A model generated the notes under the pieces. The model saw only the letters and a program-made list of their open reading frames with translations. It made no database searches and had not been told where the DNA came from. The position numbers and the translations under genes were made by a program. From positions 144,012 to 208,011 of the forward strand of contig JALBYF010000032.1 in assembly GCA_023212725.1 (NCBI GenBank): DNA of 64,000 bases, given 5' to 3'. Origin of the DNA: Tranzscheliella williamsii. Its lineage: Eukaryota; Basidiomycota; Ustilaginomycetes; Ustilaginales; Ustilaginaceae. The first letter of the stretch is position 1. Each line of letters starts with the position of its first letter. Positions 1 through 64,000 of the stretch are shown piece by piece.

Positions 1-2379
1 AAGCCGGTGTCGGACGGATCGGAGGAGGGTGGTGGCTTGCTCCGCCGGGAACAGGTCAGACACATGGAAGTGGAAGCCCAGAAACTTCCACTCGGTGGCG
101 TCAGTGAGTTGTATTTGTTGCTGTGCTAAGCCATGGGACCAGGCGTCGCGATGGGAGGCGGAGCTGGGTGTGGCGCCGGGAGCTTGTATAAGCCGGTAGG
201 TTGTCGAGGGGTTGAGGCTGGCTCCGGTGGCACTGTCGAATTGTTGCCGGCGGACAGCGTAGCGTTCTAGCTGGCCCGCGTCCGTGAGGAAGACAACACT
301 GTTGTCGGCATAGGAGACAGAGGAGAGGCGGTCGGGCGAGTCTTGCAAGCTGATACCAATACCATCCTGGGTGATGGCATCTAAGAAGGGCTGGTACGCA
401 AGGAGGTAAAGGAGAGGTGAGGACGGCATGCCTTGTAAAACACCTCGTTGGATAGGGATGGGCTCCGTATGGGATGAGCCAATGTTGTACGTCACATGGG
501 GATGCCGATATACACCCTGGATGTAACGGATGAGGGGAAGCGGGAGGTCCTTGGCTTTCAGAACCGCCCAAATCCAGTCACGGTCAACCTTATCGAAGGC
601 TTTCTGCTGATCCTGGTCGACCAGGAGCACTGTAGGAGTTGGGGCGAGGCCGAGGGCGACAAGTGAAATGGTAAGCTGAAGAGAGATGGCCGCCGCGATG
701 ATAGACCGTCCGGCGATGAAACCGGTCTGAGAGGCTGGAGTGACCTCGTCGACGGCAGGGAGGAGACGGCGTTGAAGAACGGTGTCCATAATACGCAGGT
801 CGGAGTCGATAACCGAGAGGGGCCGATAGTTAGCAGGGTTGTCCCGAGCACCCTTGCCTTTGTAAAGAAGCGATCCAGCCGCAACCGGATGTAGATATGG
901 AAGGGTGCGGCCGGCACGAAGCGCGTTGGCGAGGGTGCACATAACCTGGGCAACACTCTCGCTGTTGCTGGACCAGAATACATGTGGGAGGCCATTGACC
1001 CCAGGAGCAGATCGGTTTGTCTCGGCTTTAAGCAGTGCGGTCTGGAACTCCTCCATGGTGAAGGGCCGTGCTATCAGCGCCTTAGTGGTGGCGTGGATGC
1101 GGGTGGGGGATGTCGACAAGAGCTGGCGGCGCTGGTCAACAGCGTCAGGAGGCAGGTCGCGTGCCGCAAAGAGGCCTGTATAAAAATCCGTAGTAGCGGC
1201 GGTCGTCAAGGCTGCAGTTGGGCGGTATGCCGCGGAATGTAGAGCAGTCGAAAGTATATTCTTGCCAGCAAGTCGCAGCTGGAGCTCACATTGGCGAACC
1301 TGGCGTCGGAGGTGCAAATAGGTGTCGATGTTGGACGGGATGCTGAAGTCCCACATGCCGATTTGGGTACGAAGCTGTCGGATGGTTTGGTGCATCTGGA
1401 GGAACTGCAGCCGAAGCTTGTAGCCAGTTCTGTTAGCGAAGTTGCGGCACCGTTCAATCCATTGAATGTACGCATCCGTCACCCTAATTCCCCGCTCACG
1501 GTGCAGGACTGAAACCCTGACCTGTTGGAGAAAGGTGTGGGCGAGCTGTACGAAAGGTTCATAACGGGCCATCGGTTGGGGAAGCCGCCACCGGAAGAGG
1601 GTAGCGTCGGTGTCAAGTTGACCGGTGCCACCAAGTTGCAGGGAGAGGATGACGGGTGAGTGGTCCGAGGAGAGGCTTTGGAGCATGTCCATTGCATGGC
1701 AGCGGTGAAGGAGGTTGGCGGTAACAAGGAAAAAGTCGATGCGTGATGCCGACGCAATGGTGCCATCGTGATGAAGTTGGACCCGAGAGAAGGATGAGAC
1801 CTCGTCATACAAGACCCGGAACGGGTCGAAGAGGTGGTGGTGTAGAATCTGGGGTTCTAAGAGAGGCCATTGGTGCGCGCGGTCGTCCCTGCCATGAAGA
1901 AAGTCCTCCTGAGAGGGTGCATCGTTCCAGTCGCCGGCAAGGATAGCTGGGTGTGGACCAATCCAAGTCGCCAAGCAAACTGACCCAAAGAAGTCTCGCC
2001 GTGCCATGTGCTCCACCGGAGCATAGACGGAGGCAAGCGAAAAGGTTGTCTGGCGATACACAGCAGTGCCGATGACCACCCTTCCCGCGTCAGTGTGGTG
2101 CAAGGCCGTCAAGGTGACCTCGGGGTTGAGGACCAAAATGGCGCTGAAAGGGGTGGCGTAGGCCATCTGAACATGGCGACGAATGGCAGGGGGTGCAAGC
2201 TGCGCAAATAGAAGCGTCGGGTCAAAGGTCGTAAAGCGCGAGCGCAGGGCGGCAAAACACGTCTCCTGAAGTAAAACAATGTCGACACCTTTGGTGATCA
2301 CCTCCCAATCGCTCGTTTTGGTGACCGGGGAGGTGTTGACACCGTTGCAGTTCCAACTGATGATTTGAAGTGTCGGCAT
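1..2379 (-). CDS. LINE ORF2 polyprotein (endonuclease + reverse transcriptase), copy A, 3' end outside window
   Basis: The frame from ATG at 2379 to base 1 is open for 793 codons with no stop. It aligns throughout with ORF2 of copy B at roughly half identity. The APE-type endonuclease occupies about residues 1-230: SWNCNGV, LLQE, YAPVEHM, GDWNDAP, SRIDFF and SSDHSPV carry the metal and catalytic residues. The reverse transcriptase follows: an entry motif NRSAPGVNGLPH, GSLLYKGKG, NYRPLSVIDSDLR, motif A in DQDQQKAFDKVDR, motif B in QRGVLQGMPSSPLLY, and motif C at about residue 688. Motif C reads YADN rather than YADD (complement of about 305-316). It would nick the target and copy element RNA into DNA by target-primed reverse transcription. 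The C-terminal region is cut off. Confidence 0.9.
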   Translation of the reverse strand, partial: MPTLQIISWNCNGVNTSPVTKTSDWEVITKGVDIVLLQETCFAALRSRFTTFDPTLLFAQLAPPAIRRHVQMAYATPFSAILVLNPEVTLTALHHTDAGRVVIGTAVYRQTTFSLASVYAPVEHMARRDFFGSVCLATWIGPHPAILAGDWNDAPSQEDFLHGRDDRAHQWPLLEPQILHHHLFDPFRVLYDEVSSFSRVQLHHDGTIASASRIDFFLVTANLLHRCHAMDMLQSLSSDHSPVILSLQLGGTGQLDTDATLFRWRLPQPMARYEPFVQLAHTFLQQVRVSVLHRERGIRVTDAYIQWIERCRNFANRTGYKLRLQFLQMHQTIRQLRTQIGMWDFSIPSNIDTYLHLRRQVRQCELQLRLAGKNILSTALHSAAYRPTAALTTAATTDFYTGLFAARDLPPDAVDQRRQLLSTSPTRIHATTKALIARPFTMEEFQTALLKAETNRSAPGVNGLPHVFWSSNSESVAQVMCTLANALRAGRTLPYLHPVAAGSLLYKGKGARDNPANYRPLSVIDSDLRIMDTVLQRRLLPAVDEVTPASQTGFIAGRSIIAAAISLQLTISLVALGLAPTPTVLLVDQDQQKAFDKVDRDWIWAVLKAKDLPLPLIRYIQGVYRHPHVTYNIGSSHTEPIPIQRGVLQGMPSSPLLYLLAYQPFLDAITQDGIGISLQDSPDRLSSVSYADNSVVFLTDAGQLERYAVRRQQFDSATGASLNPSTTYRLIQAPGATPSSASHRDAWSHGLAQQQIQLTDATEWKFLGFHFHVSDLFPAEQATTLLRSVRHRL

Positions 2380-2435
2380 GGCCAGGTAGCGATGCCAGTA
2401 TGGTCGACAGCAGAAGGGGAAAAGGAGGGTGGGAC

Positions 2436-2453
2436 GGGGGGGGGTGGGGGGGG
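2436..2453 (-). repeat. C-rich tract in the ORF1-ORF2 spacer, copy A
   Basis: On the element strand the 207-nt spacer between the two ORFs contains 8 C, one A, then 9 C, inside a longer pyrimidine-rich stretch about 60 nt before the ORF2 ATG. Copy B has an even purer C run (22018-22034) at the matching place. Conservation between diverged copies suggests a role in expression of ORF2, but this is inference. Confidence 0.7.
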
Positions 2454-2586
2454 AGAGGGAGAAAAGGGAGCGCATACTTAGGGGAGACGGGTGGGGACTC
2501 GGTGGATTCAGACCGTTGTATCCACATGAAAGGGGGGAGGGAGCAAAGTGGGGTGAGGCGAGGCACCAAAGCCACAACAACAGCGA

Positions 2587-3651
2587 TCAGTAATTGAGGT
2601 TCATATCATCCAGGTCAGTCAGAGGTCGTTTGGCCGGTCTAGCTGTCGCCTCCTCGGTGAGGTCCTGGAAACCCTCCCGAAGAAGGTCAGCGTCCCGGTG
2701 CTGTTTCTCACCACTCGCATCGGCTCTGGCTTTAGGGCAAGAACGTCGCGGGTGTCCAGGGTCGTGACAGTAACTGCAGAGGCGGGCGGAGCAGTTCTTG
2801 TACGTGTGCCTGTCACGGAAGTCGACACGGTTCTTGCAATGCATGCAGTGATCAAATCGAGCCGCGTACACCATCTTGTATTCACGGCCGCCGTATACCG
2901 CCCATCCCGGAAGGGTAGAAGCTACGTCAGTAACGTGGCTGAGGCCTAAGCGGGCACCTTCCTCCATCGAGAGCTCAACTAGAAGGTACATGTCACAATT
3001 CCAAGCCAGCGCGGTGCTCCCATCAGCTCGCTTCGGAGATTGTTCGTATGTAGTCCAAAAGTCAAGGATCTGATGAGGGAAGAAGTCCATATTCAGCTTC
3101 TCAGCGAAGGGCCGCGGGTCTGACTTGATACTGGGCGCAAGGTCCACAACCCGAATCGTGATCCAGTTTGGTTTGAGGGCCGATGCGGTACCAATGAAGA
3201 CCAGAGGTTTGTCGTCGATGGCCAACGGTGTAGTCGAATCAAAGCGTTGCTGAAGCGGCCACTCCACGTCCATAAGGGTCTGCTTGTTCTTCTTGAAGAA
3301 GAGGATGCCACCATCTTTGTAGGCGGGGTAATGTTGTCGGAGCTGGTCCATGACCTGGAAGCAAGCATTAGTCCTGGCGACCTTGCCCTGTATGTTCACG
3401 GAGGGCGGGACCCCAAAGCGGGCCGTGCCTGGATCAATCTGGGCGGCAAAGCTCTTCCGGTCGATTTGGTGCGGTGGCAGTTCGTGGAAAGGGATGAGGG
3501 GCAGCTTTTCTTCTCCGGGCCGCAGGTTGTCGCCCTGGATGCGATAAGCGAGGTCCAGCCAAACCGGTTTCTCGGTCGTGAGCTGAGGTACCGGAAGAGA
3601 AGCAGCTGGCGCAGTAGCAGCATCGTGCTTGGAGGAGTGGCCTTGACTCAT
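2587..3651 (-). CDS. LINE ORF1 protein (zinc-knuckle, nucleic-acid binding), copy A
   Basis: This is a 354-residue protein starting at ATG 3651. It has the same length as ORF1 of copy B when that is started at 20720, which supports both start choices. The N-terminal and central parts are conserved between copies (LPLIPFHELPPHQ, FFKKNKQTL, PHQILDFWTTY, LPGWAVYG) but match no domain I can name. The C-terminal part has two Cys/His fingers: first C-x2-C-x9-H-x4-C (CMHCKNRV...DRHTYKNC), then a classical CCHC knuckle C-x2-C-x4-H-x4-C (CSYCHDPGHPRRSC). A basic tail (RPAKRP) follows. ORF1 proteins of this type coat element RNA and form the ribonucleoprotein used for integration. ORF1 and ORF2 are separated by 207 nt and lie in the same direction. 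Confidence 0.88.
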   Translation of the reverse strand: MSQGHSSKHDAATAPAASLPVPQLTTEKPVWLDLAYRIQGDNLRPGEEKLPLIPFHELPPHQIDRKSFAAQIDPGTARFGVPPSVNIQGKVARTNACFQVMDQLRQHYPAYKDGGILFFKKNKQTLMDVEWPLQQRFDSTTPLAIDDKPLVFIGTASALKPNWITIRVVDLAPSIKSDPRPFAEKLNMDFFPHQILDFWTTYEQSPKRADGSTALAWNCDMYLLVELSMEEGARLGLSHVTDVASTLPGWAVYGGREYKMVYAARFDHCMHCKNRVDFRDRHTYKNCSARLCSYCHDPGHPRRSCPKARADASGEKQHRDADLLREGFQDLTEEATARPAKRPLTDLDDMNLNY

Positions 3652-4357
3652 CGTTAGTACAGATAATCACGCAGAAAGGTGGTGGTGTAGAGAGACGCGG
3701 TCGCATAGACACGAATGACGGGTGTTGGTGCCGCAGCGGAGGTGGCTTTGAATCACGGGCAGGTGGTCAGCCACAAATGAGCTCGTGGGCCAGAACCACA
3801 CGAACCCACCTGACGTGGCACCTTGCAACCAAGGGTGGGGCTAGACTGAGAGAGTGTATCGAGGGGGGGCGGCAGAGCACGGCAAAGTCCCGGTATTCAG
3901 GTGAGGGGAGGGGAAGAGGGCTTAGGAGGTCTGGGGGTGCCTCTAACCTGTAGGGCATGAGATGCCCATCCTGCTGAATCCCCTCCCGCGATGGGTATCT
4001 GAGACTATCCCATCGCAATGTCTTGAGCTGGGTGAACCCTCCCTTGACGATGGGGTCGTCACCGAGTACAACGCATCCTCAGGCAAACAGAAGGTAGTGC
4101 CGGTAAGAGGCAAGCGTACCGCCGGCCGAACTTGAGCACGAACTTCAGGCGGTCGCCCGGGCGGTCGAGCGGCCAATGGACCCGGGAAAGGTGGTTGGAA
4201 ACAGGCAAAGCCTCCGACAGAGCGCATGGTACGGTCGGAGCTGTGACAAGATGGGTGCCAGCATGGCCAATGGGGACGCTCCCCGTGCTGCCGTCATGAT
4301 CCAAAGGTCGGTCTATTCCTCGCCAGTCGAGACGAGACGTGCGCTGATCCCAATACA

Positions 4358-4372
4358 GGGGTACAGCAGGTT
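4358..4372 (-). promoter_or_regulatory. Leader motif shared with copy B
   Basis: On the element strand AACCTGCTGTACCC occurs about 115 nt inside the 5' end. It is followed about 8 nt later by GGGATCAGC. Both blocks recur in the leader of copy B at 19824, although flanking leader sequence has largely diverged. It could be part of the internal promoter that LINEs need or an RNA-binding site; the function is inferred. Confidence 0.5.
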
Positions 4373-4501
4373 GGTGAACGTCTCCATGCTGGCATCGGAG
4401 GGGAACCACCTGGATGACCTCCAGTGCTCAGCCGTTGCCGTCGTCGTCATCGACGCCGTCCGATACTGGCGATTTGGTCGTCATCATCAGTGTAATTCGC
4501 C

Positions 4502-4573
4502 GCCCCCTTAGCTCAGTGGTAGAGCGTGTCACTAGTAATGACAAGGTCAGTCGTTCAAGTCGGCTAGGAGGCA
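4502..4573 (+). tRNA. tRNA-Thr (anticodon AGU), with one acceptor-stem mismatch
   Basis: This is a 72-nt cloverleaf without an intron. The acceptor stem pairs GCCCCCT with AGGAGGC, leaving a C-A mismatch at the fourth pair. The D arm contains TAGCTCAGTGGT (A box). The anticodon stem TGTCA/TGACA encloses the loop CTAGTAA with anticodon AGT. The T arm has GTTCAAGTC (B box). It differs from the second tRNA-Thr of this window (19652-19723) at two bases: the mismatching C in the acceptor stem and one T-loop base. The retrotransposon at 1-4488 ends 14 nt upstream and points away from it. Confidence 0.95.
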
Positions 4574-4580
4574 AACAGTA

Positions 4581-4588
4581 TTTTTTTT
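4581..4588 (+). terminator. RNA polymerase III terminator of tRNA-Thr
   Basis: A run of eight T begins 8 nt after the tRNA 3' end, the usual place and form of a strong Pol III stop. Confidence 0.85.
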
Positions 4589-5032
4589 CTTCCTCTTTGC
4601 TGACAGGTGATTGGTAGCGGGATGCGCAGTGCGAGGGCTGAAAATAGAAATGGACAGTTGCAGCGGTAAAGGGGGGGCAAAAGGACGCGTCTTTGGGGAG
4701 GCTAGGGCGCGAATAGAGACACAGAAAATGGCCGGCCGGAGCGGTAGGCGGAGTGGGGCAGGCGTATCGGTGTCGCGGGGTGCAGCTAGCGGGCGGCAAG
4801 CGCGGCAGGGGTGCGGGATGGCCAAGTCGTGCACGGCGGAGCTCCCGTGCTGGCGTGGTGCTGGGGAGCTGGGCGCTCGGGCCGTGAGCCGGCTAGTGCG
4901 GGTGCAGCTGCCCTAGCACGGCTCCCCGTCTCATACTGCCTACGGCGCAGCGCGCCAGCACAGCCGCATAGGCACACAGATCAGCACGCCAAAGGAAGTC
5001 TTTCGTGGTATTTACACTGGCGCCGCCTGCGC
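4589..5032. other. Intergenic region, no gene seen
   Basis: About 440 bp lie between the tRNA and the 3' end of the branching-enzyme gene. It is GC-rich and purine-rich, with no conserved reading frame or RNA gene recognised. It probably holds the 3' UTR of the branching enzyme. Confidence 0.6.
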
Positions 5033-7099
5033 TCAACCGACGCGGTGCAGGACCAGGGCGCTGCGGCTGGGCAAATAGAGCTGAACAAAGTTGCGGCGGC
5101 CGTTCCACTCCATGGCGGTGGTGAAGTACTCGGTGGCGTGGTCGACGCGGCCGTGGCCGCCGAGGTCGGTGGCATCGGTGTCGAGCAGGACGCGGTACTT
5201 GCCCGGCTCGTCGACGCCGATGCGGTAGTCGGTGAACGAGTTGGTGGCGTGGAAGTTAAAGACAAAGAGCAGGCCGGCGCGCTCGAACGCAACCACGCGG
5301 TCCGTGTCGTGCTTGAGCGAGATGTACGCCTGCGGCGCGGCCAGCCACCGCCCCACCTCCTCGGCGCGGTTCATCGCCGCGTCAAACGCGTACAGATACC
5401 GGTAGCGAAGCAGCGGATCGTCGACCAGGTTGAACTGCCGCCGCGCGTAGTGGAACGAGTCGCCGTTGCCGGCGCGCGGAAAGTCGAGCCACTCGGGATG
5501 GCCAAACTCGTTGCCGATAAAATTGAGGTATCCTTCGCCGCCTAGCGCGTGCGTGATGAGCCGGATCATCTTGTGGAACGCCAGACCGCGGTCGATCACC
5601 TGGGTGCGCTCCGAGAGGTCCGACATGTTGGTGTACATCTCCTTGTCCATCAGCCAGAAGGCGATCGTTTTGTCGCCCACCAGCGCCTGGTCGTGCGACT
5701 CGGCATAGGCGATCGACTTTTCCATGTGCCGCCGATTAGTCAGTGTAAAGCAGATGCTGCCAAAGTCCCACTCCTCGTCCGGTTTTTCCTTTAGCAGCTT
5801 GATCCACATGTCTGGCACCGCCATCGAAAGCCGATAGTCGAAGCCGACCCCGCCCTCGGCAACAGGCCGGCAGAGCGCGGGCATGCCCGAAACATCCTCG
5901 GCGATGGTGATGGCCTTTGGGTTGATATCGTGGATCAACTTGTTCGCCAGCATCAGGTAGCACACCGCCTCTACATCGACAGACGGACCAAAGTACTCGT
6001 GATATCCGCCGCTAAAGCCTGTACCGATGCCGTGGTGTGTATACAGCATAGAGGTGACGCCGTCGAAGCGGAAACCATCAAAGCCATACTCTTCCATCCA
6101 GAATAGACAGTTGCTGAGCAGGAAGCGCAAGACCTCGTGACTGCCATAGTTGAAGAGCCTCGAGTCCCACAATTCGTGCCGCCCCTTGGCCCCCTCGTGG
6201 AAGTAGAGATGGTCGGTGCCGTCAAACATGTTGAGGCCGTCGAGGACATTCTTGCAGGCGTGCGAGTGGACGATGTCGAGAAGAACAGTGATGCCCATGG
6301 AGTGGGCGACGTCGATCAGCTCCTTGAGATCTTCAGGATTACCGTATCGACTGCTGGCGGCAAAGAAATTGGTGACCTGGTAGCCAAAGGAGGCGTAATA
6401 GGCGTGTTCCTGGATGGCCATCAGCTGAATGGTGTTGTAGCCCAGCTCGCGGATCCGGGGCAGGACATTCTGGGTGAATTCCTTGAATTGGCCGACGCGA
6501 GGCTCTGGGGTTGCGATGCCGACATGGGCTTCGTACACCTTGATGTTGTCCGGCTGCGGGGGCTTGGCATGCTTGAACGTGTATCGCTGCGATGCAGGAG
6601 GATTCCAGAACCTTGCGTCGTACACCGGTGAGACGTTCAGATCCTGGGTGACGCGGAGGATCCAGGCAGGTAGCCTCTCGATCCTCTCGCCGGATGGCAA
6701 CACGAAAGAGATCTTGACCTTAGAGTCGTGGGGGATGGCGCACTTGCCCGCGACAGGAGGGATGGTGATGTGCCACTTGCCGAAGTTGTCCTTCTGCATT
6801 TTGTGAGACTCCCGATTCCAGCCGTTGAATTCGCCGATGAGCGAAGCTTCGACGGGATTGGGCGCCCATTCGGTGTAGGTGACGGTCTGGTCCTTGGGAT
6901 CGATCTGGAAGCCCATATGTTGAAATGAGCGGGCAAACTTCTGGAGCCCGCCTTCGGTAGTTTCAATCTGCTTGAGCCATCGCGTGTAGAGGGAATACCT
7001 GTCGCGAAGCGCCGGTGCAAAGGGCTCCAGCCACGGATCGAGGGCGATGACGCCGGTGCCGTCACTGGCCTGCGAGTAGTCGGTCGAGGCGGCAGCCAT
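5033..7099 (-). CDS. GLC3: 1,4-alpha-glucan (glycogen) branching enzyme
   Basis: This 688-residue, intronless protein is normal in length for fungal and animal branching enzymes. It cuts alpha-1,4 chains of glycogen and re-attaches them as alpha-1,6 branches in the cytosol. An N-terminal CBM48-like domain spans about 70-120 ([20 protein letters not shown]). The GH13 barrel shows all four family regions: DIVHSH (275-280), GFRFDGVTS with nucleophile D346, TIAEDVSG with acid/base E401, and AESHDQ with D470. A C-terminal beta domain closes the protein. The start is the ATG at 7099; the N-terminus aligns with family members without extension. With the maltose permease and maltase at the other end of the window it belongs to carbohydrate metabolism, but it is not adjacent to them. 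Confidence 0.96.
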
Positions 7100-8562
7100 C
7101 TTCGCAACGTGGGGGGGAAGGCGAAGAGCAGTTCAGAAGCTTGGCACTAATGGTTAAATATCGGTGCGTTTCGGCAGAAAAGAGGCACAGATGGTGGTCG
7201 TCGGAAGGGGAGATGCTGATGGCGCCTTGATGGCTACGTTGGCGAGTGGCGGTGGGCGGCAAGATCGAGGAGCGCTGGACGGATACGTTAAGTGTAGGCT
7301 TGGTCAGTGCAGCGTGGAGACGAAGTGGAGAGAGTCACCGTGGCGCATTTCGAATTCGAATTTGTGCGTTCACGGCGTGGGCCCCGCAAATCGATTAGAT
7401 AGCTGCTCTGTTGAAGAAGCGGGCATGACAGCGACGCAGCCTTGGAGATTCCACTATGACTGCATGCTGTGAATTTGAGCTGCGCGCGCCTTTGCCCTGA
7501 TGACGGGCTTGTTTCGAGCCAGCGCCATGCCCAAACACTCAGTCTGGCGATATCGGCGAGAAGCACCAAGGTGGCAAGACGCAGTCAGTGTCCATGTACG
7601 GAGCGACGCACTATGATTAAGGCTTCTGCATACGGAAGAGAGCTTGGCAGCCCACATGGACCGTGCATGCCCGTTGTGGATATCACCCAACGTCACCGCT
7701 CACGCAGACGAGCGTCATGGCTGCAGGTAAAATCGCAATTTTCGCCCAAGCTTTAACGCCTCCCGCGTGGCCGTAATGCGAATCGAAATTTTGTTGGCAG
7801 TCTCACTATAGGACCCGTCCTGAGCCCGGACATGCTGGCATCACAGTGGGAAGCGGGGAAATTGCAGGTGCGAGCGAGCGACAAATGAAGGAAGTATGCA
7901 TGTAGCGGTAATGTGGATGGTGCCCTGAACCAAGCATTCGAGATGCACGCAGTGCGGTAATGTGAACCGTCACCCTAAGGCCGTGGAGAGAAAGAGAGAC
8001 GAGGAGCGAAAGCTTGCAGTGGTCGAGGCAGCGCAAGGGCGAAAGTGTGGCCGCAGCCGTTGCAGCTCCGAACCACATTGGCCAACCAACGACGACGACG
8101 ACGAAGGAAAGCGCCCAGAGGTTGGCCTTGGCTGGACAGGTATAAAGGGCAAACAATACTGAAGCAGTGGCCATACCAAGAGGGTTCCAGTAAAACAAAA
8201 AAAGAAGAAAAAGTAGTGGTGACCGGTATAGGCAGCGCGAGAAGCACCTTTTGACGAGAGCCTAAGCAACACGATAGCGGTGACTGACGGAAGGCCAGAT
8301 TCGCACCCTATTGGCCTGTAGTGTGACGTGCGCGTCGACTGCGTGGCCTTTGTGGTGGGGCAAGGCGAATGGCTCGAAGGCTTTCGTTGTGGAGCGAAAC
8401 GAGCTGTACGCTTGGAATCCCTCTTCCATGCTGGACCCTACTGTCCGATTTCTTCACCCAAGGGCGGGATGATAGCATCAGGCTGATCTCTGCCAACTGC
8501 TTGGCCCTGGACGTCCCTACGTCGAGAAGGGGAGCTCCCAGAGGAGGTACAGAAGGGGCGCT
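7100..8562. other. Intergenic region upstream of the branching enzyme
   Basis: This 1.46 kb stretch holds the promoter and 5' UTR of the branching enzyme and the 3' UTR of the G-alpha gene, both on the minus strand. Open frames here are short, overlap on both strands and resemble no family. A TATAAAG string at about 8142 on the plus strand has no gene to serve. I see no RNA gene. Confidence 0.55.
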
Positions 8563-9627
8563 CTATAAGATACCGCTGTCCTTGAGCGCGTTTGTCAGGA
8601 TGGTTTCCTTGACTGCTGCAAAGACGAGACGGATGTTGGAAGTATCGGTCGCCTGCGTCAAATGCGGATAGATGCTGAGACGAGCGCGATTGGTCTGTGT
8701 GAATCGCCAAAGGATGTACTTTGCCGCCTTGTTGATATCTGGCCCACCGCTGTATTCTGGAAAGTATTTCGACAGGGGCTGCTTGGGTATCTTTTGCTTG
8801 AAGATGTCGATCTTATTCAAAAACAGAATCACCGACGTGCGCAAGAACCAACGGCTGTTGACCACCGACTCGAACAGTACGAGCGACTCGGCCATGCGGT
8901 TCTGGCCGCTCTCTTCCAACAGCACCTGGTCGTATTCGCTAAGGGCCACGCAAAAGATGATCGACGTAACCGCTTCGAAGCAGTGGATCCACTTTTTGCG
9001 TTCTGACCTTTGCCCCCCCACGTCGAACAGATGGATGGATAGCTGGCCCATGTTGAACCGAGTTTCGCTGATGCCCGTGGTTTTGGAGCGCGCTCTTAGC
9101 ACGTCGTTTTCGTCGGGGATGTAGTCTGGTTGCCCTATGCGGTGGACGTGATCGAAAAAGTAAGCGGCGCTGTCCATCAGGTAGAACTCGCTGCTGCGTT
9201 CCATGATCGCTGGAATGATGGGATCCTTCCACAGAGAATCGACTCTCTTTGCCATGGAATGTTCTAGCGTCGCTCCCGGATCGGCGTCAACACGATACTG
9301 CAGAATGGCATCGACGTTTTCACGATTCTCTGGCATCTCTGGTTCCATCTTGAACTTGCGTAACGCCAATACAATGGCCTGTGCCGAGTCGACCAGATTC
9401 TTTATCACCGTGAGCCGATAGAGCATCAATTCATCTTTGGAGTAGCCATTTTGATGGATGATCTTCATCTGCTTGACCACCGTGGACTTGCCGGACTCAC
9501 CCGAGCCTAAAAGGAGGATCTTGCATTCTTTCCTGAACTTGCGGCTGTCTTCCTCGATCTGTTTGTCGATGGCTACACTCCTTTCCTTGGCCTCCCTCTG
9601 ATCTGTCGATGAGAAACAGTTGCCCAT
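8563..9627 (-). CDS. gpa3: Heterotrimeric G protein alpha subunit, Gpa3 type
   Basis: This 354-residue GTPase couples a membrane receptor to cAMP and pheromone signalling in smut fungi. It begins MGNCFSS: Gly2 and Cys4 fit N-myristoylation and palmitoylation at the plasma membrane, which fixes the start at 9627; codons upstream are in frame but lack an ATG. Nucleotide-binding motifs are GSGESGKST (41-49), RSKTTG (switch I, 180-185), DVGGQ (202-206, catalytic Q206), NKID (271-274) and TQAT (324-327). The C-terminus KDSGIL lacks the cysteine four from the end found in Gi-type subunits and fits fungal group III. In Ustilago maydis the activating change of Gpa3 is at Q206, matching the numbering here. 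Assignment to Gpa3 rather than another group III member rests on these points. Confidence 0.9.
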
Positions 9628-12313
9628 CTTGGCGAGGAAAACAAGCAGGATCGACGAGCTAGCGGCAAATCTGTTTGGCTCGCCGATCACGCCAGAGTCG
9701 AGTTAGACCGAAGCGTAGTCGTTAGCAAAAATTTTTGAGAGCGAAAGGCTGTGAGGTGCGTGTCAAGGGCAGGACAACGCAAAGGAACCGCCGCAGCCGG
9801 ACTTGCTTGGATGACAATGACGAAGGGAGGATGCGCAAGGCGCTGCGATGGCGCCAATGAAGCTGCGAGAGAGGAGTGGAATTGAACAATAAGAGCCCAA
9901 GCACAAGCTCGGTCTCGACCCGACAACGTGACCTCGATGCGAAACAGCTACCGGCCTTCGGTATAAAAGCTTATGAATGGCGGGCCGAAGATAGATAGGA
10001 ACGTGTCGGAGGGGCGATAGCCAGTAGCAGATGAATGAGCTGGAGCGGAAGGCACACCAGTGCGCGATAGGTGCTGATCAGCGGGACAAGGGGCCAGCAC
10101 GTTGGGCCAACGTCCCGTCACTGCCGGCTTGCGGCTGTTTCAGCCTAAGCTGCGTATAGTGCCACGATAACACTCTCAGGAGTGTGCTGGCTACAAATCT
10201 CTTTGCGGACCTCGCCGATCAGGATAAGGAGTGTGACAGTGTCGAGATTCGGTTGTGAAAACCGATGTAGGTGTTCGCAGGAGCACGCTGTTGCGAACAA
10301 GGTTGAATCAGGTCGGCCGCAGCTGGGTGAGTGGGCGGTGATAGGCTGGGTTGGAGCAAGGACAAAGAGGAATGGGCGGCGTGGGTAGGGTATGCGCAAC
10401 CGATGCGGGCGTCAGAACGGTTGGGGAGCGTCGCCGGCGGTGCTGCAGTAGTCGCACAACGATGCGGTAGATGCGCGATGAGATGAGTTCTCGGAGCAAA
10501 GGCCGGACCGGATGCAGCAGCAGGGCCAAGCAGGAAGAGCGGCAGATCGTGGGGAGGTGAATGGCAAGAAGGAGTAGTGAACGGGAGTAGCATGCGAAGA
10601 CACGAGGGAGAGACACCCAACCAAGACGAGGAGGCGAAGGGTGGAAGCGGCAGCAAGGGAAAGCAGAACGTTGAGCGGAGCCGAGACGGAATCGAGAATG
10701 AATGGGGGGAGAATGGCGGATGATGAATATAAGACGGGGCAGCAGAAGGTAGTACACACACACGCATCCACAAGTCCGTCAGACACAGCGTATTACAGTA
10801 TGTACAACAGGCTTAAGTGACAAGCTAGAACAGTCAAGTAGTACACACAGCTAGTAGTGAATACTACGTACAAGCTCTGAATCTATTAATCGGTCTTGTT
10901 CAGGCGAAGATCTCGCGTTACTCATAACTGTACTGAGTACGTTGTCGGTTTGGATTAGACAGGAAATAGCGCACTTCCTGTGCGTCTGGCATGGTGAAGC
11001 TTATTTCAGAGTGCTATAATGCTTCCGCTTGCAGGAAAATACAAATGCAGGGCGCCCATCACTATGAAAACCGCCAAATGCTGGGCTATCGTGAATGTGT
11101 TCGCGGCGTGCAGCGGTCGCGTTTCTGGTTTCTCGCTCTCCTATCCCCATATTGGTCGGAGGCAGGGGTACAGGCTAAGCACCGCACGACCATCAACCGA
11201 ATTTATACTAGGATGCAGCGCCAGCACCTGCAGCATCGTTCGATCTATAGCTTCGAGCCAAATCTACTTAGCGTCGCGGCAGGCGCATGGGTCCGCAGAG
11301 ACGAGGCTCGGGTTCGGGCTCGGGGTCGCTTGTCTGTGGGAGCCTTGGTTGCCGCGTCTGCTTGCTGTGCGTACGCTCGCGGTCACGGTCGCGGTCGCGC
11401 TTGATGAAACACAACTCCGGATCTAGTACGGTGATTGTTCGCAATTCCGACTGCGTTCTTCCCAATTCCGACCTTCGGCTCAAAGTCAAGTGCCGTATCT
11501 CTGCGCTCGTATGTAGACAATTCAGACCGACACCACACATGCGACGGGGGTGGTCATCGTTTGTAGGGGTAGGTTTCTGCGCAAATGACGGAAGCGGCAC
11601 TCGACAAACTATTAGGCGGCTTTGTAAACGTGGGAACGTGACAACGACGCTGCCGTGGTGGTAAATGCGTGTAGCGAGTCCCGCCCGCAGGTAAGCTGGA
11701 ACCAGCTCTGATGTCACGGCGGAAACGGCCAGCTCGGCATCCATGGCAGTCGCCGTGGGCAGACGGGTCGGCCTATGCAGGTACCAGGATGAAGCCATGT
11801 AAACCTCCTCGCAGCCATGAGTCTTCAGCCCACCGGCGCCTTCAACAAGATAGCCAGCCAGACTCGGCTCGAACGCGCGGAGTGTCAAGCGGAGTTCTCG
11901 GAAAGGATAGATTATCGAGCCTTCAGCCAAGATTAGAATTATTCTACGATGGCAACATCGCTCCGCCTGAGACTGTAACTGTGACCGTGACTGGGTTTGG
12001 AGAGCAAAAGCCGAAGCGTATGGCCAAGCACGTCTGTACTCTTGGCCGGAAAATAATCTCGATGGCTCTCTTTGTTCCTGACGCGAGCGCAGGCGCATCG
12101 TCTCGAGCGGATGCACAGTGGCGTCTTCATTACGGAAGGGCAACATCCGCATGCTGCTTGCTAGTCCTTGTACATCTCCCTGACCTGCATCGCACATGTA
12201 GCCCAAGCAATGCCATCCATTCGCCATTAACGGCCTGGTCTGCATCCGAGCGATTCCAAGCGCGGTGGCGTGGAGGTAAGCAGTCGAGCAAGCCGTCGAT
12301 ATCGCATCGGCCC
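9628..12313. other. Long intergenic region upstream of the G-alpha gene
   Basis: These 2.7 kb lie between the G-alpha start and the 3' end of the WDR59-like gene. From about 10240 to 10760 the minus strand is strongly pyrimidine-rich, so all three minus frames stay open by composition; this resembles a long 5' UTR or promoter rather than protein. A longer open frame at 11268-12245 (minus) and one at 11711-12787 (plus) look non-coding (see rejected items). A degenerate GACTGT repeat lies near 11968. No RNA gene is recognised. Confidence 0.5.
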
Positions 12314-15300
12314 TTATGTCTCTTGGAAATGCACTCGTTCCTGCCCCGGTGCACTTGCGGGCAAGTCGCGTCGTGCAGCATCGTTAGTAAGACGATCGTC
12401 GTCGCCGTGGCCCTGGCTGTCGTGCCCGTCTGTGGCGGGGTCGACAAACTGGTAGATCGTGACAAAGTTCCTTGCTCTTTTTTGGTGCTCCCTCAACCGA
12501 TTCAGAGCCACGACGGCCGCCGGAGGAGGCAGTGCTCCTCGCAGGTCTGCATGATGCAGGATATTCGCCCATCGCTCCTCGTCTTCCGAGCCGATGGCTT
12601 TGCTCCCATGAGGCCGCCCATGGCCGGGAGTAGACGCGCCGCTGCCGGAATAGAAGGGGGGCTGAGGCCGTCTCTTGAGGGTGTCGCCCTTGCCAGCATT
12701 GAGTCCCGTAGGATCCGGGGGTTCGATGTCGCCAAACACGTCGAAAAAGTCCTTTTTCCGCAGCAGCCGACGCGCAAAGAAGTCTGAGCTCATCAGCTGC
12801 ACCACGTCAGAGTCTCGGACGCCGTAGCCTGCCGACGACCCTTTCTCCCTTCCGTCCGGGGTCTGTGAGGATCGTGCCAACGAGGCCATCGCGTTGGATA
12901 ACGCCGTGTACGATCGCAAGAAACGCGACTCCTCCTCGTCCTTGGCAACTTCGTCCTTCCCTTTCAGCGAGGCTTCCTGTCCGGCCGCCTCAACTTCCTC
13001 GCCATGGCGGTTCTCGTTGATGCTGGATACGAACCGAGCTCGCGATTGAGACCGCGACCGAGCCGAGGCAGCGCCGCTTGGTCGAGCTACCGACGACGAG
13101 CGCGACATGTGCTGCAGACGAGGCGAATCGATCGATGGCGGACTACCGCCAAAGACCACCAATTCGTTGTTGGGCCCAAAACTGGCTCCCATTCGTCTCG
13201 GCTCCATCTTCGTACTGACTGTGGCTTTCGGACGGGCAGTGTGCTTGGAACGGAGTGCGGCCAGCTCCAATCCCGAGTCGCTGCTGCTGGAAGAGACAGA
13301 GCCGCCAGTCCGACTGGTCGTGCCGTCGGCCTCCTCGTGTTCGTCTCCGTCGCCTTCGTCCAGTGACTTGATCGGTTCGCCGATCAAGAAGCGGGCGCAC
13401 AGCTCGAGACATGGCCTATTAAACTGTGCCGCCTTGGACGAGAGGCGCAATAGCCCGCGCAGCAGATAGGCCCGTGTCTTGAGGCTGATGTTGGCGCTCT
13501 TCTCCAGGTCGAATTTGGGCGGCTCTCGAGGATAGCTAGACGGAAACTTGAGCTTGATGCGAAGGAAGGCGGGCTCGTGGTCAGCCCACGGTCCGTACAG
13601 GGTAAGGACACACATACTTCGCGCCAGCTCGATCTTTTCAAATACGATTCGAGGCAGCTTCCGGTTAATGCTGACGATCTCGTCGCCCAGCCTTTGCGCC
13701 GTTAGCTCTGGCTCGATATCGGTGTCGTCTTCTGTCGAGAGGCCGCCCCGGTTGAAGTGGGTGCTCAGTTTAGAGAGATTGCCTCCTTCGAGACCGCGGT
13801 TGTGCCCCGCTCCAGCTGTCTGCGCGTCATCCGAGGTATGCGTGTCACGGCTCGGGTCCTTCTCCATTCTGACGTTAGCTATCCATTCCAGCGGATCCAC
13901 CACGGGCCCAGCAAGCCGACCACGGTCAAGGCGCATCGCAGAACCCACCACCTTGCCTGAGCCCGCTTTCCTTGTGATTGCCTTACTCTCGTCACCCTTC
14001 TTCCTCTGCCTGGCGTTTTTGAGCTTGTTCTTCTGGCCGTTGCGTCGCTCTAGGTCCGACCGTTCTTCCTGAATTGCAAGCGGTCGCCTAGGAGGCTGTT
14101 GCTGCTGCGGACGCGACCTGCCGATCATCGGGCCGCCCCTTACCGCCTGGGGAACCTTGAAGGAAGAGGTGCCGTCGCTGTGTTGCGATGCAGCACCACC
14201 TTTCGAGCTGTGCTGGGAAGTGGCGAGGCGCGAAGCCGAGTCGCGATCAGCATGTTTCGGCAGCGACCGTCCCAGAGCCTGGTTCGAGATCGGCGCAGGC
14301 GCCTCCGCCCTGCCCCAGGACCTGGGAAAGCCGTCCACGGGACTGCGTGATAGGGGCTCGAGACCAGCGCCAAGGTTACCGTGACTGGAACTGTGGTTGA
14401 GGCCTCTCTCGGCCAGGCGGGAGCCGCTGCCAGCAACGCCGCCTCCGAAGCTCGTACTGAATGCTGTCAGCGGGCTTGTCCTTCCATCGCGCGAAATATT
14501 CGGGAAGCCAGAGGCGGACGAACTGTAAGGTGATGTACCCGGAAGTTTCACCCCGCTACCCTTGCCACTCAACAGCGACCGTGTCACCCTGTCGGGCGGA
14601 AGGACTGACGAGGCTGTGATGTTGCTGGCAGAATCGCGGCTCTTGAGGCCCATCTCACTATCGGCTGCCTGGGGCATGGGCGGCGGGTCACGGTAGGACA
14701 TGTCCGGAGCATTGGCTCGCGTCAAGAGGACCCGTATAGGCGCATTGGGCTTGTGGCCGACCTTGCGCATCTGGTCCTCGGTGACAGGCCACAACCGAAG
14801 CGTCTGATCCTTGGACCATGTTATCAGCTGGAACTGACGGTCGTCATGATCCCTGTCCTGGCCGCCCTTGGTCCTGAAAAGGTACTCCTTGACGATATCC
14901 GTGTGGCCTTCAAACGTGGCTTGCGGCCCGTCTGGCTTATCCTTGGCCCACATGCTCAGTGTTGAGTCGCCTCGCTGGGGCAGAGTCATGACGCCGTTGC
15001 CGAAGGGAAGGTGACGGGCTCGCCACACGGGCGTCTTGGTCTCGATCAGGGACTCTGCCTCGGTGATGAGTTCTCTAGCCCCGATGGCCGCTTGGGACGA
15101 GTCGGAGGACAGATTCCAAAACTTCACTGTCCTGTCCAGCGAGCAGGTGACGAGGCGATCCAGTCCCAGACTGGTGTCTCGGCTCCAATCAATGCCATAA
15201 ATCTTGCTTTCATGCGCCTCGATCGTAGCTAACGGCAGAGAGCCCTTTCTGTCGTCCCAGATCAAGACCTTGTTGTCACAGGTAGAAGCCAGTCGATGTT

Positions 15301-16264
15301 CGCTAGCCCGGTTGAACTTGACCTGCGTCACAGCCGCATTCCAAGCGGAGTAGCCCTGGGCCGGCTTGCGTCGCCCACTGCCATCCGAGGTTCCGCTCAT
15401 CCGTAAATCCCAGACCCAAGTCCATGTGTCAATGGAGCTAGAGGCGACGACCTCGGGGTGAAAAGGCGACCAGTTGATGTCGGTGATGGCACGGGTGTGC
15501 GCATGAAGGACGTGCTCGATCGCTGACGATCTCGGCGGTGCCACCATAAATTGGGAAGGCAGCGTCATGGGTGTCTGTGGATAAGGCGAGCCCGAGAAGT
15601 TGTGTCCGAACGCTGCGTTGGTTCCAACGGTGGCGCCGGATTGTAAGCTGTTGTATACGCCATGATAGGCGCTGTTTCGATGGGCGCCAAATGGCGCGTT
15701 GGAGGAGATGACGGGACTCGAGTTGCTGAGGATCGAGCCTCTGTGTAGGAGCCTCGATACAGCGGGCGCTGCCCTTGGATCGCCCGGACGGTCGAGATTC
15801 CAGATGAGAAGCTTCTGATTGGATGTGCTTGCCACCCAATTGCTGCGCGCTGGATGAGGGGACCACTGGATGTCCACAGCTTCCCAAGTTGTCATATGGG
15901 CAAGGAAGCGTGGCGGCGCGAAGGGGTCTTCCAAATCGATGATAAAAAGCCCTTTCCTGGCGGCCAAAACGACATCTCTATTGGCCGGGCTGATTGACAT
16001 GGAGCCTACAGGTTCCATGAAGGAGATCTCACACGATCGGTAAAAGGTGTTTGACGGATGCTTCTGGGACACAGGTTCTTTTGAGGGAGCCTTGCCGATG
16101 GAGATGGGCTCGGACGCAGCGGCATTTGAAGCGCTGCCCGATAGGGCTTGCTGCGCATCTAACCCATCCTGGCCGGCGGGTGGAAGACCAGGCGCTGCAC
16201 CAGCCGCGCCTGCCGAGATCTCTGTGGACGGAGCTGGCACATCAGTTTCCGGTTCTGGCAGCAT
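12314..16264 (-). CDS. WD40-RWD protein, WDR59/Mtc5 (SEACAT/GATOR2) type, no RING seen
   Basis: This 1316-residue protein starts at ATG 16264 (the ten codons before it are open but lack an ATG). Residues about 80-480 form a beta-propeller with clear WD repeats (HTRAITDINWSP...WTWVWDLR; LASTCDNKVLIWDD; LVTCSLDRTVKFWNL). A low-complexity middle follows, then an RWD-like domain at about 830-960 (IVFEKIELARS, FLRIKLKFPSSYPREPPKF). This order is typical of WDR59/Mtc5, a scaffold of the vacuolar/lysosomal complex that relays amino-acid status to TORC1. Family members normally end in a C-terminal zinc RING, and none is found here: the frame ends VHFQET. A TTACTAAC branch-site-like string just before the stop leaves open a missed terminal exon. 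It is divergent with PXR1, 590 bp apart. Confidence 0.8.
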   Translation of the reverse strand: MLPEPETDVPAPSTEISAGAAGAAPGLPPAGQDGLDAQQALSGSASNAAASEPISIGKAPSKEPVSQKHPSNTFYRSCEISFMEPVGSMSISPANRDVVLAARKGLFIIDLEDPFAPPRFLAHMTTWEAVDIQWSPHPARSNWVASTSNQKLLIWNLDRPGDPRAAPAVSRLLHRGSILSNSSPVISSNAPFGAHRNSAYHGVYNSLQSGATVGTNAAFGHNFSGSPYPQTPMTLPSQFMVAPPRSSAIEHVLHAHTRAITDINWSPFHPEVVASSSIDTWTWVWDLRMSGTSDGSGRRKPAQGYSAWNAAVTQVKFNRASEHRLASTCDNKVLIWDDRKGSLPLATIEAHESKIYGIDWSRDTSLGLDRLVTCSLDRTVKFWNLSSDSSQAAIGARELITEAESLIETKTPVWRARHLPFGNGVMTLPQRGDSTLSMWAKDKPDGPQATFEGHTDIVKEYLFRTKGGQDRDHDDRQFQLITWSKDQTLRLWPVTEDQMRKVGHKPNAPIRVLLTRANAPDMSYRDPPPMPQAADSEMGLKSRDSASNITASSVLPPDRVTRSLLSGKGSGVKLPGTSPYSSSASGFPNISRDGRTSPLTAFSTSFGGGVAGSGSRLAERGLNHSSSHGNLGAGLEPLSRSPVDGFPRSWGRAEAPAPISNQALGRSLPKHADRDSASRLATSQHSSKGGAASQHSDGTSSFKVPQAVRGGPMIGRSRPQQQQPPRRPLAIQEERSDLERRNGQKNKLKNARQRKKGDESKAITRKAGSGKVVGSAMRLDRGRLAGPVVDPLEWIANVRMEKDPSRDTHTSDDAQTAGAGHNRGLEGGNLSKLSTHFNRGGLSTEDDTDIEPELTAQRLGDEIVSINRKLPRIVFEKIELARSMCVLTLYGPWADHEPAFLRIKLKFPSSYPREPPKFDLEKSANISLKTRAYLLRGLLRLSSKAAQFNRPCLELCARFLIGEPIKSLDEGDGDEHEEADGTTSRTGGSVSSSSSDSGLELAALRSKHTARPKATVSTKMEPRRMGASFGPNNELVVFGGSPPSIDSPRLQHMSRSSSVARPSGAASARSRSQSRARFVSSINENRHGEEVEAAGQEASLKGKDEVAKDEEESRFLRSYTALSNAMASLARSSQTPDGREKGSSAGYGVRDSDVVQLMSSDFFARRLLRKKDFFDVFGDIEPPDPTGLNAGKGDTLKRRPQPPFYSGSGASTPGHGRPHGSKAIGSEDEERWANILHHADLRGALPPPAAVVALNRLREHQKRARNFVTIYQFVDPATDGHDSQGHGDDDRLTNDAARRDLPASAPGQERVHFQET

Positions 16265-16854
16265 GGCTTGGCAGTTCCAATTTGCAAGAGCCAAGTGGAT
16301 GCGGTCGGAGGGGATACAGGGCCGGCAGAGGGAGAAAGAGCGATTGATATCACCGTGTCCTTATCATTCTTTTCAATGTTGACCCAGAGCCGCTGAAGTG
16401 CGTTGACTGCGTAGATGCGAGCAGCTCAACTCCTGCCACTTGATCAGAGCATGCCTGCAGGGCGGAGCGACGTCAGGCCAGAGGTGGTGATGCCGTACAA
16501 GATACCTGCTGGTGGTCACAGAGTCTTCAATATAGCTGCATCGAAGAGCAATAGTTGCAGTGTGGGATGTCTGCATCTGCCGTGCCGGCCAATCTTAGCC
16601 ACCCCGATCCTGCAGACACCAAGTTTAACACATCGGGATGTGTCTTCACTACCGAGATCCGGAGACAGGACTCACACCAGAAAGCGAGAATTGTACCAAA
16701 ATGGGGAAATTTTTTGGCGAACGGCTGAATGGATTGGGAAAAGAAGGGTAAGTTCGTACATGCTGTTCGCGATAAGCTCCGTTCTGTGCCTCTCGCTTTC
16801 GCTCCTTCCTAGCTGTCAACCTCGGAAGCCTCTCGCTGCTCCGAGACATATACA
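16265..16854. promoter_or_regulatory. Shared divergent promoter region (WDR59-like / PXR1)
   Basis: This 590-bp interval separates two genes transcribed in opposite directions and must hold both promoters. I see no clear TATA box or repeated operator. Confidence 0.6.
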
Positions 16855-18258
16855 ATGGGGCTGTCTGGGCCAAAACAGAAGCAGCGGCTGGTTGGCTCTG
16901 CGTCGACCCGAAACACAGCATGGCTCAACGATGCGTCTGCGCCGGGACAGAGGATGCTTGCCCAGATGGGCTGGGCCGCCGGACAAAGCCTAGGGTCTAC
17001 GATGCCGGGGCTCACCGAGAATCTCAAAGTAGCGTACAAAATGGACAACAAGGGAATCGGCGCTCAGAGGCATGAGCGAGAGGCCCGCGCTAGCGGCAAG
17101 GATGTCTGGGTAGGTGGTGGAGGAGATCTGGGCAGCCTCTTCGACCGGTTGAACGCTGCCAACGCCGTCACCGCCTCGTCCTCGGCTGCACCCTCACCTA
17201 CCGAGGAGGGATCTTCTAGCGGCTATGAAAAGAAATCATTCAAAAAGGAGAAAGCAGCAAGCCACAAAGACCAGGAGAGCCAAAAGCGATCCAAAAAGAA
17301 GCGTAAATTAGAGAAAGTCGGCGAAGAGACCTCACCGAGGTCAGATAGCGAAGAGACAGATGACGAGGCAGATGGTAAGGGCAAACCAAAACGCACAAGC
17401 AAAAGCAAATCCTCGAAAAAGGAGGAAAAGCAGCAAAAGAAACGGAAAAAAGCTGAAGTCGTATCTGCCATTGTCAAGGCCGATGCAGAACTATTAGGGG
17501 ATGAGGCAGCCGTCAAGGAAATCAAGAAGGATGTGGTGCAGGGCCGGCCTGTCCGACTCGCACACCGGGCAAAGTTTCTAAGGGCCAAACGGATGGTCTC
17601 AGCTTCGGACCTGGCCAGCGTCAACGAGATTCTGGGCATCGCATCCACACCATCATCTCCCGCCCCTGGCACTCCCAACGCAGGCTCTGGGAGCGCGACG
17701 CCGTTACCTCCGCCTAAGATCTACCCGGGACCCGGTGGCGCCGAGATCCAGCTGATGGATGTGGATCGACGGCTCGTGCAGGAGGGAACGGACGATTCGG
17801 ATGTCAGCTCGTCGGCTTCTTCATCGGCCGAGGAGGACAGCCGACAAAAGAAAAAAGAAAGGAGTAAGAAGGAAACGAAGCGCAAATCCTCATCCGACCA
17901 TGACGAGACTGTCACCAAGGAGAAGAGGGCAAAGAAGGAAAAGAAGGAGAAGAAGGAGAAGAAGGGCAAAAAGGAGAAGAAGGGCAGGAAGGAGAAGAGC
18001 AAGAAAAAGGAGGAGACAGATCCTCGTACTGGAACGGAAGTGGCGGCAGCCTCTAGAGGCTCTCAAGTACTGGTCGGGGCCGAGAAGCTAGCAGCTGACG
18101 AGAGGGAGAAAGCCACGCAGATTGGGATGAACGCGCAGGGTCTCTCCGTGTTTGAGTACCTCAACAGAAAGCTGATGCTGCGCAAAGCACAGATTGCTCG
18201 TCAGAAGAAGGCCGAGCACGAGGCCATTTTCAGCCGTGCCGCCACGGTCCGAGCCTAG
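16855..18258 (+). CDS. PXR1: G-patch protein PXR1/GNO1 (PinX1 homologue)
   Basis: This 467-residue, intronless gene starts at ATG 16855. The N-terminus MGLSGPKQKQRL followed by TRNTAWLND is the family signature. A G-patch domain at about 25-77 (MLAQMGWAAGQSLG...NLKVAYKMDNKGIGA) activates the DEAH helicase Prp43 during rRNA and snoRNA processing in yeast; the mammalian homologue also binds telomerase. The rest is low-complexity: acidic serine-rich patches and long lysine/glutamate runs (KKEKKEKKEKKGKK at about 360), typical of nucleolar PXR1 tails. An ordered middle block at about 200-265 (VSAIVKADAELLGDE...FLRAKRMVSASD) and the C-terminal segment (GMNAQGLSVFEYLNRKLMLR) are also conserved in style. 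Nuclear, nucleolar location is expected. Confidence 0.93.
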   Translation: MGLSGPKQKQRLVGSASTRNTAWLNDASAPGQRMLAQMGWAAGQSLGSTMPGLTENLKVAYKMDNKGIGAQRHEREARASGKDVWVGGGGDLGSLFDRLNAANAVTASSSAAPSPTEEGSSSGYEKKSFKKEKAASHKDQESQKRSKKKRKLEKVGEETSPRSDSEETDDEADGKGKPKRTSKSKSSKKEEKQQKKRKKAEVVSAIVKADAELLGDEAAVKEIKKDVVQGRPVRLAHRAKFLRAKRMVSASDLASVNEILGIASTPSSPAPGTPNAGSGSATPLPPPKIYPGPGGAEIQLMDVDRRLVQEGTDDSDVSSSASSSAEEDSRQKKKERSKKETKRKSSSDHDETVTKEKRAKKEKKEKKEKKGKKEKKGRKEKSKKKEETDPRTGTEVAAASRGSQVLVGAEKLAADEREKATQIGMNAQGLSVFEYLNRKLMLRKAQIARQKKAEHEAIFSRAATVRA

Positions 18259-18641
18259 CAAGCATGGTCGCCATTACGGTATTACCCCCGCTAGCCTGGC
18301 GTCCGTACGCCAACCTCTGCCTCGCCCGGACGTCATCCCTCGCATTGCATTTTTATCTTCCTCTAGCGTACATACCAACGCAGCATACCTCTATCGCAGA
18401 ATACTACTTATCTATCCAAGGATCAGGACTCAGCAGTGAAGAGTGCCTTTCAGCAGTGATGGCGGAGTGGATTTACCCACTGGCGACTTAACAGGCAGCG
18501 ATGAAGTTGCGAGTAGATATGTGGAGGTAGCGTATCTGAGGACTGTGACTGTGACTTGAGCCGTCGGACGCTTCTTGCTTATGGCCATCGCTCATCGTCT
18601 TCTCGCCGACTCGAGGTGTGCGCGCGAATTGTGGATCGACA
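18259..18641. other. Intergenic region, no gene seen
   Basis: This 383-bp gap lies between PXR1 and the next gene in the same direction. It contains a short GACTGT repeat (18537-18555) of the same kind as those near 11968 and 44066 (reverse strand). Nothing else stands out. Confidence 0.55.
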
Positions 18642-19235
18642 ATGCCGGCGCGAGAAGAGCCAGTGGCTAACCACGGAGGTGGTGTGTCTCCGGAGGGTAG
18701 GGGGGTGGCGGCAACACCGCGGGTGATGCTTGGACGGAATGCAGGGAAGCTGGATGAGGCGGAGCATCCTGCGCTGCCGATTGCAGAGGTAGGTGGGGCG
18801 AACCGGGCTGCACAGGTGCGCGGGATCCTGTTTGGGCTCGGGGGTGGCGTTGTGTCTGGTAAGTGGATGCGGCGAGCAGTGCTGGCCGGCCGGGGCTGAC
18901 GTGTTTCGCGCCGTACGGCAGCCTTTATCTCGCGGCGTGCGCTGGGCTTGGGCAAGAATGCGAGCTACCTGTCGGGGCTATTGGCAGGCACTGGCGTCGC
19001 GTACATCACGGCGCGCCAGCAGCTCGAACGCAACCTCGCCCACGTCGAGGCCGCTGAAAAACGCCTCCGCTCCCCCCTCCCACCCCGCCCCCTCGTCCCC
19101 GCTCAGGACAACACCACGGACCTCGACATGCTCAAGTACGACCTCCGCGCTGCCGAAAACTCCCACCACGAAGCCGGCGTCGCCGGCCTGCACGATTTGC
19201 AGGACATGTACGCCTCCACGCGCGGCGACCACTGA
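18642..19235 (+). CDS. Small two-exon protein with glycine-rich hydrophobic segments, function unknown
   Basis: The exons are 18642-18858 and 18922-19235, with a 63-nt intron (GTAAGT donor, ACGGCAG acceptor, phase 1), giving 176 residues. After splicing, two hydrophobic glycine-rich stretches sit close together: GILFGLGGGVVSAF (about 61-74) and YLSGLLAGTGVAYI (about 86-99). They are joined by a basic loop (SRRALGLGKN) and followed by a charged helical region (RQQLERNLAHVEAAEKRL) and a polar tail. This resembles a small hairpin membrane protein, for example of mitochondria, but I do not recognise the family. Intron removal joins two otherwise unrelated frames into one coherent protein, which supports the model. 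Confidence 0.7.
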
Positions 19236-19651
19236 CTCCAACACGCAGCCGTCCTCCGCTCCGCGCACTTCAAACACTCGCCATCGCTGCCATCAGTCCG
19301 CTGCCCTCACCAGCGATCCGCCTGCTCGGCTGTATAGAGCTGTACATCCTGTCCAGTACATCACTACCCTTGCAAGACAGCAGTCCTCACCAAGCCAAGC
19401 AAAAACCGCGTGACGCTCCTCCCACATAATTATTGTTGCGGCAATGCAAATCTCAAGATAATCAGTCGAAATGGAATCCGGAAATTCACATCCTGGAAAG
19501 AATTGCCGCCCCCACCAGCCCGGCGAGAATTCCGAGCAGATTCAAACACGAAAACCCCAAAAACGAAGGAACCGCTCGAGTAGAAAAAGTTTGCTCACGA
19601 CGAAGCGGCAAAAGGTTCTCGCCGAGAGGTGGTGATCCGGGCAGCAGTAGA
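19236..19651. other. Intergenic region between small gene and tRNA-Thr
   Basis: This is about 415 bp. The part next to the tRNA is its 3' flank: minus-strand T runs occur at 19610-19613 (39 nt after the tRNA) and 19584-19588, the likely Pol III stops. No coding signal is seen. Confidence 0.55.
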
Positions 19652-19723
19652 TGCCTCCTAGCCGATTTGAACGACTGACCTTGTCATTACTAGTGACACG
19701 CTCTACCACTGAGCTAAGGAGGC
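19652..19723 (-). tRNA. tRNA-Thr (anticodon AGU), fully paired copy
   Basis: This is a 72-nt intronless cloverleaf on the minus strand. The acceptor stem GCCTCCT/AGGAGGC pairs completely. The anticodon loop CTAGTAA lies in the TGTCA/TGACA stem, and the T loop contains GTTCAAATC. It is the consensus form of the tRNA at 4502. The first good T run lies about 39 nt downstream, so termination may be less sharp than in the other copy. A retrotransposon starts about 10 nt upstream of its 5' end and reads away from it. Confidence 0.96.
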
Positions 19724-19823
19724 TCGATGAAGGATGGTGGCGACCACCTGCTGTCAGAATCTCAGCGTCGTGGAAGCTGTCCTCTCCAACATCAGTCATA
19801 CGTTCAGGCTGGGGACGTGTCAG

Positions 19824-19837
19824 AACCTGCTGTACCC
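19824..19837 (+). promoter_or_regulatory. Leader motif shared with copy A
   Basis: AACCTGCTGTACCC followed by GGGATCAGC is identical to the blocks in the leader of copy A. It lies 101 nt from the tRNA 5' end here and about 130 nt in copy A. Surrounding leader sequence is poorly conserved, so these blocks may be functional (internal promoter or RNA recognition). Confidence 0.5.
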
Positions 19838-20719
19838 TGCCCGGTGCGGGATCAGCCCACAGTCTTGCCCAGAAGGGCAAGGAGTATGCTCTTGGTTACA
19901 ACGACGACGACTGGAAGAAGGCGCTTTCCCAATGCGAACAGGCGAAGCGTCGACCATCCAGCGCCGATACCCTCCTTGCTGACACCACTGTTTCTGGACA
20001 TTGCGGTGTGGACCTATATCGATTTGGTGCGATCAACTTCTTGACAGGCTACAAAGACCTGCGTTGACATGTTTTTGCCGCCCCAACCAACTACAATGGT
20101 CTTGACCTGTGAAGCACCCACCACTGCTTCCATCCTTGTGATGCTCCCGCTCTCCCCCAGCAGGGCGAGATCCTGGCTTGAGATGGCATATCAGCTTCCC
20201 GGCTGATAAACATTGCCATGATAACGAGGCGATCGCTGCGGCAATCATCCACGCCGTTGCTACATGCGACCTGACCGTTCTACTGTCGATGCATCGTATG
20301 TTCAAACCGTGTGGGTCTTCTTCGTCGGAGAAAGACCCTATGCCAAACCCGTCTGTATGTCTACACCCAAGAGGAGCGTACCGTTCTGGCAGGGGATTCC
20401 GAGGGGAGGAAAAAAGAACCAACCCCCCCGCCACGCAACCCCCTTAGGTACCCCAAATTTCTGGCCAACCCACGAAGAGGCCCAAGCCCAAACCCCCCCC
20501 CCCCTATCCAACGGTGTGCCTCCCCCTTTCCACCTCTTAAGTCTCCTGTGCCAGCGCAGCCTGCGACAAGCCAGCGCACGCACCCTCCGGACAGCTCATT
20601 GCCCCATACCAGTCATGGGGAGCGCCAACCCAAATCTGGACTGTCCCGACCGTCTCCAACACCAGCTCGAACTCTTGCAACCACACCCACACAGTCCAAA
20701 ACACCCCTTCCTCCTCAAT

Positions 20720-21784
20720 ATGCCCAACGACCACCCGCCCCCTGTTGATGATGTGAACCTGGCCCAGGCGAAGAGTCTTCTACATACGACGGAGATATCA
20801 ACCTGGCTGCCAGTGGCCCATCGTCTGCAAAGGGATGACTCGAGTCAGGGCCCCCTTATCCCGTTCGCTGAACTTCCCCCTCACCAACTACAACATAACT
20901 CCTTTGCTGCTAAGATTGAACCTGGTACGGTGAGATACGCAATCCCCCCCACACTAAAAATACAAACCCAGAGCGAGAAAGCCAGTGCTGGCTACACCAT
21001 CATCTTACAACTCCAAGCTCGCTACCATGACTATGAGACCGGTGCTGTCCACTTCTTTAAGAAGAATAAGCAGACACTTGTAGATATAGAATGGACGGCG
21101 AAGAGCGAGTTTGACCCCTCTACGCCACTGAAGCTTGACGAGACTAACCTTGTCTTTGTAAACATGGCCTCCGCTATCAAACCCAACTGGCGTACTGTCA
21201 AGATCAGCGGCCTCCCAGCCGCAGTACGTACCAACCCGGGTCTAATGGCTGAGCGAGCCAATATGATACTCTACCCACATCAGATCCTCGACTTCTGGAC
21301 CACATACACCCGCTTCACCCACCAAGACGCCAGTCCCGTCGACTTCTGGAACGAAAACCTTTACATGCTTGTGGAACTCGACCTGTCGGCAGGAGACAGC
21401 TTTGGCTATAACCACCCCGCCGAGGTTGCCTCTATGCTCCCGGGATGGATAGCCTACGGCTCCACTGAATACCGCCTCGACTACCTTGACAGGTTCGACC
21501 ACTGCATGCACTGCAAAGCAAACGTCAGTTTTGAAGACCGTCACAAATACCAGGCTTGCACTGCGAGACTTTGCAGCTACTGCAACAAAGCTGGACATCC
21601 CCGCCGCTCATGCCCCGCCCTGAAAAAGGACAAGGCAGACAAGACCGCCACACTTGCCGCCGATGAAGACCTGGTACAAGGCTTCAATGACCTTGCTCGG
21701 GAAGTCTCATCCCGCCCTGCCAAACGCCAGCACGTCGACGACGTTGAAGACACCATGCGCGACGCTGGCCTTCAGTATAACTGA
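20720..21784 (+). CDS. LINE ORF1 protein (zinc-knuckle, nucleic-acid binding), copy B
   Basis: The frame is open from 20264, but the ATG at 20720 gives exactly 354 residues, the same as ORF1 of copy A. The upstream part is low-complexity proline-rich sequence with no match there, so 20720 is preferred. Conserved blocks include PLIPFAELPPHQL, FFKKNKQTLVDIEW, YPHQILDFWTTY and MLPGWIAYGS. Two C-terminal fingers are present: C-x2-C-x9-H-x4-C (CMHCKANV...DRHKYQAC) and CCHC (CSYCNKAGHPRRSC), followed by a lysine-rich region and RPAKRQ. The protein is expected to bind element RNA. It sits 292 nt upstream of ORF2 in the same direction. Confidence 0.88.
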   Translation: MPNDHPPPVDDVNLAQAKSLLHTTEISTWLPVAHRLQRDDSSQGPLIPFAELPPHQLQHNSFAAKIEPGTVRYAIPPTLKIQTQSEKASAGYTIILQLQARYHDYETGAVHFFKKNKQTLVDIEWTAKSEFDPSTPLKLDETNLVFVNMASAIKPNWRTVKISGLPAAVRTNPGLMAERANMILYPHQILDFWTTYTRFTHQDASPVDFWNENLYMLVELDLSAGDSFGYNHPAEVASMLPGWIAYGSTEYRLDYLDRFDHCMHCKANVSFEDRHKYQACTARLCSYCNKAGHPRRSCPALKKDKADKTATLAADEDLVQGFNDLAREVSSRPAKRQHVDDVEDTMRDAGLQYN

Positions 21785-22017
21785 AAGTCCACCCACCACC
21801 ACCGTACCCTGCCAAAGTTTCTCCCCAGCTCCTTCACCTGTCTGAACGTCAAATCGCTACTATACACTGTTTACGCCCACCCTCCTCCCTTGATTGCGAA
21901 TGTCTGTGCCTCTCTGTTGACCACAAAGACTAACGCATACGGTCCGTGCATCTACAGTGACCAAAAGACCTTGAGCCCCCCCCTGCCCCGTCCAGCCTAA
22001 TGACACCAACCCCCACT

Positions 22018-22034
22018 CCCCCCCCCCCCCCCCC
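22018..22034 (+). repeat. C17 homopolymer in the ORF1-ORF2 spacer, copy B
   Basis: Seventeen consecutive C lie 42 nt before the ORF2 ATG, inside a pyrimidine-rich spacer. It is the counterpart of the C-rich tract of copy A. Homopolymer length may be affected by sequencing error. Confidence 0.8.
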
Positions 22035-22076
22035 TCCGCTCCACTGGCTTCCTCCACCACCCCATGCCCCAGCCCC

Positions 22077-25000
22077 ATGTCCTCCACGTTACGAATCGTC
22101 AGCTGGAATTGTGGGGGCATCAATGTGGCACCAACTACTAAGACTCGCGACTGGGACGTCATCACCCATAACTGTGATATCGTACTACTCCAAGAGCCTT
22201 GCTTCAACTCCCTCCGGCGTCGATATGAATCCTACGACCCCACCCTCCTCTTATCACAAATAGCCCCCGAAGCCATCATTAATCAAGTCCGCTTCGCTTA
22301 CACTTCACCCTATAGCGCCATCCTATCCCTGAACCCTCAGATCCAGGTCACACATGCTAATGTCACACCTGACGGCCGGATCGTGACTGCTACCGCCCGC
22401 ATTGCCGACGAAGACTTCCAACTCACCTCCATCTATGCACCCTCCGACCACATGGCACGCAAGCTCTTCTTTGAAGAGCTCAACCTCAGACCATACACTA
22501 CGGCAGTCAATGCCATCTTAGGCGGCGACTGGAATGACGCCCCATCTCAACACGACTTCTATCATGGCAGAGACGGCCGTGCTCACCTTTGGCCCATCCT
22601 CGAACCCCAAATCACCTCTACCAACGTCTTCGATCCCCAACATCTGCTCCTTGGCGACACCCGCACATACACACGGGTTCTCCTGGACAATGATGGCGAC
22701 ATTTGCACTGCCAGCCGAATTGACTTCTTCCTCACCAGCGCCCGCCTCCTCCATCGATGCAGATCGGTCATCCTGGTCCAGAGTCTCACGTCTGACCACT
22801 CCGCAGTACAGCTCCAAGTTAGTTTAACCGACCACCCTCCGACAACCGCTGAGGGCCCCATTCGTCGCTGGCGCCTCCCCCAACCCATTGCACGCTTTGA
22901 ACCCTTCAGGGCCTCAACATCTCAATACCTCGACCATAGCATCCACACGGTCCTCCAGCCACCTCCTTTCGTCAAGGTCTCCACGGCCTACGCCAGCTGG
23001 ATTGAGCGATGCCGGAACTTTGCACACCTTAACGGGTACAAACTACGGGCCCGCTTCCTCCAGGCCCACCTCCTGCTCCGCCAACACCGTGCAAAGCTTG
23101 GCAGCTGGGACTTCCACGCAAACCCTGATGTCAGCGGCTACCTTCAACTCCGGAAAGAAGTTGAACAGCTCCAGTCTCAACTCAACCTCACCGGCCTCAA
23201 CATACGGCCCACCACTCTACACACCGCCGCCTATGACCAGACGGAACACCTCGACATCTCCAACACCACCACGTTCTTCACCAACCTCTTTGCTCAACGC
23301 CCCTTCGAGCCCTCCCACCACACTGCCGCCCTCTCCCTTCTCGAAGTCTCGCCACAACGCTTGTCCGACGTTACAAGCAACAGACTAAACCGACCCTTCA
23401 CCGCCGATGAGTTCCTTCCCATCCTGACAAAAGCTAAGTCCATGCGCTCAGCACCAGGCCCAAATGGCCTTCCCCACGCATTCTGGACCAGCAACGCCTC
23501 TGCCAGCTCTAAAGCCTTCAGCAGACTGGCCAATTCACTTCGCTCCGGTAGACCCCTGCCAGGACACCAACCCATCGCCGCGGGAACGCTTCTATACAAA
23601 AACAAAGGCAGTAAAGCCGACCCGGCGAACTACCGTCCCCTTTCCATCATCGACGCTGACCTCCGCCTACAAGATCTCGCCGTCCACGGACGGCTTATGG
23701 AGGGCATCAAAGAGATAACACCCACGTCCCAGTCAGGCTTCATTGCCAACCGCTCAATCTTCACAGCAGCCATCACTCTACAAATCGCAGTGTCGGCCGT
23801 CAACCTCAGCCTTACGGAGACAGATGAAATCCTGATTATTGACCAAGACCAGCAGAAGGCCTTCGACAAGATCGACAGGTCATGGTTATGGACAGTCCTC
23901 AAATTTCGTGGCTACCCTCTCTCCATCATCCGATACCTCCAGAACCTCTACAAACATGCACACGTCGTGTACACTATTGGCTCAGAGTATACCGACCACA
24001 TTCCCATCAATCAAGGGGTTCTGCAAGGCATGCCGTCTTCTCCCTTACTCTACCTGCTTGCATATCAACCCTTTCTGGATGCCTTATCTCATGACAACAT
24101 TGGTATACGGCTGCGAGACACCACGGAAAACCTTACATCCGCATCATATGCCGACAACACCATTATCACTCTCGCATACACGGACGACATCAATCTCTAC
24201 ACCGCCCGCCGCCACCAGTTCGACACAGCCGCTGGCGCCAACCTAAACCCATCTACAACCTACCGTCTCCTCCGGCCACCCCATCATGACAACACTCAGA
24301 CCCCTCTCTCTCAAGCCTGGAGCAACACCCTAGCAGAACACGACATGCGGTTAGACGATGCTAAGGAATGGAAATATCTTGGTGTATACTACCACCGCTA
24401 CGATCATGTACCCTCTGGTCTTTTCAACACCCTCCTTGACCAGCTGCGCGGGCGCTTGAGGAAAACCTCCCATTCTCGCAAGGACATCCTCACACGCGTC
24501 CGTATCCTCAACGAGATGGTCTTGTCGTGCCTGTGGCACCACACTACCATCAGTCTCCCACCACCCGATTTCCTACAGTCCCTGCGCACGCTCACCAGCG
24601 GCTGGCTGTTTGGAACGTCTCGCCGCCCCTACATCCCGTATGACCTACTGTCGGGCCCCAAAGATTTGGGCGGTTATGGTTTTCAAGACTGCTGGATCAC
24701 CAGCCTAAGCCGCAATGCCCAGACGATTGGCGCGATGCTCTGCGACCCAGAGACCCCACACCAATCTCTAGTAGAGCTCCTCCGTGGCTATCTTTTGCAG
24801 ACGACATCCACTCCTATCACCACCTTGGTCACACGACACGGCATGCCATGGGACCAAGCCCGCAACAACAAGGAGCACCGCTTTCCGTCATCTGTGCTCC
24901 AAGTCTTCCATGAGCTCAACCTCAACATCCCAGTAGACTTAGACTGGGACGCACTAAGCCTCTCTGAAGTCGCATCGCTCCCTTGGTTCCATGAATCCTA

Positions 25001-26150
25001 TCAGATCGCCTTCCCTCCCAATGATCGCCGCTGGAACCGTATAAATCAACACATCCTAAACCTCCGCCGACAGGGCTTCGTCTCATTTGCAGACATCCTC
25101 TGGACGGATGGCACCGACCTCCGCCTCCCCACATATCTACACCTCGCAGAATCGGATCAACCTGAGTATATGTCAATCCAATACCCAGCTGGCTTCAGTC
25201 GCACACTGACCGGAACAGCCCAAGTACAAGCCAACCGCACAACCTACGCCTGGATCTCGGCGCGCTGGCAACACTACATGCCGCTGCTCCCCACGGGTCT
25301 TCAAACACGCATTCTCCAGCTGCCCGCCCTAGCCCCTATCGCCCCAGAAACAAGCACGACGGTCGACATGTGGCCCATCCTGACTGGCGATCAACGCGCC
25401 TCGCTCCCTCTCCCATGGTCACACCTCACGTTAGCAGGTCAGCTCCTCGGATCTTTAGATCTCAGGAGAACATACATGTGGCACTATACCAACATCTCCA
25501 GGAAAACCACCCCGATGTTCCACGATGAGATCAACAACAATAGCGATACCCTCTTTGGTGTTGACCCTACATCATTCTGGACAACGTTATGGAAGCGGGT
25601 TCACCGGATCAACCACAGTTCAGGAAAATCAATATGGTTAACGGCAATTTTTGATCGCACACGCCGCCTCAGAAATGACGATGCTAGCATCTATAGGTGT
25701 CACCACTGCGCCTGCCTTGACGATACTGTCCACACTTTCATCACTTGCCCCAACCTCCGCGACTATTGGCACAACGTCCTTGCTCTGGCACAAGCTTGGA
25801 TACCGACTCTCTCGGATGACATGCTCCCACCCTACACGGCAATTGAATTCATCCATGGGTGGCCCACCACTTATGCTTCCCTGCATCGGCGTGACAAGCC
25901 ACGCCTCCAACTTCTGTTCCTCCTCGCCATCACAGCCATCACAACATGTCGGCAAGAGAAACAATGTCGGTACTCACCCCATGATGCACTGCCATTCTTC
26001 AAAGCGGAACTCCTACTGGCCACTACTACAACATATAGCAAGATATTCGTCAACTCCAACCTTGCCAACTTGGACGCTGACAGCTTGGACGCCATTTTAC
26101 GAGGTGCTGAAATCCTCCGCCACACCAGAGGCTTCCACGACGGTGTATAG
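22077..26150 (+). CDS. LINE ORF2 polyprotein (APE endonuclease + reverse transcriptase), copy B, full length
   Basis: This protein is 1357 residues, uninterrupted. The endonuclease (about 1-230) has SWNCGGIN, LLQEPC, IYAPSDHM, GGDWNDAP, SRIDFF and TSDHSAV, so its catalytic set is complete. The reverse transcriptase (about 450-760) has APGPNGLPH, NYRPLSIIDADLR, motif A DQDQQKAFDKIDR (about 587), motif B NQGVLQGMPSSPLLY, and motif C YADN at about 691 in place of YADD. A thumb/connection region follows (EWKYLGVYYHRYDHV). Near residue 1206 a Cys/His motif C-x2-C...H-x4-C (CHHCACLDDTVHTFITC) matches the C-terminal finger of many LINE ORF2 proteins. No RNase H domain is recognised. The start at 22077 aligns with copy A at 2379. 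Confidence 0.92.
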   Translation: MSSTLRIVSWNCGGINVAPTTKTRDWDVITHNCDIVLLQEPCFNSLRRRYESYDPTLLLSQIAPEAIINQVRFAYTSPYSAILSLNPQIQVTHANVTPDGRIVTATARIADEDFQLTSIYAPSDHMARKLFFEELNLRPYTTAVNAILGGDWNDAPSQHDFYHGRDGRAHLWPILEPQITSTNVFDPQHLLLGDTRTYTRVLLDNDGDICTASRIDFFLTSARLLHRCRSVILVQSLTSDHSAVQLQVSLTDHPPTTAEGPIRRWRLPQPIARFEPFRASTSQYLDHSIHTVLQPPPFVKVSTAYASWIERCRNFAHLNGYKLRARFLQAHLLLRQHRAKLGSWDFHANPDVSGYLQLRKEVEQLQSQLNLTGLNIRPTTLHTAAYDQTEHLDISNTTTFFTNLFAQRPFEPSHHTAALSLLEVSPQRLSDVTSNRLNRPFTADEFLPILTKAKSMRSAPGPNGLPHAFWTSNASASSKAFSRLANSLRSGRPLPGHQPIAAGTLLYKNKGSKADPANYRPLSIIDADLRLQDLAVHGRLMEGIKEITPTSQSGFIANRSIFTAAITLQIAVSAVNLSLTETDEILIIDQDQQKAFDKIDRSWLWTVLKFRGYPLSIIRYLQNLYKHAHVVYTIGSEYTDHIPINQGVLQGMPSSPLLYLLAYQPFLDALSHDNIGIRLRDTTENLTSASYADNTIITLAYTDDINLYTARRHQFDTAAGANLNPSTTYRLLRPPHHDNTQTPLSQAWSNTLAEHDMRLDDAKEWKYLGVYYHRYDHVPSGLFNTLLDQLRGRLRKTSHSRKDILTRVRILNEMVLSCLWHHTTISLPPPDFLQSLRTLTSGWLFGTSRRPYIPYDLLSGPKDLGGYGFQDCWITSLSRNAQTIGAMLCDPETPHQSLVELLRGYLLQTTSTPITTLVTRHGMPWDQARNNKEHRFPSSVLQVFHELNLNIPVDLDWDALSLSEVASLPWFHESYQIAFPPNDRRWNRINQHILNLRRQGFVSFADILWTDGTDLRLPTYLHLAESDQPEYMSIQYPAGFSRTLTGTAQVQANRTTYAWISARWQHYMPLLPTGLQTRILQLPALAPIAPETSTTVDMWPILTGDQRASLPLPWSHLTLAGQLLGSLDLRRTYMWHYTNISRKTTPMFHDEINNNSDTLFGVDPTSFWTTLWKRVHRINHSSGKSIWLTAIFDRTRRLRNDDASIYRCHHCACLDDTVHTFITCPNLRDYWHNVLALAQAWIPTLSDDMLPPYTAIEFIHGWPTTYASLHRRDKPRLQLLFLLAITAITTCRQEKQCRYSPHDALPFFKAELLLATTTTYSKIFVNSNLANLDADSLDAILRGAEILRHTRGFHDGV

Positions 26151-26257
26151 CTATGCCACAGCGTACACTGACGTGCAAACCACCCCCCAAACACATGTAT
26201 AGACACATACACCACTTTGCAATACAAATCAATTTAGAGGCCACGATGGTATTATCA

Positions 26258-26290
26258 TGTGTTCATTGCTGTGTTCATTGCTGTGTTCAT
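26258..26290 (+). repeat. 12-bp tandem repeat at the 3' end of copy B
   Basis: TGTGTTCATTGC occurs twice in full (26258-26269, 26270-26281) and then partly (26282-26290, ending TTCATCG). Short tandem repeats instead of poly(A) mark the 3' end of several LINE families and are produced by reverse-transcriptase slippage at initiation. Confidence 0.75.
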
Positions 26291-26292
26291 CG

Positions 26293-26869
26293 TGCCGTGT
26301 GGATCTGCGCCCGGATGCAACCTGGACGGGGCTGGGGGCGGAACAGCGTCTGGCCAGGGTTGTGGTGCGTACAGCGCGGATTGGGGCTCTGTGGCGTGTG
26401 CATCGACTTGGAAAAGAGCTTGGGATGGTTGGATGCAGTTCATGAGGTCGAGGGAGATGCCGTGGTGAGCAGGAACGAGCTCCGACCTAAGCAGGCGCCG
26501 AAGAGAGCGACGGCGGCCTTGGCGAGTGTGACGCCGTTCCATGGCAGTCGTCCTTGGGGCGGTAGAAGGGTGGGAAGAGGAGCGGAGGTCCAGATGGTGG
26601 TCGTATAGGAAGCGCACACTGCACCCGAATGGCCCACCACTGCAGCGGATGAAGGGGGCCGCTGGCGCGTCCAAGAGCCCCTTTCGCGCTCTCGGGCCTC
26701 CTGAAGTCGCTCAAATTAAATGCCTTCCCACATTCCCCAAACAGCGGCGGGCTGAGAGTGGCTGCGCGATCTGCCAGTCTTTCTTACTACGAGCCGGGGA
26801 CGATGCTGCACGACTTTATTCTCTGATCGATTCAGGCGCTCTGGCCGATTTAGAACCGGGAAACGCGCA
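26293..26869. other. Region between retrotransposon and HNH gene
   Basis: About 580 bp with no supported gene. If copy B inserted upstream of the tRNA, this stretch was once the immediate 5' flank of that tRNA gene. It also contains the 3' UTR of the HNH gene on the minus strand. Confidence 0.5.
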
Positions 26870-27803
26870 TCAGCGTCGCTCTCGGAGGCCCTTACCGACA
26901 AAGTTGCGGTCCTTCTCTTTGAGGCCAGAGGCGTACTTGGCCCAGCGACGGATGTCGTCGTGCTGGAGGAGCCGGTCGATGGTGTTGTAGTCCGTTGCGA
27001 GCTCGGCAGTCGGAAGGGCCCTGTGGACGGCCGAATGGCAGGGGCCTGGATGGTAACGAGTAGGCAAGCGCAGGATGAGAGAAGGCGTCAGCGTCCGGTC
27101 TCTCGTACGTCACAGGGCGAAAACCACGGAAATCGCAAGAGTGAGCTGGAGGTCGACGGGTCGAGGTATACGTACGACAGAGCCAAGCGAGGCGGGTCTG
27201 CATCTCATGGCGGGTGAAGAGGCCGCGTTTTTCGAGCAGGTCGTGGGTCTCGCGCGGGATGAGGTGATGGGCAGTGAGGACCATGGCTCGTTCGCAGAGC
27301 TCGCAGTCGGCCAGATCGGCCCGGGCGGGCCTGGCGCGGGTGCTGTTCAGGTCTAGCTGCTTGGCGGCATTGCGACGGTCGCGCGCCCGCAAGGCATCGA
27401 GGCAGTCCAAGAGGTGGCCAAGGACCAGCTGCGCATCGAAACCAGCATACCCAATGACCTCTGACGTAGCTACCCCGACAATGGCCAGCGCGGGATGGTT
27501 CGCAAGACTAGACAGCGTACCATCGTACCCGTACTGGTCAGCGCGCGCCAGATCGACCCCGCCCGCTCGGAACTCGTCGAGGAGGTACTCGGTGGCTGCA
27601 TCGACCAGCTCCAGCTCCTCGGCGGTGCTTCCACAGACGCCCGCATCAACCACCACAGGCCGCAGCGCCTCGCGCATCGCCTCGGCCTGCATCGATAGTT
27701 CATCCACTTGGTCGACTACGATGTGCTGGCTGTTGTTGCATTCCGCAGCTTGGGAGATTTTCTGGCGAGTCAACAGGCCGGCATTGCGCGACCTTTTCAC
27801 CAT
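26870..27803 (-). CDS. HNH-domain protein (fungal family), two exons
   Basis: The exons are 27803-27176 and 27045-26870, with a 130-nt intron (GTACGT donor, CATCCAG acceptor, phase 1), giving about 267 residues. Splicing rebuilds a conserved zinc-finger HNH core: CELCERAMVLTAHHLIPRE, then LAWLCR, the exon junction, and PCHSAVHRALPTAEL, ending with HDDIRRWAKYASGLKEKDR. The two CxxC-like pairs bind zinc and the HH...H residues form the HNH metal site. The N-terminal 150 residues are alpha-helical and unassigned. Related fungal proteins are common but their role is unknown; a nuclease activity is inferred from the fold only. A GTAAGG just before the stop could be another donor, so the last residues are uncertain. 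Its 3' end faces the retrotransposon. Confidence 0.78.
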
Positions 27804-28363
27804 CGTATCTGCTTAAACCACTCAGCCATAGTGGGGCAGCGTCGACTCGGTGTTGACTCGTACCACGGTGGTGCCAGGTTCAGACGCTTGATCGGAGAAC
27901 AGCGGCGCGAAAAGCGGAGCGAGGAGGATATGGCATGGGCATGATGTCATGGGCGTATCGTTGTGGGTGCTCAGCACAACCTAACACGCTAAGATCGACT
28001 CTCGAAAAAGGCAACCCGGCCAGCTTGGCCCGTCATACACTCGCAACTGATCATCAGAACCAATCGCAACCACGGTGAATGGTAGTCATGGCGTTTAGGT
28101 TACCGATCGCCTAGCTTGAAGAGCAAAAGGGACCCGAGGCTAAGTGCAATCAATGACATATCCGTGCCATTAAGGGCTTACTACCCAGCTGCGTGCCCAC
28201 TTTCGGATGAAGTCGGCCAGTTATGGCTGGTGACAAATACGGGCACGGAACAGAGCGGTAAACGAGGCTCGCCATTTGAACGGATCGCCTGGGCACAAGT
28301 GCAGTCAAAGCGGATATGCATTGGCGCAGCAACCCAATTAGCGATCACCTTCTTTACAACGAA

Positions 28364-28485
28364 AAGCTGCATGCCTCTGCGCATTATAACCAAAACGAAG
28401 CACGCCTCTGCAGTATACCCAAAAAGAAGCACGCACGCCTCTGCAATATAACGACAAAGAAGAACGCCTCTGCGCACTTGCGGAT
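28364..28485 (+). repeat. Degenerate minisatellite, about 30-bp units
   Basis: Four imperfect units of about 24 to 34 bp share the core ACGCCTCTGC followed by an A/T-rich TATAAC-like half and an AAAG-rich end. They start near 28364, 28398, 28427 and 28460. Confidence 0.7.
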
Positions 28486-28500
28486 GGCTACCGAGCTTAC

Positions 28501-28551
28501 GTACTGCGTTCCGAGAAGTACTGCATTCGGAAACGTACTGCGTTCCGAGAC
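28501..28551 (+). repeat. Three 17-bp tandem units
   Basis: GTACTGCGTTCCGAGAA, GTACTGCATTCGGAAAC and GTACTGCGTTCCGAGAC follow each other without spacing. They lie just after the longer array. Confidence 0.8.
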
Positions 28552-29095
28552 AGCTTGCGAATTTTCATCCTTCGAAAACCTTGACGCTACTCACACTTAC
28601 ACTACTACTACTACTGCCTCGCCTTCCGCCCTTCGCCTTCCTTTTCGTGCAGCTGCGCTACGTGGGATTGTATTGGCATGTACATACGTCGCGTAGTATA
28701 GCATAGCATGGCAATAGCATGCGCGTCTTGACCGACCGAGCCAGGCCCCACAGCCAGCCGACACAGATCTTTCCCTCGCCGCTCATGCGTCCCTTTTCGC
28801 TTTGTCCCCTCTCTCTGGCCATAGGCAGACGTGCCTGTGTTGGTTCGGCTACCAAAGATACGAACCCTTGAGCGACTTCCAGAACAGGCCCCAACCCCAT
28901 ACGACTTAGCTTCTTGTTTGCGCCTTCACACTCTTCCCTTCTCCCTCGCAAGGCCAAACCTCCAAGCTGCTCACAGCCACGGCCTGCCCTGAGGCCCCTT
29001 GCCGGCTCACGCTATCGCTCATGTCGCCACGCTAATCCTTGTGCCCATTGGTGCTTGCTCTTGTCCCGACCCTCGATACTGGAGTGTTCCCAGCC

Positions 29096-31513
29096 ATGAG
29101 CGACCGTTTCCGCAACGGCAGCTGCCGGTTTGGCCGGCTCGCATCTCCTGCCCAAGCGTCGGCGTGTTTGGTAGCCGCTGCTACAGGTTCTCGCCATAGC
29201 GGTCGTAGCGTCGGCAAGCCATCTCGCCGCAGCTACCGCAACCCCACCCTGCTGCCTCATGTCGCCACCATCCTTACGCTTGTTATCCTGATGCTTCTCT
29301 CGCCGCCTGTCCTTGCCCAAGTTTCGAGTGCCGTGCAGTTAACGCCGGACGCATCCTCCACTGTAGGCACTGACGTCCAGCTCCAGCCCACTGCCACCGC
29401 CGGAAGCAGCAATCAACTGACCCTCGTCAATGGAACAGCAGATTCATCTTTCCAGGTCGGATTGACCCAGCCCTATACGTGTCAGAAAATGGCGATCACC
29501 TTTGACCCCAGTCGCGGCACTCCGCCTTATACGCTCATGATCACCTTTGAGAGCTGGGCCCCCGTCACGCTCAGCTTGCCGGCAAGCTACGACGATGCTT
29601 CCAAATCCCTTTGGCTTTACGAGTATCCTGTGCCCACTTTTGTCGGCGAGGTCCCGAACCCGGCGGTCATCGTATCTGTTGTCGATTCCACCGGTCGCAT
29701 GGCGAACTCCTCTCGCATCCTCTCCGTGCTCACCACCGTCGGGTCCACCTCTGCCACGACCTGCGCTCCCTTTTCCGGCACATCTCAATTCATCTTCGAG
29801 GCTGACTCACCTCCGGTTCCGTGCGGGCCCTATGCCGTAAGCTGGAGTGGCGACTATGCCCCCCCCATGTATGCTGTCTTGCTGCCCGAACGAGCGCCTC
29901 CCATTTATCTTGCTGCGCCCGCCATCGCTGCAGGAAACTACACTTGGACAAACACCATGGCTAGTGGTTCTGGCTTTCTTACGACCATGGGCGATTCGCA
30001 GGGCCGAAACGGTGGCGTATCCAGATACAAGGTTGTCGCTCAGGACCCGGCGGCCAGTCCTGCTGTCTGCAGTCCCTCCACGGCGTCCGAGTACAGGCTC
30101 TTACCGGCCACGACCACAGCCTCCCCCGCCACAGTCTATCCCGACGCGACCACGACCATCGCTTCTCTTACCACCAATAGAGGCACCGTGTCCACCGTTA
30201 CCGTTGTACAGACCATTCGCAAAGGCCGCATCGTCGGTGGACAACACAGTGGTGGCCTCTCCACTGGTCTTGTCATACTCTTGATCGTCGTCTTCGTCGG
30301 CGTCGGTTTGGGCGGTGTTTTGTTGGGCTGGTGTTGTTTCCGCCGGCGGCAGAAGCAGCAACACAACATCAAATCATGGGACCTGCCCAGCAGCGACCCT
30401 TCGATGCCCTTGCACTCGGACCCCTCCATGCCCATCGTGCCCGGGGTTTTTGGCCGCGGCCCCGCTCGTTCAGTGGCGCAAAGCTCGAACGAAGCGGAGC
30501 GCCGAGCAGCGTTCGATTCTTATCCTGCGCACTCGCTTGCTCCACGCCCGCTGACCCACGTTTCTTCCCTTCGAGATTCTCTGCGAAGCTGGTCGTCCGG
30601 CTTTGACAACGTACCGCTTATCAGCGCCGATCCCGCAACACAGATTACGTCTTCGGCTACCGACGAGTATGCTCTGACCCGACCCACCTCCGGTATACGG
30701 CGCGGACATTCGATCAACCATCCTCGCTCGCGCACCTCAGGCTACGCCTCGCACACTGATGATGGCCGCTCGCCCAGCTGGGTTCTTAACAGGACCGCCA
30801 CTATGGGCTGGGCATCCAACCGTCTTGACGACGTGTCCAACCCGTTTGCGGATCCGCCCAGAGCCACAAGTTCCGTCGCACCGGAATCCCCCAGCAGCAT
30901 CAAGACCAGCGTGGTTGGCGCAGGCGCCACGCTCCGTTCCGATGCGGCGTCGCGCGCGGTCTACCAAGAGGTGTTCACCAGTGCTTCGTCGCCAACGGAT
31001 GCACCCGTCCCCGCAGCTCCCGGACCAGCTGGACGCTGGGCTCAGGCTGAGAGGCCATCTCACATGTCGCCAACGTCGGATTCGTCGGGCAGCCGTCGCG
31101 CCGCCGCAGGATGGCTAAATGCGTCAAATGATTCCCCGCACGCACATGCTGACGGCCGAGTCATCCAGCACTCGGACGCCGGGCTTCTCTTCGACGACAC
31201 CGCCAACGGCGATGAGCTGATTGATTTCGGCGACGAGCCGCCCATGGAGCTGCCGCCTCAGTACGACACCCTCCACCCGCCCCGCGATCGCTATCAGGAG
31301 CCTCTGCCCCTGTCGCTGCCCTCACCGCCACCGCCGCCGCCGCCAGCGCCACACTCACAGGGCGGCACCCGCCCGGCCGCATCCCGTGCCAGCTCCGGCG
31401 ACATAGCGGAGCAGCGCAGCCATGCACCCGACACGCACGAAGTGCACGCCGCTGACTTGGTCGACGACGATGACGAGGAGTCGGACTTCTGGAACTCTGG
31501 ATCCACGCGCTAA
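29096..31513 (+). CDS. Single-pass plasma-membrane-type protein with serine/proline-rich cytosolic tail
   Basis: This 805-residue, intronless protein starts at ATG 29096; the open codons before it lack an ATG. A hydrophobic signal-like segment lies at about 55-74 (VATILTLVILMLLSPPVLA). The ectodomain (about 75-380) contains PYTCQKMAITFDP and GTPPYTLMI and several spaced cysteines, a pattern seen in basidiomycete membrane proteins of unknown function. Then come a threonine-rich stalk, one transmembrane helix at about 384-408 (GLVILLIVVFVGVGLGGVLLG), a Cys-Cys-Phe plus RRRQK stop-transfer, and a 400-residue low-complexity tail with an acidic, proline-rich end (SPPPPPPPAP, DDDDEESDF). The arrangement recalls fungal cell-wall sensors, but no WSC or Mid2 domain is recognised. 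Function unknown. Confidence 0.82.
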   Translation: MSDRFRNGSCRFGRLASPAQASACLVAAATGSRHSGRSVGKPSRRSYRNPTLLPHVATILTLVILMLLSPPVLAQVSSAVQLTPDASSTVGTDVQLQPTATAGSSNQLTLVNGTADSSFQVGLTQPYTCQKMAITFDPSRGTPPYTLMITFESWAPVTLSLPASYDDASKSLWLYEYPVPTFVGEVPNPAVIVSVVDSTGRMANSSRILSVLTTVGSTSATTCAPFSGTSQFIFEADSPPVPCGPYAVSWSGDYAPPMYAVLLPERAPPIYLAAPAIAAGNYTWTNTMASGSGFLTTMGDSQGRNGGVSRYKVVAQDPAASPAVCSPSTASEYRLLPATTTASPATVYPDATTTIASLTTNRGTVSTVTVVQTIRKGRIVGGQHSGGLSTGLVILLIVVFVGVGLGGVLLGWCCFRRRQKQQHNIKSWDLPSSDPSMPLHSDPSMPIVPGVFGRGPARSVAQSSNEAERRAAFDSYPAHSLAPRPLTHVSSLRDSLRSWSSGFDNVPLISADPATQITSSATDEYALTRPTSGIRRGHSINHPRSRTSGYASHTDDGRSPSWVLNRTATMGWASNRLDDVSNPFADPPRATSSVAPESPSSIKTSVVGAGATLRSDAASRAVYQEVFTSASSPTDAPVPAAPGPAGRWAQAERPSHMSPTSDSSGSRRAAAGWLNASNDSPHAHADGRVIQHSDAGLLFDDTANGDELIDFGDEPPMELPPQYDTLHPPRDRYQEPLPLSLPSPPPPPPPAPHSQGGTRPAASRASSGDIAEQRSHAPDTHEVHAADLVDDDDEESDFWNSGSTR

Positions 31514-31928
31514 AATCCCTCTTCCCCCCCGCGCGCCGACACACTCAGACCTCCCGACACTCTTTTGTACCCCTCTTCCCGCACTACGGCCCCTGCAGCC
31601 GCCTTCTGTATTCTAGCCTGCTTCGTATACTACGGTCCACCCTGGCGCGGTGGTGATGGTGCGGCGACAGGAACTGCACGGCGGCGCCTTCGATACAGTG
31701 TGGAGGTGGAGGGCAAGGGACGCCATGTTAGATCCGCGGCGGGGCTGCTTAATCGTTGGTACTAGAGTAAAAGACACAGGGTGAGTGCCGAGGATGTGCT
31801 CAGATGTCGCACGACTCGCCGTGCACGATCCGCTGCTGACGCAGCGCTGAAATGCGGGCCCCTCCACCGGAGGTCTTGCAGCAATCAAGCTCCGTCCAGC
31901 AGCTTGGGCTTATCGCGCGGCTTGGCGA

Positions 31929-31935
31929 TATATAG
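31929..31935 (+). promoter_or_regulatory. TATA-like box of the first alcohol dehydrogenase
   Basis: TATATAG lies 90 bp before the ATG at 32025, in an otherwise GC-rich upstream region of about 510 bp. Confidence 0.5.
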
Positions 31936-32024
31936 CCAGCGCCTGCGTGCGAGATCGCGGCCCACGGATTCGCATTTCCCTTGCTCTGTTTATCTGTCCG
32001 CCCTTGCCGCCTACTTAGCCTACC

Positions 32025-33231
32025 ATGTCGCTGCCCAAAACTTACAAAGCCGCCGTGTTCGAAAAGGCGAACGAGCCGCTGACGTTCAAGGATGTCGAGC
32101 TGGAGCAGCCCGCTGCGGGTCACATCCTGGTCAAGGTCGAGGCGTGCGGTGTCTGCCACAGCGATGCGCTCGTCCAGTCGGGCGGCTTCGGCGCTCTCCC
32201 CCGCATTCCCGGCCACGAGGTCGTCGGCAAGGTCGTCGCCGTCGGCGCCAACGTCGACAAGTGGAAGAACGGCGACCGTGTCGGCGGCGCCTGGCACGGC
32301 GGCCACGACGGCACCTGTCGTCAGTGCAACTCGGGCCTCTTCCAGATGTGCGACAACGAGCAGATCAACGGCGTAACCAGAGATGGCGGATGTAGGTGCC
32401 GCACAGTACAATGTCGACGCGCACGTAAATGCTGACATTTTATATACTCTCTTATCCGCACTTATTGTTGCTGACTGACAGACGCGGAATACTGCCATCT
32501 CCGCTCTGAGGCGGCGGTTCGGCTGCCTGCAGACGGCGATGCGGTCCAGATGGCGCCTCTAATGTGTGCGGGTGTGACGGTGTTCAACGGAATCCGGAAG
32601 ATGGAGATCACAGCCGGTGAGGTGGTCGCTATTCAGGGGCTTGGCGGATTGGGCCATCTTGCGATCCAGTACGCCCGCAAGATGGGCTACCGCACTGTCG
32701 CCATGTCTCGAGGCACCGAGAAGAAAGAGTTCGCCACCAAGCTCGGGGCCACCGATTACATCGACACCACCAAGGAGGACGCTACCGAGGCGCTGCTCAA
32801 GATGGGCGGCGCTGCGCTCGTGGTAATTACGGCTCCAAACCCCAAGGTGATCACCCCTCTGGTCGGCGCCTGCAAGGCATTAGGCAAGGTCCTAATTCTA
32901 GCACGTGAGTATCCGATCCCCATCTCTTCACAGCCCTTCACCGCCTAGGCTCAGACAACTGACCCGAAGGAGTCTGGTGCGGCCTTTCTCTTCTGAACCG
33001 GCTTCAGCGGTGGGGGACGTGCCCGTCAGCACCTATGCCATGATCAACCGAGGCATCTCGGTCCACGGCTGGCCCTCGGGCCATGCGCAGGACTCGGAGG
33101 AAGCAGTCGCCTTTGCGCATCGTTTCGGCGTCGAGTGCATGTGCGAGGCGTTCCCGCTCGCCAAGGCCAACGAGGCGCTCAAGCACATGATGGACAACCA
33201 GGTGCGCTTCCGAGCCGTCCTCACCATGTGA
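32025..33231 (+). CDS. Zinc-dependent alcohol dehydrogenase (MDR family), three exons
   Basis: The exons are 32025-32391, 32482-32904 and 33008-33231, with introns of 90 and 103 nt (GTAGGT and GTGAGT donors), giving 337 residues. The enzyme oxidises alcohols or reduces aldehydes with NAD(P). Catalytic zinc ligands are in CGVCHSD (C44) and PGHEVVG (H64/E65). The structural-zinc lobe (GGHDGTCRQCNSGLFQMC) has three cysteines (98, 101, 109). The cofactor site is GLGGLGHL. After splicing the protein reads smoothly across both junctions (DGG-YAEYC and LILA-PVGDVP), which supports the model. It is followed in the same direction by a second, clearly different dehydrogenase 830 bp downstream. Substrate unknown. 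Confidence 0.9.
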
Positions 33232-33943
33232 AGCCCCCCTGCAAAACGGCCCCTTATAGCCTCGCCCCTTGTCGTCCGACCGCTGAATTCAGTGTTGCTG
33301 TCAAGCGAAGAGAAACACCTTGCAAGTGGCCTGTGCAGTTCAAGTCATGTGATAGAGATTTTCTGCTCTGATTTCTCTGGAATTTCCTTGTGATTCTCGT
33401 TCCCTTACTCACCCTGCATGTGTTTTCCGCTTTCTTCTGTGCTCACGGCTTCTAAAGCTTATTGAGCGCATGTGGAGTTTGGGTTGTTCGCATGAAAATG
33501 TGATTCAACAATTACTTCAGATTGTATTGCACTTGAGCGCTGCTTTTCTTTGTCGAAGCTGAGACCACTCAGTCGCGAATTTGCGTCTGCTATTTGCTAC
33601 AGATTCTGGAAGGCGGAAGCAAGGCATGACTCAGCTTCAGATGATGTTAGAGCCACACTTGGACCCAGTCAAGTCGTTCACTTTGTCTGAAGGCCCGTTC
33701 GCCCGTGCGGACGGTCATCGAAGCAGCGGGTCTGACGTAGAAGATGTCATCTGTTTGGCCCACTTCCTGGACATGCAAGGCTGCTACGCTGACATCACTC
33801 TCAGCTGGTCGAAACCGTCCTTCCACTGGCTGCCTCGCCCAATCTCACGCTCAGATGTCGTGTGCTGAGTTAGCCGCCCTGCGAGCCGACCAAAGATCGC
33901 CATTCCCTCGCTCGGTGGTGGCGCTGGGCACGGATCCACTCCG
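33232..33943. other. Intergenic region between the two dehydrogenases
   Basis: About 700 bp with no gene seen. The first 300 bp are relatively T-rich, fitting a 3' UTR. Confidence 0.55.
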
Positions 33944-33950
33944 TATAAGA
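33944..33950 (+). promoter_or_regulatory. TATA-like box of the second alcohol dehydrogenase
   Basis: TATAAGA lies 120 bp before the ATG at 34064. The same string stands at a similar distance before the choline-sulfatase gene. Confidence 0.55.
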
Positions 33951-34063
33951 ATGCCACACCAAGACGTCGCATCCTAGCCATCTCTCCATCGTTCGATTCC
34001 TTCTTCGACGCACAGACAGACCCCTCCCCGAATCGAGACCTTCACAGACGCGCTATTGACAGT

Positions 34064-35149
34064 ATGACTGACTCCATCCCCAAGAGCATGCGGGCGGCGA
34101 CCATCAAGGACTTCAATCAAGGGTACGAAGTTAAGGATATTGATGTGCCTGACCTCGGCCCGAATGACATTCTAGTCAAGATTGCTGCGGCCGGATACTG
34201 CCACACGGACTTGCAGGTGATGGAAGGCGTGTACAAGTCGCAGGGCGCCAAGCCGGGGCTGGTAGGCTCGCACGAGCCTGCAGGCACGGTGGTGAAGGCG
34301 GGTTCCGAAGCGGGCAAGAGCAACATCAAGGTGGGCGACCGTGTCGGCTCGATCAACACATACGGCTTCTGCGGCAAATGCAACTCGTGCAAGCAAGGCC
34401 AGCAACTGTGCGACAACCTGCCCGGTATGCTCGGCCTGACGCTCAACGGCGGCTTCTCGGAATACATGAAGGCGGACGCGCGCGTCGTGTCCAAGATCCC
34501 CGACAAAATCCCCTTTGACGAAGCGGCACCGCTCTTCTGCGCCGGTGCCACCGTTTACGGCGCTCTCCTCGCCGTAAAGCCACAGGCCGGCCAGTGGCTC
34601 GCCATGATCGGCATCGGCGGCCTCGGCCATCTCGGCGTCCAGTATGCCAAGGCCATGGGCTGCAAAGTCATCGCCATCGACAACCGCAAGGAGGGCGTCG
34701 ACCTCGCCTACAACGTCCCCGACCACCTCAAGCCAGACAAATCGTTCGTGATTGACTCGGAAGAGGCAGAGAAGAAGTGCATCGACGAGCTACAGTCGAG
34801 CTTCTACGACACGAATCCAGGCGTCGACCGCGTCGTGATCAATACCGAGGCGCGCCACCTGATCAAGTTCTCGCAGCAGTTCCTCCGCAAAGGCGGCGAG
34901 CTCGTCGACGTCGGCCTCCCCGCCGACGGCCCGTTCGAGGTCGACTCGTTTGCGCTCAACTTCAAGGAGCAGACCATCCGCGGCCGTCTCATTTGCACAC
35001 CCGAGCAGTGCCAAGACATGATCAACCTTCATGCCGAGAATGGCTGCCGAACCCACATCGAAAAGACCTACTCGGTCGACGACGCCAACAAGATGGCCGA
35101 ACACTACCAGTCCAAGAATCTTCAAGGCCGTCTCTGTATGGTCTTCTAA
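34064..35149 (+). CDS. Zinc-dependent alcohol dehydrogenase, Adh1/AdhA-like, intronless
   Basis: This 361-residue protein is typical in length for fungal class I-like tetrameric alcohol dehydrogenases. The catalytic zinc site is GYCHTD (C46, H47, D49) and GSHEPAG (H70/E71). The structural zinc has the full four cysteines C103, C106, C109 and C116 (GFCGKCNSCKQGQQLC). The Rossmann motif GIGGLGHLG spans about 183-191. The coenzyme-binding region continues with VIAIDNRKEG; D195-type acidic residues after the second strand favour NAD. It differs from the preceding dehydrogenase in intron content and zinc lobe, so the pair is an old tandem or a chance neighbourhood. Cytosolic; role in ethanol or aldehyde metabolism is inferred. 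Confidence 0.93.
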   Translation: MTDSIPKSMRAATIKDFNQGYEVKDIDVPDLGPNDILVKIAAAGYCHTDLQVMEGVYKSQGAKPGLVGSHEPAGTVVKAGSEAGKSNIKVGDRVGSINTYGFCGKCNSCKQGQQLCDNLPGMLGLTLNGGFSEYMKADARVVSKIPDKIPFDEAAPLFCAGATVYGALLAVKPQAGQWLAMIGIGGLGHLGVQYAKAMGCKVIAIDNRKEGVDLAYNVPDHLKPDKSFVIDSEEAEKKCIDELQSSFYDTNPGVDRVVINTEARHLIKFSQQFLRKGGELVDVGLPADGPFEVDSFALNFKEQTIRGRLICTPEQCQDMINLHAENGCRTHIEKTYSVDDANKMAEHYQSKNLQGRLCMVF

Positions 35150-36318
35150 GCTTCCCACCACACCTGCCTGCATCCTGTCGTTTTCTTTTGTACTGCAATG
35201 TAACTACCTCCTAACGCCTGACTCTTGTGGTGCTGCTTGTGCTGACCTGTTGGCTGGGGAATCAAGGCATGCGCACTTGGAAGGCGACGACCGAGGCCTA
35301 TGACGTGCTCAAACTGTTTCAGCGTAGATCCTGGCTCTTGCGAGGCGATGGTGGCGCTGCGTTCCTCTACCCTCCGACCTTCTCCAGTGAGTGTCGCCCA
35401 CAGCCCTTTTGTGGCGGGCAATTCCCGTCCATAGCCACTCCAGCCAGTCACGGTAAGGAAACCTGGTCAATTGCATAAAGAAGTACATACTTGCGGCCAT
35501 GTCATCTGTCAACATCCAGTCTGGTGCTGACAACTCTGTGTCTGTGATCTCTGTGTGTCCCAGTCGACACGGGGCTTTTCCCATGAACTTGCTGTCCTTT
35601 GGGGGTACACTGATCTTGGGCAATCATCCTCCTGTGCCTTTGCATAATGCTGATATTTGCTGTAGATTGCAGATCAAGGTGTATTGCCAACATGGCTTGC
35701 CTTGTCACAGGCTGCCATGCATTCATGTTGCTATTGATGTGTGGTTGAAATAGCTGCAGATTCATTGAAGCTGACAACTTGTCTGCTTTTCTACATCAGG
35801 AGCCGGTCATATATGTAGCTGCTGATTTCGGTCATCCAAGTCTCTTTGCCTTGCATCCAGGTATCGACTTCCTCCACCTGTCGATGAGCTCGAAGGCATC
35901 GGGCGGCTGATCGGCCCTCAGCGGCCCACACCATCGCTCAGTAAGTGGCCCATATAGAGCGCTATAAATAATCAATGCTGGTCTTCAACTCCAAAAATGG
36001 TATCATGGATACACATGGCTGCTGACAGAGATAGCCAACAGGAACAGAACGCAGAACGAGATGTGGCTTGGCCTTCTTACCGAGTTGTCGGTTTTTTATT
36101 CATCATAAGAAGACGGCTTCTCGCTTTCTACCCTGGCTTACTGCCGGCCCCAGCGACAAAGGTGGAGGGCGTCATGAGTCCCCGGACCCGCAGCGCTGGC
36201 GCTGCCAGTCATGGACGGCGGGCCAATACGCTGGTTCGCTCGTCGGATTAGGTCTCTTGACTTCCCTCCGCGTGCAGCTTGTCGTTGTTGAGCTTATCCA
36301 CATTCCCCTATCGTCCTG
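35150..36318. other. Intergenic region, no gene seen
   Basis: 1.17 kb with only short unsupported frames. A TATAAATA string near 35962 is too far (about 360 bp) from the next ATG to assign safely. Confidence 0.55.
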
Positions 36319-37386
36319 ATGACCATGGCGCAGCGACAGAACCAGATGACGCCAGCAGCAGCGAGACGCAGAAGCTGGACAAAGGGTGTGGCGGTGATGT
36401 GGCACGCGCTTGCTATCGCCTCGTGCTGGTACGGCTTTCACTCGCTCAACACTATCACCGAGCTTGTGGGCGTGCGGATCGACCTGCAATACGGCGGTAG
36501 GTTTCTATCACAAAGCCAGAGCAATTCCATCGCCGCGTTAGCGACAATGCCGAGCTGACGTCAGTGTGCTGTTTTGGCGGTGGCATCTCGCAGGGCACTT
36601 CCAGTTCCTTACCATCTGCGGTTTGGCAGCCACGCTTGCGACGATGGTTCTCGCTTTGCTGATCGATCTCGTTGCGCTTCCAGAAGGTAAACTCACCGTG
36701 CAGTTCTGGCAGCTGTGGCGAAGCGCATCGGTGTCGAGACTAACCCAGAGATATTGTTTCCCGCTTGGATCCGTTGCAGCCGCACTATGGCTAAAAGATG
36801 TGCTGACGGCCATCGCGTTGCCGGCCGAGTCGGTCATTTCTCTGTTGTACTGGTCGCTGTTCTTCTATAAGAAGGATCTGCTGATGCCGCCCAAGTCGGT
36901 GATGGACCCGCTCAACCCGGGCCAGGTGCTCTCGGAAGAGCCCATTGTGATCCCCCTGCAGATTGATCTTAGCCTGCACGCCCTCCCCGGCGTGTTCCTG
37001 CTGGTCGATTACTTCGCCTTCCAGCGCCAGCTCGCTTCCTCGATCTCCGTCAGGAAGGTGGCCATTACCGTCACTGCCGCCTATTCGTAAGTTTCTGCCC
37101 GATCCCGCATCATGCGGTCGCATCCGCGCTGTGCTCAGTGGTATTAATTTGACATCATTCCACTGCCTCTCATTGCTCACCAAACAGGCTGTGGGTGGAA
37201 AGGTGCGCAAGAGTCAATGGGCACTTTCCCTATCCGCTCTTGGATCTCCTGAAGCTGCCGCAACGCGTCATCCTGTACGTCGCGTGCTCTCTCGTTGCCA
37301 GCGCCGTGGGTATGACGGCTGTGAAAGCCCACGATGCGGTTCATGGATTCCGCAAGTCCAGACAGGACCTCAAGAAATTGCAATGA
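36319..37386 (+). CDS. FAR-17a/AIG1-like integral membrane protein, four exons
   Basis: The exons are 36319-36496, 36594-36686, 36780-37086 and 37188-37386, with introns of 97, 93 and 101 nt, giving 258 residues. The second intron is in frame and open, but it has a GTAAAC donor, a GACTAAC branch site and a TTGCAG acceptor. Removing it gives a continuous loop (VALPEAALWLKDVLTAIALP) as expected for the family. About six hydrophobic helices are seen. Conserved family points are the YGGHFQFLT entry to helix 2, the LHALPGVFLLVDYF segment with its histidine, and GHFPYPLLD. Animal AIG1/ADTRP proteins hydrolyse fatty-acid esters of hydroxy fatty acids using a Thr and a His; whether this protein does so is inference. 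Confidence 0.82.
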
Positions 37387-38093
37387 GGAGCGAGCGCATC
37401 CACAGCCCGCGCTCTAACACTACTCGATATGCTCACGTCGTGCTAACACTCGAGGAAAGGCTGAGATCGGGATCGCAACAGCGAGACAGACGCGTGACCT
37501 GTGCAGCGGACGCAGCTCAATAGCCCGCAACAGCCGAAAGGCCGAACGCTACTCAGATTGCCACAGTATGCACTCGGACGGTAGAAGCGCAATCTGACAC
37601 CCATCACTACCACAATAGCCGCCTTTGATTTGTGTGATTGCGATTCACATTCAAGACTATCGTGCAGGCATAAGTGCGGAGCGCATAGCACTGCAGCCAA
37701 AAACTGCGCCGACATGTACTAGGCCCGATCCGACCGTTGTTACCTCTACGGCGCAGCACCGCACAAGGAACCTTCCACGATAGAAACAAAGAACACGATC
37801 TTGTCTCGGCGCGGCGAACGCTGCTTTTCTCGGCCTTGTACTGATGGCGCCACCGCAAATCGCGATTGCACTCTCGGCAAGCTTAATTGCGTGCTTATCC
37901 TTTCTTCGCAGGGTCGTGTGGGCGTGGAGTGAGCCGTCCGCTCTTTGACGCATGAAGCCCGGTGGCAACCTATCTTCCCTATCTCGCTCTTTACCCCCCT
38001 TACCCCCCAGACGCTTTCGCTTCAAAGCATCGTTGGTCATGACGGAACACGCCGGTTATAGTTCGAAGCTTCTTTTGGCCGCCCTTCATTACG
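37387..38093. other. Intergenic region, no gene seen
   Basis: About 700 bp between the AIG1-like gene and choline sulfatase, holding the promoter of the latter. Nothing else recognised. Confidence 0.55.
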
Positions 38094-38100
38094 TATAAGA
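38094..38100 (+). promoter_or_regulatory. TATA-like box of choline sulfatase
   Basis: TATAAGA lies 92 bp before the ATG at 38186 and is followed by a pyrimidine-rich leader. Confidence 0.6.
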
Positions 38101-38185
38101 AACCACGCTGTGCACGCGAGGTCCTCTTTCCCCTTCTCCATCTGTTTCTATTTCGCTGCGCTATCTTCTCCTTCTCCTGTCCTCC

Positions 38186-39862
38186 ATGCCCGTCCAGTAC
38201 TCCGCTAACGGAGCCGGCAGCGATGGTATTCCGAACGGTGCCGGCCGAGCCAATGGCTTCCACGGCCACGGCCCTGTGCATTTGGACGATGGAGCAACGG
38301 GCCGGAGGCCCAATATTCTCTTCGTGATGGCGGATCAGCTAGCGGCGCCACAGCTGCGCATGTACAACCCAAAGTCGCAGATCTTGACGCCAAATCTCGA
38401 CAAGCTCGCCGAGAGTTCCGTCGTGCTCGACTCGGCGTATTGCAACTCGCCACTGTGCGCGCCGTCGCGCATGGCCCTCGTCACTGGCCAGTTGCCCTCC
38501 AAGATTGGAGCGTACGACAACGCGTCGTCTATCAGCTCCGACACTCCCACCTATGCGCACTACCTCCGCTCGGCCGGCTACGAGACCGTCCTGGCAGGCA
38601 AGATGCATTTCATTGGCGATCAGCTCCACGGTTTTGAGAAGCGGCTCACCGCCGATATCTACCCCGCCGACTACGGCTGGGCCGTTAACTGGGACAAGCC
38701 TGACGAGCGTCTCGAGTGGTACCACAACGCTTCCAGCATCCTCCAAGCAGGGCCCTGCGTCCGTAGCAACCAGATGGACTATGACGAAGAGGTCCTCTAC
38801 AAGTCCAAACAATTTCTCTACGACTACGTTCGCCAAGGTGACGACGCCCGCCCCTTCGCCATGACCGTCAGCTTCACTCACCCGCACGATCCTTACACCA
38901 TCGAAAAGGAGTACTGGGACCTCTACGAGGACGTGGACATCGACCTGCCCGAGGTTGAGATTCATCCCGACCGTCAGGATCCGCACTCCAAGCGTCTTCG
39001 GCACGTCTGCGATCTCGAGGGCCGCGAGTTCACGCGCGAACAGATTAAGCGAGCCAAACGCGCCTACTACGGCTCCGTCTCGTATGTCGATGCCAAGATC
39101 GGCCAGCTGCTCTCGACGCTGGACAAGTGCGGGCTGCGAGACGACACAATCATCGTCTTCAGCGGCGATCACGGTGACATGCTCGGCGAGCGCTCGCTCT
39201 GGTACAAGATGAGTTACTTTGAGAGCTCGGTGCGGGTGCCGCTGCTCTTCCACTACCCGCGCCGCTTTGCGCCGCGGCGCGTCGGTGCGAATGTTTCAAC
39301 GCTGGATCTGCTGCCGACATTCTGCGATCTGGTGGACGTGCCGCTGCTCAAGGAGTTGCCGCTGGACGGCGTCTCGATGCTCCCGCATCTGCTCGGCCAC
39401 GCAGGGCACGACACGGTCATCGCCGAGTACATGGGCGAAGGCACCGTCGCCCCCATCTGCATGATTCGTCGCGGGCCGTGGAAGTACATCACCTGCCCTG
39501 TCGACCCGCCCCAGCTTTTCAACCTCGAGCATGACCCCAAAGAGCTTGTTAATCTCGCGACCCACAACGCCGCCCACGACCCTCCCACCCGCGCCGTGCT
39601 CGAAGCCTTCACCGCCGAGGCGCGCATGCGCTGGGACATGCAGAAGCTCACCGACGAGGTCCTCCTTGTCCAGCGCCGCCGCCGCTTCGTCCACGGCAGC
39701 CTCAAACAGGGCGCCTGGACCTCCTGGGACTACCAGGTGCCCCAAAACACTCAAAACATGTATATCCGCTCCCATCTCGAGCTCGACGACCTCGAGCGGA
39801 AGGCCCGCTTTCCCCCCGTCGACGAGCATGGCAGGTCCCTCTCCGTGAAACGTATCTCCTAG
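38186..39862 (+). CDS. Choline sulfatase
   Basis: This 558-residue, intronless protein hydrolyses choline-O-sulfate to choline and sulfate, releasing sulfur and a betaine precursor. The alkaline-phosphatase-like fold begins with RRPNILFVMADQL (metal-binding Asp). The sulfatase signature CAPSRMALVTG has Cys91, the residue converted to formylglycine in many sulfatases. Further family motifs are AGKMHFIG (catalytic Lys/His), TVSFTHPHDPY and FSGDHGDMLGERSLWYKMS (second metal Asp and active Lys). The tail WDYQVPQNTQNMYIRS is characteristic of choline sulfatases. The N-terminal 40 residues are a glycine-rich extension without a signal peptide, so a cytosolic location is likely. Transporter genes lie nearby, but no direct choline-sulfate permease is identified. 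Confidence 0.92.
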   Translation: MPVQYSANGAGSDGIPNGAGRANGFHGHGPVHLDDGATGRRPNILFVMADQLAAPQLRMYNPKSQILTPNLDKLAESSVVLDSAYCNSPLCAPSRMALVTGQLPSKIGAYDNASSISSDTPTYAHYLRSAGYETVLAGKMHFIGDQLHGFEKRLTADIYPADYGWAVNWDKPDERLEWYHNASSILQAGPCVRSNQMDYDEEVLYKSKQFLYDYVRQGDDARPFAMTVSFTHPHDPYTIEKEYWDLYEDVDIDLPEVEIHPDRQDPHSKRLRHVCDLEGREFTREQIKRAKRAYYGSVSYVDAKIGQLLSTLDKCGLRDDTIIVFSGDHGDMLGERSLWYKMSYFESSVRVPLLFHYPRRFAPRRVGANVSTLDLLPTFCDLVDVPLLKELPLDGVSMLPHLLGHAGHDTVIAEYMGEGTVAPICMIRRGPWKYITCPVDPPQLFNLEHDPKELVNLATHNAAHDPPTRAVLEAFTAEARMRWDMQKLTDEVLLVQRRRRFVHGSLKQGAWTSWDYQVPQNTQNMYIRSHLELDDLERKARFPPVDEHGRSLSVKRIS

Positions 39863-39983
39863 CCTGCGCCTCCCCATCTAGACACGCATTATACCCCTAT
39901 GCAAGCCGTTCTGTAATTATCAACTCTACATATACACACGTACCAAACAGATTTCTCCGTGTGTCCGGGCTGCACCACCGGTA

Positions 39984-41084
39984 TCAGCCCGCGTTGCCAT
40001 TCGTAATGCTGCCATCCTCGCCGCTGGCGGCGTCTTGTGGATCGGTTTCTGCCGTACCTTTGGCGGCGAAGAACGAATTGGCATTTTGCTGGAGCTGCCG
40101 CGCCGCATCGACCTCGCAAAGGCCGAAGCGGAGGGCGAAATACTGGACGCCTTCGTAGAGGATGGCCGGCATCTGTCGGACGGTGTGGAAGTCGCTTTCC
40201 AGCAGGGCTCTGGCGAGGGGGACGGTGGCGAGGCACTGGTTCTGGACGAACTGCTTGCGATTGATGGTGGAGGAGAAGCCAAAGTAGACGTTGGGGTGGG
40301 ATTTGGCGATGGTTTTGACGACGTTGTTATCGAGGGTGGATGAGTGGATGGAGATGCGCACGGCGCCGAAGGCGGTGGGGTCTGCGTTGCGGAGCGAGTT
40401 GAGGAGGTCGACGGTGAGGCCTGCGGCCTGGACGGAGTGGAGGGAGATAGCGCGGCGGAATGCGATGGCGACGTCGAGCTGTGCGCGCAGCACGGCGAGT
40501 TGATGGGCGGGGGGTGTTTTGAGTTTGGTGAGTTTTGGGCCCGGTGTGGGGGTGCCCGCAGGGTCGTAGTTCCACCATCGGCGCGGGATGCGGAACGCGC
40601 GGTCCAGGCCCACCTCCCCCAGCAGCGCGTGCGGGAACCGCCGGAACCTCTCGCGCAGCTCCTCGACCACATCCACCAGCGACACCGGCTCCGGCAGCTC
40701 GTCCCAGATCTCTTCCACCTCGCCAGCCCCCCCAAACAGCGCCCGGTAGTGTTCCTCCTTGCTTGGCGCCGGACGGTCCAGCGACAGCTGGTGTGCAAAC
40801 CACGGATGCCATCCAAAGCAAGGCACCACCTTCTCGCCGCTCCGCTCGGCAAGCTCAGCAACAATCCGCTGATCCCGCGCATTTGTGGACATGCAGACCA
40901 CCCGCCCCACCGCCGCCGCCTCAACCTCCCGCGACAGCGCATCGCAGCTCGACGGGCCGTACGCCACCGGGTCATCGCTAGCATGGCAGTGCGTGTCCAC
41001 CAGCAGCGACGCTACGGCTTCGGGCGGCTCAGGCCCGGTTTTCGTCGCCCCTTCCTCCGTCGTGTCCTTGTATTCCGCCGACAT
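39984..41084 (-). CDS. TatD-family metal-dependent hydrolase, Scn1 (Cut9-interacting) type
   Basis: This 366-residue protein starts at ATG 41084; nine further upstream codons are open but begin with TTG. The TIM-barrel metal motifs are in order: VDTHCHASD, FGWHPWF, ALLGEVGLD, RRAISLHSVQ, and LLESDFH (the usual ETD is ESD here). The C-terminal NANSFFA helix is typical. The fungal subgroup is named after fission-yeast Scn1, which interacts with the anaphase-promoting-complex subunit Cut9; TatD proteins elsewhere have DNase activity. The 3' end is 121 bp from that of choline sulfatase, which converges on it. Metal residues look complete, so it is probably active, substrate unknown. Confidence 0.88.
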   Translation of the reverse strand: MSAEYKDTTEEGATKTGPEPPEAVASLLVDTHCHASDDPVAYGPSSCDALSREVEAAAVGRVVCMSTNARDQRIVAELAERSGEKVVPCFGWHPWFAHQLSLDRPAPSKEEHYRALFGGAGEVEEIWDELPEPVSLVDVVEELRERFRRFPHALLGEVGLDRAFRIPRRWWNYDPAGTPTPGPKLTKLKTPPAHQLAVLRAQLDVAIAFRRAISLHSVQAAGLTVDLLNSLRNADPTAFGAVRISIHSSTLDNNVVKTIAKSHPNVYFGFSSTINRKQFVQNQCLATVPLARALLESDFHTVRQMPAILYEGVQYFALRFGLCEVDAARQLQQNANSFFAAKGTAETDPQDAASGEDGSITNGNAG

Positions 41085-41366
41085 CGTTGTGCCTATCGAT
41101 GTTGGAAGCAAGTCTGCTCAAACTCTGATGCACGATAAGTCGATGACATATGCAGGCTTCCTACAACCACCCAAAATGGACCTCCACATTCGGCAAATCG
41201 CGGCACGGATCGGGCAGCCGATGATGGCCGATGATCTTCCACGATCCCATCGTCACAAAGCCCATGAACAAAAGGTACGCTTGTGATTTGGTATTGGCAG
41301 TGGTGACTGAGCATGAACATGATAGCGGCATCAACTCAATGGGTGTAGGAGACAATGGCTCATGAC

Positions 41367-43085
41367 TCATGCCTGCGTCAAGGGATTGGCAGCGTCGTTT
41401 TGCGCTTTCCAAAGAGCGATCTTCTCTTTCCTTACTTTGAGACTCTTTTGGACGTTGAATCCGCCATCGAGCGTGGTTCGTACTTCTTCGAGAGATAATA
41501 GCGAAGTCTCGGGGTATAGGAAGTAGATCATGATAAGGAAGAGAAGCGTGAGCCCAGCATAGAACCCGAAAGCGCCCGAGGGGGTGATGGCATCCATCAG
41601 ACTCAGGAAGGTTGACGAGATGACGAGGTTTCCGGCCCAGTTGGCCGCAGTGCCGATCGATGTGCCAACCATCCGCGTCTCGGTGGAGAAGAATTCGCCT
41701 TGCTGCCACGGCACATTCCCGAGCCCGGTGGCGTAGGAAGCCACGTAGAAGACCATAAAGACCAACATGGCCGAGGTGAGCGACTCGGGATAGGGGTAGC
41801 CCTCCGTTAGACGTTGCCCTGTAGGCTCGAGCATTTTGTAAAAGATCCCGGCGGTGCAGACCAAAAAGATGATGACACAGGGCATCGTTGCGAGCAAAAA
41901 GCGTCGTCGGCCGAATCTATCGATGTACTTGAGCGGAATAAAGGTGAATAGGAAGTTGGCCCCACTGATGACAAGACCTGTCGCAGTGGGATTTTGAAGT
42001 CCAGCGCTCTTGAAGATGCTTGAAGAGAAGTACATGAGTGAATTGAAACCGCACAGCTGCTGAGCGACAAGGACCATGGAGACAAGGAAAACAGCTCGGC
42101 GCGTTGGGACATCGGTCCAGACCAGGGCGATTTTCCTTGCCAAGGGGAAGTTTTCCACCTGGATGTGTCTCTTAAGGACTTTGACTTTGTCGTCGATCTG
42201 CTTTGGAGTGGCCATGGGATAGATGCGCGTCAATGCGCGATGTGCTTCTTCCACACGATCCTGCTTGACCAGGTAACGAGGAGACTCAGACATAAAGAAA
42301 TGGATGCCGACGATCTGCACAATAGGTGGGAAAGCACCTAGAGCGATAATCCATCGCCAGCCGGATGAAACGTTGTTGAAAGCGGCACCTATGGCGTAGG
42401 CAATAACTTGGCCTCCTGTGACGGCAATGGAGTTGAGGCAGGTCAAACGACCGCGTGCCTTAGCGGGTGCCAGTTCCTGGATATATACCGGGACGATTTG
42501 GGCAGCAGCGCCGACACCGAAACCCATGATGAAGCGTCCAGGGATCATAGTCCATTTGGCGTTTGCCGAAGCCTGCACGATGGCACCGACGATAAACAAA
42601 ATATCGCAAATGACAAGAGTCCACTTCCTTCCGATCTTGTCCGCGACAATGCCTGCACCGAGGGCCGAGATGATCGCTCCGACGGTGAGCGCAGATGTAA
42701 TGAACTCCTTATTACCATTGGTCAAAGGCTGATTGTCCAGGTCAGTGCCGACCTGAACTAGAACGGTAGAGATGGCGCCGGTATCATACCCGAACAGCAA
42801 ACCTCCGATGGTAGCAAAGAAAGTGAGGCCCCACAGGTAGGTGCTGTTCCGCTCCCCCTGGCCTGCAGCCTCGATAGCAGCTTCGTTCAGAACCTGATCT
42901 AGCTCAGCGGCGTCGATAACACCCTCCGTGGAGACCACAGAACGTGTAGCCAGAGTCACGTGGTCTAGACGCGGCACATCGTCCTTTGAAGACTTGGCAT
43001 CCGTAGAGTCGCAGTGCTCGTCGTTGGAAGCAAGAGAAGCTGACTTTTCCTCAGGCGAGGTGAGAGAAGGTGCTTTGGCGACCAT
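41367..43085 (-). CDS. MFS sugar transporter, myo-inositol (Itr1-like) type
   Basis: This 572-residue protein has about 95 cytosolic N-terminal residues and 12 predicted membrane helices. Sugar-porter motifs are GYDTGAIS in helix 1, DKIGRKW after helix 2, PGRFIMGFGVG, PESPRYLV-type (MSESPRYLV) in the central loop, AQQLCGFNS in helix 7, DRFGRR, and the final YPETSLLSLEEV. The pair NVPWQQGEFF and TSIGTAANWAGN before and in helices 10-11 is characteristic of proton/myo-inositol symporters rather than hexose carriers. It would import inositol for phosphoinositide synthesis or as carbon source. A TATA-like box lies 138 bp upstream. No adjacent inositol-metabolic gene is present. Confidence 0.88.
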   Translation of the reverse strand: MVAKAPSLTSPEEKSASLASNDEHCDSTDAKSSKDDVPRLDHVTLATRSVVSTEGVIDAAELDQVLNEAAIEAAGQGERNSTYLWGLTFFATIGGLLFGYDTGAISTVLVQVGTDLDNQPLTNGNKEFITSALTVGAIISALGAGIVADKIGRKWTLVICDILFIVGAIVQASANAKWTMIPGRFIMGFGVGAAAQIVPVYIQELAPAKARGRLTCLNSIAVTGGQVIAYAIGAAFNNVSSGWRWIIALGAFPPIVQIVGIHFFMSESPRYLVKQDRVEEAHRALTRIYPMATPKQIDDKVKVLKRHIQVENFPLARKIALVWTDVPTRRAVFLVSMVLVAQQLCGFNSLMYFSSSIFKSAGLQNPTATGLVISGANFLFTFIPLKYIDRFGRRRFLLATMPCVIIFLVCTAGIFYKMLEPTGQRLTEGYPYPESLTSAMLVFMVFYVASYATGLGNVPWQQGEFFSTETRMVGTSIGTAANWAGNLVISSTFLSLMDAITPSGAFGFYAGLTLLFLIMIYFLYPETSLLSLEEVRTTLDGGFNVQKSLKVRKEKIALWKAQNDAANPLTQA

Positions 43086-43222
43086 GACAACCTACGTCTG
43101 TGGAACCACACGCAGGCTTGAAGGCAAGGCGGTAAAGCGTCAAAATGATTTGACTCGTGCTGAATGCTAGAGAGACGTTGAGGAGATGGATTCCGATGAA
43201 GATTCCTGGCTATCGATGCCAG

Positions 43223-43228
43223 CTTATA
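43223..43228 (-). promoter_or_regulatory. TATA-like box of the inositol-type transporter
   Basis: On the minus strand TATAAG lies 138 bp before the ATG at 43085. Confidence 0.5.
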
Positions 43229-44065
43229 TGCCGTGAGATGCGTACAGGGGGCGTGAAAGGAACGGATGTCGGTCCGAGGTTGAGAGAGAGAGACCTTAAT
43301 AGGAGGAAAGGAGTCAATGAGCGAGGAAGCACCTTCTATCCATCAGAGGGGATCGGTGAGGCTCCTCACGCGTGCCACATGACAACTGTGACTACTAGGG
43401 GGGCCCTTTGGCATTTTGGCTAGAGAACTGTCTCGCTTGTTCCATCCGCGTTGCCTCCGCGTTGCCTCTGCCAATTCTACTCTTCGGGAAATTTCTATCG
43501 AAGGAAGCCGGCAAATTTACACCATTTCAAGCTCAGCCTTGGCCGCGTATTCAACGCTCACGACTCGGCTGGCTTGTTCTGCTCGACTGCCTGTTGCGAC
43601 AATGCGAAGAACAGGAGCGGGTCACGCTCTTCTACTAATATGTAGTAAGTCGCTTTTTACTCGGTGCCTTGGATCGACTTGCACTTCCCGACGCCGGCGC
43701 TTGGCGGCCTTCTGGAAGACCTTAACGGAGCGGAAAAGGCCCGCTGTTTCCCTCGAAATCAGTGTCCCGCAGTGCGGCTTCCTGAGCAGTCAGAAACAGA
43801 AGGAAAAAAAATTTCCGTTACAGCTTGCTTGTGAGACGTGCCGCACGAGAGAAAGACGTGAGCTTGCCAGAAATCCAAAAATCGCAAGTCGCGGACGCTT
43901 TCGGGCAAAATATGGCTATGGCAAGGGGTCATCGCTGATGATGATGGCGTTGTTCTCAGTAGAGCCCTAGTTGCGACCTCCCTGGAGGATTGCGGGGAAG
44001 TAGATCGGCCATGTGTGCCAGTGTGGGGGGCATGAATCGAAATGACCGGTCTCGTTGTTCAGCAT

Positions 44066-44086
44066 AGTCACAGTCACAGTCACAGT
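44066..44086 (+). repeat. AGTCAC hexamer repeat
   Basis: Three and a half copies of AGTCAC occur in a row. The reverse form is found near 18537-18555 and a degenerate one near 11968-11990, always outside genes. Confidence 0.75.
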
Positions 44087-45324
44087 GGGTAGTGTGGAAG
44101 GATATGCAAGACCTAAGATCTCATTCGGTGCTTGGACGAGGCTATTTCTCACCGAGCGGACAATCGACGGTGTCCAAGGCAGAGACACTGACGCGCCATT
44201 CGGAGCCGACTTTCTAAACGAATGTAACATTGCTTCTTTTTGAGATCTGGCTTAATAACTCAGGATCTAGCCATCGACCCACTGAGTAGACGCTGGATTG
44301 AGGTACCGCCATCCATGCCCTTACGTAGATATGGATAGATGTGGCGCTTCGCAAGAGATCAGTCTTCCCTGACGACAACTATCGCCAATAATCAAGTCTC
44401 TCCGGCGACAGTCAATCTACGATATTGCACTTGCCTTGAGAAGCATGCTGATTGATCGAGCTGTCCCACGCGAGCCTCCTCGCATCGGGCTCTGTCATTT
44501 GCTGGCACCTCACCATCCACCTTCCCTTCTACGCGCTTCGTATTGTGGAAAGGCGCAAGTAGATGACTACAGCAAGTCGCATCGACCTCGCAGCCGTTGA
44601 GAAGAACCCCATTCTAACGTTGAGATTAGGCCGTATTGCCCGAGCCGGTTCAACCTTGCGTTCGAGATTATCGAAGCTGTAAGCTTCTATATGGAGTTCA
44701 ACACGGTCTATAGTACTAAAAACGCCCATTTGATTCATTACGGGTACGGATTTAAACTGGATTGCGAGGCACAGTGTCAGTTGTCTGAGTCGCGCGCGGG
44801 TCCCAGACGCGCCCGATCGGCTTCCCTAACGCGCAGTCAGATCCCAGATCTGCTGTAACGTATACCCCAAAATCGACGGGTTCACGGGTCCTGGCTCTGG
44901 CTTGTCTGCTTGCTTCTGTCAGTCGACCCTCTCCATGCAACGACCAGCACGCTCCGTCCAATCCCCGCCCTACAGCACTCAGACACGGACCCTAACCGCG
45001 AGGCTATCGCAAGCACACTAGAGCGTGGATATCGTCGTCCATTACTCTTCCTCTTTGGCGTCTTGGTTAGTTTTGGTAGCCATTGCCGTAACTACGGCGA
45101 ACTTCTCAGCCTGGATCTTTATCACTTCCATCAGCTTGCCTCTCCATCAAGACTCTTGACACTGCTGTGCTCTTCTCTTGCTTCGACAACGGTTCGCGCA
45201 GTTTTACAGCATCATATCGCCACTACACCTTGGACTGAATCCTAGCGGTCCGACAACCAACATTGCAGAGCCGCTGCCATAGCCCCGATCAAACCACAGT
45301 GTTGATCGCTGCGTAGGCGATCCG

Positions 45325-48300
45325 TTGATTGCAGCCCTGTCATCTCCTTCCTCAGCTCCATCTTTCCCAAAGACGTCTCGTGACAGAGCTCCATCTACAT
45401 CTTCTCGCAGTTTTTCCCCTCACATTACAGCTTCGCCACAAAATCGAAGGCCGTCGTTTAGTCAGCAGCTGCTTTCGGTCCCGGGCGCTGGGGCGCGTGA
45501 TCGCCTCTCCAGCCCGTCCGTCAGCTCGCTAACTAATGACCTTCAACCACGGCGTGGCTCCAGGTCTTCCATCCTCGCCTCAGCTTCCGAGGCCGGCTCT
45601 CCCTCCGACAAAGCTTCAATCCGTTCAGCTAGCAGCATCTCGCGTGCCGGCCCGTCAACCCCACGTACCAGCGCCAAATCACCATCTCTCTCCCATGCTG
45701 AGTCTTCAGAACGAGCTGCATCGCCGGTCTCGTTCTACTCCACTTTCGAGGCGGTTGCGCTGTCTCCTAGGTCGTCGTGCGCCAGTAGCATTCCGTCTGA
45801 GCCCCAAGCCAGCCCTTCAGTAACCCGCAATCGTCCCAGTTCCAGTAGCGTTCGGGCTTCCCACGTCGACAACGCTGGCACAGCGTCTTCGTCTCCTACC
45901 ACTTCGCCTCGAGCCCAAGCACCTACCTACTCTCCTCCCTCTACCTCTCTTTCTCCGTATACGTGGAAACAGGCACGGACTCATGACTCACAAATCCACA
46001 ATCGCACCGACGGCTCTGTAGAGCCATCACGGCTTTCGTTATCGAACAGTCATCACTCGCCACCGCCCCTCCACTCGGTTCACAAAGAGACAGCGGCAAA
46101 CATGGAACGGTCAAAAGTACAAAGGCTGATAGGCCAGTTGGAAGCGAAAGCACCCTCCCGCAATATCGAAAGTTTGGCGCCGACCGGGAGGGCGCCTGCC
46201 ATCTCTGCCTCAAGGTCCGCCAACGCTCTGCAGCAAAACGTTACAAGCCGCGGCGGTGCGCCTTCACGTCCCAGATCACGAAGCAGCGCCTCGGAGCACC
46301 CGTCCGTGACAGCAACCGGTAACGCAAACTCGTTCACCTCGCCAGAATTTGCTTCAGCGTACTCAGCAAATACGCAGTCGGCGGTTGCAGGTGAAAAGAA
46401 GCTTACCGCTGCTGCCTCGAAGGTCAGCCTTCGCACCAGACTGTTCGGGGCCAAAGGCTCAAAGGGTTCATCCCCGTCCTCATCTTCTATCGACACAACA
46501 AAAGATACTCCATCGCCTAACTCGGGTGTATTTCCTACGTCGATCCATTCCCAAGGCTCACAGAGTGATGTCATCACCTCAGAACCCGGGGAGGCTCTGT
46601 ATTCCGGACAAGAACCACCTTCTCCAAGCATAGCCGAGACGGCCTCGGTTCATAGTCGCGACACAGAACAGGAGCAGGACGACTTCTACAATGACGGCAC
46701 TCGGTCAGAAACGCATGGAAGCCGCAAATCAAGCTCGGCCTCCGCTCTTCTTCGCAAAACGATTCGCTTCAAGGACAAGACTGTATTCCTTCGGAACCGT
46801 CCGTCGGCGTCGTCAATAGCTTCGGATGCGCCACCATCTGCTGCTCTTTCTTCCCCGCCGAGTGACACAATTGCCTCTTTCAACACGAGCAATGGGGGTA
46901 CAAAGCAGATTCATTATAAGCAGATCAGCGGCCGAAGGGGCCACCAGTATCATGCCCACGGAATGGACCATGACGGTGGTCGCCCAACTAATGAGGTTGA
47001 ATCCCTTGAAGCTCAACTCGGATCTACTTCAAGAGTGCATAGACCAGCGAGCATTCAAGCGACGTCCGTGCATTCCCACGATACTGTTCCGCCGCAACCA
47101 TCAGTAGATTTCCGTGTGCGTGCTGAAGAATCCGTGCTTAAGCATAGCACCAGCGTCTCGGAGGCTTCCAGGCGTCCAGCGCTTGGGCAACGGAATAGCA
47201 CGAGCAGCATCCATTCCAAGAGGCTTAGCGATAGGGAAACTGGTATCCAGCCCAATATACCGAGGAGCAGCAGTCTGCATAGCCAGGGGTTGAGCATGAA
47301 GCATCCACCCGAACATGGCGATACGCCTGTTCCCGCTTCTATCGCCTCCTCCGACCCTACGACGCCGAGCCAGCCAACAGTTTCGAATAGGCGCTCGCGA
47401 TCCAGTTATGCCAGCGCATTTTCTCCGCAGATTCAGCCCAGGACCACTAGCTCACCAGTCAATTCTCCTGGTCGGCGCCCCACGACGAGCCAGGCCGATA
47501 TTTCTCCGGCTCTGTCACAAGGCAGTATACCACGGTCCAGCGCTAAAGGCAGCCGGCCTAGGACGGCTGACAGCGCACATGGCTACTCAAACTCCTTCTC
47601 CAGTCTTCGTGACATGCTCATGGTGGCTACAGCCATCTCCGAAGAGGGCGCTATCTATCATTCACCCGACAGCGTATCATCACCCCGCTTTCGTCAAGTC
47701 TCTGGGCGCACAGCGGCTGTCAAACTGACAGGCTCGCCCGTCGATTTTGCGAAGCCAGGTCTTCCACCCAAAAATCCACTTCGAAACAAAAAGCCAACTG
47801 CCATTCCCGAGCTTGTTCCGTCGTTGCTTGGTCCGCACATCACCGGCACTAACTCGGACGACGCATCCGAGCGACAATCCACAGCGGGGCAGCAAAGTGA
47901 TTCCAACACGCTCTCGTCACCCGCACTGGTGGAGTATGCTACCCCCATGTCGCATCCAGAACCTCTTCCTGTTTTGGCACCTGCTGACGATTACTTTCGG
48001 TCCGTGACTAGCAATGCAAGATCCGACGGAAGGCTCGACCTTTCGCCTGGAAACCAGACATCTCCTCTTACAGAAGATCCCACGCCAGAGGCCCATAGGG
48101 TATCGCCGCTTCCTACCCCTTCCTCTCCAACAATCGAGTCGAGGCATGGCAGGGCAACGAGCGATGGGACAGTCTCAGTGGCACCTCCCCCCTCGCTAGC
48201 TGACCCAGCTGGCAGTACAACTTCCCTCATCTCCGAATCTTCGACCAAGAAGAAAAGAGACGGCGGCAACAAGATTCTATCATTCGCTCGAGACCTTGCC

Positions 48301-51300
48301 TACCGGGATGGTGACGGAGACGGCGCGACTTCCGGAACGTTTCGGCTCGGTCGATCATACAAAGCAAAGAAAAATGAGCCGACACGGCCGGTGATCCGAC
48401 GCATTTACGACAGGCCGTTCGACGACGGTGCCATTCACGATACAACGTCGGAGTCTGGCCACCGTACCTTTTACCCCTCGCATGATAATAATCGAACAGC
48501 CTCGGGCTCCGAGCTGCCTCGGGTGTCAAAGCTTGCGGATGCTCGGATGTCTGAAGCCGTGTACATCATATCGTCGTCTTCTTCCGCTAGCACTGCACAT
48601 GGTTCCAGGTCACCGGACGCCGCTATGCCCCTTACATCGGACCATGCCACTCACAGCTCGACACATTTAGCCCGTACTCCCAGCAGCAGCGGGCACCAAT
48701 GGTCCATTCGTCAGGATCAGCTCAGTGAAGAGCAGAAGAGGCTTGTCAAACGATGGTTTATTATACGCGAGCTCATCGAAACCGAAAGAGGCTATGCATC
48801 TGATCTTGCCGTCGCCCGTGACATTTATCTTGCACGAGCCAAGCAAAAGGCGGGAATCACCACCCCCTTATCTCCCCTCAGCGTGAGATCAGCCAGCGTC
48901 TTGTCTCAGTTCGCTTCGCCGGAGCAGTCTTCCCGAAACAAGTCGGTCCAAGCCCATCTTCAAAAAGGGCATCCCTTTAGCTTGAGTCCAGGCTGGCGAC
49001 CCAACAAGCCTGCGAATCCGTCAGCTTCGCGCGCCTTTTTCCGGCACGCATCGGCGGACACAAATCCACACACATTACAGCAATCCGCAAGCCCCGAATC
49101 AAGCAGTCGAGCTCCGTCATCCGTATCCTTAGCGTCCAGCAATCCCAGCAACCGCTCCTCGATGTATACTGTGTCGTCCCAAAGCTCACAGACCTCGGAT
49201 CCGGGACAGTTCGCCTTCGGTACAAAAGCACTGGGTGTGCCTGGCTTTTCTGCTCATACCGTGGATATCCAAGATTCATCAATGGTCGACAATGCGAAGC
49301 CTTCAGCGTACGGCTCGAACACGGTTCCGTCGGCTACGAGCCAAGGATGCGTTACCCCTATGACTCCGACGTCTTCGTCTTCAGTGGTGGGTCTAACCCC
49401 ATCAGGCGATCTTAGCGCAGGCAGCGCTTCGGAAGTGCCACTCTCGGCTAGCGATGTACGCATCATCTTTGCTCAGCTTGAATCTTGTGCTGCTTTGGCA
49501 GACGAGACGGTAGCTGTGCTCGAAGACGCGATAGGGCATATCTGCTGCGGCTCGGCGGAAGAAGCGACCCGAATGCTGTCTCAAGGTCTTGTTACGGAAG
49601 ACAGTGAGACAGACAAGGTCGGCCAGGCTTTCCTGAAACTCATGCCGCGGATTGAAAAGGTATATACGGCGTACTGCTCCCGGCACGAGGCATCGATGAC
49701 GAGACTACAAGAACTCGTTGCAACGCAGCCCAAAGTTTCGAACTTCCTTGTAGAGTGCACGCAAGCTGCTCGGCTTCATACGAATGCCTGGGATCTGGCG
49801 TCACTACTGATCAAGCCAGTCCAACGGGTGCTGAAATATCCTCTACTCATTGCACAACTCGTTTCAGCTACCAGCAGTAGGCACGCCGACGCGGCGAATC
49901 TTCGTGCTGCGTCAGTAGAAATACAAAAGGTCGCCGACAATATCAACGAAGTGAAGAAGCGGAAAGACCTGGTCGACCAGATTGTCAGCGGAAAGGCTGC
50001 CAAACGCTCGACGAGCCAGCGAGTCCAACATGGGACGACAAAGAAGCTGTTACGACGGCAGGAGAAGGTCAAAAACCTGGTACTAGGCTCGTCGGACGAC
50101 ATACTAGCTGACAAGGACGAATACTTGGCTCTGGTCGGTCAATTCAAGCAGCTAGAGAAGGGTGTTGCTTCCTTTGCTCGAAAATGCTCTGCGTGGTCAA
50201 CCAATGTCAAGACCTGCCACATAGCTCAGCTGAACTTGTTGGCGCAGTGGCGTCGTGTTTATGCTCTAGAGGAAGATATCGCAGATGCGGACGCTGCGGA
50301 GCGTTTACAGGCCTTCATGAATCTGGTGGAGCAAGCTTTTCTGAAAACATTTTGGAAGCAACAGGACGCTGAAATGCGATCTAGCTTGATGCCTGCTGTT
50401 CAGCGGATCTCCTCAATGTTCGCCCAGCCCAGCGCCGTCATCGCTAAGCGAGACGAAAAGGAGCCAGACTTTTCTCGATACCAGGCCGAGACTGCTAAGT
50501 CCGGCGTTAGGGGTGCGGATAAGAAGCTGGCCGAGAGTGCCACCACTTTTATCGCTCTGCATTCCCAGCTGATGAACGAAGTTCCGCAATTCAACTACGG
50601 CATCCAGACACTGCTGGACATTTGTGTTGAATCTCTCGCAAGAACCCAGGCGACCTACTATCTGCGCGTCCACCAAGCACTTCTTGACTTTTGGCAGATC
50701 TACGGCGGAATCAACGGCGGAGATATTCTCCTGAACGAAGATACCGGGGAGAGATCGATGCGACACCTCAACCCTGTCAAATTGTTCTGGCCGATTCACA
50801 GCAGCCTTGCCACCTCCGCAGAAGGTTTGACTATCATCTCAGGTCTTGAAAAAGAATGCGCCCCAAGCAATAGCTATGACGATGACGATGCACACGGCGC
50901 TTCCCTTAGTCCCGCCAGCACCGTGCATTTCTCCCCGCTTCAGGCCCATCAAGAGCTAGCCGATGCTGATTTCGTATCGACCGTTCCTGACACGAGAAGC
51001 ATGAGTCACAAAGTGGAATCAATCACCGCTGCCGGCCATGACGAGTTGTTTGAAGATACCCCGAATGGTGTTGATCTTTTGACCACACCTCCGCTAGGAA
51101 TGTCGTCCTACAGCGAGCAGCTCCTGGGTTCCCCGGCCCATATCGGTCCCCACACAGCACAAAGCAGATCCAACAAAGCTGGCGGGTTCATTAACCTGCT
51201 TCGCTCAGTGGGAAGTAATGCTGCTCTAGGTAATACCGGTTCGGGGTCACGCCACGGATCTCATTCCGGTGACACGACGTTCAGCCGCCATGCCACGGAC

Positions 51301-51792
51301 AACTCGGATCCACCTACTCCCATCAGCAAGGACACCCCGCTTACCGGAAATCTGGAGACTGCAGAAGATAGGGAGCACTACCACATGGCCAATGCCGAAG
51401 CGCCCATCTTGCCGGCATTGTCTTTCAATTCTGACCTCTTCGGACAATCTGGGACAGACTTCACCGGAACGCGAGGGCTCGGTGTTACGACCTCGGAAGG
51501 CGCGTTGTTACCGGCCCTTGGCGGCACGCCATCAGAGCCAGTAGGCTCTCTACCGTCGCTCCATACCACTTCTGACGAGACAAGTACTGAGTTTGCTGCC
51601 ACTGCCACGATGGCAGCGGTGGCCAACAGCCCCGGCGATCGGGCCGAGATGAAGGACGGTCATCGTTTGGTAGACTACACCGCAGGAGACCTTTTCAGAG
51701 TCATGGGCCAGAAGGATCGGTTCTTCTTCGGCTCGTCGGAGCGTGGTGAAACCGGCTGGGTCGAGCGGGAGAACTTTGTCCCGCTTCCATAG
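45325..51792 (+). CDS. Rho/Cdc42 guanine-nucleotide exchange factor with DH, BAR-like and SH3-like domains
   Basis: About 2150 residues are open from 45283 to the stop at 51792, but the first in-frame ATG is only at 46102. GATTGCAG at 45334 looks like a 3' splice site, so the true start is probably in a short upstream exon. The first 1130 residues are serine/proline-rich and disordered. A DH domain begins at about 1136 (KRWFIIRELIETERGYASDL), is interrupted by about 200 low-complexity residues, and resumes at about 1370 (IIFAQLESCAALAD... LIKPVQRVLKYPLLI) to about 1545. A BAR-like helical domain spans about 1600-1800, and an SH3-like domain ends the protein (LVDYTAGDLFRVM, GWVERENFVPL). No PH domain is seen. 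The DH-BAR order is that of Tuba and fission-yeast Gef1, which activate Cdc42 in polarised growth. Confidence 0.85.
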   Translation: MIAALSSPSSAPSFPKTSRDRAPSTSSRSFSPHITASPQNRRPSFSQQLLSVPGAGARDRLSSPSVSSLTNDLQPRRGSRSSILASASEAGSPSDKASIRSASSISRAGPSTPRTSAKSPSLSHAESSERAASPVSFYSTFEAVALSPRSSCASSIPSEPQASPSVTRNRPSSSSVRASHVDNAGTASSSPTTSPRAQAPTYSPPSTSLSPYTWKQARTHDSQIHNRTDGSVEPSRLSLSNSHHSPPPLHSVHKETAANMERSKVQRLIGQLEAKAPSRNIESLAPTGRAPAISASRSANALQQNVTSRGGAPSRPRSRSSASEHPSVTATGNANSFTSPEFASAYSANTQSAVAGEKKLTAAASKVSLRTRLFGAKGSKGSSPSSSSIDTTKDTPSPNSGVFPTSIHSQGSQSDVITSEPGEALYSGQEPPSPSIAETASVHSRDTEQEQDDFYNDGTRSETHGSRKSSSASALLRKTIRFKDKTVFLRNRPSASSIASDAPPSAALSSPPSDTIASFNTSNGGTKQIHYKQISGRRGHQYHAHGMDHDGGRPTNEVESLEAQLGSTSRVHRPASIQATSVHSHDTVPPQPSVDFRVRAEESVLKHSTSVSEASRRPALGQRNSTSSIHSKRLSDRETGIQPNIPRSSSLHSQGLSMKHPPEHGDTPVPASIASSDPTTPSQPTVSNRRSRSSYASAFSPQIQPRTTSSPVNSPGRRPTTSQADISPALSQGSIPRSSAKGSRPRTADSAHGYSNSFSSLRDMLMVATAISEEGAIYHSPDSVSSPRFRQVSGRTAAVKLTGSPVDFAKPGLPPKNPLRNKKPTAIPELVPSLLGPHITGTNSDDASERQSTAGQQSDSNTLSSPALVEYATPMSHPEPLPVLAPADDYFRSVTSNARSDGRLDLSPGNQTSPLTEDPTPEAHRVSPLPTPSSPTIESRHGRATSDGTVSVAPPPSLADPAGSTTSLISESSTKKKRDGGNKILSFARDLAYRDGDGDGATSGTFRLGRSYKAKKNEPTRPVIRRIYDRPFDDGAIHDTTSESGHRTFYPSHDNNRTASGSELPRVSKLADARMSEAVYIISSSSSASTAHGSRSPDAAMPLTSDHATHSSTHLARTPSSSGHQWSIRQDQLSEEQKRLVKRWFIIRELIETERGYASDLAVARDIYLARAKQKAGITTPLSPLSVRSASVLSQFASPEQSSRNKSVQAHLQKGHPFSLSPGWRPNKPANPSASRAFFRHASADTNPHTLQQSASPESSSRAPSSVSLASSNPSNRSSMYTVSSQSSQTSDPGQFAFGTKALGVPGFSAHTVDIQDSSMVDNAKPSAYGSNTVPSATSQGCVTPMTPTSSSSVVGLTPSGDLSAGSASEVPLSASDVRIIFAQLESCAALADETVAVLEDAIGHICCGSAEEATRMLSQGLVTEDSETDKVGQAFLKLMPRIEKVYTAYCSRHEASMTRLQELVATQPKVSNFLVECTQAARLHTNAWDLASLLIKPVQRVLKYPLLIAQLVSATSSRHADAANLRAASVEIQKVADNINEVKKRKDLVDQIVSGKAAKRSTSQRVQHGTTKKLLRRQEKVKNLVLGSSDDILADKDEYLALVGQFKQLEKGVASFARKCSAWSTNVKTCHIAQLNLLAQWRRVYALEEDIADADAAERLQAFMNLVEQAFLKTFWKQQDAEMRSSLMPAVQRISSMFAQPSAVIAKRDEKEPDFSRYQAETAKSGVRGADKKLAESATTFIALHSQLMNEVPQFNYGIQTLLDICVESLARTQATYYLRVHQALLDFWQIYGGINGGDILLNEDTGERSMRHLNPVKLFWPIHSSLATSAEGLTIISGLEKECAPSNSYDDDDAHGASLSPASTVHFSPLQAHQELADADFVSTVPDTRSMSHKVESITAAGHDELFEDTPNGVDLLTTPPLGMSSYSEQLLGSPAHIGPHTAQSRSNKAGGFINLLRSVGSNAALGNTGSGSRHGSHSGDTTFSRHATDNSDPPTPISKDTPLTGNLETAEDREHYHMANAEAPILPALSFNSDLFGQSGTDFTGTRGLGVTTSEGALLPALGGTPSEPVGSLPSLHTTSDETSTEFAATATMAAVANSPGDRAEMKDGHRLVDYTAGDLFRVMGQKDRFFFGSSERGETGWVERENFVPLP

Positions 51793-53064
51793 GTATTTGT
51801 GTCCCCTGATAACTGCGAAACCACATCTTCTTCTGTGACGGTAACAGACGATGGTGATTACATATCAGCAATATAACATCTTTGTGTTGACCCGTAGCCA
51901 TAGTACTTTAGCGGCCGGGTGCATTGTGCCTTACCGCTGATGCGGACGTCTGCCCTAGCGCAGCGAATCCTCTGGACCGTTGTCGTTCGAGACTGGAAGC
52001 TGCGGAAATCAAGGGCGTGTATAAACGACTGCGGGGTTTGGGGCTGGCAAGCAGGAAAACGCGGCCCGTCATCCTGGAGCTGGGTGCTCTCTCCGCTTTC
52101 GAAAATCTTGGCAGACAGTATCCAAGGCGGTAATTAGAGGAGTGTAGCCTTTCTGACGGAACAAAGCAGCGGGCTGGGGAGGCTCGTGTTGTGGACTGAG
52201 GAAGAAGTCTTGGCATGTGCAATGCTGCAGCGCTGCAGGAGGGATGCGGGGCGAACTGGATGGCTGCAAAAGGCACGACAGCGCGAGTGGCTGATTTACC
52301 CCGCTGCCTGTTGACGGGCATCTACCACGCGGGCAACGCGCATCTTGCCGCTTCCAATCTGTCGCATGGGGCGCACAACCGCAGGACATGCAGGCAGGCT
52401 ACTGTAGGTACGAATTGGCGGGTCGAGGTTTCTGGACACGGACGGCCTGCTCTAAAGCCGCGGCCTTCTCCCTCGGCAGCCAGGCACGCCTTCTGCGTTG
52501 CCTTGTTGCGAAGCCCACCGCGCGTCCGCTCCGCCATTGACAAGGGTGTGGGACGCTATGTGTTTACCCCGCTCCACTAGGTCGGTCCCCACAATTTTCC
52601 AGCGTATCACTGGAGTCCCACAACGCCACACTACCGCCTCCCCTCAACTGCCTACCGGCGTGCGACGTACCGGAACACACGAAACATGGAGCTCGACGGC
52701 GCGCTTTGCGAAGTGGTTCTCAACAACGCTTACGCTAAACTTGGTGCGGCCGGCTGGAAGATACACCTGAACCACCAAGGAGTCGTGCCTGCGCCTGTCC
52801 GGAGAGGGCCAATGAACTACTAGGCAGCAGGCTACTGCTGACATGCGCCTGGGCGAGCAGCCGAGCTTGCCGCTCTACCCTTGAAGAGAAGGCTTAGATC
52901 TTGGCGGGGCATCAGTTCCCATGTAGGACGAGTCCCACCCGGGTCCTGAGCCTGCATTTTTAAAGTGAGACCTGGGCTGACTCGCCGCCATCTGCCTTTT
53001 ATGCCTCGGACGAGGGTCTTGGCGGTCCCTGCGTCAGGCCATGTGGCGCACCCCCACCACCACT
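51793..53064. other. Intergenic region, no gene seen
   Basis: 1.3 kb before the ACS-type transporter. Frames are short and lack family features. It holds the transporter promoter. Confidence 0.55.
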
Positions 53065-53070
53065 TATAAG
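53065..53070 (+). promoter_or_regulatory. TATA-like box of the ACS-type transporter
   Basis: TATAAG lies about 176 bp before the ATG at 53246, preceding a pyrimidine-rich leader. Confidence 0.45.
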
Positions 53071-53245
53071 CCCTGTCTTCTTGGTCCAGCTCTCCTACTC
53101 GCTGCTGCCCCTTATCCTCTGCCCTCGTCGCTTTGAAGCGTAGCTACCACTCTGCTTTCCTAACCGCCGTCTTCTGGCTCAGTCCGACCTTTGGCACCCT
53201 TTGCCCTAGCGCCGCCGACCCGCGACCAGCCGGTGTTAGATCGCG

Positions 53246-54817
53246 ATGTCAATATGTCCAATTACGCCGCCCGAGGCGGCGAACAAGGATTTGGAGACCG
53301 GCTCGTCTGAGGATAAGCACAGTCTGTCGCACGGCGGGCAGCCAGACCCGGCCCATGCGCTGTACTCGGCCTCGTCGGACGGCGCTGGTGCTGGGCCGCT
53401 CGGGCCGTTCGACCCGAAGGCAGAGGCGCGGCTGCGCCGGAAGATCGACCTGATGATCGTGCCCACCGTTGCACTTCTGTATCTCTTCTGCTTCATCGAC
53501 CGCGCCAACATCGGCAACGCGCGGCTCGCCGGCCTCGAGAAAGATCTTGGCATGGACCCCCGCTCGTCGCAGTTCAATCTTCTGCTCACCTCGTTCTACG
53601 TCGCCTACGTCGCCTTCGAGATCCCCTCCACGGCCCTCACCAAGATCCTCGGCCCCGGCCGCTGGATCCCCCTGATGACATTCTTCTTTGGCCTGCTCAG
53701 CATGGCCATGGCCTTTGTCACCAGCTACGGCAGTGCCATCGCTGTCCGGTTCCTCCTCGGCGTCTTCGAGGCCGGTATGCTCCCTAGCATCGCTTACTAC
53801 CTGAGCCGCTGGTATCGCAAGGACGAGCTGACGCTCCGTCTTGGTTTCTACATCCTCACTGCTCCATCTGCGGGCGCGTGGGGCGGCCTCTTAGCGTCTG
53901 GGATCCTAAAGCTCAACGGCATTGGAAGTGTTCATGCGTGGGAGCAGATCTTCCTGATTGAAGGCATCATCACGATGGGCATCGCCGTGATCGGATTTTT
54001 CACGCTTACCGACAACATCCGCAGCGCGCGCTGGCTCTCAGAAGAGGAAAAGATGCTGGCCGAGAACCGACTGAAGTCTGAGATGGTGGGACAGGCGCAC
54101 CTGGTGGACAAGGCCAAGAAGCGGATGCTGTGGAAGGGCATCACCTCGCCGACGTCGCTGGTGTGCGCGCTGATGTTCCTCTTTGACAACATTACTGTGC
54201 AGGGTTTGGCGGTGTTCCTGCCTACGATTATCCGCGGGCTGTACCCGGCGCCGCGCTACTCGGTGATCCAACAGCAGCTGCTGACGGTGCCGCCGAATGT
54301 GGTGGGGGCGGTGGGGGTGTTTGTGGTTGCGTATGCGTCGAGCCGGTACAAGGTGCGCTCGGTGTTCGTGTTCATCTGCGCGCTGTTCATGCTGGTGGGG
54401 TATGCCATGTTTCTGGGGTCTGCGGACCTCAACGTGCGGTATGCCGGCTCCTTTGTGACGTGCATCGGGGCGTTTTCCCAGGGCGCGCTCCTGCCGGCGT
54501 ATGCGGCGGCCAACACGAATAACGACACTGAGCGTGCGGGCGCGATCGCCGTCGTCGTCGTCTTTGGCAACCTGGGTGGTCTCATCTCGACCTGGTCGTA
54601 CCTCCCGAAGCACGCCCCCGACTACATCCCCGGCAACGCGCTCAACGCTGCCGGCGGCGCCGCCATCGCCCTCCTCACCGTCCTCCTCTTCCTCTGGCAG
54701 CGCTGGGAAAACGCCCAGCGCGCCGCAGGCACCCGCGCTCACCGCCTCCACAACAAGTCCGCAACCGAGATCGAGCTCCTCGGCTCCGACCACCCCGACT
54801 TCCGCCTCCGCTTCTAA
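53246..54817 (+). CDS. MFS transporter of the anion:cation symporter family (Dal5/Tna1/Vht1 type)
   Basis: This 523-residue, intronless protein has about 12 helices. Helix 1 ends in the family signature CFIDRANIGNARLAGL. Others are FEIPSTALTKILGPGRWIP, RFLLGVFEAGMLPSIAYYLSRWY and the loop FFTLTDNIRSARWLSEEE, all typical of Dal5-like permeases. Members import organic anions and vitamins (allantoate, nicotinate, biotin, pantothenate) with protons; the substrate here cannot be told. It converges on the maltose permease (372 bp between stops). Pantothenate kinase is encoded 6 kb away, but I see no evidence linking the two. Confidence 0.87.
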   Translation: MSICPITPPEAANKDLETGSSEDKHSLSHGGQPDPAHALYSASSDGAGAGPLGPFDPKAEARLRRKIDLMIVPTVALLYLFCFIDRANIGNARLAGLEKDLGMDPRSSQFNLLLTSFYVAYVAFEIPSTALTKILGPGRWIPLMTFFFGLLSMAMAFVTSYGSAIAVRFLLGVFEAGMLPSIAYYLSRWYRKDELTLRLGFYILTAPSAGAWGGLLASGILKLNGIGSVHAWEQIFLIEGIITMGIAVIGFFTLTDNIRSARWLSEEEKMLAENRLKSEMVGQAHLVDKAKKRMLWKGITSPTSLVCALMFLFDNITVQGLAVFLPTIIRGLYPAPRYSVIQQQLLTVPPNVVGAVGVFVVAYASSRYKVRSVFVFICALFMLVGYAMFLGSADLNVRYAGSFVTCIGAFSQGALLPAYAAANTNNDTERAGAIAVVVVFGNLGGLISTWSYLPKHAPDYIPGNALNAAGGAAIALLTVLLFLWQRWENAQRAAGTRAHRLHNKSATEIELLGSDHPDFRLRF

Positions 54818-55189
54818 GCCCCCCTTTCAGCGCGGTTCTTTGCGCTCGTCCACAATGTACTTTATCGGGTGTCGTTGTCACGCCAAGCCGCCTGCTCGCC
54901 AGCCGGGCCGCTTCAGGTCCGCGCGCTCGTGTTTTGCCAAACTCGAGCTGTATACGTGCTAATCAGTCAGCAAAGGGGTTCGTGGCGAGGCAACGTAATC
55001 TTCTTGTCGTGGAGAGCATGCAGTATACTTGTACAATGGGGAGGGAAAGGCGCATCGCAATGGCGGCCTGTCTTCCAGAAGCGCGGAGGATGGGTCAGAA
55101 GAGGATACGAACGGCTAGCGACGAGCAAAACACTGTCAGATTGGGGCAGGAAAAACTGGGTATGAGGCAGAGGCGCAAACCTGCGACGG
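54818..55189. other. Convergent 3' region
   Basis: 372 bp between the stop codons of two converging transporter genes. No gene seen; both 3' UTRs must lie here. Confidence 0.6.
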
Positions 55190-57050
55190 TCAGGCAGAGG
55201 GCTTGTAGCCGAGCTCGTACGTGTTGATGACGAGATTTACCTTCTCTGTGGAGCTGGCCTTGTCGTCGGCCGGCGCGGCGGGGGGTGCGTTGGACTGCTG
55301 GGGTAGGGTGGCAAACAGATCTACCTGGGTGGAGGCGAACTTGCGGGCGGGGACCTTCTGCTCGAAGAGGATGTCGAGGGCGCCGTACGAGCGGCCCGCG
55401 GTCTCGGGAAGGCGGAAGAAGGTCCAGACAGCACAGAGCAGGCCGGTGCCCGCCCAGAAGAAGCCTGCCTTGGCGCCCCAGTTCCACTGCGTGGTGTTGA
55501 GCATGCGCGGCGAGAGGATGTTGGCAATGATGCTGCCAATGTTGTATGCGTTTCGCGCGAGCACGATGGTCTTGCTACGGAGCCGGGTACTGGATACCTC
55601 AGCAACCAGGCAGTAGCATACCGGCCCGATGGTAAGGTCGTAGAAGAAGGTGAAGATGAGAAGCATCGACCCGATGGCCCAGGAGACACCAGTGTCCTGG
55701 GACTTGAAGGCGAGCCCGCCGATGGTCATCATGAGGAAGAAGAGAATCACCTGCCCGTACAGATAGATGGTGCGTCGGCCGAATTTCCGGAGCAGGGGCC
55801 ACGAGAGAATGGTGCCGACGAGGCCCATAGCATATTGGCCAATGGTGAGGTTGAATGCCTGCTCGGTGGGCAGACCGGCCTTCTGGTAGAAGTAAGAGGA
55901 GAGGCCCATCAGAGGACCGCCGCAGAAGACCTGAATCAGCCAGACAAGGCAGGCAATCTCGGTTCGTCGAGCGTCGGTTCGGCGGAAGCAATCCCAGTAC
56001 CTGCCACCCACGGCCGCGGCCTTCTCAAGCTCGTTGGTGTGGATCATCATCTGGACGGTCTGTTTGGCATCGTGCTCGGTGAAGCCTCTGGCCGCAAGCC
56101 GTTGGACGGAGCGTTTGGCGTCCTCGAGGCGGTTCTGTCGGACGAGCCACCATGGAGATTCAGGGGCGAACCAGCAACCAATAAAGATGGGGACAGGCCA
56201 GACCCACTGAATCGCGTACGGAATCTTGTAGGCCCACTTGTCGGTGCGCTCGACAGTGGCGCGAAGGATGCCAGAGGCGACCAGCTGTCCGATAACCCAG
56301 CAGCCGTTGACCCAAGTGGTAAGGAAGGGACGCAGGGTCACGGGAGTCACCTCGGCGGCGTAAGCGGTGGTCAGAGTCTGGAAGCAACCCCAGGGAAGGC
56401 CCTGGAGGATCTGGCCGATGAGAAGAACGGTGAGGTTGGGCGCGAAGAAAGGGACGAAAATGGTTGCGGCCATGAAGACGAGCGCGGCAAGGATGGTCTT
56501 GCGGTAGCCGAAGCGCTCGGAAAAGACGCCTGTGAGTTGTAGACCGATGATGGAGCCGACCTGGGCTCCGTTGATCAGGCCTGTCTGCCACGGGGCAGGG
56601 ATCTCACACTCGCCTGTGGCAGCATCGCAAATGCCGTATCTGCGCGCGAAGGCAGGCTGAGCGAAGAAGTTGTTCATGAGGACCATATCATATCTGAGAA
56701 GTGGAGAAGGAGCAGAGGAGAGGCAGAGCAAAGCGGAGAATCAGAGGCAAAAGAAAGAGGAGAAGCAGAGGCAGAGAAAGAGAAAAGAGGATGAGCAAGG
56801 TAGGCCGTGCTGATAGCGCAAATCGAGCTGATAGTTACCCTTCCATGATGACAGCGAGGGAGAGGACGAGAGAGAAGAGGATGGCGTTGGGATAGGCTTT
56901 GATGGCGTCCCAGACGCCCATGTTTTCCTGAGCCTTGGTGGCCTCGGCGGCATCCTGAACCAGAGCATCGTAGTCGCCGATATGGGCGGCGATCTGGGTG
57001 GCGGCTTTAGTGTCAAGCCGAGCGACATCACTGCCGTCGAGAAGAGTCAT
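55190..57050 (-). CDS. Maltose / alpha-glucoside permease (MFS sugar porter), two exons
   Basis: The exons are 57050-56839 and 56693-55190, with a 145-nt pyrimidine-rich intron (GTAACT donor, TTCTCAG acceptor, phase 2), giving 571 residues. The N-terminus (ENMGVWDAIKAYPNAILFS...LAVIMEG) joins exon 2 (YDMVLMNNFFAQPAF) exactly as in fungal maltose permeases. Helix and loop motifs are SERFGYRKT, QGLPWGCFQTLT, the central loop PESPWWLVRQNR, RKFGRRT and the C-terminal LPETAGRSYGALDILF. It would take up maltose or related alpha-glucosides with protons. It is divergent from the maltase gene at 59218 with 2.17 kb between start codons, the arrangement of MAL loci. Confidence 0.9.
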
Positions 57051-59217
57051 GGTGATAAGGTACGTTGACGGGCAAAGAAGAAAGGAGGATTGTATGATGT
57101 AGGACGGCAGGCAGCAGGTGTAGATTGGGAGCCTAGGGAGGGGTTGCGCAGGCAGCGTAGCGAAGAGGTTAGATGGCGTAGGTGAAGATGAAGAAAGATG
57201 TTGAGAGAGACAGAGAGAGGCGAAAGAAAGAGGTCATGATATACGTTTGAGGTCTGCCATGCTTTGGAGGGTAGCTATGTTGCAAAACGAAGGATATGGT
57301 AGAATGAAACGTTGTGGGTCGGACGGAGTAGGTGAATTTGACAGGAGGAGAGCAGCGGCAAGCGTAGGCAAGCGAAAGCCTAGGAGAAAGTGAGGGAGCG
57401 CGGCAAGACGAGACAGCGGAGTAGGCGCAGCGGAATGCGGAGAAAGGCTTTTGCGGGGGAGCGAAAGAATGGAGATGGAGGAGGAGGGGGAGAAGGAGAA
57501 GGAGAAGCTGGAGGGGGGAAGAGCGACAAGAAAGGGCTAACTTCGGTCGGTCATGGCATGGAACGAGTGAGAGTATCGGCTGTGGTTGTGAAGGCTTAGT
57601 CGGCTTAATCCCAGAGAAAGAAGGATCGGAAGCGGGGCAGCGGGGCAGCGGCCCGGGGGGCACGAAATGACTAGGGAGGAAGAGCAGAAAAGGAATGGAG
57701 GGGGAAATGTGGTGCAGGGTAGCGAGGGAAGGGTTGGCAGGATGGTGGCTTGACCAAAGGTGCGGGGCTATCTCGGTCGGGGCCCTGGATTGGCACGGCT
57801 ACCGCTCGATGTTGGATTTCAGCGGCAGAGTTGTTCGGTATATCGTCATGGGGTTTGCCATGCTGAGCAAGCTGACTTGGTGTTGTGATTGGTTTGGGCG
57901 GAAGCATGGCGGACAGGGTCGGCCACGTGAGCTTCCCCGCAAAAGATTGATTGGCTTGGACCGAGCCAGCGCCGGCCGAGCCAGAACTGACACTGATGAC
58001 GGTTTCCGTGAGGCGAGTGTGTGTTCGTAGTACTCCTTGACACTTTGACACTTGACACTTGTCACTTGCCTCGTTTATGATGGACTCCTTGCACCATCTG
58101 ACCTTGATCGGTATCGTTCTACGTAGCGTAGCGGTGGCAGAAGAAGCGTAGCTTGATCAAGGTGACAATCTCCCCGATCGCCTCTTCCCTCACACGCAGT
58201 TTCCCGAGAGCGATTTCGTATGCTTGATGAGGGCAGGATAATGCGAATTGAAGGATGTGTTAAATTCAACTTAGGTTATGAGATCGCTATCGGGAAAAGG
58301 CGCCCGCATGGAAGTCGGCCGCGATTCGCCCGCTTGACATCAGCCATGACCTTGGAGGCTTTACGGTATCTGGACGGGCTCGGCGACCGCCACATGCTCA
58401 GCTTGACTGGCTTAACGCTTTTCGGCAGATCATCGGCAGATCTCCGGCAGATCTCGTAGCCATCCATCTATCCAGCGATGGATGCCTCCTCTGCGCTCCA
58501 CTTTTGCTTGCAATCGGCAACGGTGCTTGTCATGTGCTGGCACGAGTAGCCACCGCGTGTCTGCTTGTAGCCGCTCTGGTCTCGGCCGCTTTTCGGAGCG
58601 GAGCAGCTATCCTTTCCTTCAGTTCCTGCTTGGCACGACCCATGGCTTCCCCTTCCACAGCGTATCACGCCGGGCGCTGGTATGTTTCTCCGTCTGTGAC
58701 ATACGGGGGAACGGTGAGTGGGATGCACTTGTCCATACACAACCCCTTTACCCCGCAACCCCACGGCCACCCCTACGTGATTGTGAGTCAAGCCGCTCAC
58801 GTCCTGCCTGGTTCTGCTCGCTCACAACACCCAGTCAACAACTCGCTCGATTTCTGCTTCTGTCCCCTCCAACCGTCCAATACGCCGGGCCACGCTTCGC
58901 CGATTCTTCCGTCCCGGCGAGCAGCTCGCAAAGCCTCTCTATCTCGCCGAAAGCCGGTACAGCGCCCTCTACTCTTGAGCACCTATTTCCACGTCGGTCT
59001 CCTGTCCTCGTCCGCACCTCTTGCGCACCTTAAATATCTCCAGCAGGGCTAGATCGCTTTCCTGGCTCCCTGACACCCCGTCTGCCTTATCTCACTAGCT
59101 ACGTGCGCGCCGTGCTCCTCTATTGCAAGCGAACCACGACAGGAAGCTCTACCTCTCTGTTCCAGCTCAAGCCCGCCACCATCAAAAATACCTCTCTTTT
59201 CCTCCCTCCGACCCAGA
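57051..59217. promoter_or_regulatory. Divergent promoter region of maltose permease and maltase
   Basis: 2.17 kb between the two start codons. The left part is purine-rich on the plus strand (pyrimidine-rich leader of the permease); the right part before 59218 is pyrimidine-rich on the plus strand (leader of the maltase). A shared control region for both genes is likely. I could not identify a specific activator site, and no MAL activator gene lies in the window. Confidence 0.5.
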
Positions 59218-60972
59218 ATGCCTTCCAACGAGTCCTTGTCGTCTGCCAAGACTAGGACCTTCTGGTTCCGTGATGCCATCGTTTACCAAATCTGGCCCGC
59301 TTCTTACAAGGATAGCAACGATGACGGCGTCGGCGATATCCAGGGCATCATCTCCTCTCTCGACTACATAAAATCGCTCGGCGTCAACACCATCTGGATC
59401 TCGCCCATGTACGACTCTCCCCAGGTCGACATGGGCTACGATATCTCCGATTACGAGTCCGTCTACCCCCCTTACGGCACCCTGGACGACATGCAAGAGC
59501 TCATCGACCAGTGCCACAACCGAGAAATGAAGATCCTCCTCGACCTTGTCATCAACCATACCTCCGACCAGCACGCCTGGTTCAAAGAGTCTCGCTCATC
59601 TCTTGACAATCCCAAGCGAGATTGGTACATCTGGCGCCCTGCCAAGTACGACGCGGACGGCAACCGTAAGCCGCCGAACAACTGGCGCAGCAACTTCAAC
59701 CAGCCTGCCTGGACCTGGGACGAAGCCACGCAGCAGTACTATCTCCACCTTTTCTGCCCCGAACAGCCCGACCTCAACTGGACCAACGAAGAATGCCGCA
59801 AGACCATCTACAAGAGCGCCATGGAGTTTTGGCTGGAGCGGGGCGTCAACGGCTTCCGCGTCGACACTGTCAACATGTATTCCAAGCCGATGGATTTCCC
59901 CGACGCGCCCATCGTGGACGAGGGGGCCGAAACGCAGCCGGCCGGCATGCTCTATTGCAACGGCCCTGAGATGCACACCTATCTCAAGGAGATGGGGGCG
60001 ATTCTCGAAAAGTACGACGCCATGACCGTTGGCGAGCTGCCGTGCACGCCCAACACCGAGGATGTCGTCCGCTATGTCTCGGCCAAGGAGAACGAGCTGA
60101 GCGAGGTCTTCCAGTTTGATATCGTCGACCTCGGACGCAGCCCATTTGACGGCTTCAAGGTTTCGCGCTTCGACTTGCCCGACTTCAAGCGGGTGATCAA
60201 CAAATGGCAGCGCTTTACCGAGGGCAACGATGCTTGGACGACTGTCTTTCTAGAGAACCACGATCAGTCGCGGAGCATCTCGCGCTTTGCGTCGGACAAG
60301 CCAGAGCACATTGCCGATTCGGGCAAGCTGCTGGCCCTGCTCATGATGACGCTGACCGGCACGGTCTACGTGTATCAGGGCCAGGAGATCGGGATGACCA
60401 ATGTATCTCCGGACTGGGTTATTGACGAGTATCTGGATGTGAACAGCATCAACTACTATGCCATGGTGAAGGCCAAGACGAAAGGGAACAAGGAGGCGCT
60501 CGCCCAGGCGCTGGGGAGCATCAACAAGGTGTCACGGGACAGTGGGCGGACGCCGGTGCAGTGGACGGCCGAGGCGAATGGGGGGTTTAGCCGGACGCCG
60601 GCGACGCGGCCGTGGATGCGGGCCAACGACAACTACACGCACATCAACGTCGCGGGCCAGGAGGGTGATCCCGCGTCGGTCCTTTCCTTCTACAGGCGCG
60701 CCATTGCCGCGCGCAAGCAGCGCGCCTCGCTGCTCGGCCGCGGCGCCTTCCGCCTGCTCGACCCCGACAACACCTGCCTCTTCCAGTTCCTCAAGCTCGC
60801 CGACTCCGGCGAGCGCGCCTTCGTCGTCCTCAACTTCTCCGACCGCGACCAGCACTACGCCCTCCCCCCCGCCGCAGGCACCGCACCCACCCCCCTCCTC
60901 GACACCCGCGACAACCCCACCCCCGGCCTCCTCAAGCCCTTCCACGGCCGCCTCTACGTGTCTCCCGCCTAA
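59218..60972 (+). CDS. GH13 alpha-glucosidase (maltase)
   Basis: This 584-residue, intronless protein has the same length as yeast maltases. It has no signal peptide, so it is intracellular and would split maltose imported by the neighbouring permease. GH13 regions are DLVINH (109-114), GFRVDT with nucleophile D216, VGELP with acid/base E273, and ENHDQS with D349. The early WISPMYDSPQVDMGYDISDY block and the QGQEIGMTN block are typical. The residue after the nucleophile is threonine; in yeast enzymes Thr here goes with maltase and Val with isomaltase activity, which favours maltase. The 3' end faces pantothenate kinase with 173 bp between stops. Confidence 0.95.
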   Translation: MPSNESLSSAKTRTFWFRDAIVYQIWPASYKDSNDDGVGDIQGIISSLDYIKSLGVNTIWISPMYDSPQVDMGYDISDYESVYPPYGTLDDMQELIDQCHNREMKILLDLVINHTSDQHAWFKESRSSLDNPKRDWYIWRPAKYDADGNRKPPNNWRSNFNQPAWTWDEATQQYYLHLFCPEQPDLNWTNEECRKTIYKSAMEFWLERGVNGFRVDTVNMYSKPMDFPDAPIVDEGAETQPAGMLYCNGPEMHTYLKEMGAILEKYDAMTVGELPCTPNTEDVVRYVSAKENELSEVFQFDIVDLGRSPFDGFKVSRFDLPDFKRVINKWQRFTEGNDAWTTVFLENHDQSRSISRFASDKPEHIADSGKLLALLMMTLTGTVYVYQGQEIGMTNVSPDWVIDEYLDVNSINYYAMVKAKTKGNKEALAQALGSINKVSRDSGRTPVQWTAEANGGFSRTPATRPWMRANDNYTHINVAGQEGDPASVLSFYRRAIAARKQRASLLGRGAFRLLDPDNTCLFQFLKLADSGERAFVVLNFSDRDQHYALPPAAGTAPTPLLDTRDNPTPGLLKPFHGRLYVSPA

Positions 60973-61145
60973 CACCCCCTCCCCCGCGCAGCGCTGTCCC
61001 ATCGTACGACCCCATGTCCAGATAGATCTTATACGCACGGCTCAAACCGACACACTAACGAATTGATTGTCCAGCTGTACTATTAAGTTGTACTATTACA
61101 AGGGCGAGCGCGGCGCGGGACTGTTGTGCTGGTGCAGTGTGGGCG

Positions 61146-63398
61146 CTACGACGCGCGGTGCGCCGGGGCGTGGTGGGCGATCTGCTGCGCATCCTGGTTG
61201 GCGATGAGCGTGTCGAGCGAGGCAAGCAGGTTGTCCAGCTTGCCTTCCAGGCCGCCGACGACCTCTTCGGTCTGCTCGAGGTTGACCAGCAGGCTCAGGA
61301 TCTCGTCCCGGTCGCTCTCCGCCGCGGCGAGCGCGCCTGCGTTGGCGCTCTCCCCGCCGTTGCTGAGCGTGCCCGCAGGGATCTGGAGCGAGCTGAGCGA
61401 CGCCAAGATCTCGTTCAGCTGGACCGCCTCCTCCCGGCCCTCTTCCGTGCCGCCGTCCTGCTCTTCGCTGGCAGCCTCATGGGATCGTTGTGGCACAGGT
61501 GTTTGCGAGCCTGAATCCGTCGTGACAGCCTCCGCTGCAGTTACCGGTTGCGACAAAACGCCATTGAGGAAATCCAGATCCGACATCGGTTCTTGCGCCG
61601 AGAACGACGATGATGTCACATCTGCCAAACTTCTAGTACGCCGTGGCGAGCCGTCGCCGGAGACGGCGATGACGGTGGATGTGCCGGCCGCCGCCGTTTC
61701 GTCGACCTGTTCCGAAAGCAGCGATAGGGGCCGGCTCAGCGCCGACGGTACGGCGGGCGTAGATGGGGCCACGCCCATCATGGCGGCTGCTGCTGCCGCT
61801 GCTGCCCGCGGATTGGCGAGGGTGGTGGGGTCTTGCGACACATGCTTGATCCATGCGCCGATGGCACCTAGATACCCTTCATGGCGGAGAAAGAAGGCGC
61901 GCTTGGTACCCTTGCTCCAGAAGCGAATGGCATACGACAGCGTGCTGATGGTAGCCTGGTGGCCACGGATGAAACAGCCGCCAAAATAGATACGGTCAAG
62001 GTTGTACTTTTCGGCATTCATGTGGGCGATCTGACCAATGTTGTTCGAAATAGCATAGAGGAGAGACTTGCAGATATCTTCGGATCTGAACTTTTTTCGT
62101 CGCTCGCCCGCCGTTTTCGGAGTAGGCAAATTGGGATCCTTGCGGAAGACTTTGCCAAAGGAGGATGCGATGGTGGAGCTCTTCAAGCCGAGGTGATTGA
62201 GGCCGACGGAGCCATAAATATCGCCGACAAGCATGTCCACAGTAGAGTTGTCGCCCTGTTCAGAGAGCTCGAGCATCTCATCGAAGCTGTCTGCTTCAGT
62301 GAGTAGCGAGAGAAGGCCCCAAAGCGTACCGCCACCCAGTGAGGTGCCCGAGACACGCTCGAACTTGCCGAAATCATCCACTTTGATGATGGAGACACCG
62401 GAGCCGATGTTGACCAGCAAGCAGGGGAGCTTGGGGGATGGGTGCGAATCAAAGACAGGAGCATAGAGAGGGGGGTTGGGCGATGGACGTGGGAGCGGAT
62501 GTTGCAGAGGGACGGAAGAGCGCAGTGCCTGAGCATCGGCACGGGCCTCCGGGTTGGAGGGGAGCGGCGAGTGGAGCGCTGCGACGAGCTCGTCGGAATA
62601 CCAGAAGACCTCATCAGGAATCAGGGTGATGAAATTGAGGCCGGTGATCAGACAGTCCATCTCGTCCTCCCTGTTGACCTCGATGCCGAGCTCCTGTTCG
62701 AAGAGGTCGTACATCAGATGAGCGCCACCGCCCGTGGCCATGAGCTTGACACCTTTGCGCATGTCCTCGATGGACACGCCATTCGTCGCTGCTGACCGCT
62801 CGATCAGCTCTCGGAGGAAAGTGATGCAGCTTTCGATGTCCGAGGTTTCCCACTTGACAAAGTTGAGTCTGCCTCCTGGCAAGGCAGCCGGAAGAGAGCG
62901 ACGCTTGAGCAAGGTGGAGTGGATCGCCGAGGCGGACGCGAGCTGGGGCGAGCTGAGAATCGCAGTGGGAGTCAATGTGCCAGACGCTATGCCGTATTCG
63001 CTCTGCAACGGAGGAGTGCGTGGCGCGCTCGTGCTGGAAGAGGTCTGACGAGCGTGGAACTCGAAGGCGCTAGGCTTGGGAGATATCGTCGCAGGCGTCC
63101 GAGAAGAGGTTGTTGGGTAGGGCAGAGGAGCGCTGACGAAATCGGGCGAGCCAGGGTTCGAGCCGCTGGCAGGCGAGGAGGTCTCGGTGGAGCGTGAGCG
63201 GGTAAAATAGACGACTTTGGCGAGAGAACCTCCAACGTCGACGGCAATATGGGAGACGGCTTCGATGTGATTCGGCAGATAGATATCTCTGCTGTCCCTC
63301 TGATCCGGGCTGGATGTGCCATCTTCCATAATCTTGGCCCCACGAGTATCAACGAAGATCTCGACGGGCGGCGCCGGGAAGGTCTGGTGGCTGTTCAT
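61146..63398 (-). CDS. CAB1: Pantothenate kinase (eukaryotic type II) with long C-terminal extension
   Basis: This 750-residue protein starts at ATG 63398; open codons before it lack an ATG. It phosphorylates pantothenate, the first and controlling step of coenzyme A synthesis. Motifs are VDVGGSLAKVVYF (phosphate-binding, about 52-64), KWETSDIESC, ATGGGAHLMYDLFEQELG, DEMDCLITGLNF, LVNIGSGVSI, SGTSLGGGTLWGL and GDIYG, ending with the YFGGCFIRG and GAIGAW region. The kinase core ends near residue 505. About 245 further residues follow: an Ala-rich linker, acidic Ser/Glu-rich stretches and a leucine-rich helical end (EILSLLVNLEQTEEVVGGL). Yeast Cab1 is 367 residues, so both the insert-rich core and the tail are unusual. 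Confidence 0.92.
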   Translation of the reverse strand: MNSHQTFPAPPVEIFVDTRGAKIMEDGTSSPDQRDSRDIYLPNHIEAVSHIAVDVGGSLAKVVYFTRSRSTETSSPASGSNPGSPDFVSAPLPYPTTSSRTPATISPKPSAFEFHARQTSSSTSAPRTPPLQSEYGIASGTLTPTAILSSPQLASASAIHSTLLKRRSLPAALPGGRLNFVKWETSDIESCITFLRELIERSAATNGVSIEDMRKGVKLMATGGGAHLMYDLFEQELGIEVNREDEMDCLITGLNFITLIPDEVFWYSDELVAALHSPLPSNPEARADAQALRSSVPLQHPLPRPSPNPPLYAPVFDSHPSPKLPCLLVNIGSGVSIIKVDDFGKFERVSGTSLGGGTLWGLLSLLTEADSFDEMLELSEQGDNSTVDMLVGDIYGSVGLNHLGLKSSTIASSFGKVFRKDPNLPTPKTAGERRKKFRSEDICKSLLYAISNNIGQIAHMNAEKYNLDRIYFGGCFIRGHQATISTLSYAIRFWSKGTKRAFFLRHEGYLGAIGAWIKHVSQDPTTLANPRAAAAAAAAMMGVAPSTPAVPSALSRPLSLLSEQVDETAAAGTSTVIAVSGDGSPRRTRSLADVTSSSFSAQEPMSDLDFLNGVLSQPVTAAEAVTTDSGSQTPVPQRSHEAASEEQDGGTEEGREEAVQLNEILASLSSLQIPAGTLSNGGESANAGALAAAESDRDEILSLLVNLEQTEEVVGGLEGKLDNLLASLDTLIANQDAQQIAHHAPAHRAS

Positions 63399-64000
63399 GG
63401 TGCGTAAATCTGTGCGCCGTTTGGCAGTTGATATACACCGACACTTCGGACGAATCGTTCGCTGCGGACCTGTCGGAGCTAACTGCTTCTTCAACCTCCC
63501 GCAGCCAAGGTAAAGGTGTCCTTGCTAGCCTTATCGGCCCGATTGAGGGGGGAAGCAGCGCAACTCAGCGCAGCAGCCAAGTCGACGCAACAGCGAGAGC
63601 AGTTCGAGCGTGCGATTAACGGGTCGTTCCGCTGCTTGACTAGGAAGAGCCGCGCGAGACGGTGGGCAGCCTGTGATGTGCTGACGACAAGCACAATCAC
63701 AATTTAAAGATGGCCAAAGCTCGGTGCTCCCAGACAGCTGACGATCGACTACTACGGCCGGATGGGGAGGTTGTTGAATAGGCTTCAGGAGCGCGAGCGG
63801 CGTCGGGATCAGGCGATGACTGCCTAAAGCCATGATTTTCCCCGACTTCGGAATTAGCGAAAGAAAGAGCTAGAGTGGAGATAACCCCATGAATTATAAA
63901 GGGAAATGATTCATCGACCCGCTAACTCGCTAACCCGACCCAGATTCCCGATTAGCGATCCGGCCGAATGCTTTCGTTCAGCAGTCACAGTAGCTATGAT
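63399..64000. other. Upstream region of pantothenate kinase
   Basis: About 600 bp to the window edge. It holds the pantothenate-kinase promoter. A small cluster of GCTAAC and ATTAGCGA strings lies near 63850-63960. No gene seen. Confidence 0.5.

Follow-up and report, generated by a model that had tools for sequence, protein, structure and literature searches.

The window, the whole 64,000-nt stretch of DNA that was analysed, contains exactly two tRNA genes according to an intron-free ARAGORN run. Both encode tRNA-Thr(AGT), and the same two genes are listed in an Rfam search of the genome, for which 63 of 391 candidates were scored. Each gene has on its 5' side a LINE whose reading frames point away from the tRNA (elements A and B, Table 1). 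A preliminary description of the locus had proposed this arrangement, with two tRNA-Thr(AGU) genes as the only tRNA genes of the window and elements that are about half identical, and it holds in all these respects. Since A and B share only 48.6% protein identity in ORF2 and 47.3% in ORF1, they do not represent a single duplicated block. That chance would have placed two insertions in this way was already considered unlikely, and for two independent ends lying ≤20 nt upstream of a tRNA we obtained p ~2e-8. This value assumes 133 tRNA genes in 18.18 Mb, the highest number among the six smut genomes tabulated in PMC5106213, and does not yet count orientation.

Table 1. Positions of the tRNA genes, elements A and B, and their target-site duplications in the window.
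Feature	Position	Strand	Basis
tRNA-Thr(AGT) gene, target of element A	4502..4573	+	ARAGORN, Rfam
12-bp target-site duplication of A, tRNA-side copy, ATTCGCCGCCCC (tRNA -7..+5)	4495..4506	.	
12-bp target-site duplication of A, far-end copy, ATTCGCCGCCCC	C62:142221-142232, outside window
Element A, 5' end at 4494, continues past window start; whole element ~6273 nt	1..4494	-
Conserved 5' leader of family 1 in A, similar to C, X, C103, C120 and C86	4310..4494	-
Element A ORF1, 354 aa, zinc-knuckle-like Cys pattern; Pfam match below cut-off	2587..3651	-
Element A ORF2 open frame with endonuclease motifs and RT, 1417-aa frame overall, partly in window	1..2586	-
tRNA-Thr(AGT) gene, target of element B	19652..19723	-	ARAGORN, Rfam
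Degenerate target-site duplication of B, tRNA-side copy, GAGGCTCGATG	19719..19729	.
Element B, ~6506 nt, 5' end toward tRNA 5' end; 5' limit +/- few nt	19731..26236	+
Element B ORF1, from the Met near the start of homology to other ORF1s; open frame from 20264	20720..21784	+
Element B ORF2, 1357 aa; PF03372 endonuclease, PF00078 RT, YADN motif C, C-terminal Cys/His motif	22077..26150	+
Degenerate target-site duplication of B, far-end copy, GAGGCCACGATG	26237..26248	.

The junctions of element A place its insertion point within the tRNA gene. The 12 bases from -7 to +5 of the tRNA are identical at the two ends of the element (12/12), and none of 15 decoy tRNA junctions was as good. Because this 12-mer stands at both ends, the insertion point lies between +5 and +6, and the duplication, which extends 5 nt into the tRNA gene, appears to rebuild the tRNA. 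Its repetition at the far end also means that element-specific sequence stops 7 nt from the tRNA, so that the gaps of 14 nt (A) and 10 nt (B) given in the preliminary description were somewhat too large. The duplication flanking B is degenerate, and its exact 5-base part taken alone was equalled or exceeded by 2 of the 15 decoys. At a tandem site elsewhere in the genome, a third element (C) and a further copy (X) are separated by AAGGGGC, which repeats the tRNA start and stands between the 3' end of C and the leader of X. Fifteen bases are shared at this C/X junction (0/15 decoys as good), but as the leader of X belongs to an element too, this evidence is not independent. Six bases are shared at the C120 junction (0/15 decoys as good), and the 4-base match at C103 was equalled or exceeded by 11 of 15 decoys. 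Long exact duplications are thus found only in A and C/X, the remaining copies being weaker. Moreover, several different tRNAs are immediately preceded by ATTC or a word like it, which leaves the 5' end of the elements uncertain by up to 7 nt.

A genome search with the leader of element C as query yielded seven copies including the query, which we refer to as family 1. Six of them lie upstream of a tRNA 5' end in identical orientation, and the seventh, X, is stacked behind C at the same site. A majority of copies away from tRNA genes, the outcome that had been named as speaking against targeting, was therefore not seen. The leader match of B comprises 64 bases ~105 nt from the tRNA and that of C120 begins ~50 nt from the tRNA, the remaining leader having been joined by eye and BLAST in both cases. 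We read the occupied genes as Thr(AGT) (three), Thr(TGT), Arg(CCT) and, at C86, Lys(CTT); all three tRNA-Thr(AGT) genes that were found are occupied. ARAGORN named the targets at C134 and C120 Ala(TGC) and Ser(CGA), each of which needs an unusual intron position. The canonical position of tRNA introns is after position 37, and an intron placed there gives Thr(TGT) and Arg(CCT), respectively. The copies at C103 (966 nt) and C120 (785 nt) are short, with a leader and no ORF1 or ORF2 match; their 3' ends resemble those of A-C by eye, and the aligner did not align A with C103 in this part. Family 1 ends in ..AATCAATT, a conserved tail that is not poly(A). No LTRs were noticed at these elements on informal inspection.

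Among the six genes occupied by family 1, searches with ORF1 and ORF2 detect only A, B and C, and the ORF2 of C is disrupted. In the genome as a whole the ORF2 search found five elements (A-E) and one relic (C45), each beside a tRNA gene: A-C within ~10 nt, E at ~30 nt, and D and the C45 relic at ~220-240 nt. It also found one distant LINE, C58, with no tRNA in the 9.9 kb examined. The location of five out of five elements less than 500 nt from a tRNA corresponds to p ~3e-11. No near-identical copies of the elements were seen. The tRNA census behind these comparisons is incomplete, and the scored Rfam candidates do not include those genes next to D, E and the C45 relic that ARAGORN found. From 30 Rfam tRNA loci with DNA we dropped 13: one (L040) overlaps another, and 12 lie on contig C3, which we took to be mitochondrial because the flanks of its tRNAs are AT-rich. 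Six of the 17 retained loci carry family 1, and one (L037) has an ORF1-like frame.

We also examined the sequences of the target genes and their upstream regions. Six genes beginning GCCNNYTTRGCTCAGTGG... were found, five of which carry family 1 while the sixth has a LINE relic close by. Exact matches to GCCNNYTTRGCTCAGTGGYAGAGCG again number six, five with family 1 and one with the ORF2 relic ~220-240 nt away. As this pattern was written after the six genes had been viewed, it is no independent measure of preference, and the result is that none of the genes found to match it is empty. The Lys(CTT) gene lies outside the pattern, and hence the target is not purely defined by sequence. A TATA-like upstream word is present at 16 of 17 tRNA genes without family 1 and at none of the six with it (Fisher 7e-5), the word set having been chosen after looking at the sequences and having a background of 5.7% of windows. 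On the far flank of A, the duplicated site is accompanied by a TATA-like word at the position expected for the native one.

These flanks bear on the question whether the tRNA and the element travel or duplicate together, with the tRNA as part of the mobile unit or as the element's promoter, which would be hitch-hiking and not targeting. Such an origin would fit the near-identity of the tRNA-Thr(AGT) genes that make up three of the six occupied genes, and also the leaders of A, C and C103, whose similarity extends as far as the tRNA itself. However, a similar leader is found at unlike tRNAs, some of them with introns (those read as Thr-TGT, Arg-CCT and Lys-CTT), the leader of X is preceded by only a 7-nt remnant of a tRNA start, and A and B differ too much in protein (~49% identity). 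Together with the far flank of A, which carries the duplicated site and, where the native one is expected, a TATA-like word, this makes hitch-hiking very improbable.

We consider it at least as improbable, and if anything slightly more so, that insertion was random and that only copies adjacent to tRNA genes survived, a compact genome tolerating them there. Few LINE copies were indeed found in the 18-Mb genome. Nevertheless, selection could hardly explain why the copies at six genes share their orientation and almost their position, or why a pair of elements is stacked at a single site, and two other LINE lineages persist elsewhere: no tRNA was found in the 9.9 and 8.0 kb examined around the two control LINEs, C58 and C70, with flanks of ~1.3-3.2 kb. 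These two belong to the 16 places found with an RVT_1 profile, of which five are A-E. A LINE-type endonuclease is present at C87 and C116, an integrase lies within the same open frame at C31, C84 and C67, and C61, C56, C60 and C106 were left unclassified.

Elements D and E show other layouts. Element D lies upstream of a tRNA-Pro gene on the same strand as the tRNA; a comparison of 2.4 kb with 0.35 kb at its boundary gave three words of 9-11 nt in common, which do not amount to a convincing duplication, and our claim for D is limited to the layout. Element E lies downstream of a tRNA-Val gene on the same strand, at ~30 nt by eye, with an A15 tract at its 3' end and flanks of imperfect similarity by eye (CCGGGT, TTTGCATG, ACCCC). 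For an E-type relic on C85, the nearest tRNA in the DNA examined is 1.1 kb away, and the 5' side runs off the contig. Two scans of viral_contigs for relatives found nothing, and they gave no flanking DNA from related smuts.

The ORF2 of B combines an N-terminal APE endonuclease (PF03372, 2.5e-9) with an RT (PF00078, 1.1e-18), and its best PDB match is the LINE-1 ORF2 protein. The endonuclease match of E falls below the Pfam cut-off; D has no endonuclease match in Pfam and keeps the QEP, GDWN and SDH motifs. The family of A and B is therefore an APE-type non-LTR retrotransposon (a LINE with an L1-like RT) in all but the canonical F/YxDD active site of the RT. This motif reads YADN in A, B, C and P0001-P0003, CADR in D, and FADD in E. 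The change from YADD to YADN may, judged from the motif, go along with weak or lost activity. A Pfam scan covering the ORF2 of B, D and E gave no RNase H match, a domain that is present in C58 and C70. NeSL-type elements, such as NeSL-1_TV of Trichomonas, use a restriction-like endonuclease, and the NeSL/R2 type is defined by such an enzyme located after the RT and by the lack of an APE domain. Unlike these, B has its APE-type endonuclease at the N-terminus, and family 1 is not of the NeSL/R2 type.

The closest named homologues of the B ORF2, PSFLO_03970 (Pseudozyma flocculosa), UHOD_11946 and UDID_17379 (Ustilago spp.), all have YADN. In a tree of 34 rows, taking in 27 of the 74 proteins found and no TRE sequences, A-D and P0001-P0003 form one group (100/100), with P0001 pairing with D (92/85), and E, P0011-P0017 and P0019 form another (100/100). 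Both lie inside a group of 23 rows (99/99) that includes Tilletia proteins.

Based on the present data, A and B are very likely copies of an APE-endonuclease LINE family of a smut-like fungus that is targeted to tRNA genes, inserts at +5/+6 and restores the tRNA by its duplication. The evidence for this is the positions and orientation, the junction of A (others being weaker), the occupancy of the matching genes found, the missing TATA-like word and the stacking. The tRNA-targeting LINE family proposed in the preliminary description is thereby supported, with the corrections that the insertion lies inside the tRNA gene and that the layouts of D and E differ. In the mechanism that we envisage, the endonuclease would act on tRNA genes, mainly on those that start with GCCNNYTTRGCTCAG, nicking their tRNA-sense strand between +5 and +6, and the element RNA would be reverse-transcribed with the freed +5 end as primer. 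A cut in the second strand near -7, ~12 bp upstream, would then give the duplication of -7..+5. Its copy on the tRNA side would restore the tRNA 5' end and thereby make an insertion in an essential gene tolerable, and the native TATA-like region would end up on the far side of the element. As the site stays usable after an insertion, elements could stack. The short copies that lack ORFs appear to depend on this machinery too, and the related D and E have other positions at tRNA genes. The order of the nicks, the agent that recognises the site and present-day activity are what we infer here.

With regard to recognition, there is a considerable though less than even chance that the targeting is real but proceeds through the Pol III machinery, for instance by ORF1 contacting TFIIIB or TFIIIC as proposed for TRE5-A (PMC5391098) and Ty3, and not through an endonuclease that reads the tRNA sequence. 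This alternative differs only in how the site is recognised and does not conflict with the targeted insertion proposed above. It would account for the Lys(CTT) gene that lacks the pattern, for D and E at other positions beside other tRNAs, and for the A box just inside the cut, and TRE5-A provides a precedent. On the other hand, family 1 occupies five of six genes that share one 5' sequence, and among the other sampled nuclear tRNA genes only that for Lys, which argues for some reading of sequence in this small sample with its fitted pattern.

Several known systems resemble family 1 in part. The comparison with the Dictyostelium TRE elements, drawn in the preliminary description, applies to orientation, the 5' end of TRE5-A always facing the tRNA 5' end (PMC5391098), and fails for distance. 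In the accounts of TRE5-A in PMC5391098 and PMC5911963, this element also has two ORFs, an APE endonuclease, an RT and a C-terminal zinc-finger region, and stacking at one gene is described in PMC5006619. However, it inserts ~47-50 bp upstream, has an oligo(A)/poly(A) tail and lives in an amoeba (PMC5391098, PMC5911963), whereas family 1 reaches into the tRNA gene and has a conserved tail other than poly(A); the TRE5 hallmark of insertion ~50 bp upstream with a poly(A) tail is thus absent. Closest in position is NLTR-A of Dictyostelium purpureum, which lies 2-6 bp upstream of the mature tRNA and carries an RNase H domain, unlike the ORF2 of B, D and E; the excerpts of PMC5006619 mention neither insertion inside the tRNA nor its rebuilding by duplication, both of which the junctions of element A indicate. 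Element E is similar to Dictyostelium TRE3, which lies downstream of the tRNA on the same strand with an A tract at its 3' end, at a reported 40-150 bp as opposed to ~30 nt (PMC5911963). Non-LTR families specific for tRNA-Pro, tRNA-Arg and tRNA-Glu genes are NeSL-1_TV, LIN15_SM and LIN25_SM (PMC4640811), and Dewa is a LINE in the spacer of tRNA-Leu (PMC3706591); what these LINEs share with family 1 is a specificity for certain tRNA genes or the DNA around them. In fungi, Ty3, Tj1 and the Yarrowia elements Ylt1 and Tyl6 are retroelements that also reside where Pol III initiates on tRNA genes, or close by, but they are LTR elements with an integrase and not LINEs (PMC5911963).

The fungal tRNA-targeting elements named in the available text of that review are LTR elements, and it expects Pol III targeting among fungal retroelements, LINEs included. 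In a literature search on tRNA targeting and site specificity, covering titles and abstract openings outside subscription papers and preprints, no fungal LINE of this kind was among the matches listed; the tRNA-targeting LINEs in the accounts cited above come from social amoebae, planaria and fish (Dewa), besides NeSL-1_TV. Family 1 is thus probably a new fungal variant of tRNA-targeted LINEs that parallels the elements of social amoebae and is convergent with Dictyostelium TRE and NLTR-A. The chances are about even for the fuller picture of a smut LINE lineage that cuts tRNA genes at +5/+6, rebuilds the tRNA by target-site duplication and fills every detected tRNA-Thr(AGT) (three) and tRNA-Thr(TGT) (one) gene, using an RT in which YADD has become YADN, leaving the host to express these essential tRNAs from genes with a retrotransposon leader in place of the native upstream promoter region. 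If true, LINEs would seem to have reached tRNA genes as a landing site independently in this case, with in-gene insertion repaired by target-site duplication and several layouts within one related set of elements. It would also make it testable whether an APE endonuclease reads the tRNA sequence or bound Pol III factors, and how essential tRNA genes are transcribed once their TATA region has been displaced.

In agreement with the preliminary description, ARAGORN found exactly two tRNA genes in the window, both tRNA-Thr(AGT), and at each of them a LINE, designated A and B, respectively, starts at the tRNA 5' end and is directed away from the tRNA. The claim that the proteins of the two elements are about half identical was likewise borne out (48.6% for ORF2 and 47.3% for ORF1). 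The named homologues nearest to B ORF2 come from Pseudozyma flocculosa and Ustilago species, which suggests that the host is probably a smut relative. The interval between A and B contains ordinary host genes, which are included in the Table.

Table. Features of the window, and 3' junctions and lengths of family 1 copies. Coordinates refer to the window. Element lengths follow from reading the duplication as tRNA positions −7 to +5. Slashes delimit the five bases after the element 3' end.
Feature	Coordinates	Strand	Length	3' junction	Remarks
Element A			6273 nt	..TTTCA/GGGGC/GGCGAAT	
A ORF1	2587-3651	−			
A ORF2 frame	2586 to beyond window start	−	1417 stop-free codons		
Element B			6506 nt	..TTTA/GAGGC/CACGATG	
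B ORF1	end at 21784				
B ORF2	22077-26150		1357 aa		
Element C (C134)			6493 nt	..TTAA/GGGGC/GGTGAAT	
C103 copy			966 nt	..TTTT/GAAGC/GACGAAG	resembles A-C, by eye
C120 copy			785 nt	..TTTT/GAGGC/AGGTTAG	resembles A-C, by eye
Alpha-amylase-type (branching-enzyme-like) protein gene	5033-7099				
G-protein alpha subunit gene	8563-9690				
WD40 protein gene	12314-16294				
G-patch protein gene	16855-18258				

When the host genome was scanned (18.18 Mb, 135 contigs; the window is C62:144012-208011), the B ORF2 protein gave nine matches, namely A, B, three pieces of a related element C on contig C134, the elements D (C102, 37%) and E (C13, 28%), a C45 fragment, and one distant LINE, on C58. Reading of the flanks revealed a tRNA gene beside all five elements (A-E) and beside the C45 fragment. 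No tRNA gene was found in the 9.9 kb surrounding the C58 LINE or in the 8.0 kb surrounding C70, another distant LINE, these stretches including about 1.3-3.2 kb of flank per side of the ORFs. A search with only the leader, from which the tRNA was left out, had seven matches including the query's own copy: A, B, C, a copy X stacked behind C, and copies on C103, C120 and C86 (together family 1). Six of these seven share one layout, on the upstream side of a tRNA 5' end, so that the tabulation of copies against the nearest tRNA gene, as proposed in the preliminary description, upheld the arrangement for this genome. The leader match comprises 64 bases at about 105 nt from the tRNA in B, and begins about 50 nt from the tRNA in C120. 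X is positioned between the C 3' end and the contig end, has its own leader, and contains an ORF1 piece that is 89% identical to C ORF1, while the C86 contig stops inside the leader. An ORF1 search of the genome retrieved A, B, C, X, D and E together with weak matches on two contigs, C87 and C1; the E ORF2 search yielded one addition, a degenerate piece of E type on C85.

Since the copies on C134, C86, C120 and C85 are located at contig ends or within about 2 kb of them, the assembly may underestimate the true copy number. The C85 piece (L057:196-1497) lies at the contig start and represents the 3' part of an E-type ORF2 in degenerate form, its 5' side being off the contig; the nearest tRNA gene in the DNA examined is a tRNA-Ser(CGA) about 1.1 kb further on, and we claim no close link. 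The weak match on C87 (C87:102196-102918; 26%) falls within a 563-aa open frame, and a LINE-type RT is found on this contig as well, at 119698. The match on C1 (L037:2123-3103; C1:387876-388856) is a 327-aa frame, still open where the DNA examined ends, that resembles E-family ORF1 (29% over 313 aa, 5.5e-21). Its start is some 520 nt from a tRNA-Ala gene, on the upstream side, and the frame is directed away from this gene, with a 20-nt tandem repeat (5.9 copies) in between. RVT_1 had no match on C1, and the frame may be either a relic or a domesticated ORF1.

ARAGORN reported the C134 gene as Ala(TGC) and the C120 gene as Ser(CGA), both with an intron at an odd position; with the intron placed after position 37 they become Thr(TGT) and Arg(CCT), which is our own interpretation of the tRNA arms. 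The tRNAs occupied by family 1 are then Thr(AGT) (three genes), Thr(TGT), Arg(CCT) and Lys(CTT). When the genome was searched with the tRNA-Thr(AGT) gene, three such genes were found, all occupied. Exact matches to GCCNNYTTRGCTCAGTGGYAGAGCG in the genome number six, five of which carry family 1; as this pattern was composed only after viewing its six genes, the result is limited to the finding of no further, empty gene of that kind. The sixth match is Thr(CGT) on C45; an ORF2 relic on the strand of this tRNA is found about 220-240 nt upstream of it. With two differences, a tRNA-Val on C71 makes up a seventh match, which lacks the family 1 leader. The Lys(CTT) gene does not match the pattern.

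At their 3' ends, A, B and C have GCAATANRAATCA.. in common, after which the first five bases of the tRNA are repeated. The aligner produced no alignment of A and C103 at this end, and it did align C103 and C120 with each other. As a control, each copy's own tRNA junction was compared with 15 other tRNA junctions (decoys). Exact matches to the own junction extended over 12 bases for A (decoys at most 5), 15 bases for C/X (decoys at most 6; the leader of X is, however, part of an element) and 6 bases for C120 (decoys at most 5). The 5 bases of B were equalled or exceeded by 2 of the 15 decoys, and the 4 bases of C103 by 11 of 15. On the best reading of these sequences, the duplication would span approximately tRNA positions −7 to +5; the evidence is strong for A, the duplication is supported for C/X and C120, and it is degenerate in B and C103. 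Because C103 and C120 have the leader without ORF1 or ORF2 matches and align with each other (605 and 110 columns), they look like non-autonomous derivatives; a search for a third copy of this type found none.

A TATA-like word between positions −45 and −18 was present in 16 of 17 nuclear tRNA genes examined without a family 1 insertion and in none of the 6 occupied genes (Fisher 7e-5, with a word set that was picked after viewing the sequences); the background is 5.7% of 27-nt windows. By our count, such a word occurs near the expected distance in two of four far flanks examined (A and C120). This suggests that the duplication repairs the tRNA, but the element leader takes the place of the upstream promoter region of the occupied gene.

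The related elements have other layouts. D shares its strand with a tRNA-Pro and is located upstream of it; about 235 nt separate the end of the ORF2 open frame from this tRNA, which still has a TATA-like region next to it. No convincing duplication was seen at D, for which we claim the layout. E is located downstream of a tRNA-Val on the same strand, with a leader that by eye starts about 30 nt past the tRNA, beyond a T-run. At E (L049:500-1300 and 6500-7400, C13) an A15 tract is followed, by eye, by a second E-type leader, and E-type elements are apparently stacked at tRNA-Val too. In the RT tree, A-D form one group and E belongs to another, each with smut homologues; a larger group holds both and leaves out the C58 and C70 LINEs.

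Most likely, a nick after tRNA position +5 on the tRNA-sense strand would initiate target-primed reverse transcription, a second cleavage would occur near −7, and repair would restore the tRNA gene in full. The present data demonstrate the positions; the order of the nicks and the recognition step are what we infer. The occupancy of one 5' sequence favours reading of the target sequence, and the Lys exception, the location of D and E beside different tRNAs, and the TRE5-A precedent (PMC5391098, in the part consulted) favour Pol III tethering. The two are compatible rather than exclusive. The parts consulted of PMC5911963, PMC5006619, PMC7175516, PMC5106213, PMC3706591, PMC4640811, PMC2148107 and PMC5391098 contain no tRNA-targeting LINE of fungi, and none was apparent from title or abstract start among the matches listed, the scope of which excluded subscription journals and preprints.

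B ORF2 has APE-endonuclease and RT domains, and the LINE-1 ORF2 protein is the best match by sequence among solved structures. The endonuclease match of E is below the cut-off, and D has no Pfam endonuclease match and retains short motifs. A Pfam RNase H match is absent from B, D and E and present in the C58 and C70 LINEs. Among 34 aligned rows, the sequence of RT motif C is YADN in A-C and in the homologous proteins P0001-P0003 (6/6; residues 691-694 of B ORF2), CADR in D, FADD in E, FADD or YADD in E relatives, and HADN in one distant protein (P0023). The word YADN was absent from the literature matches listed on the motif. According to the part consulted of PMC2148107, the matching change in yeast Ty1, D211N, kept in vitro activity and abolished transposition. 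A-D and P0001-P0003 represent a natural lineage of RTs that lack the second catalytic aspartate, which merits biochemical attention.
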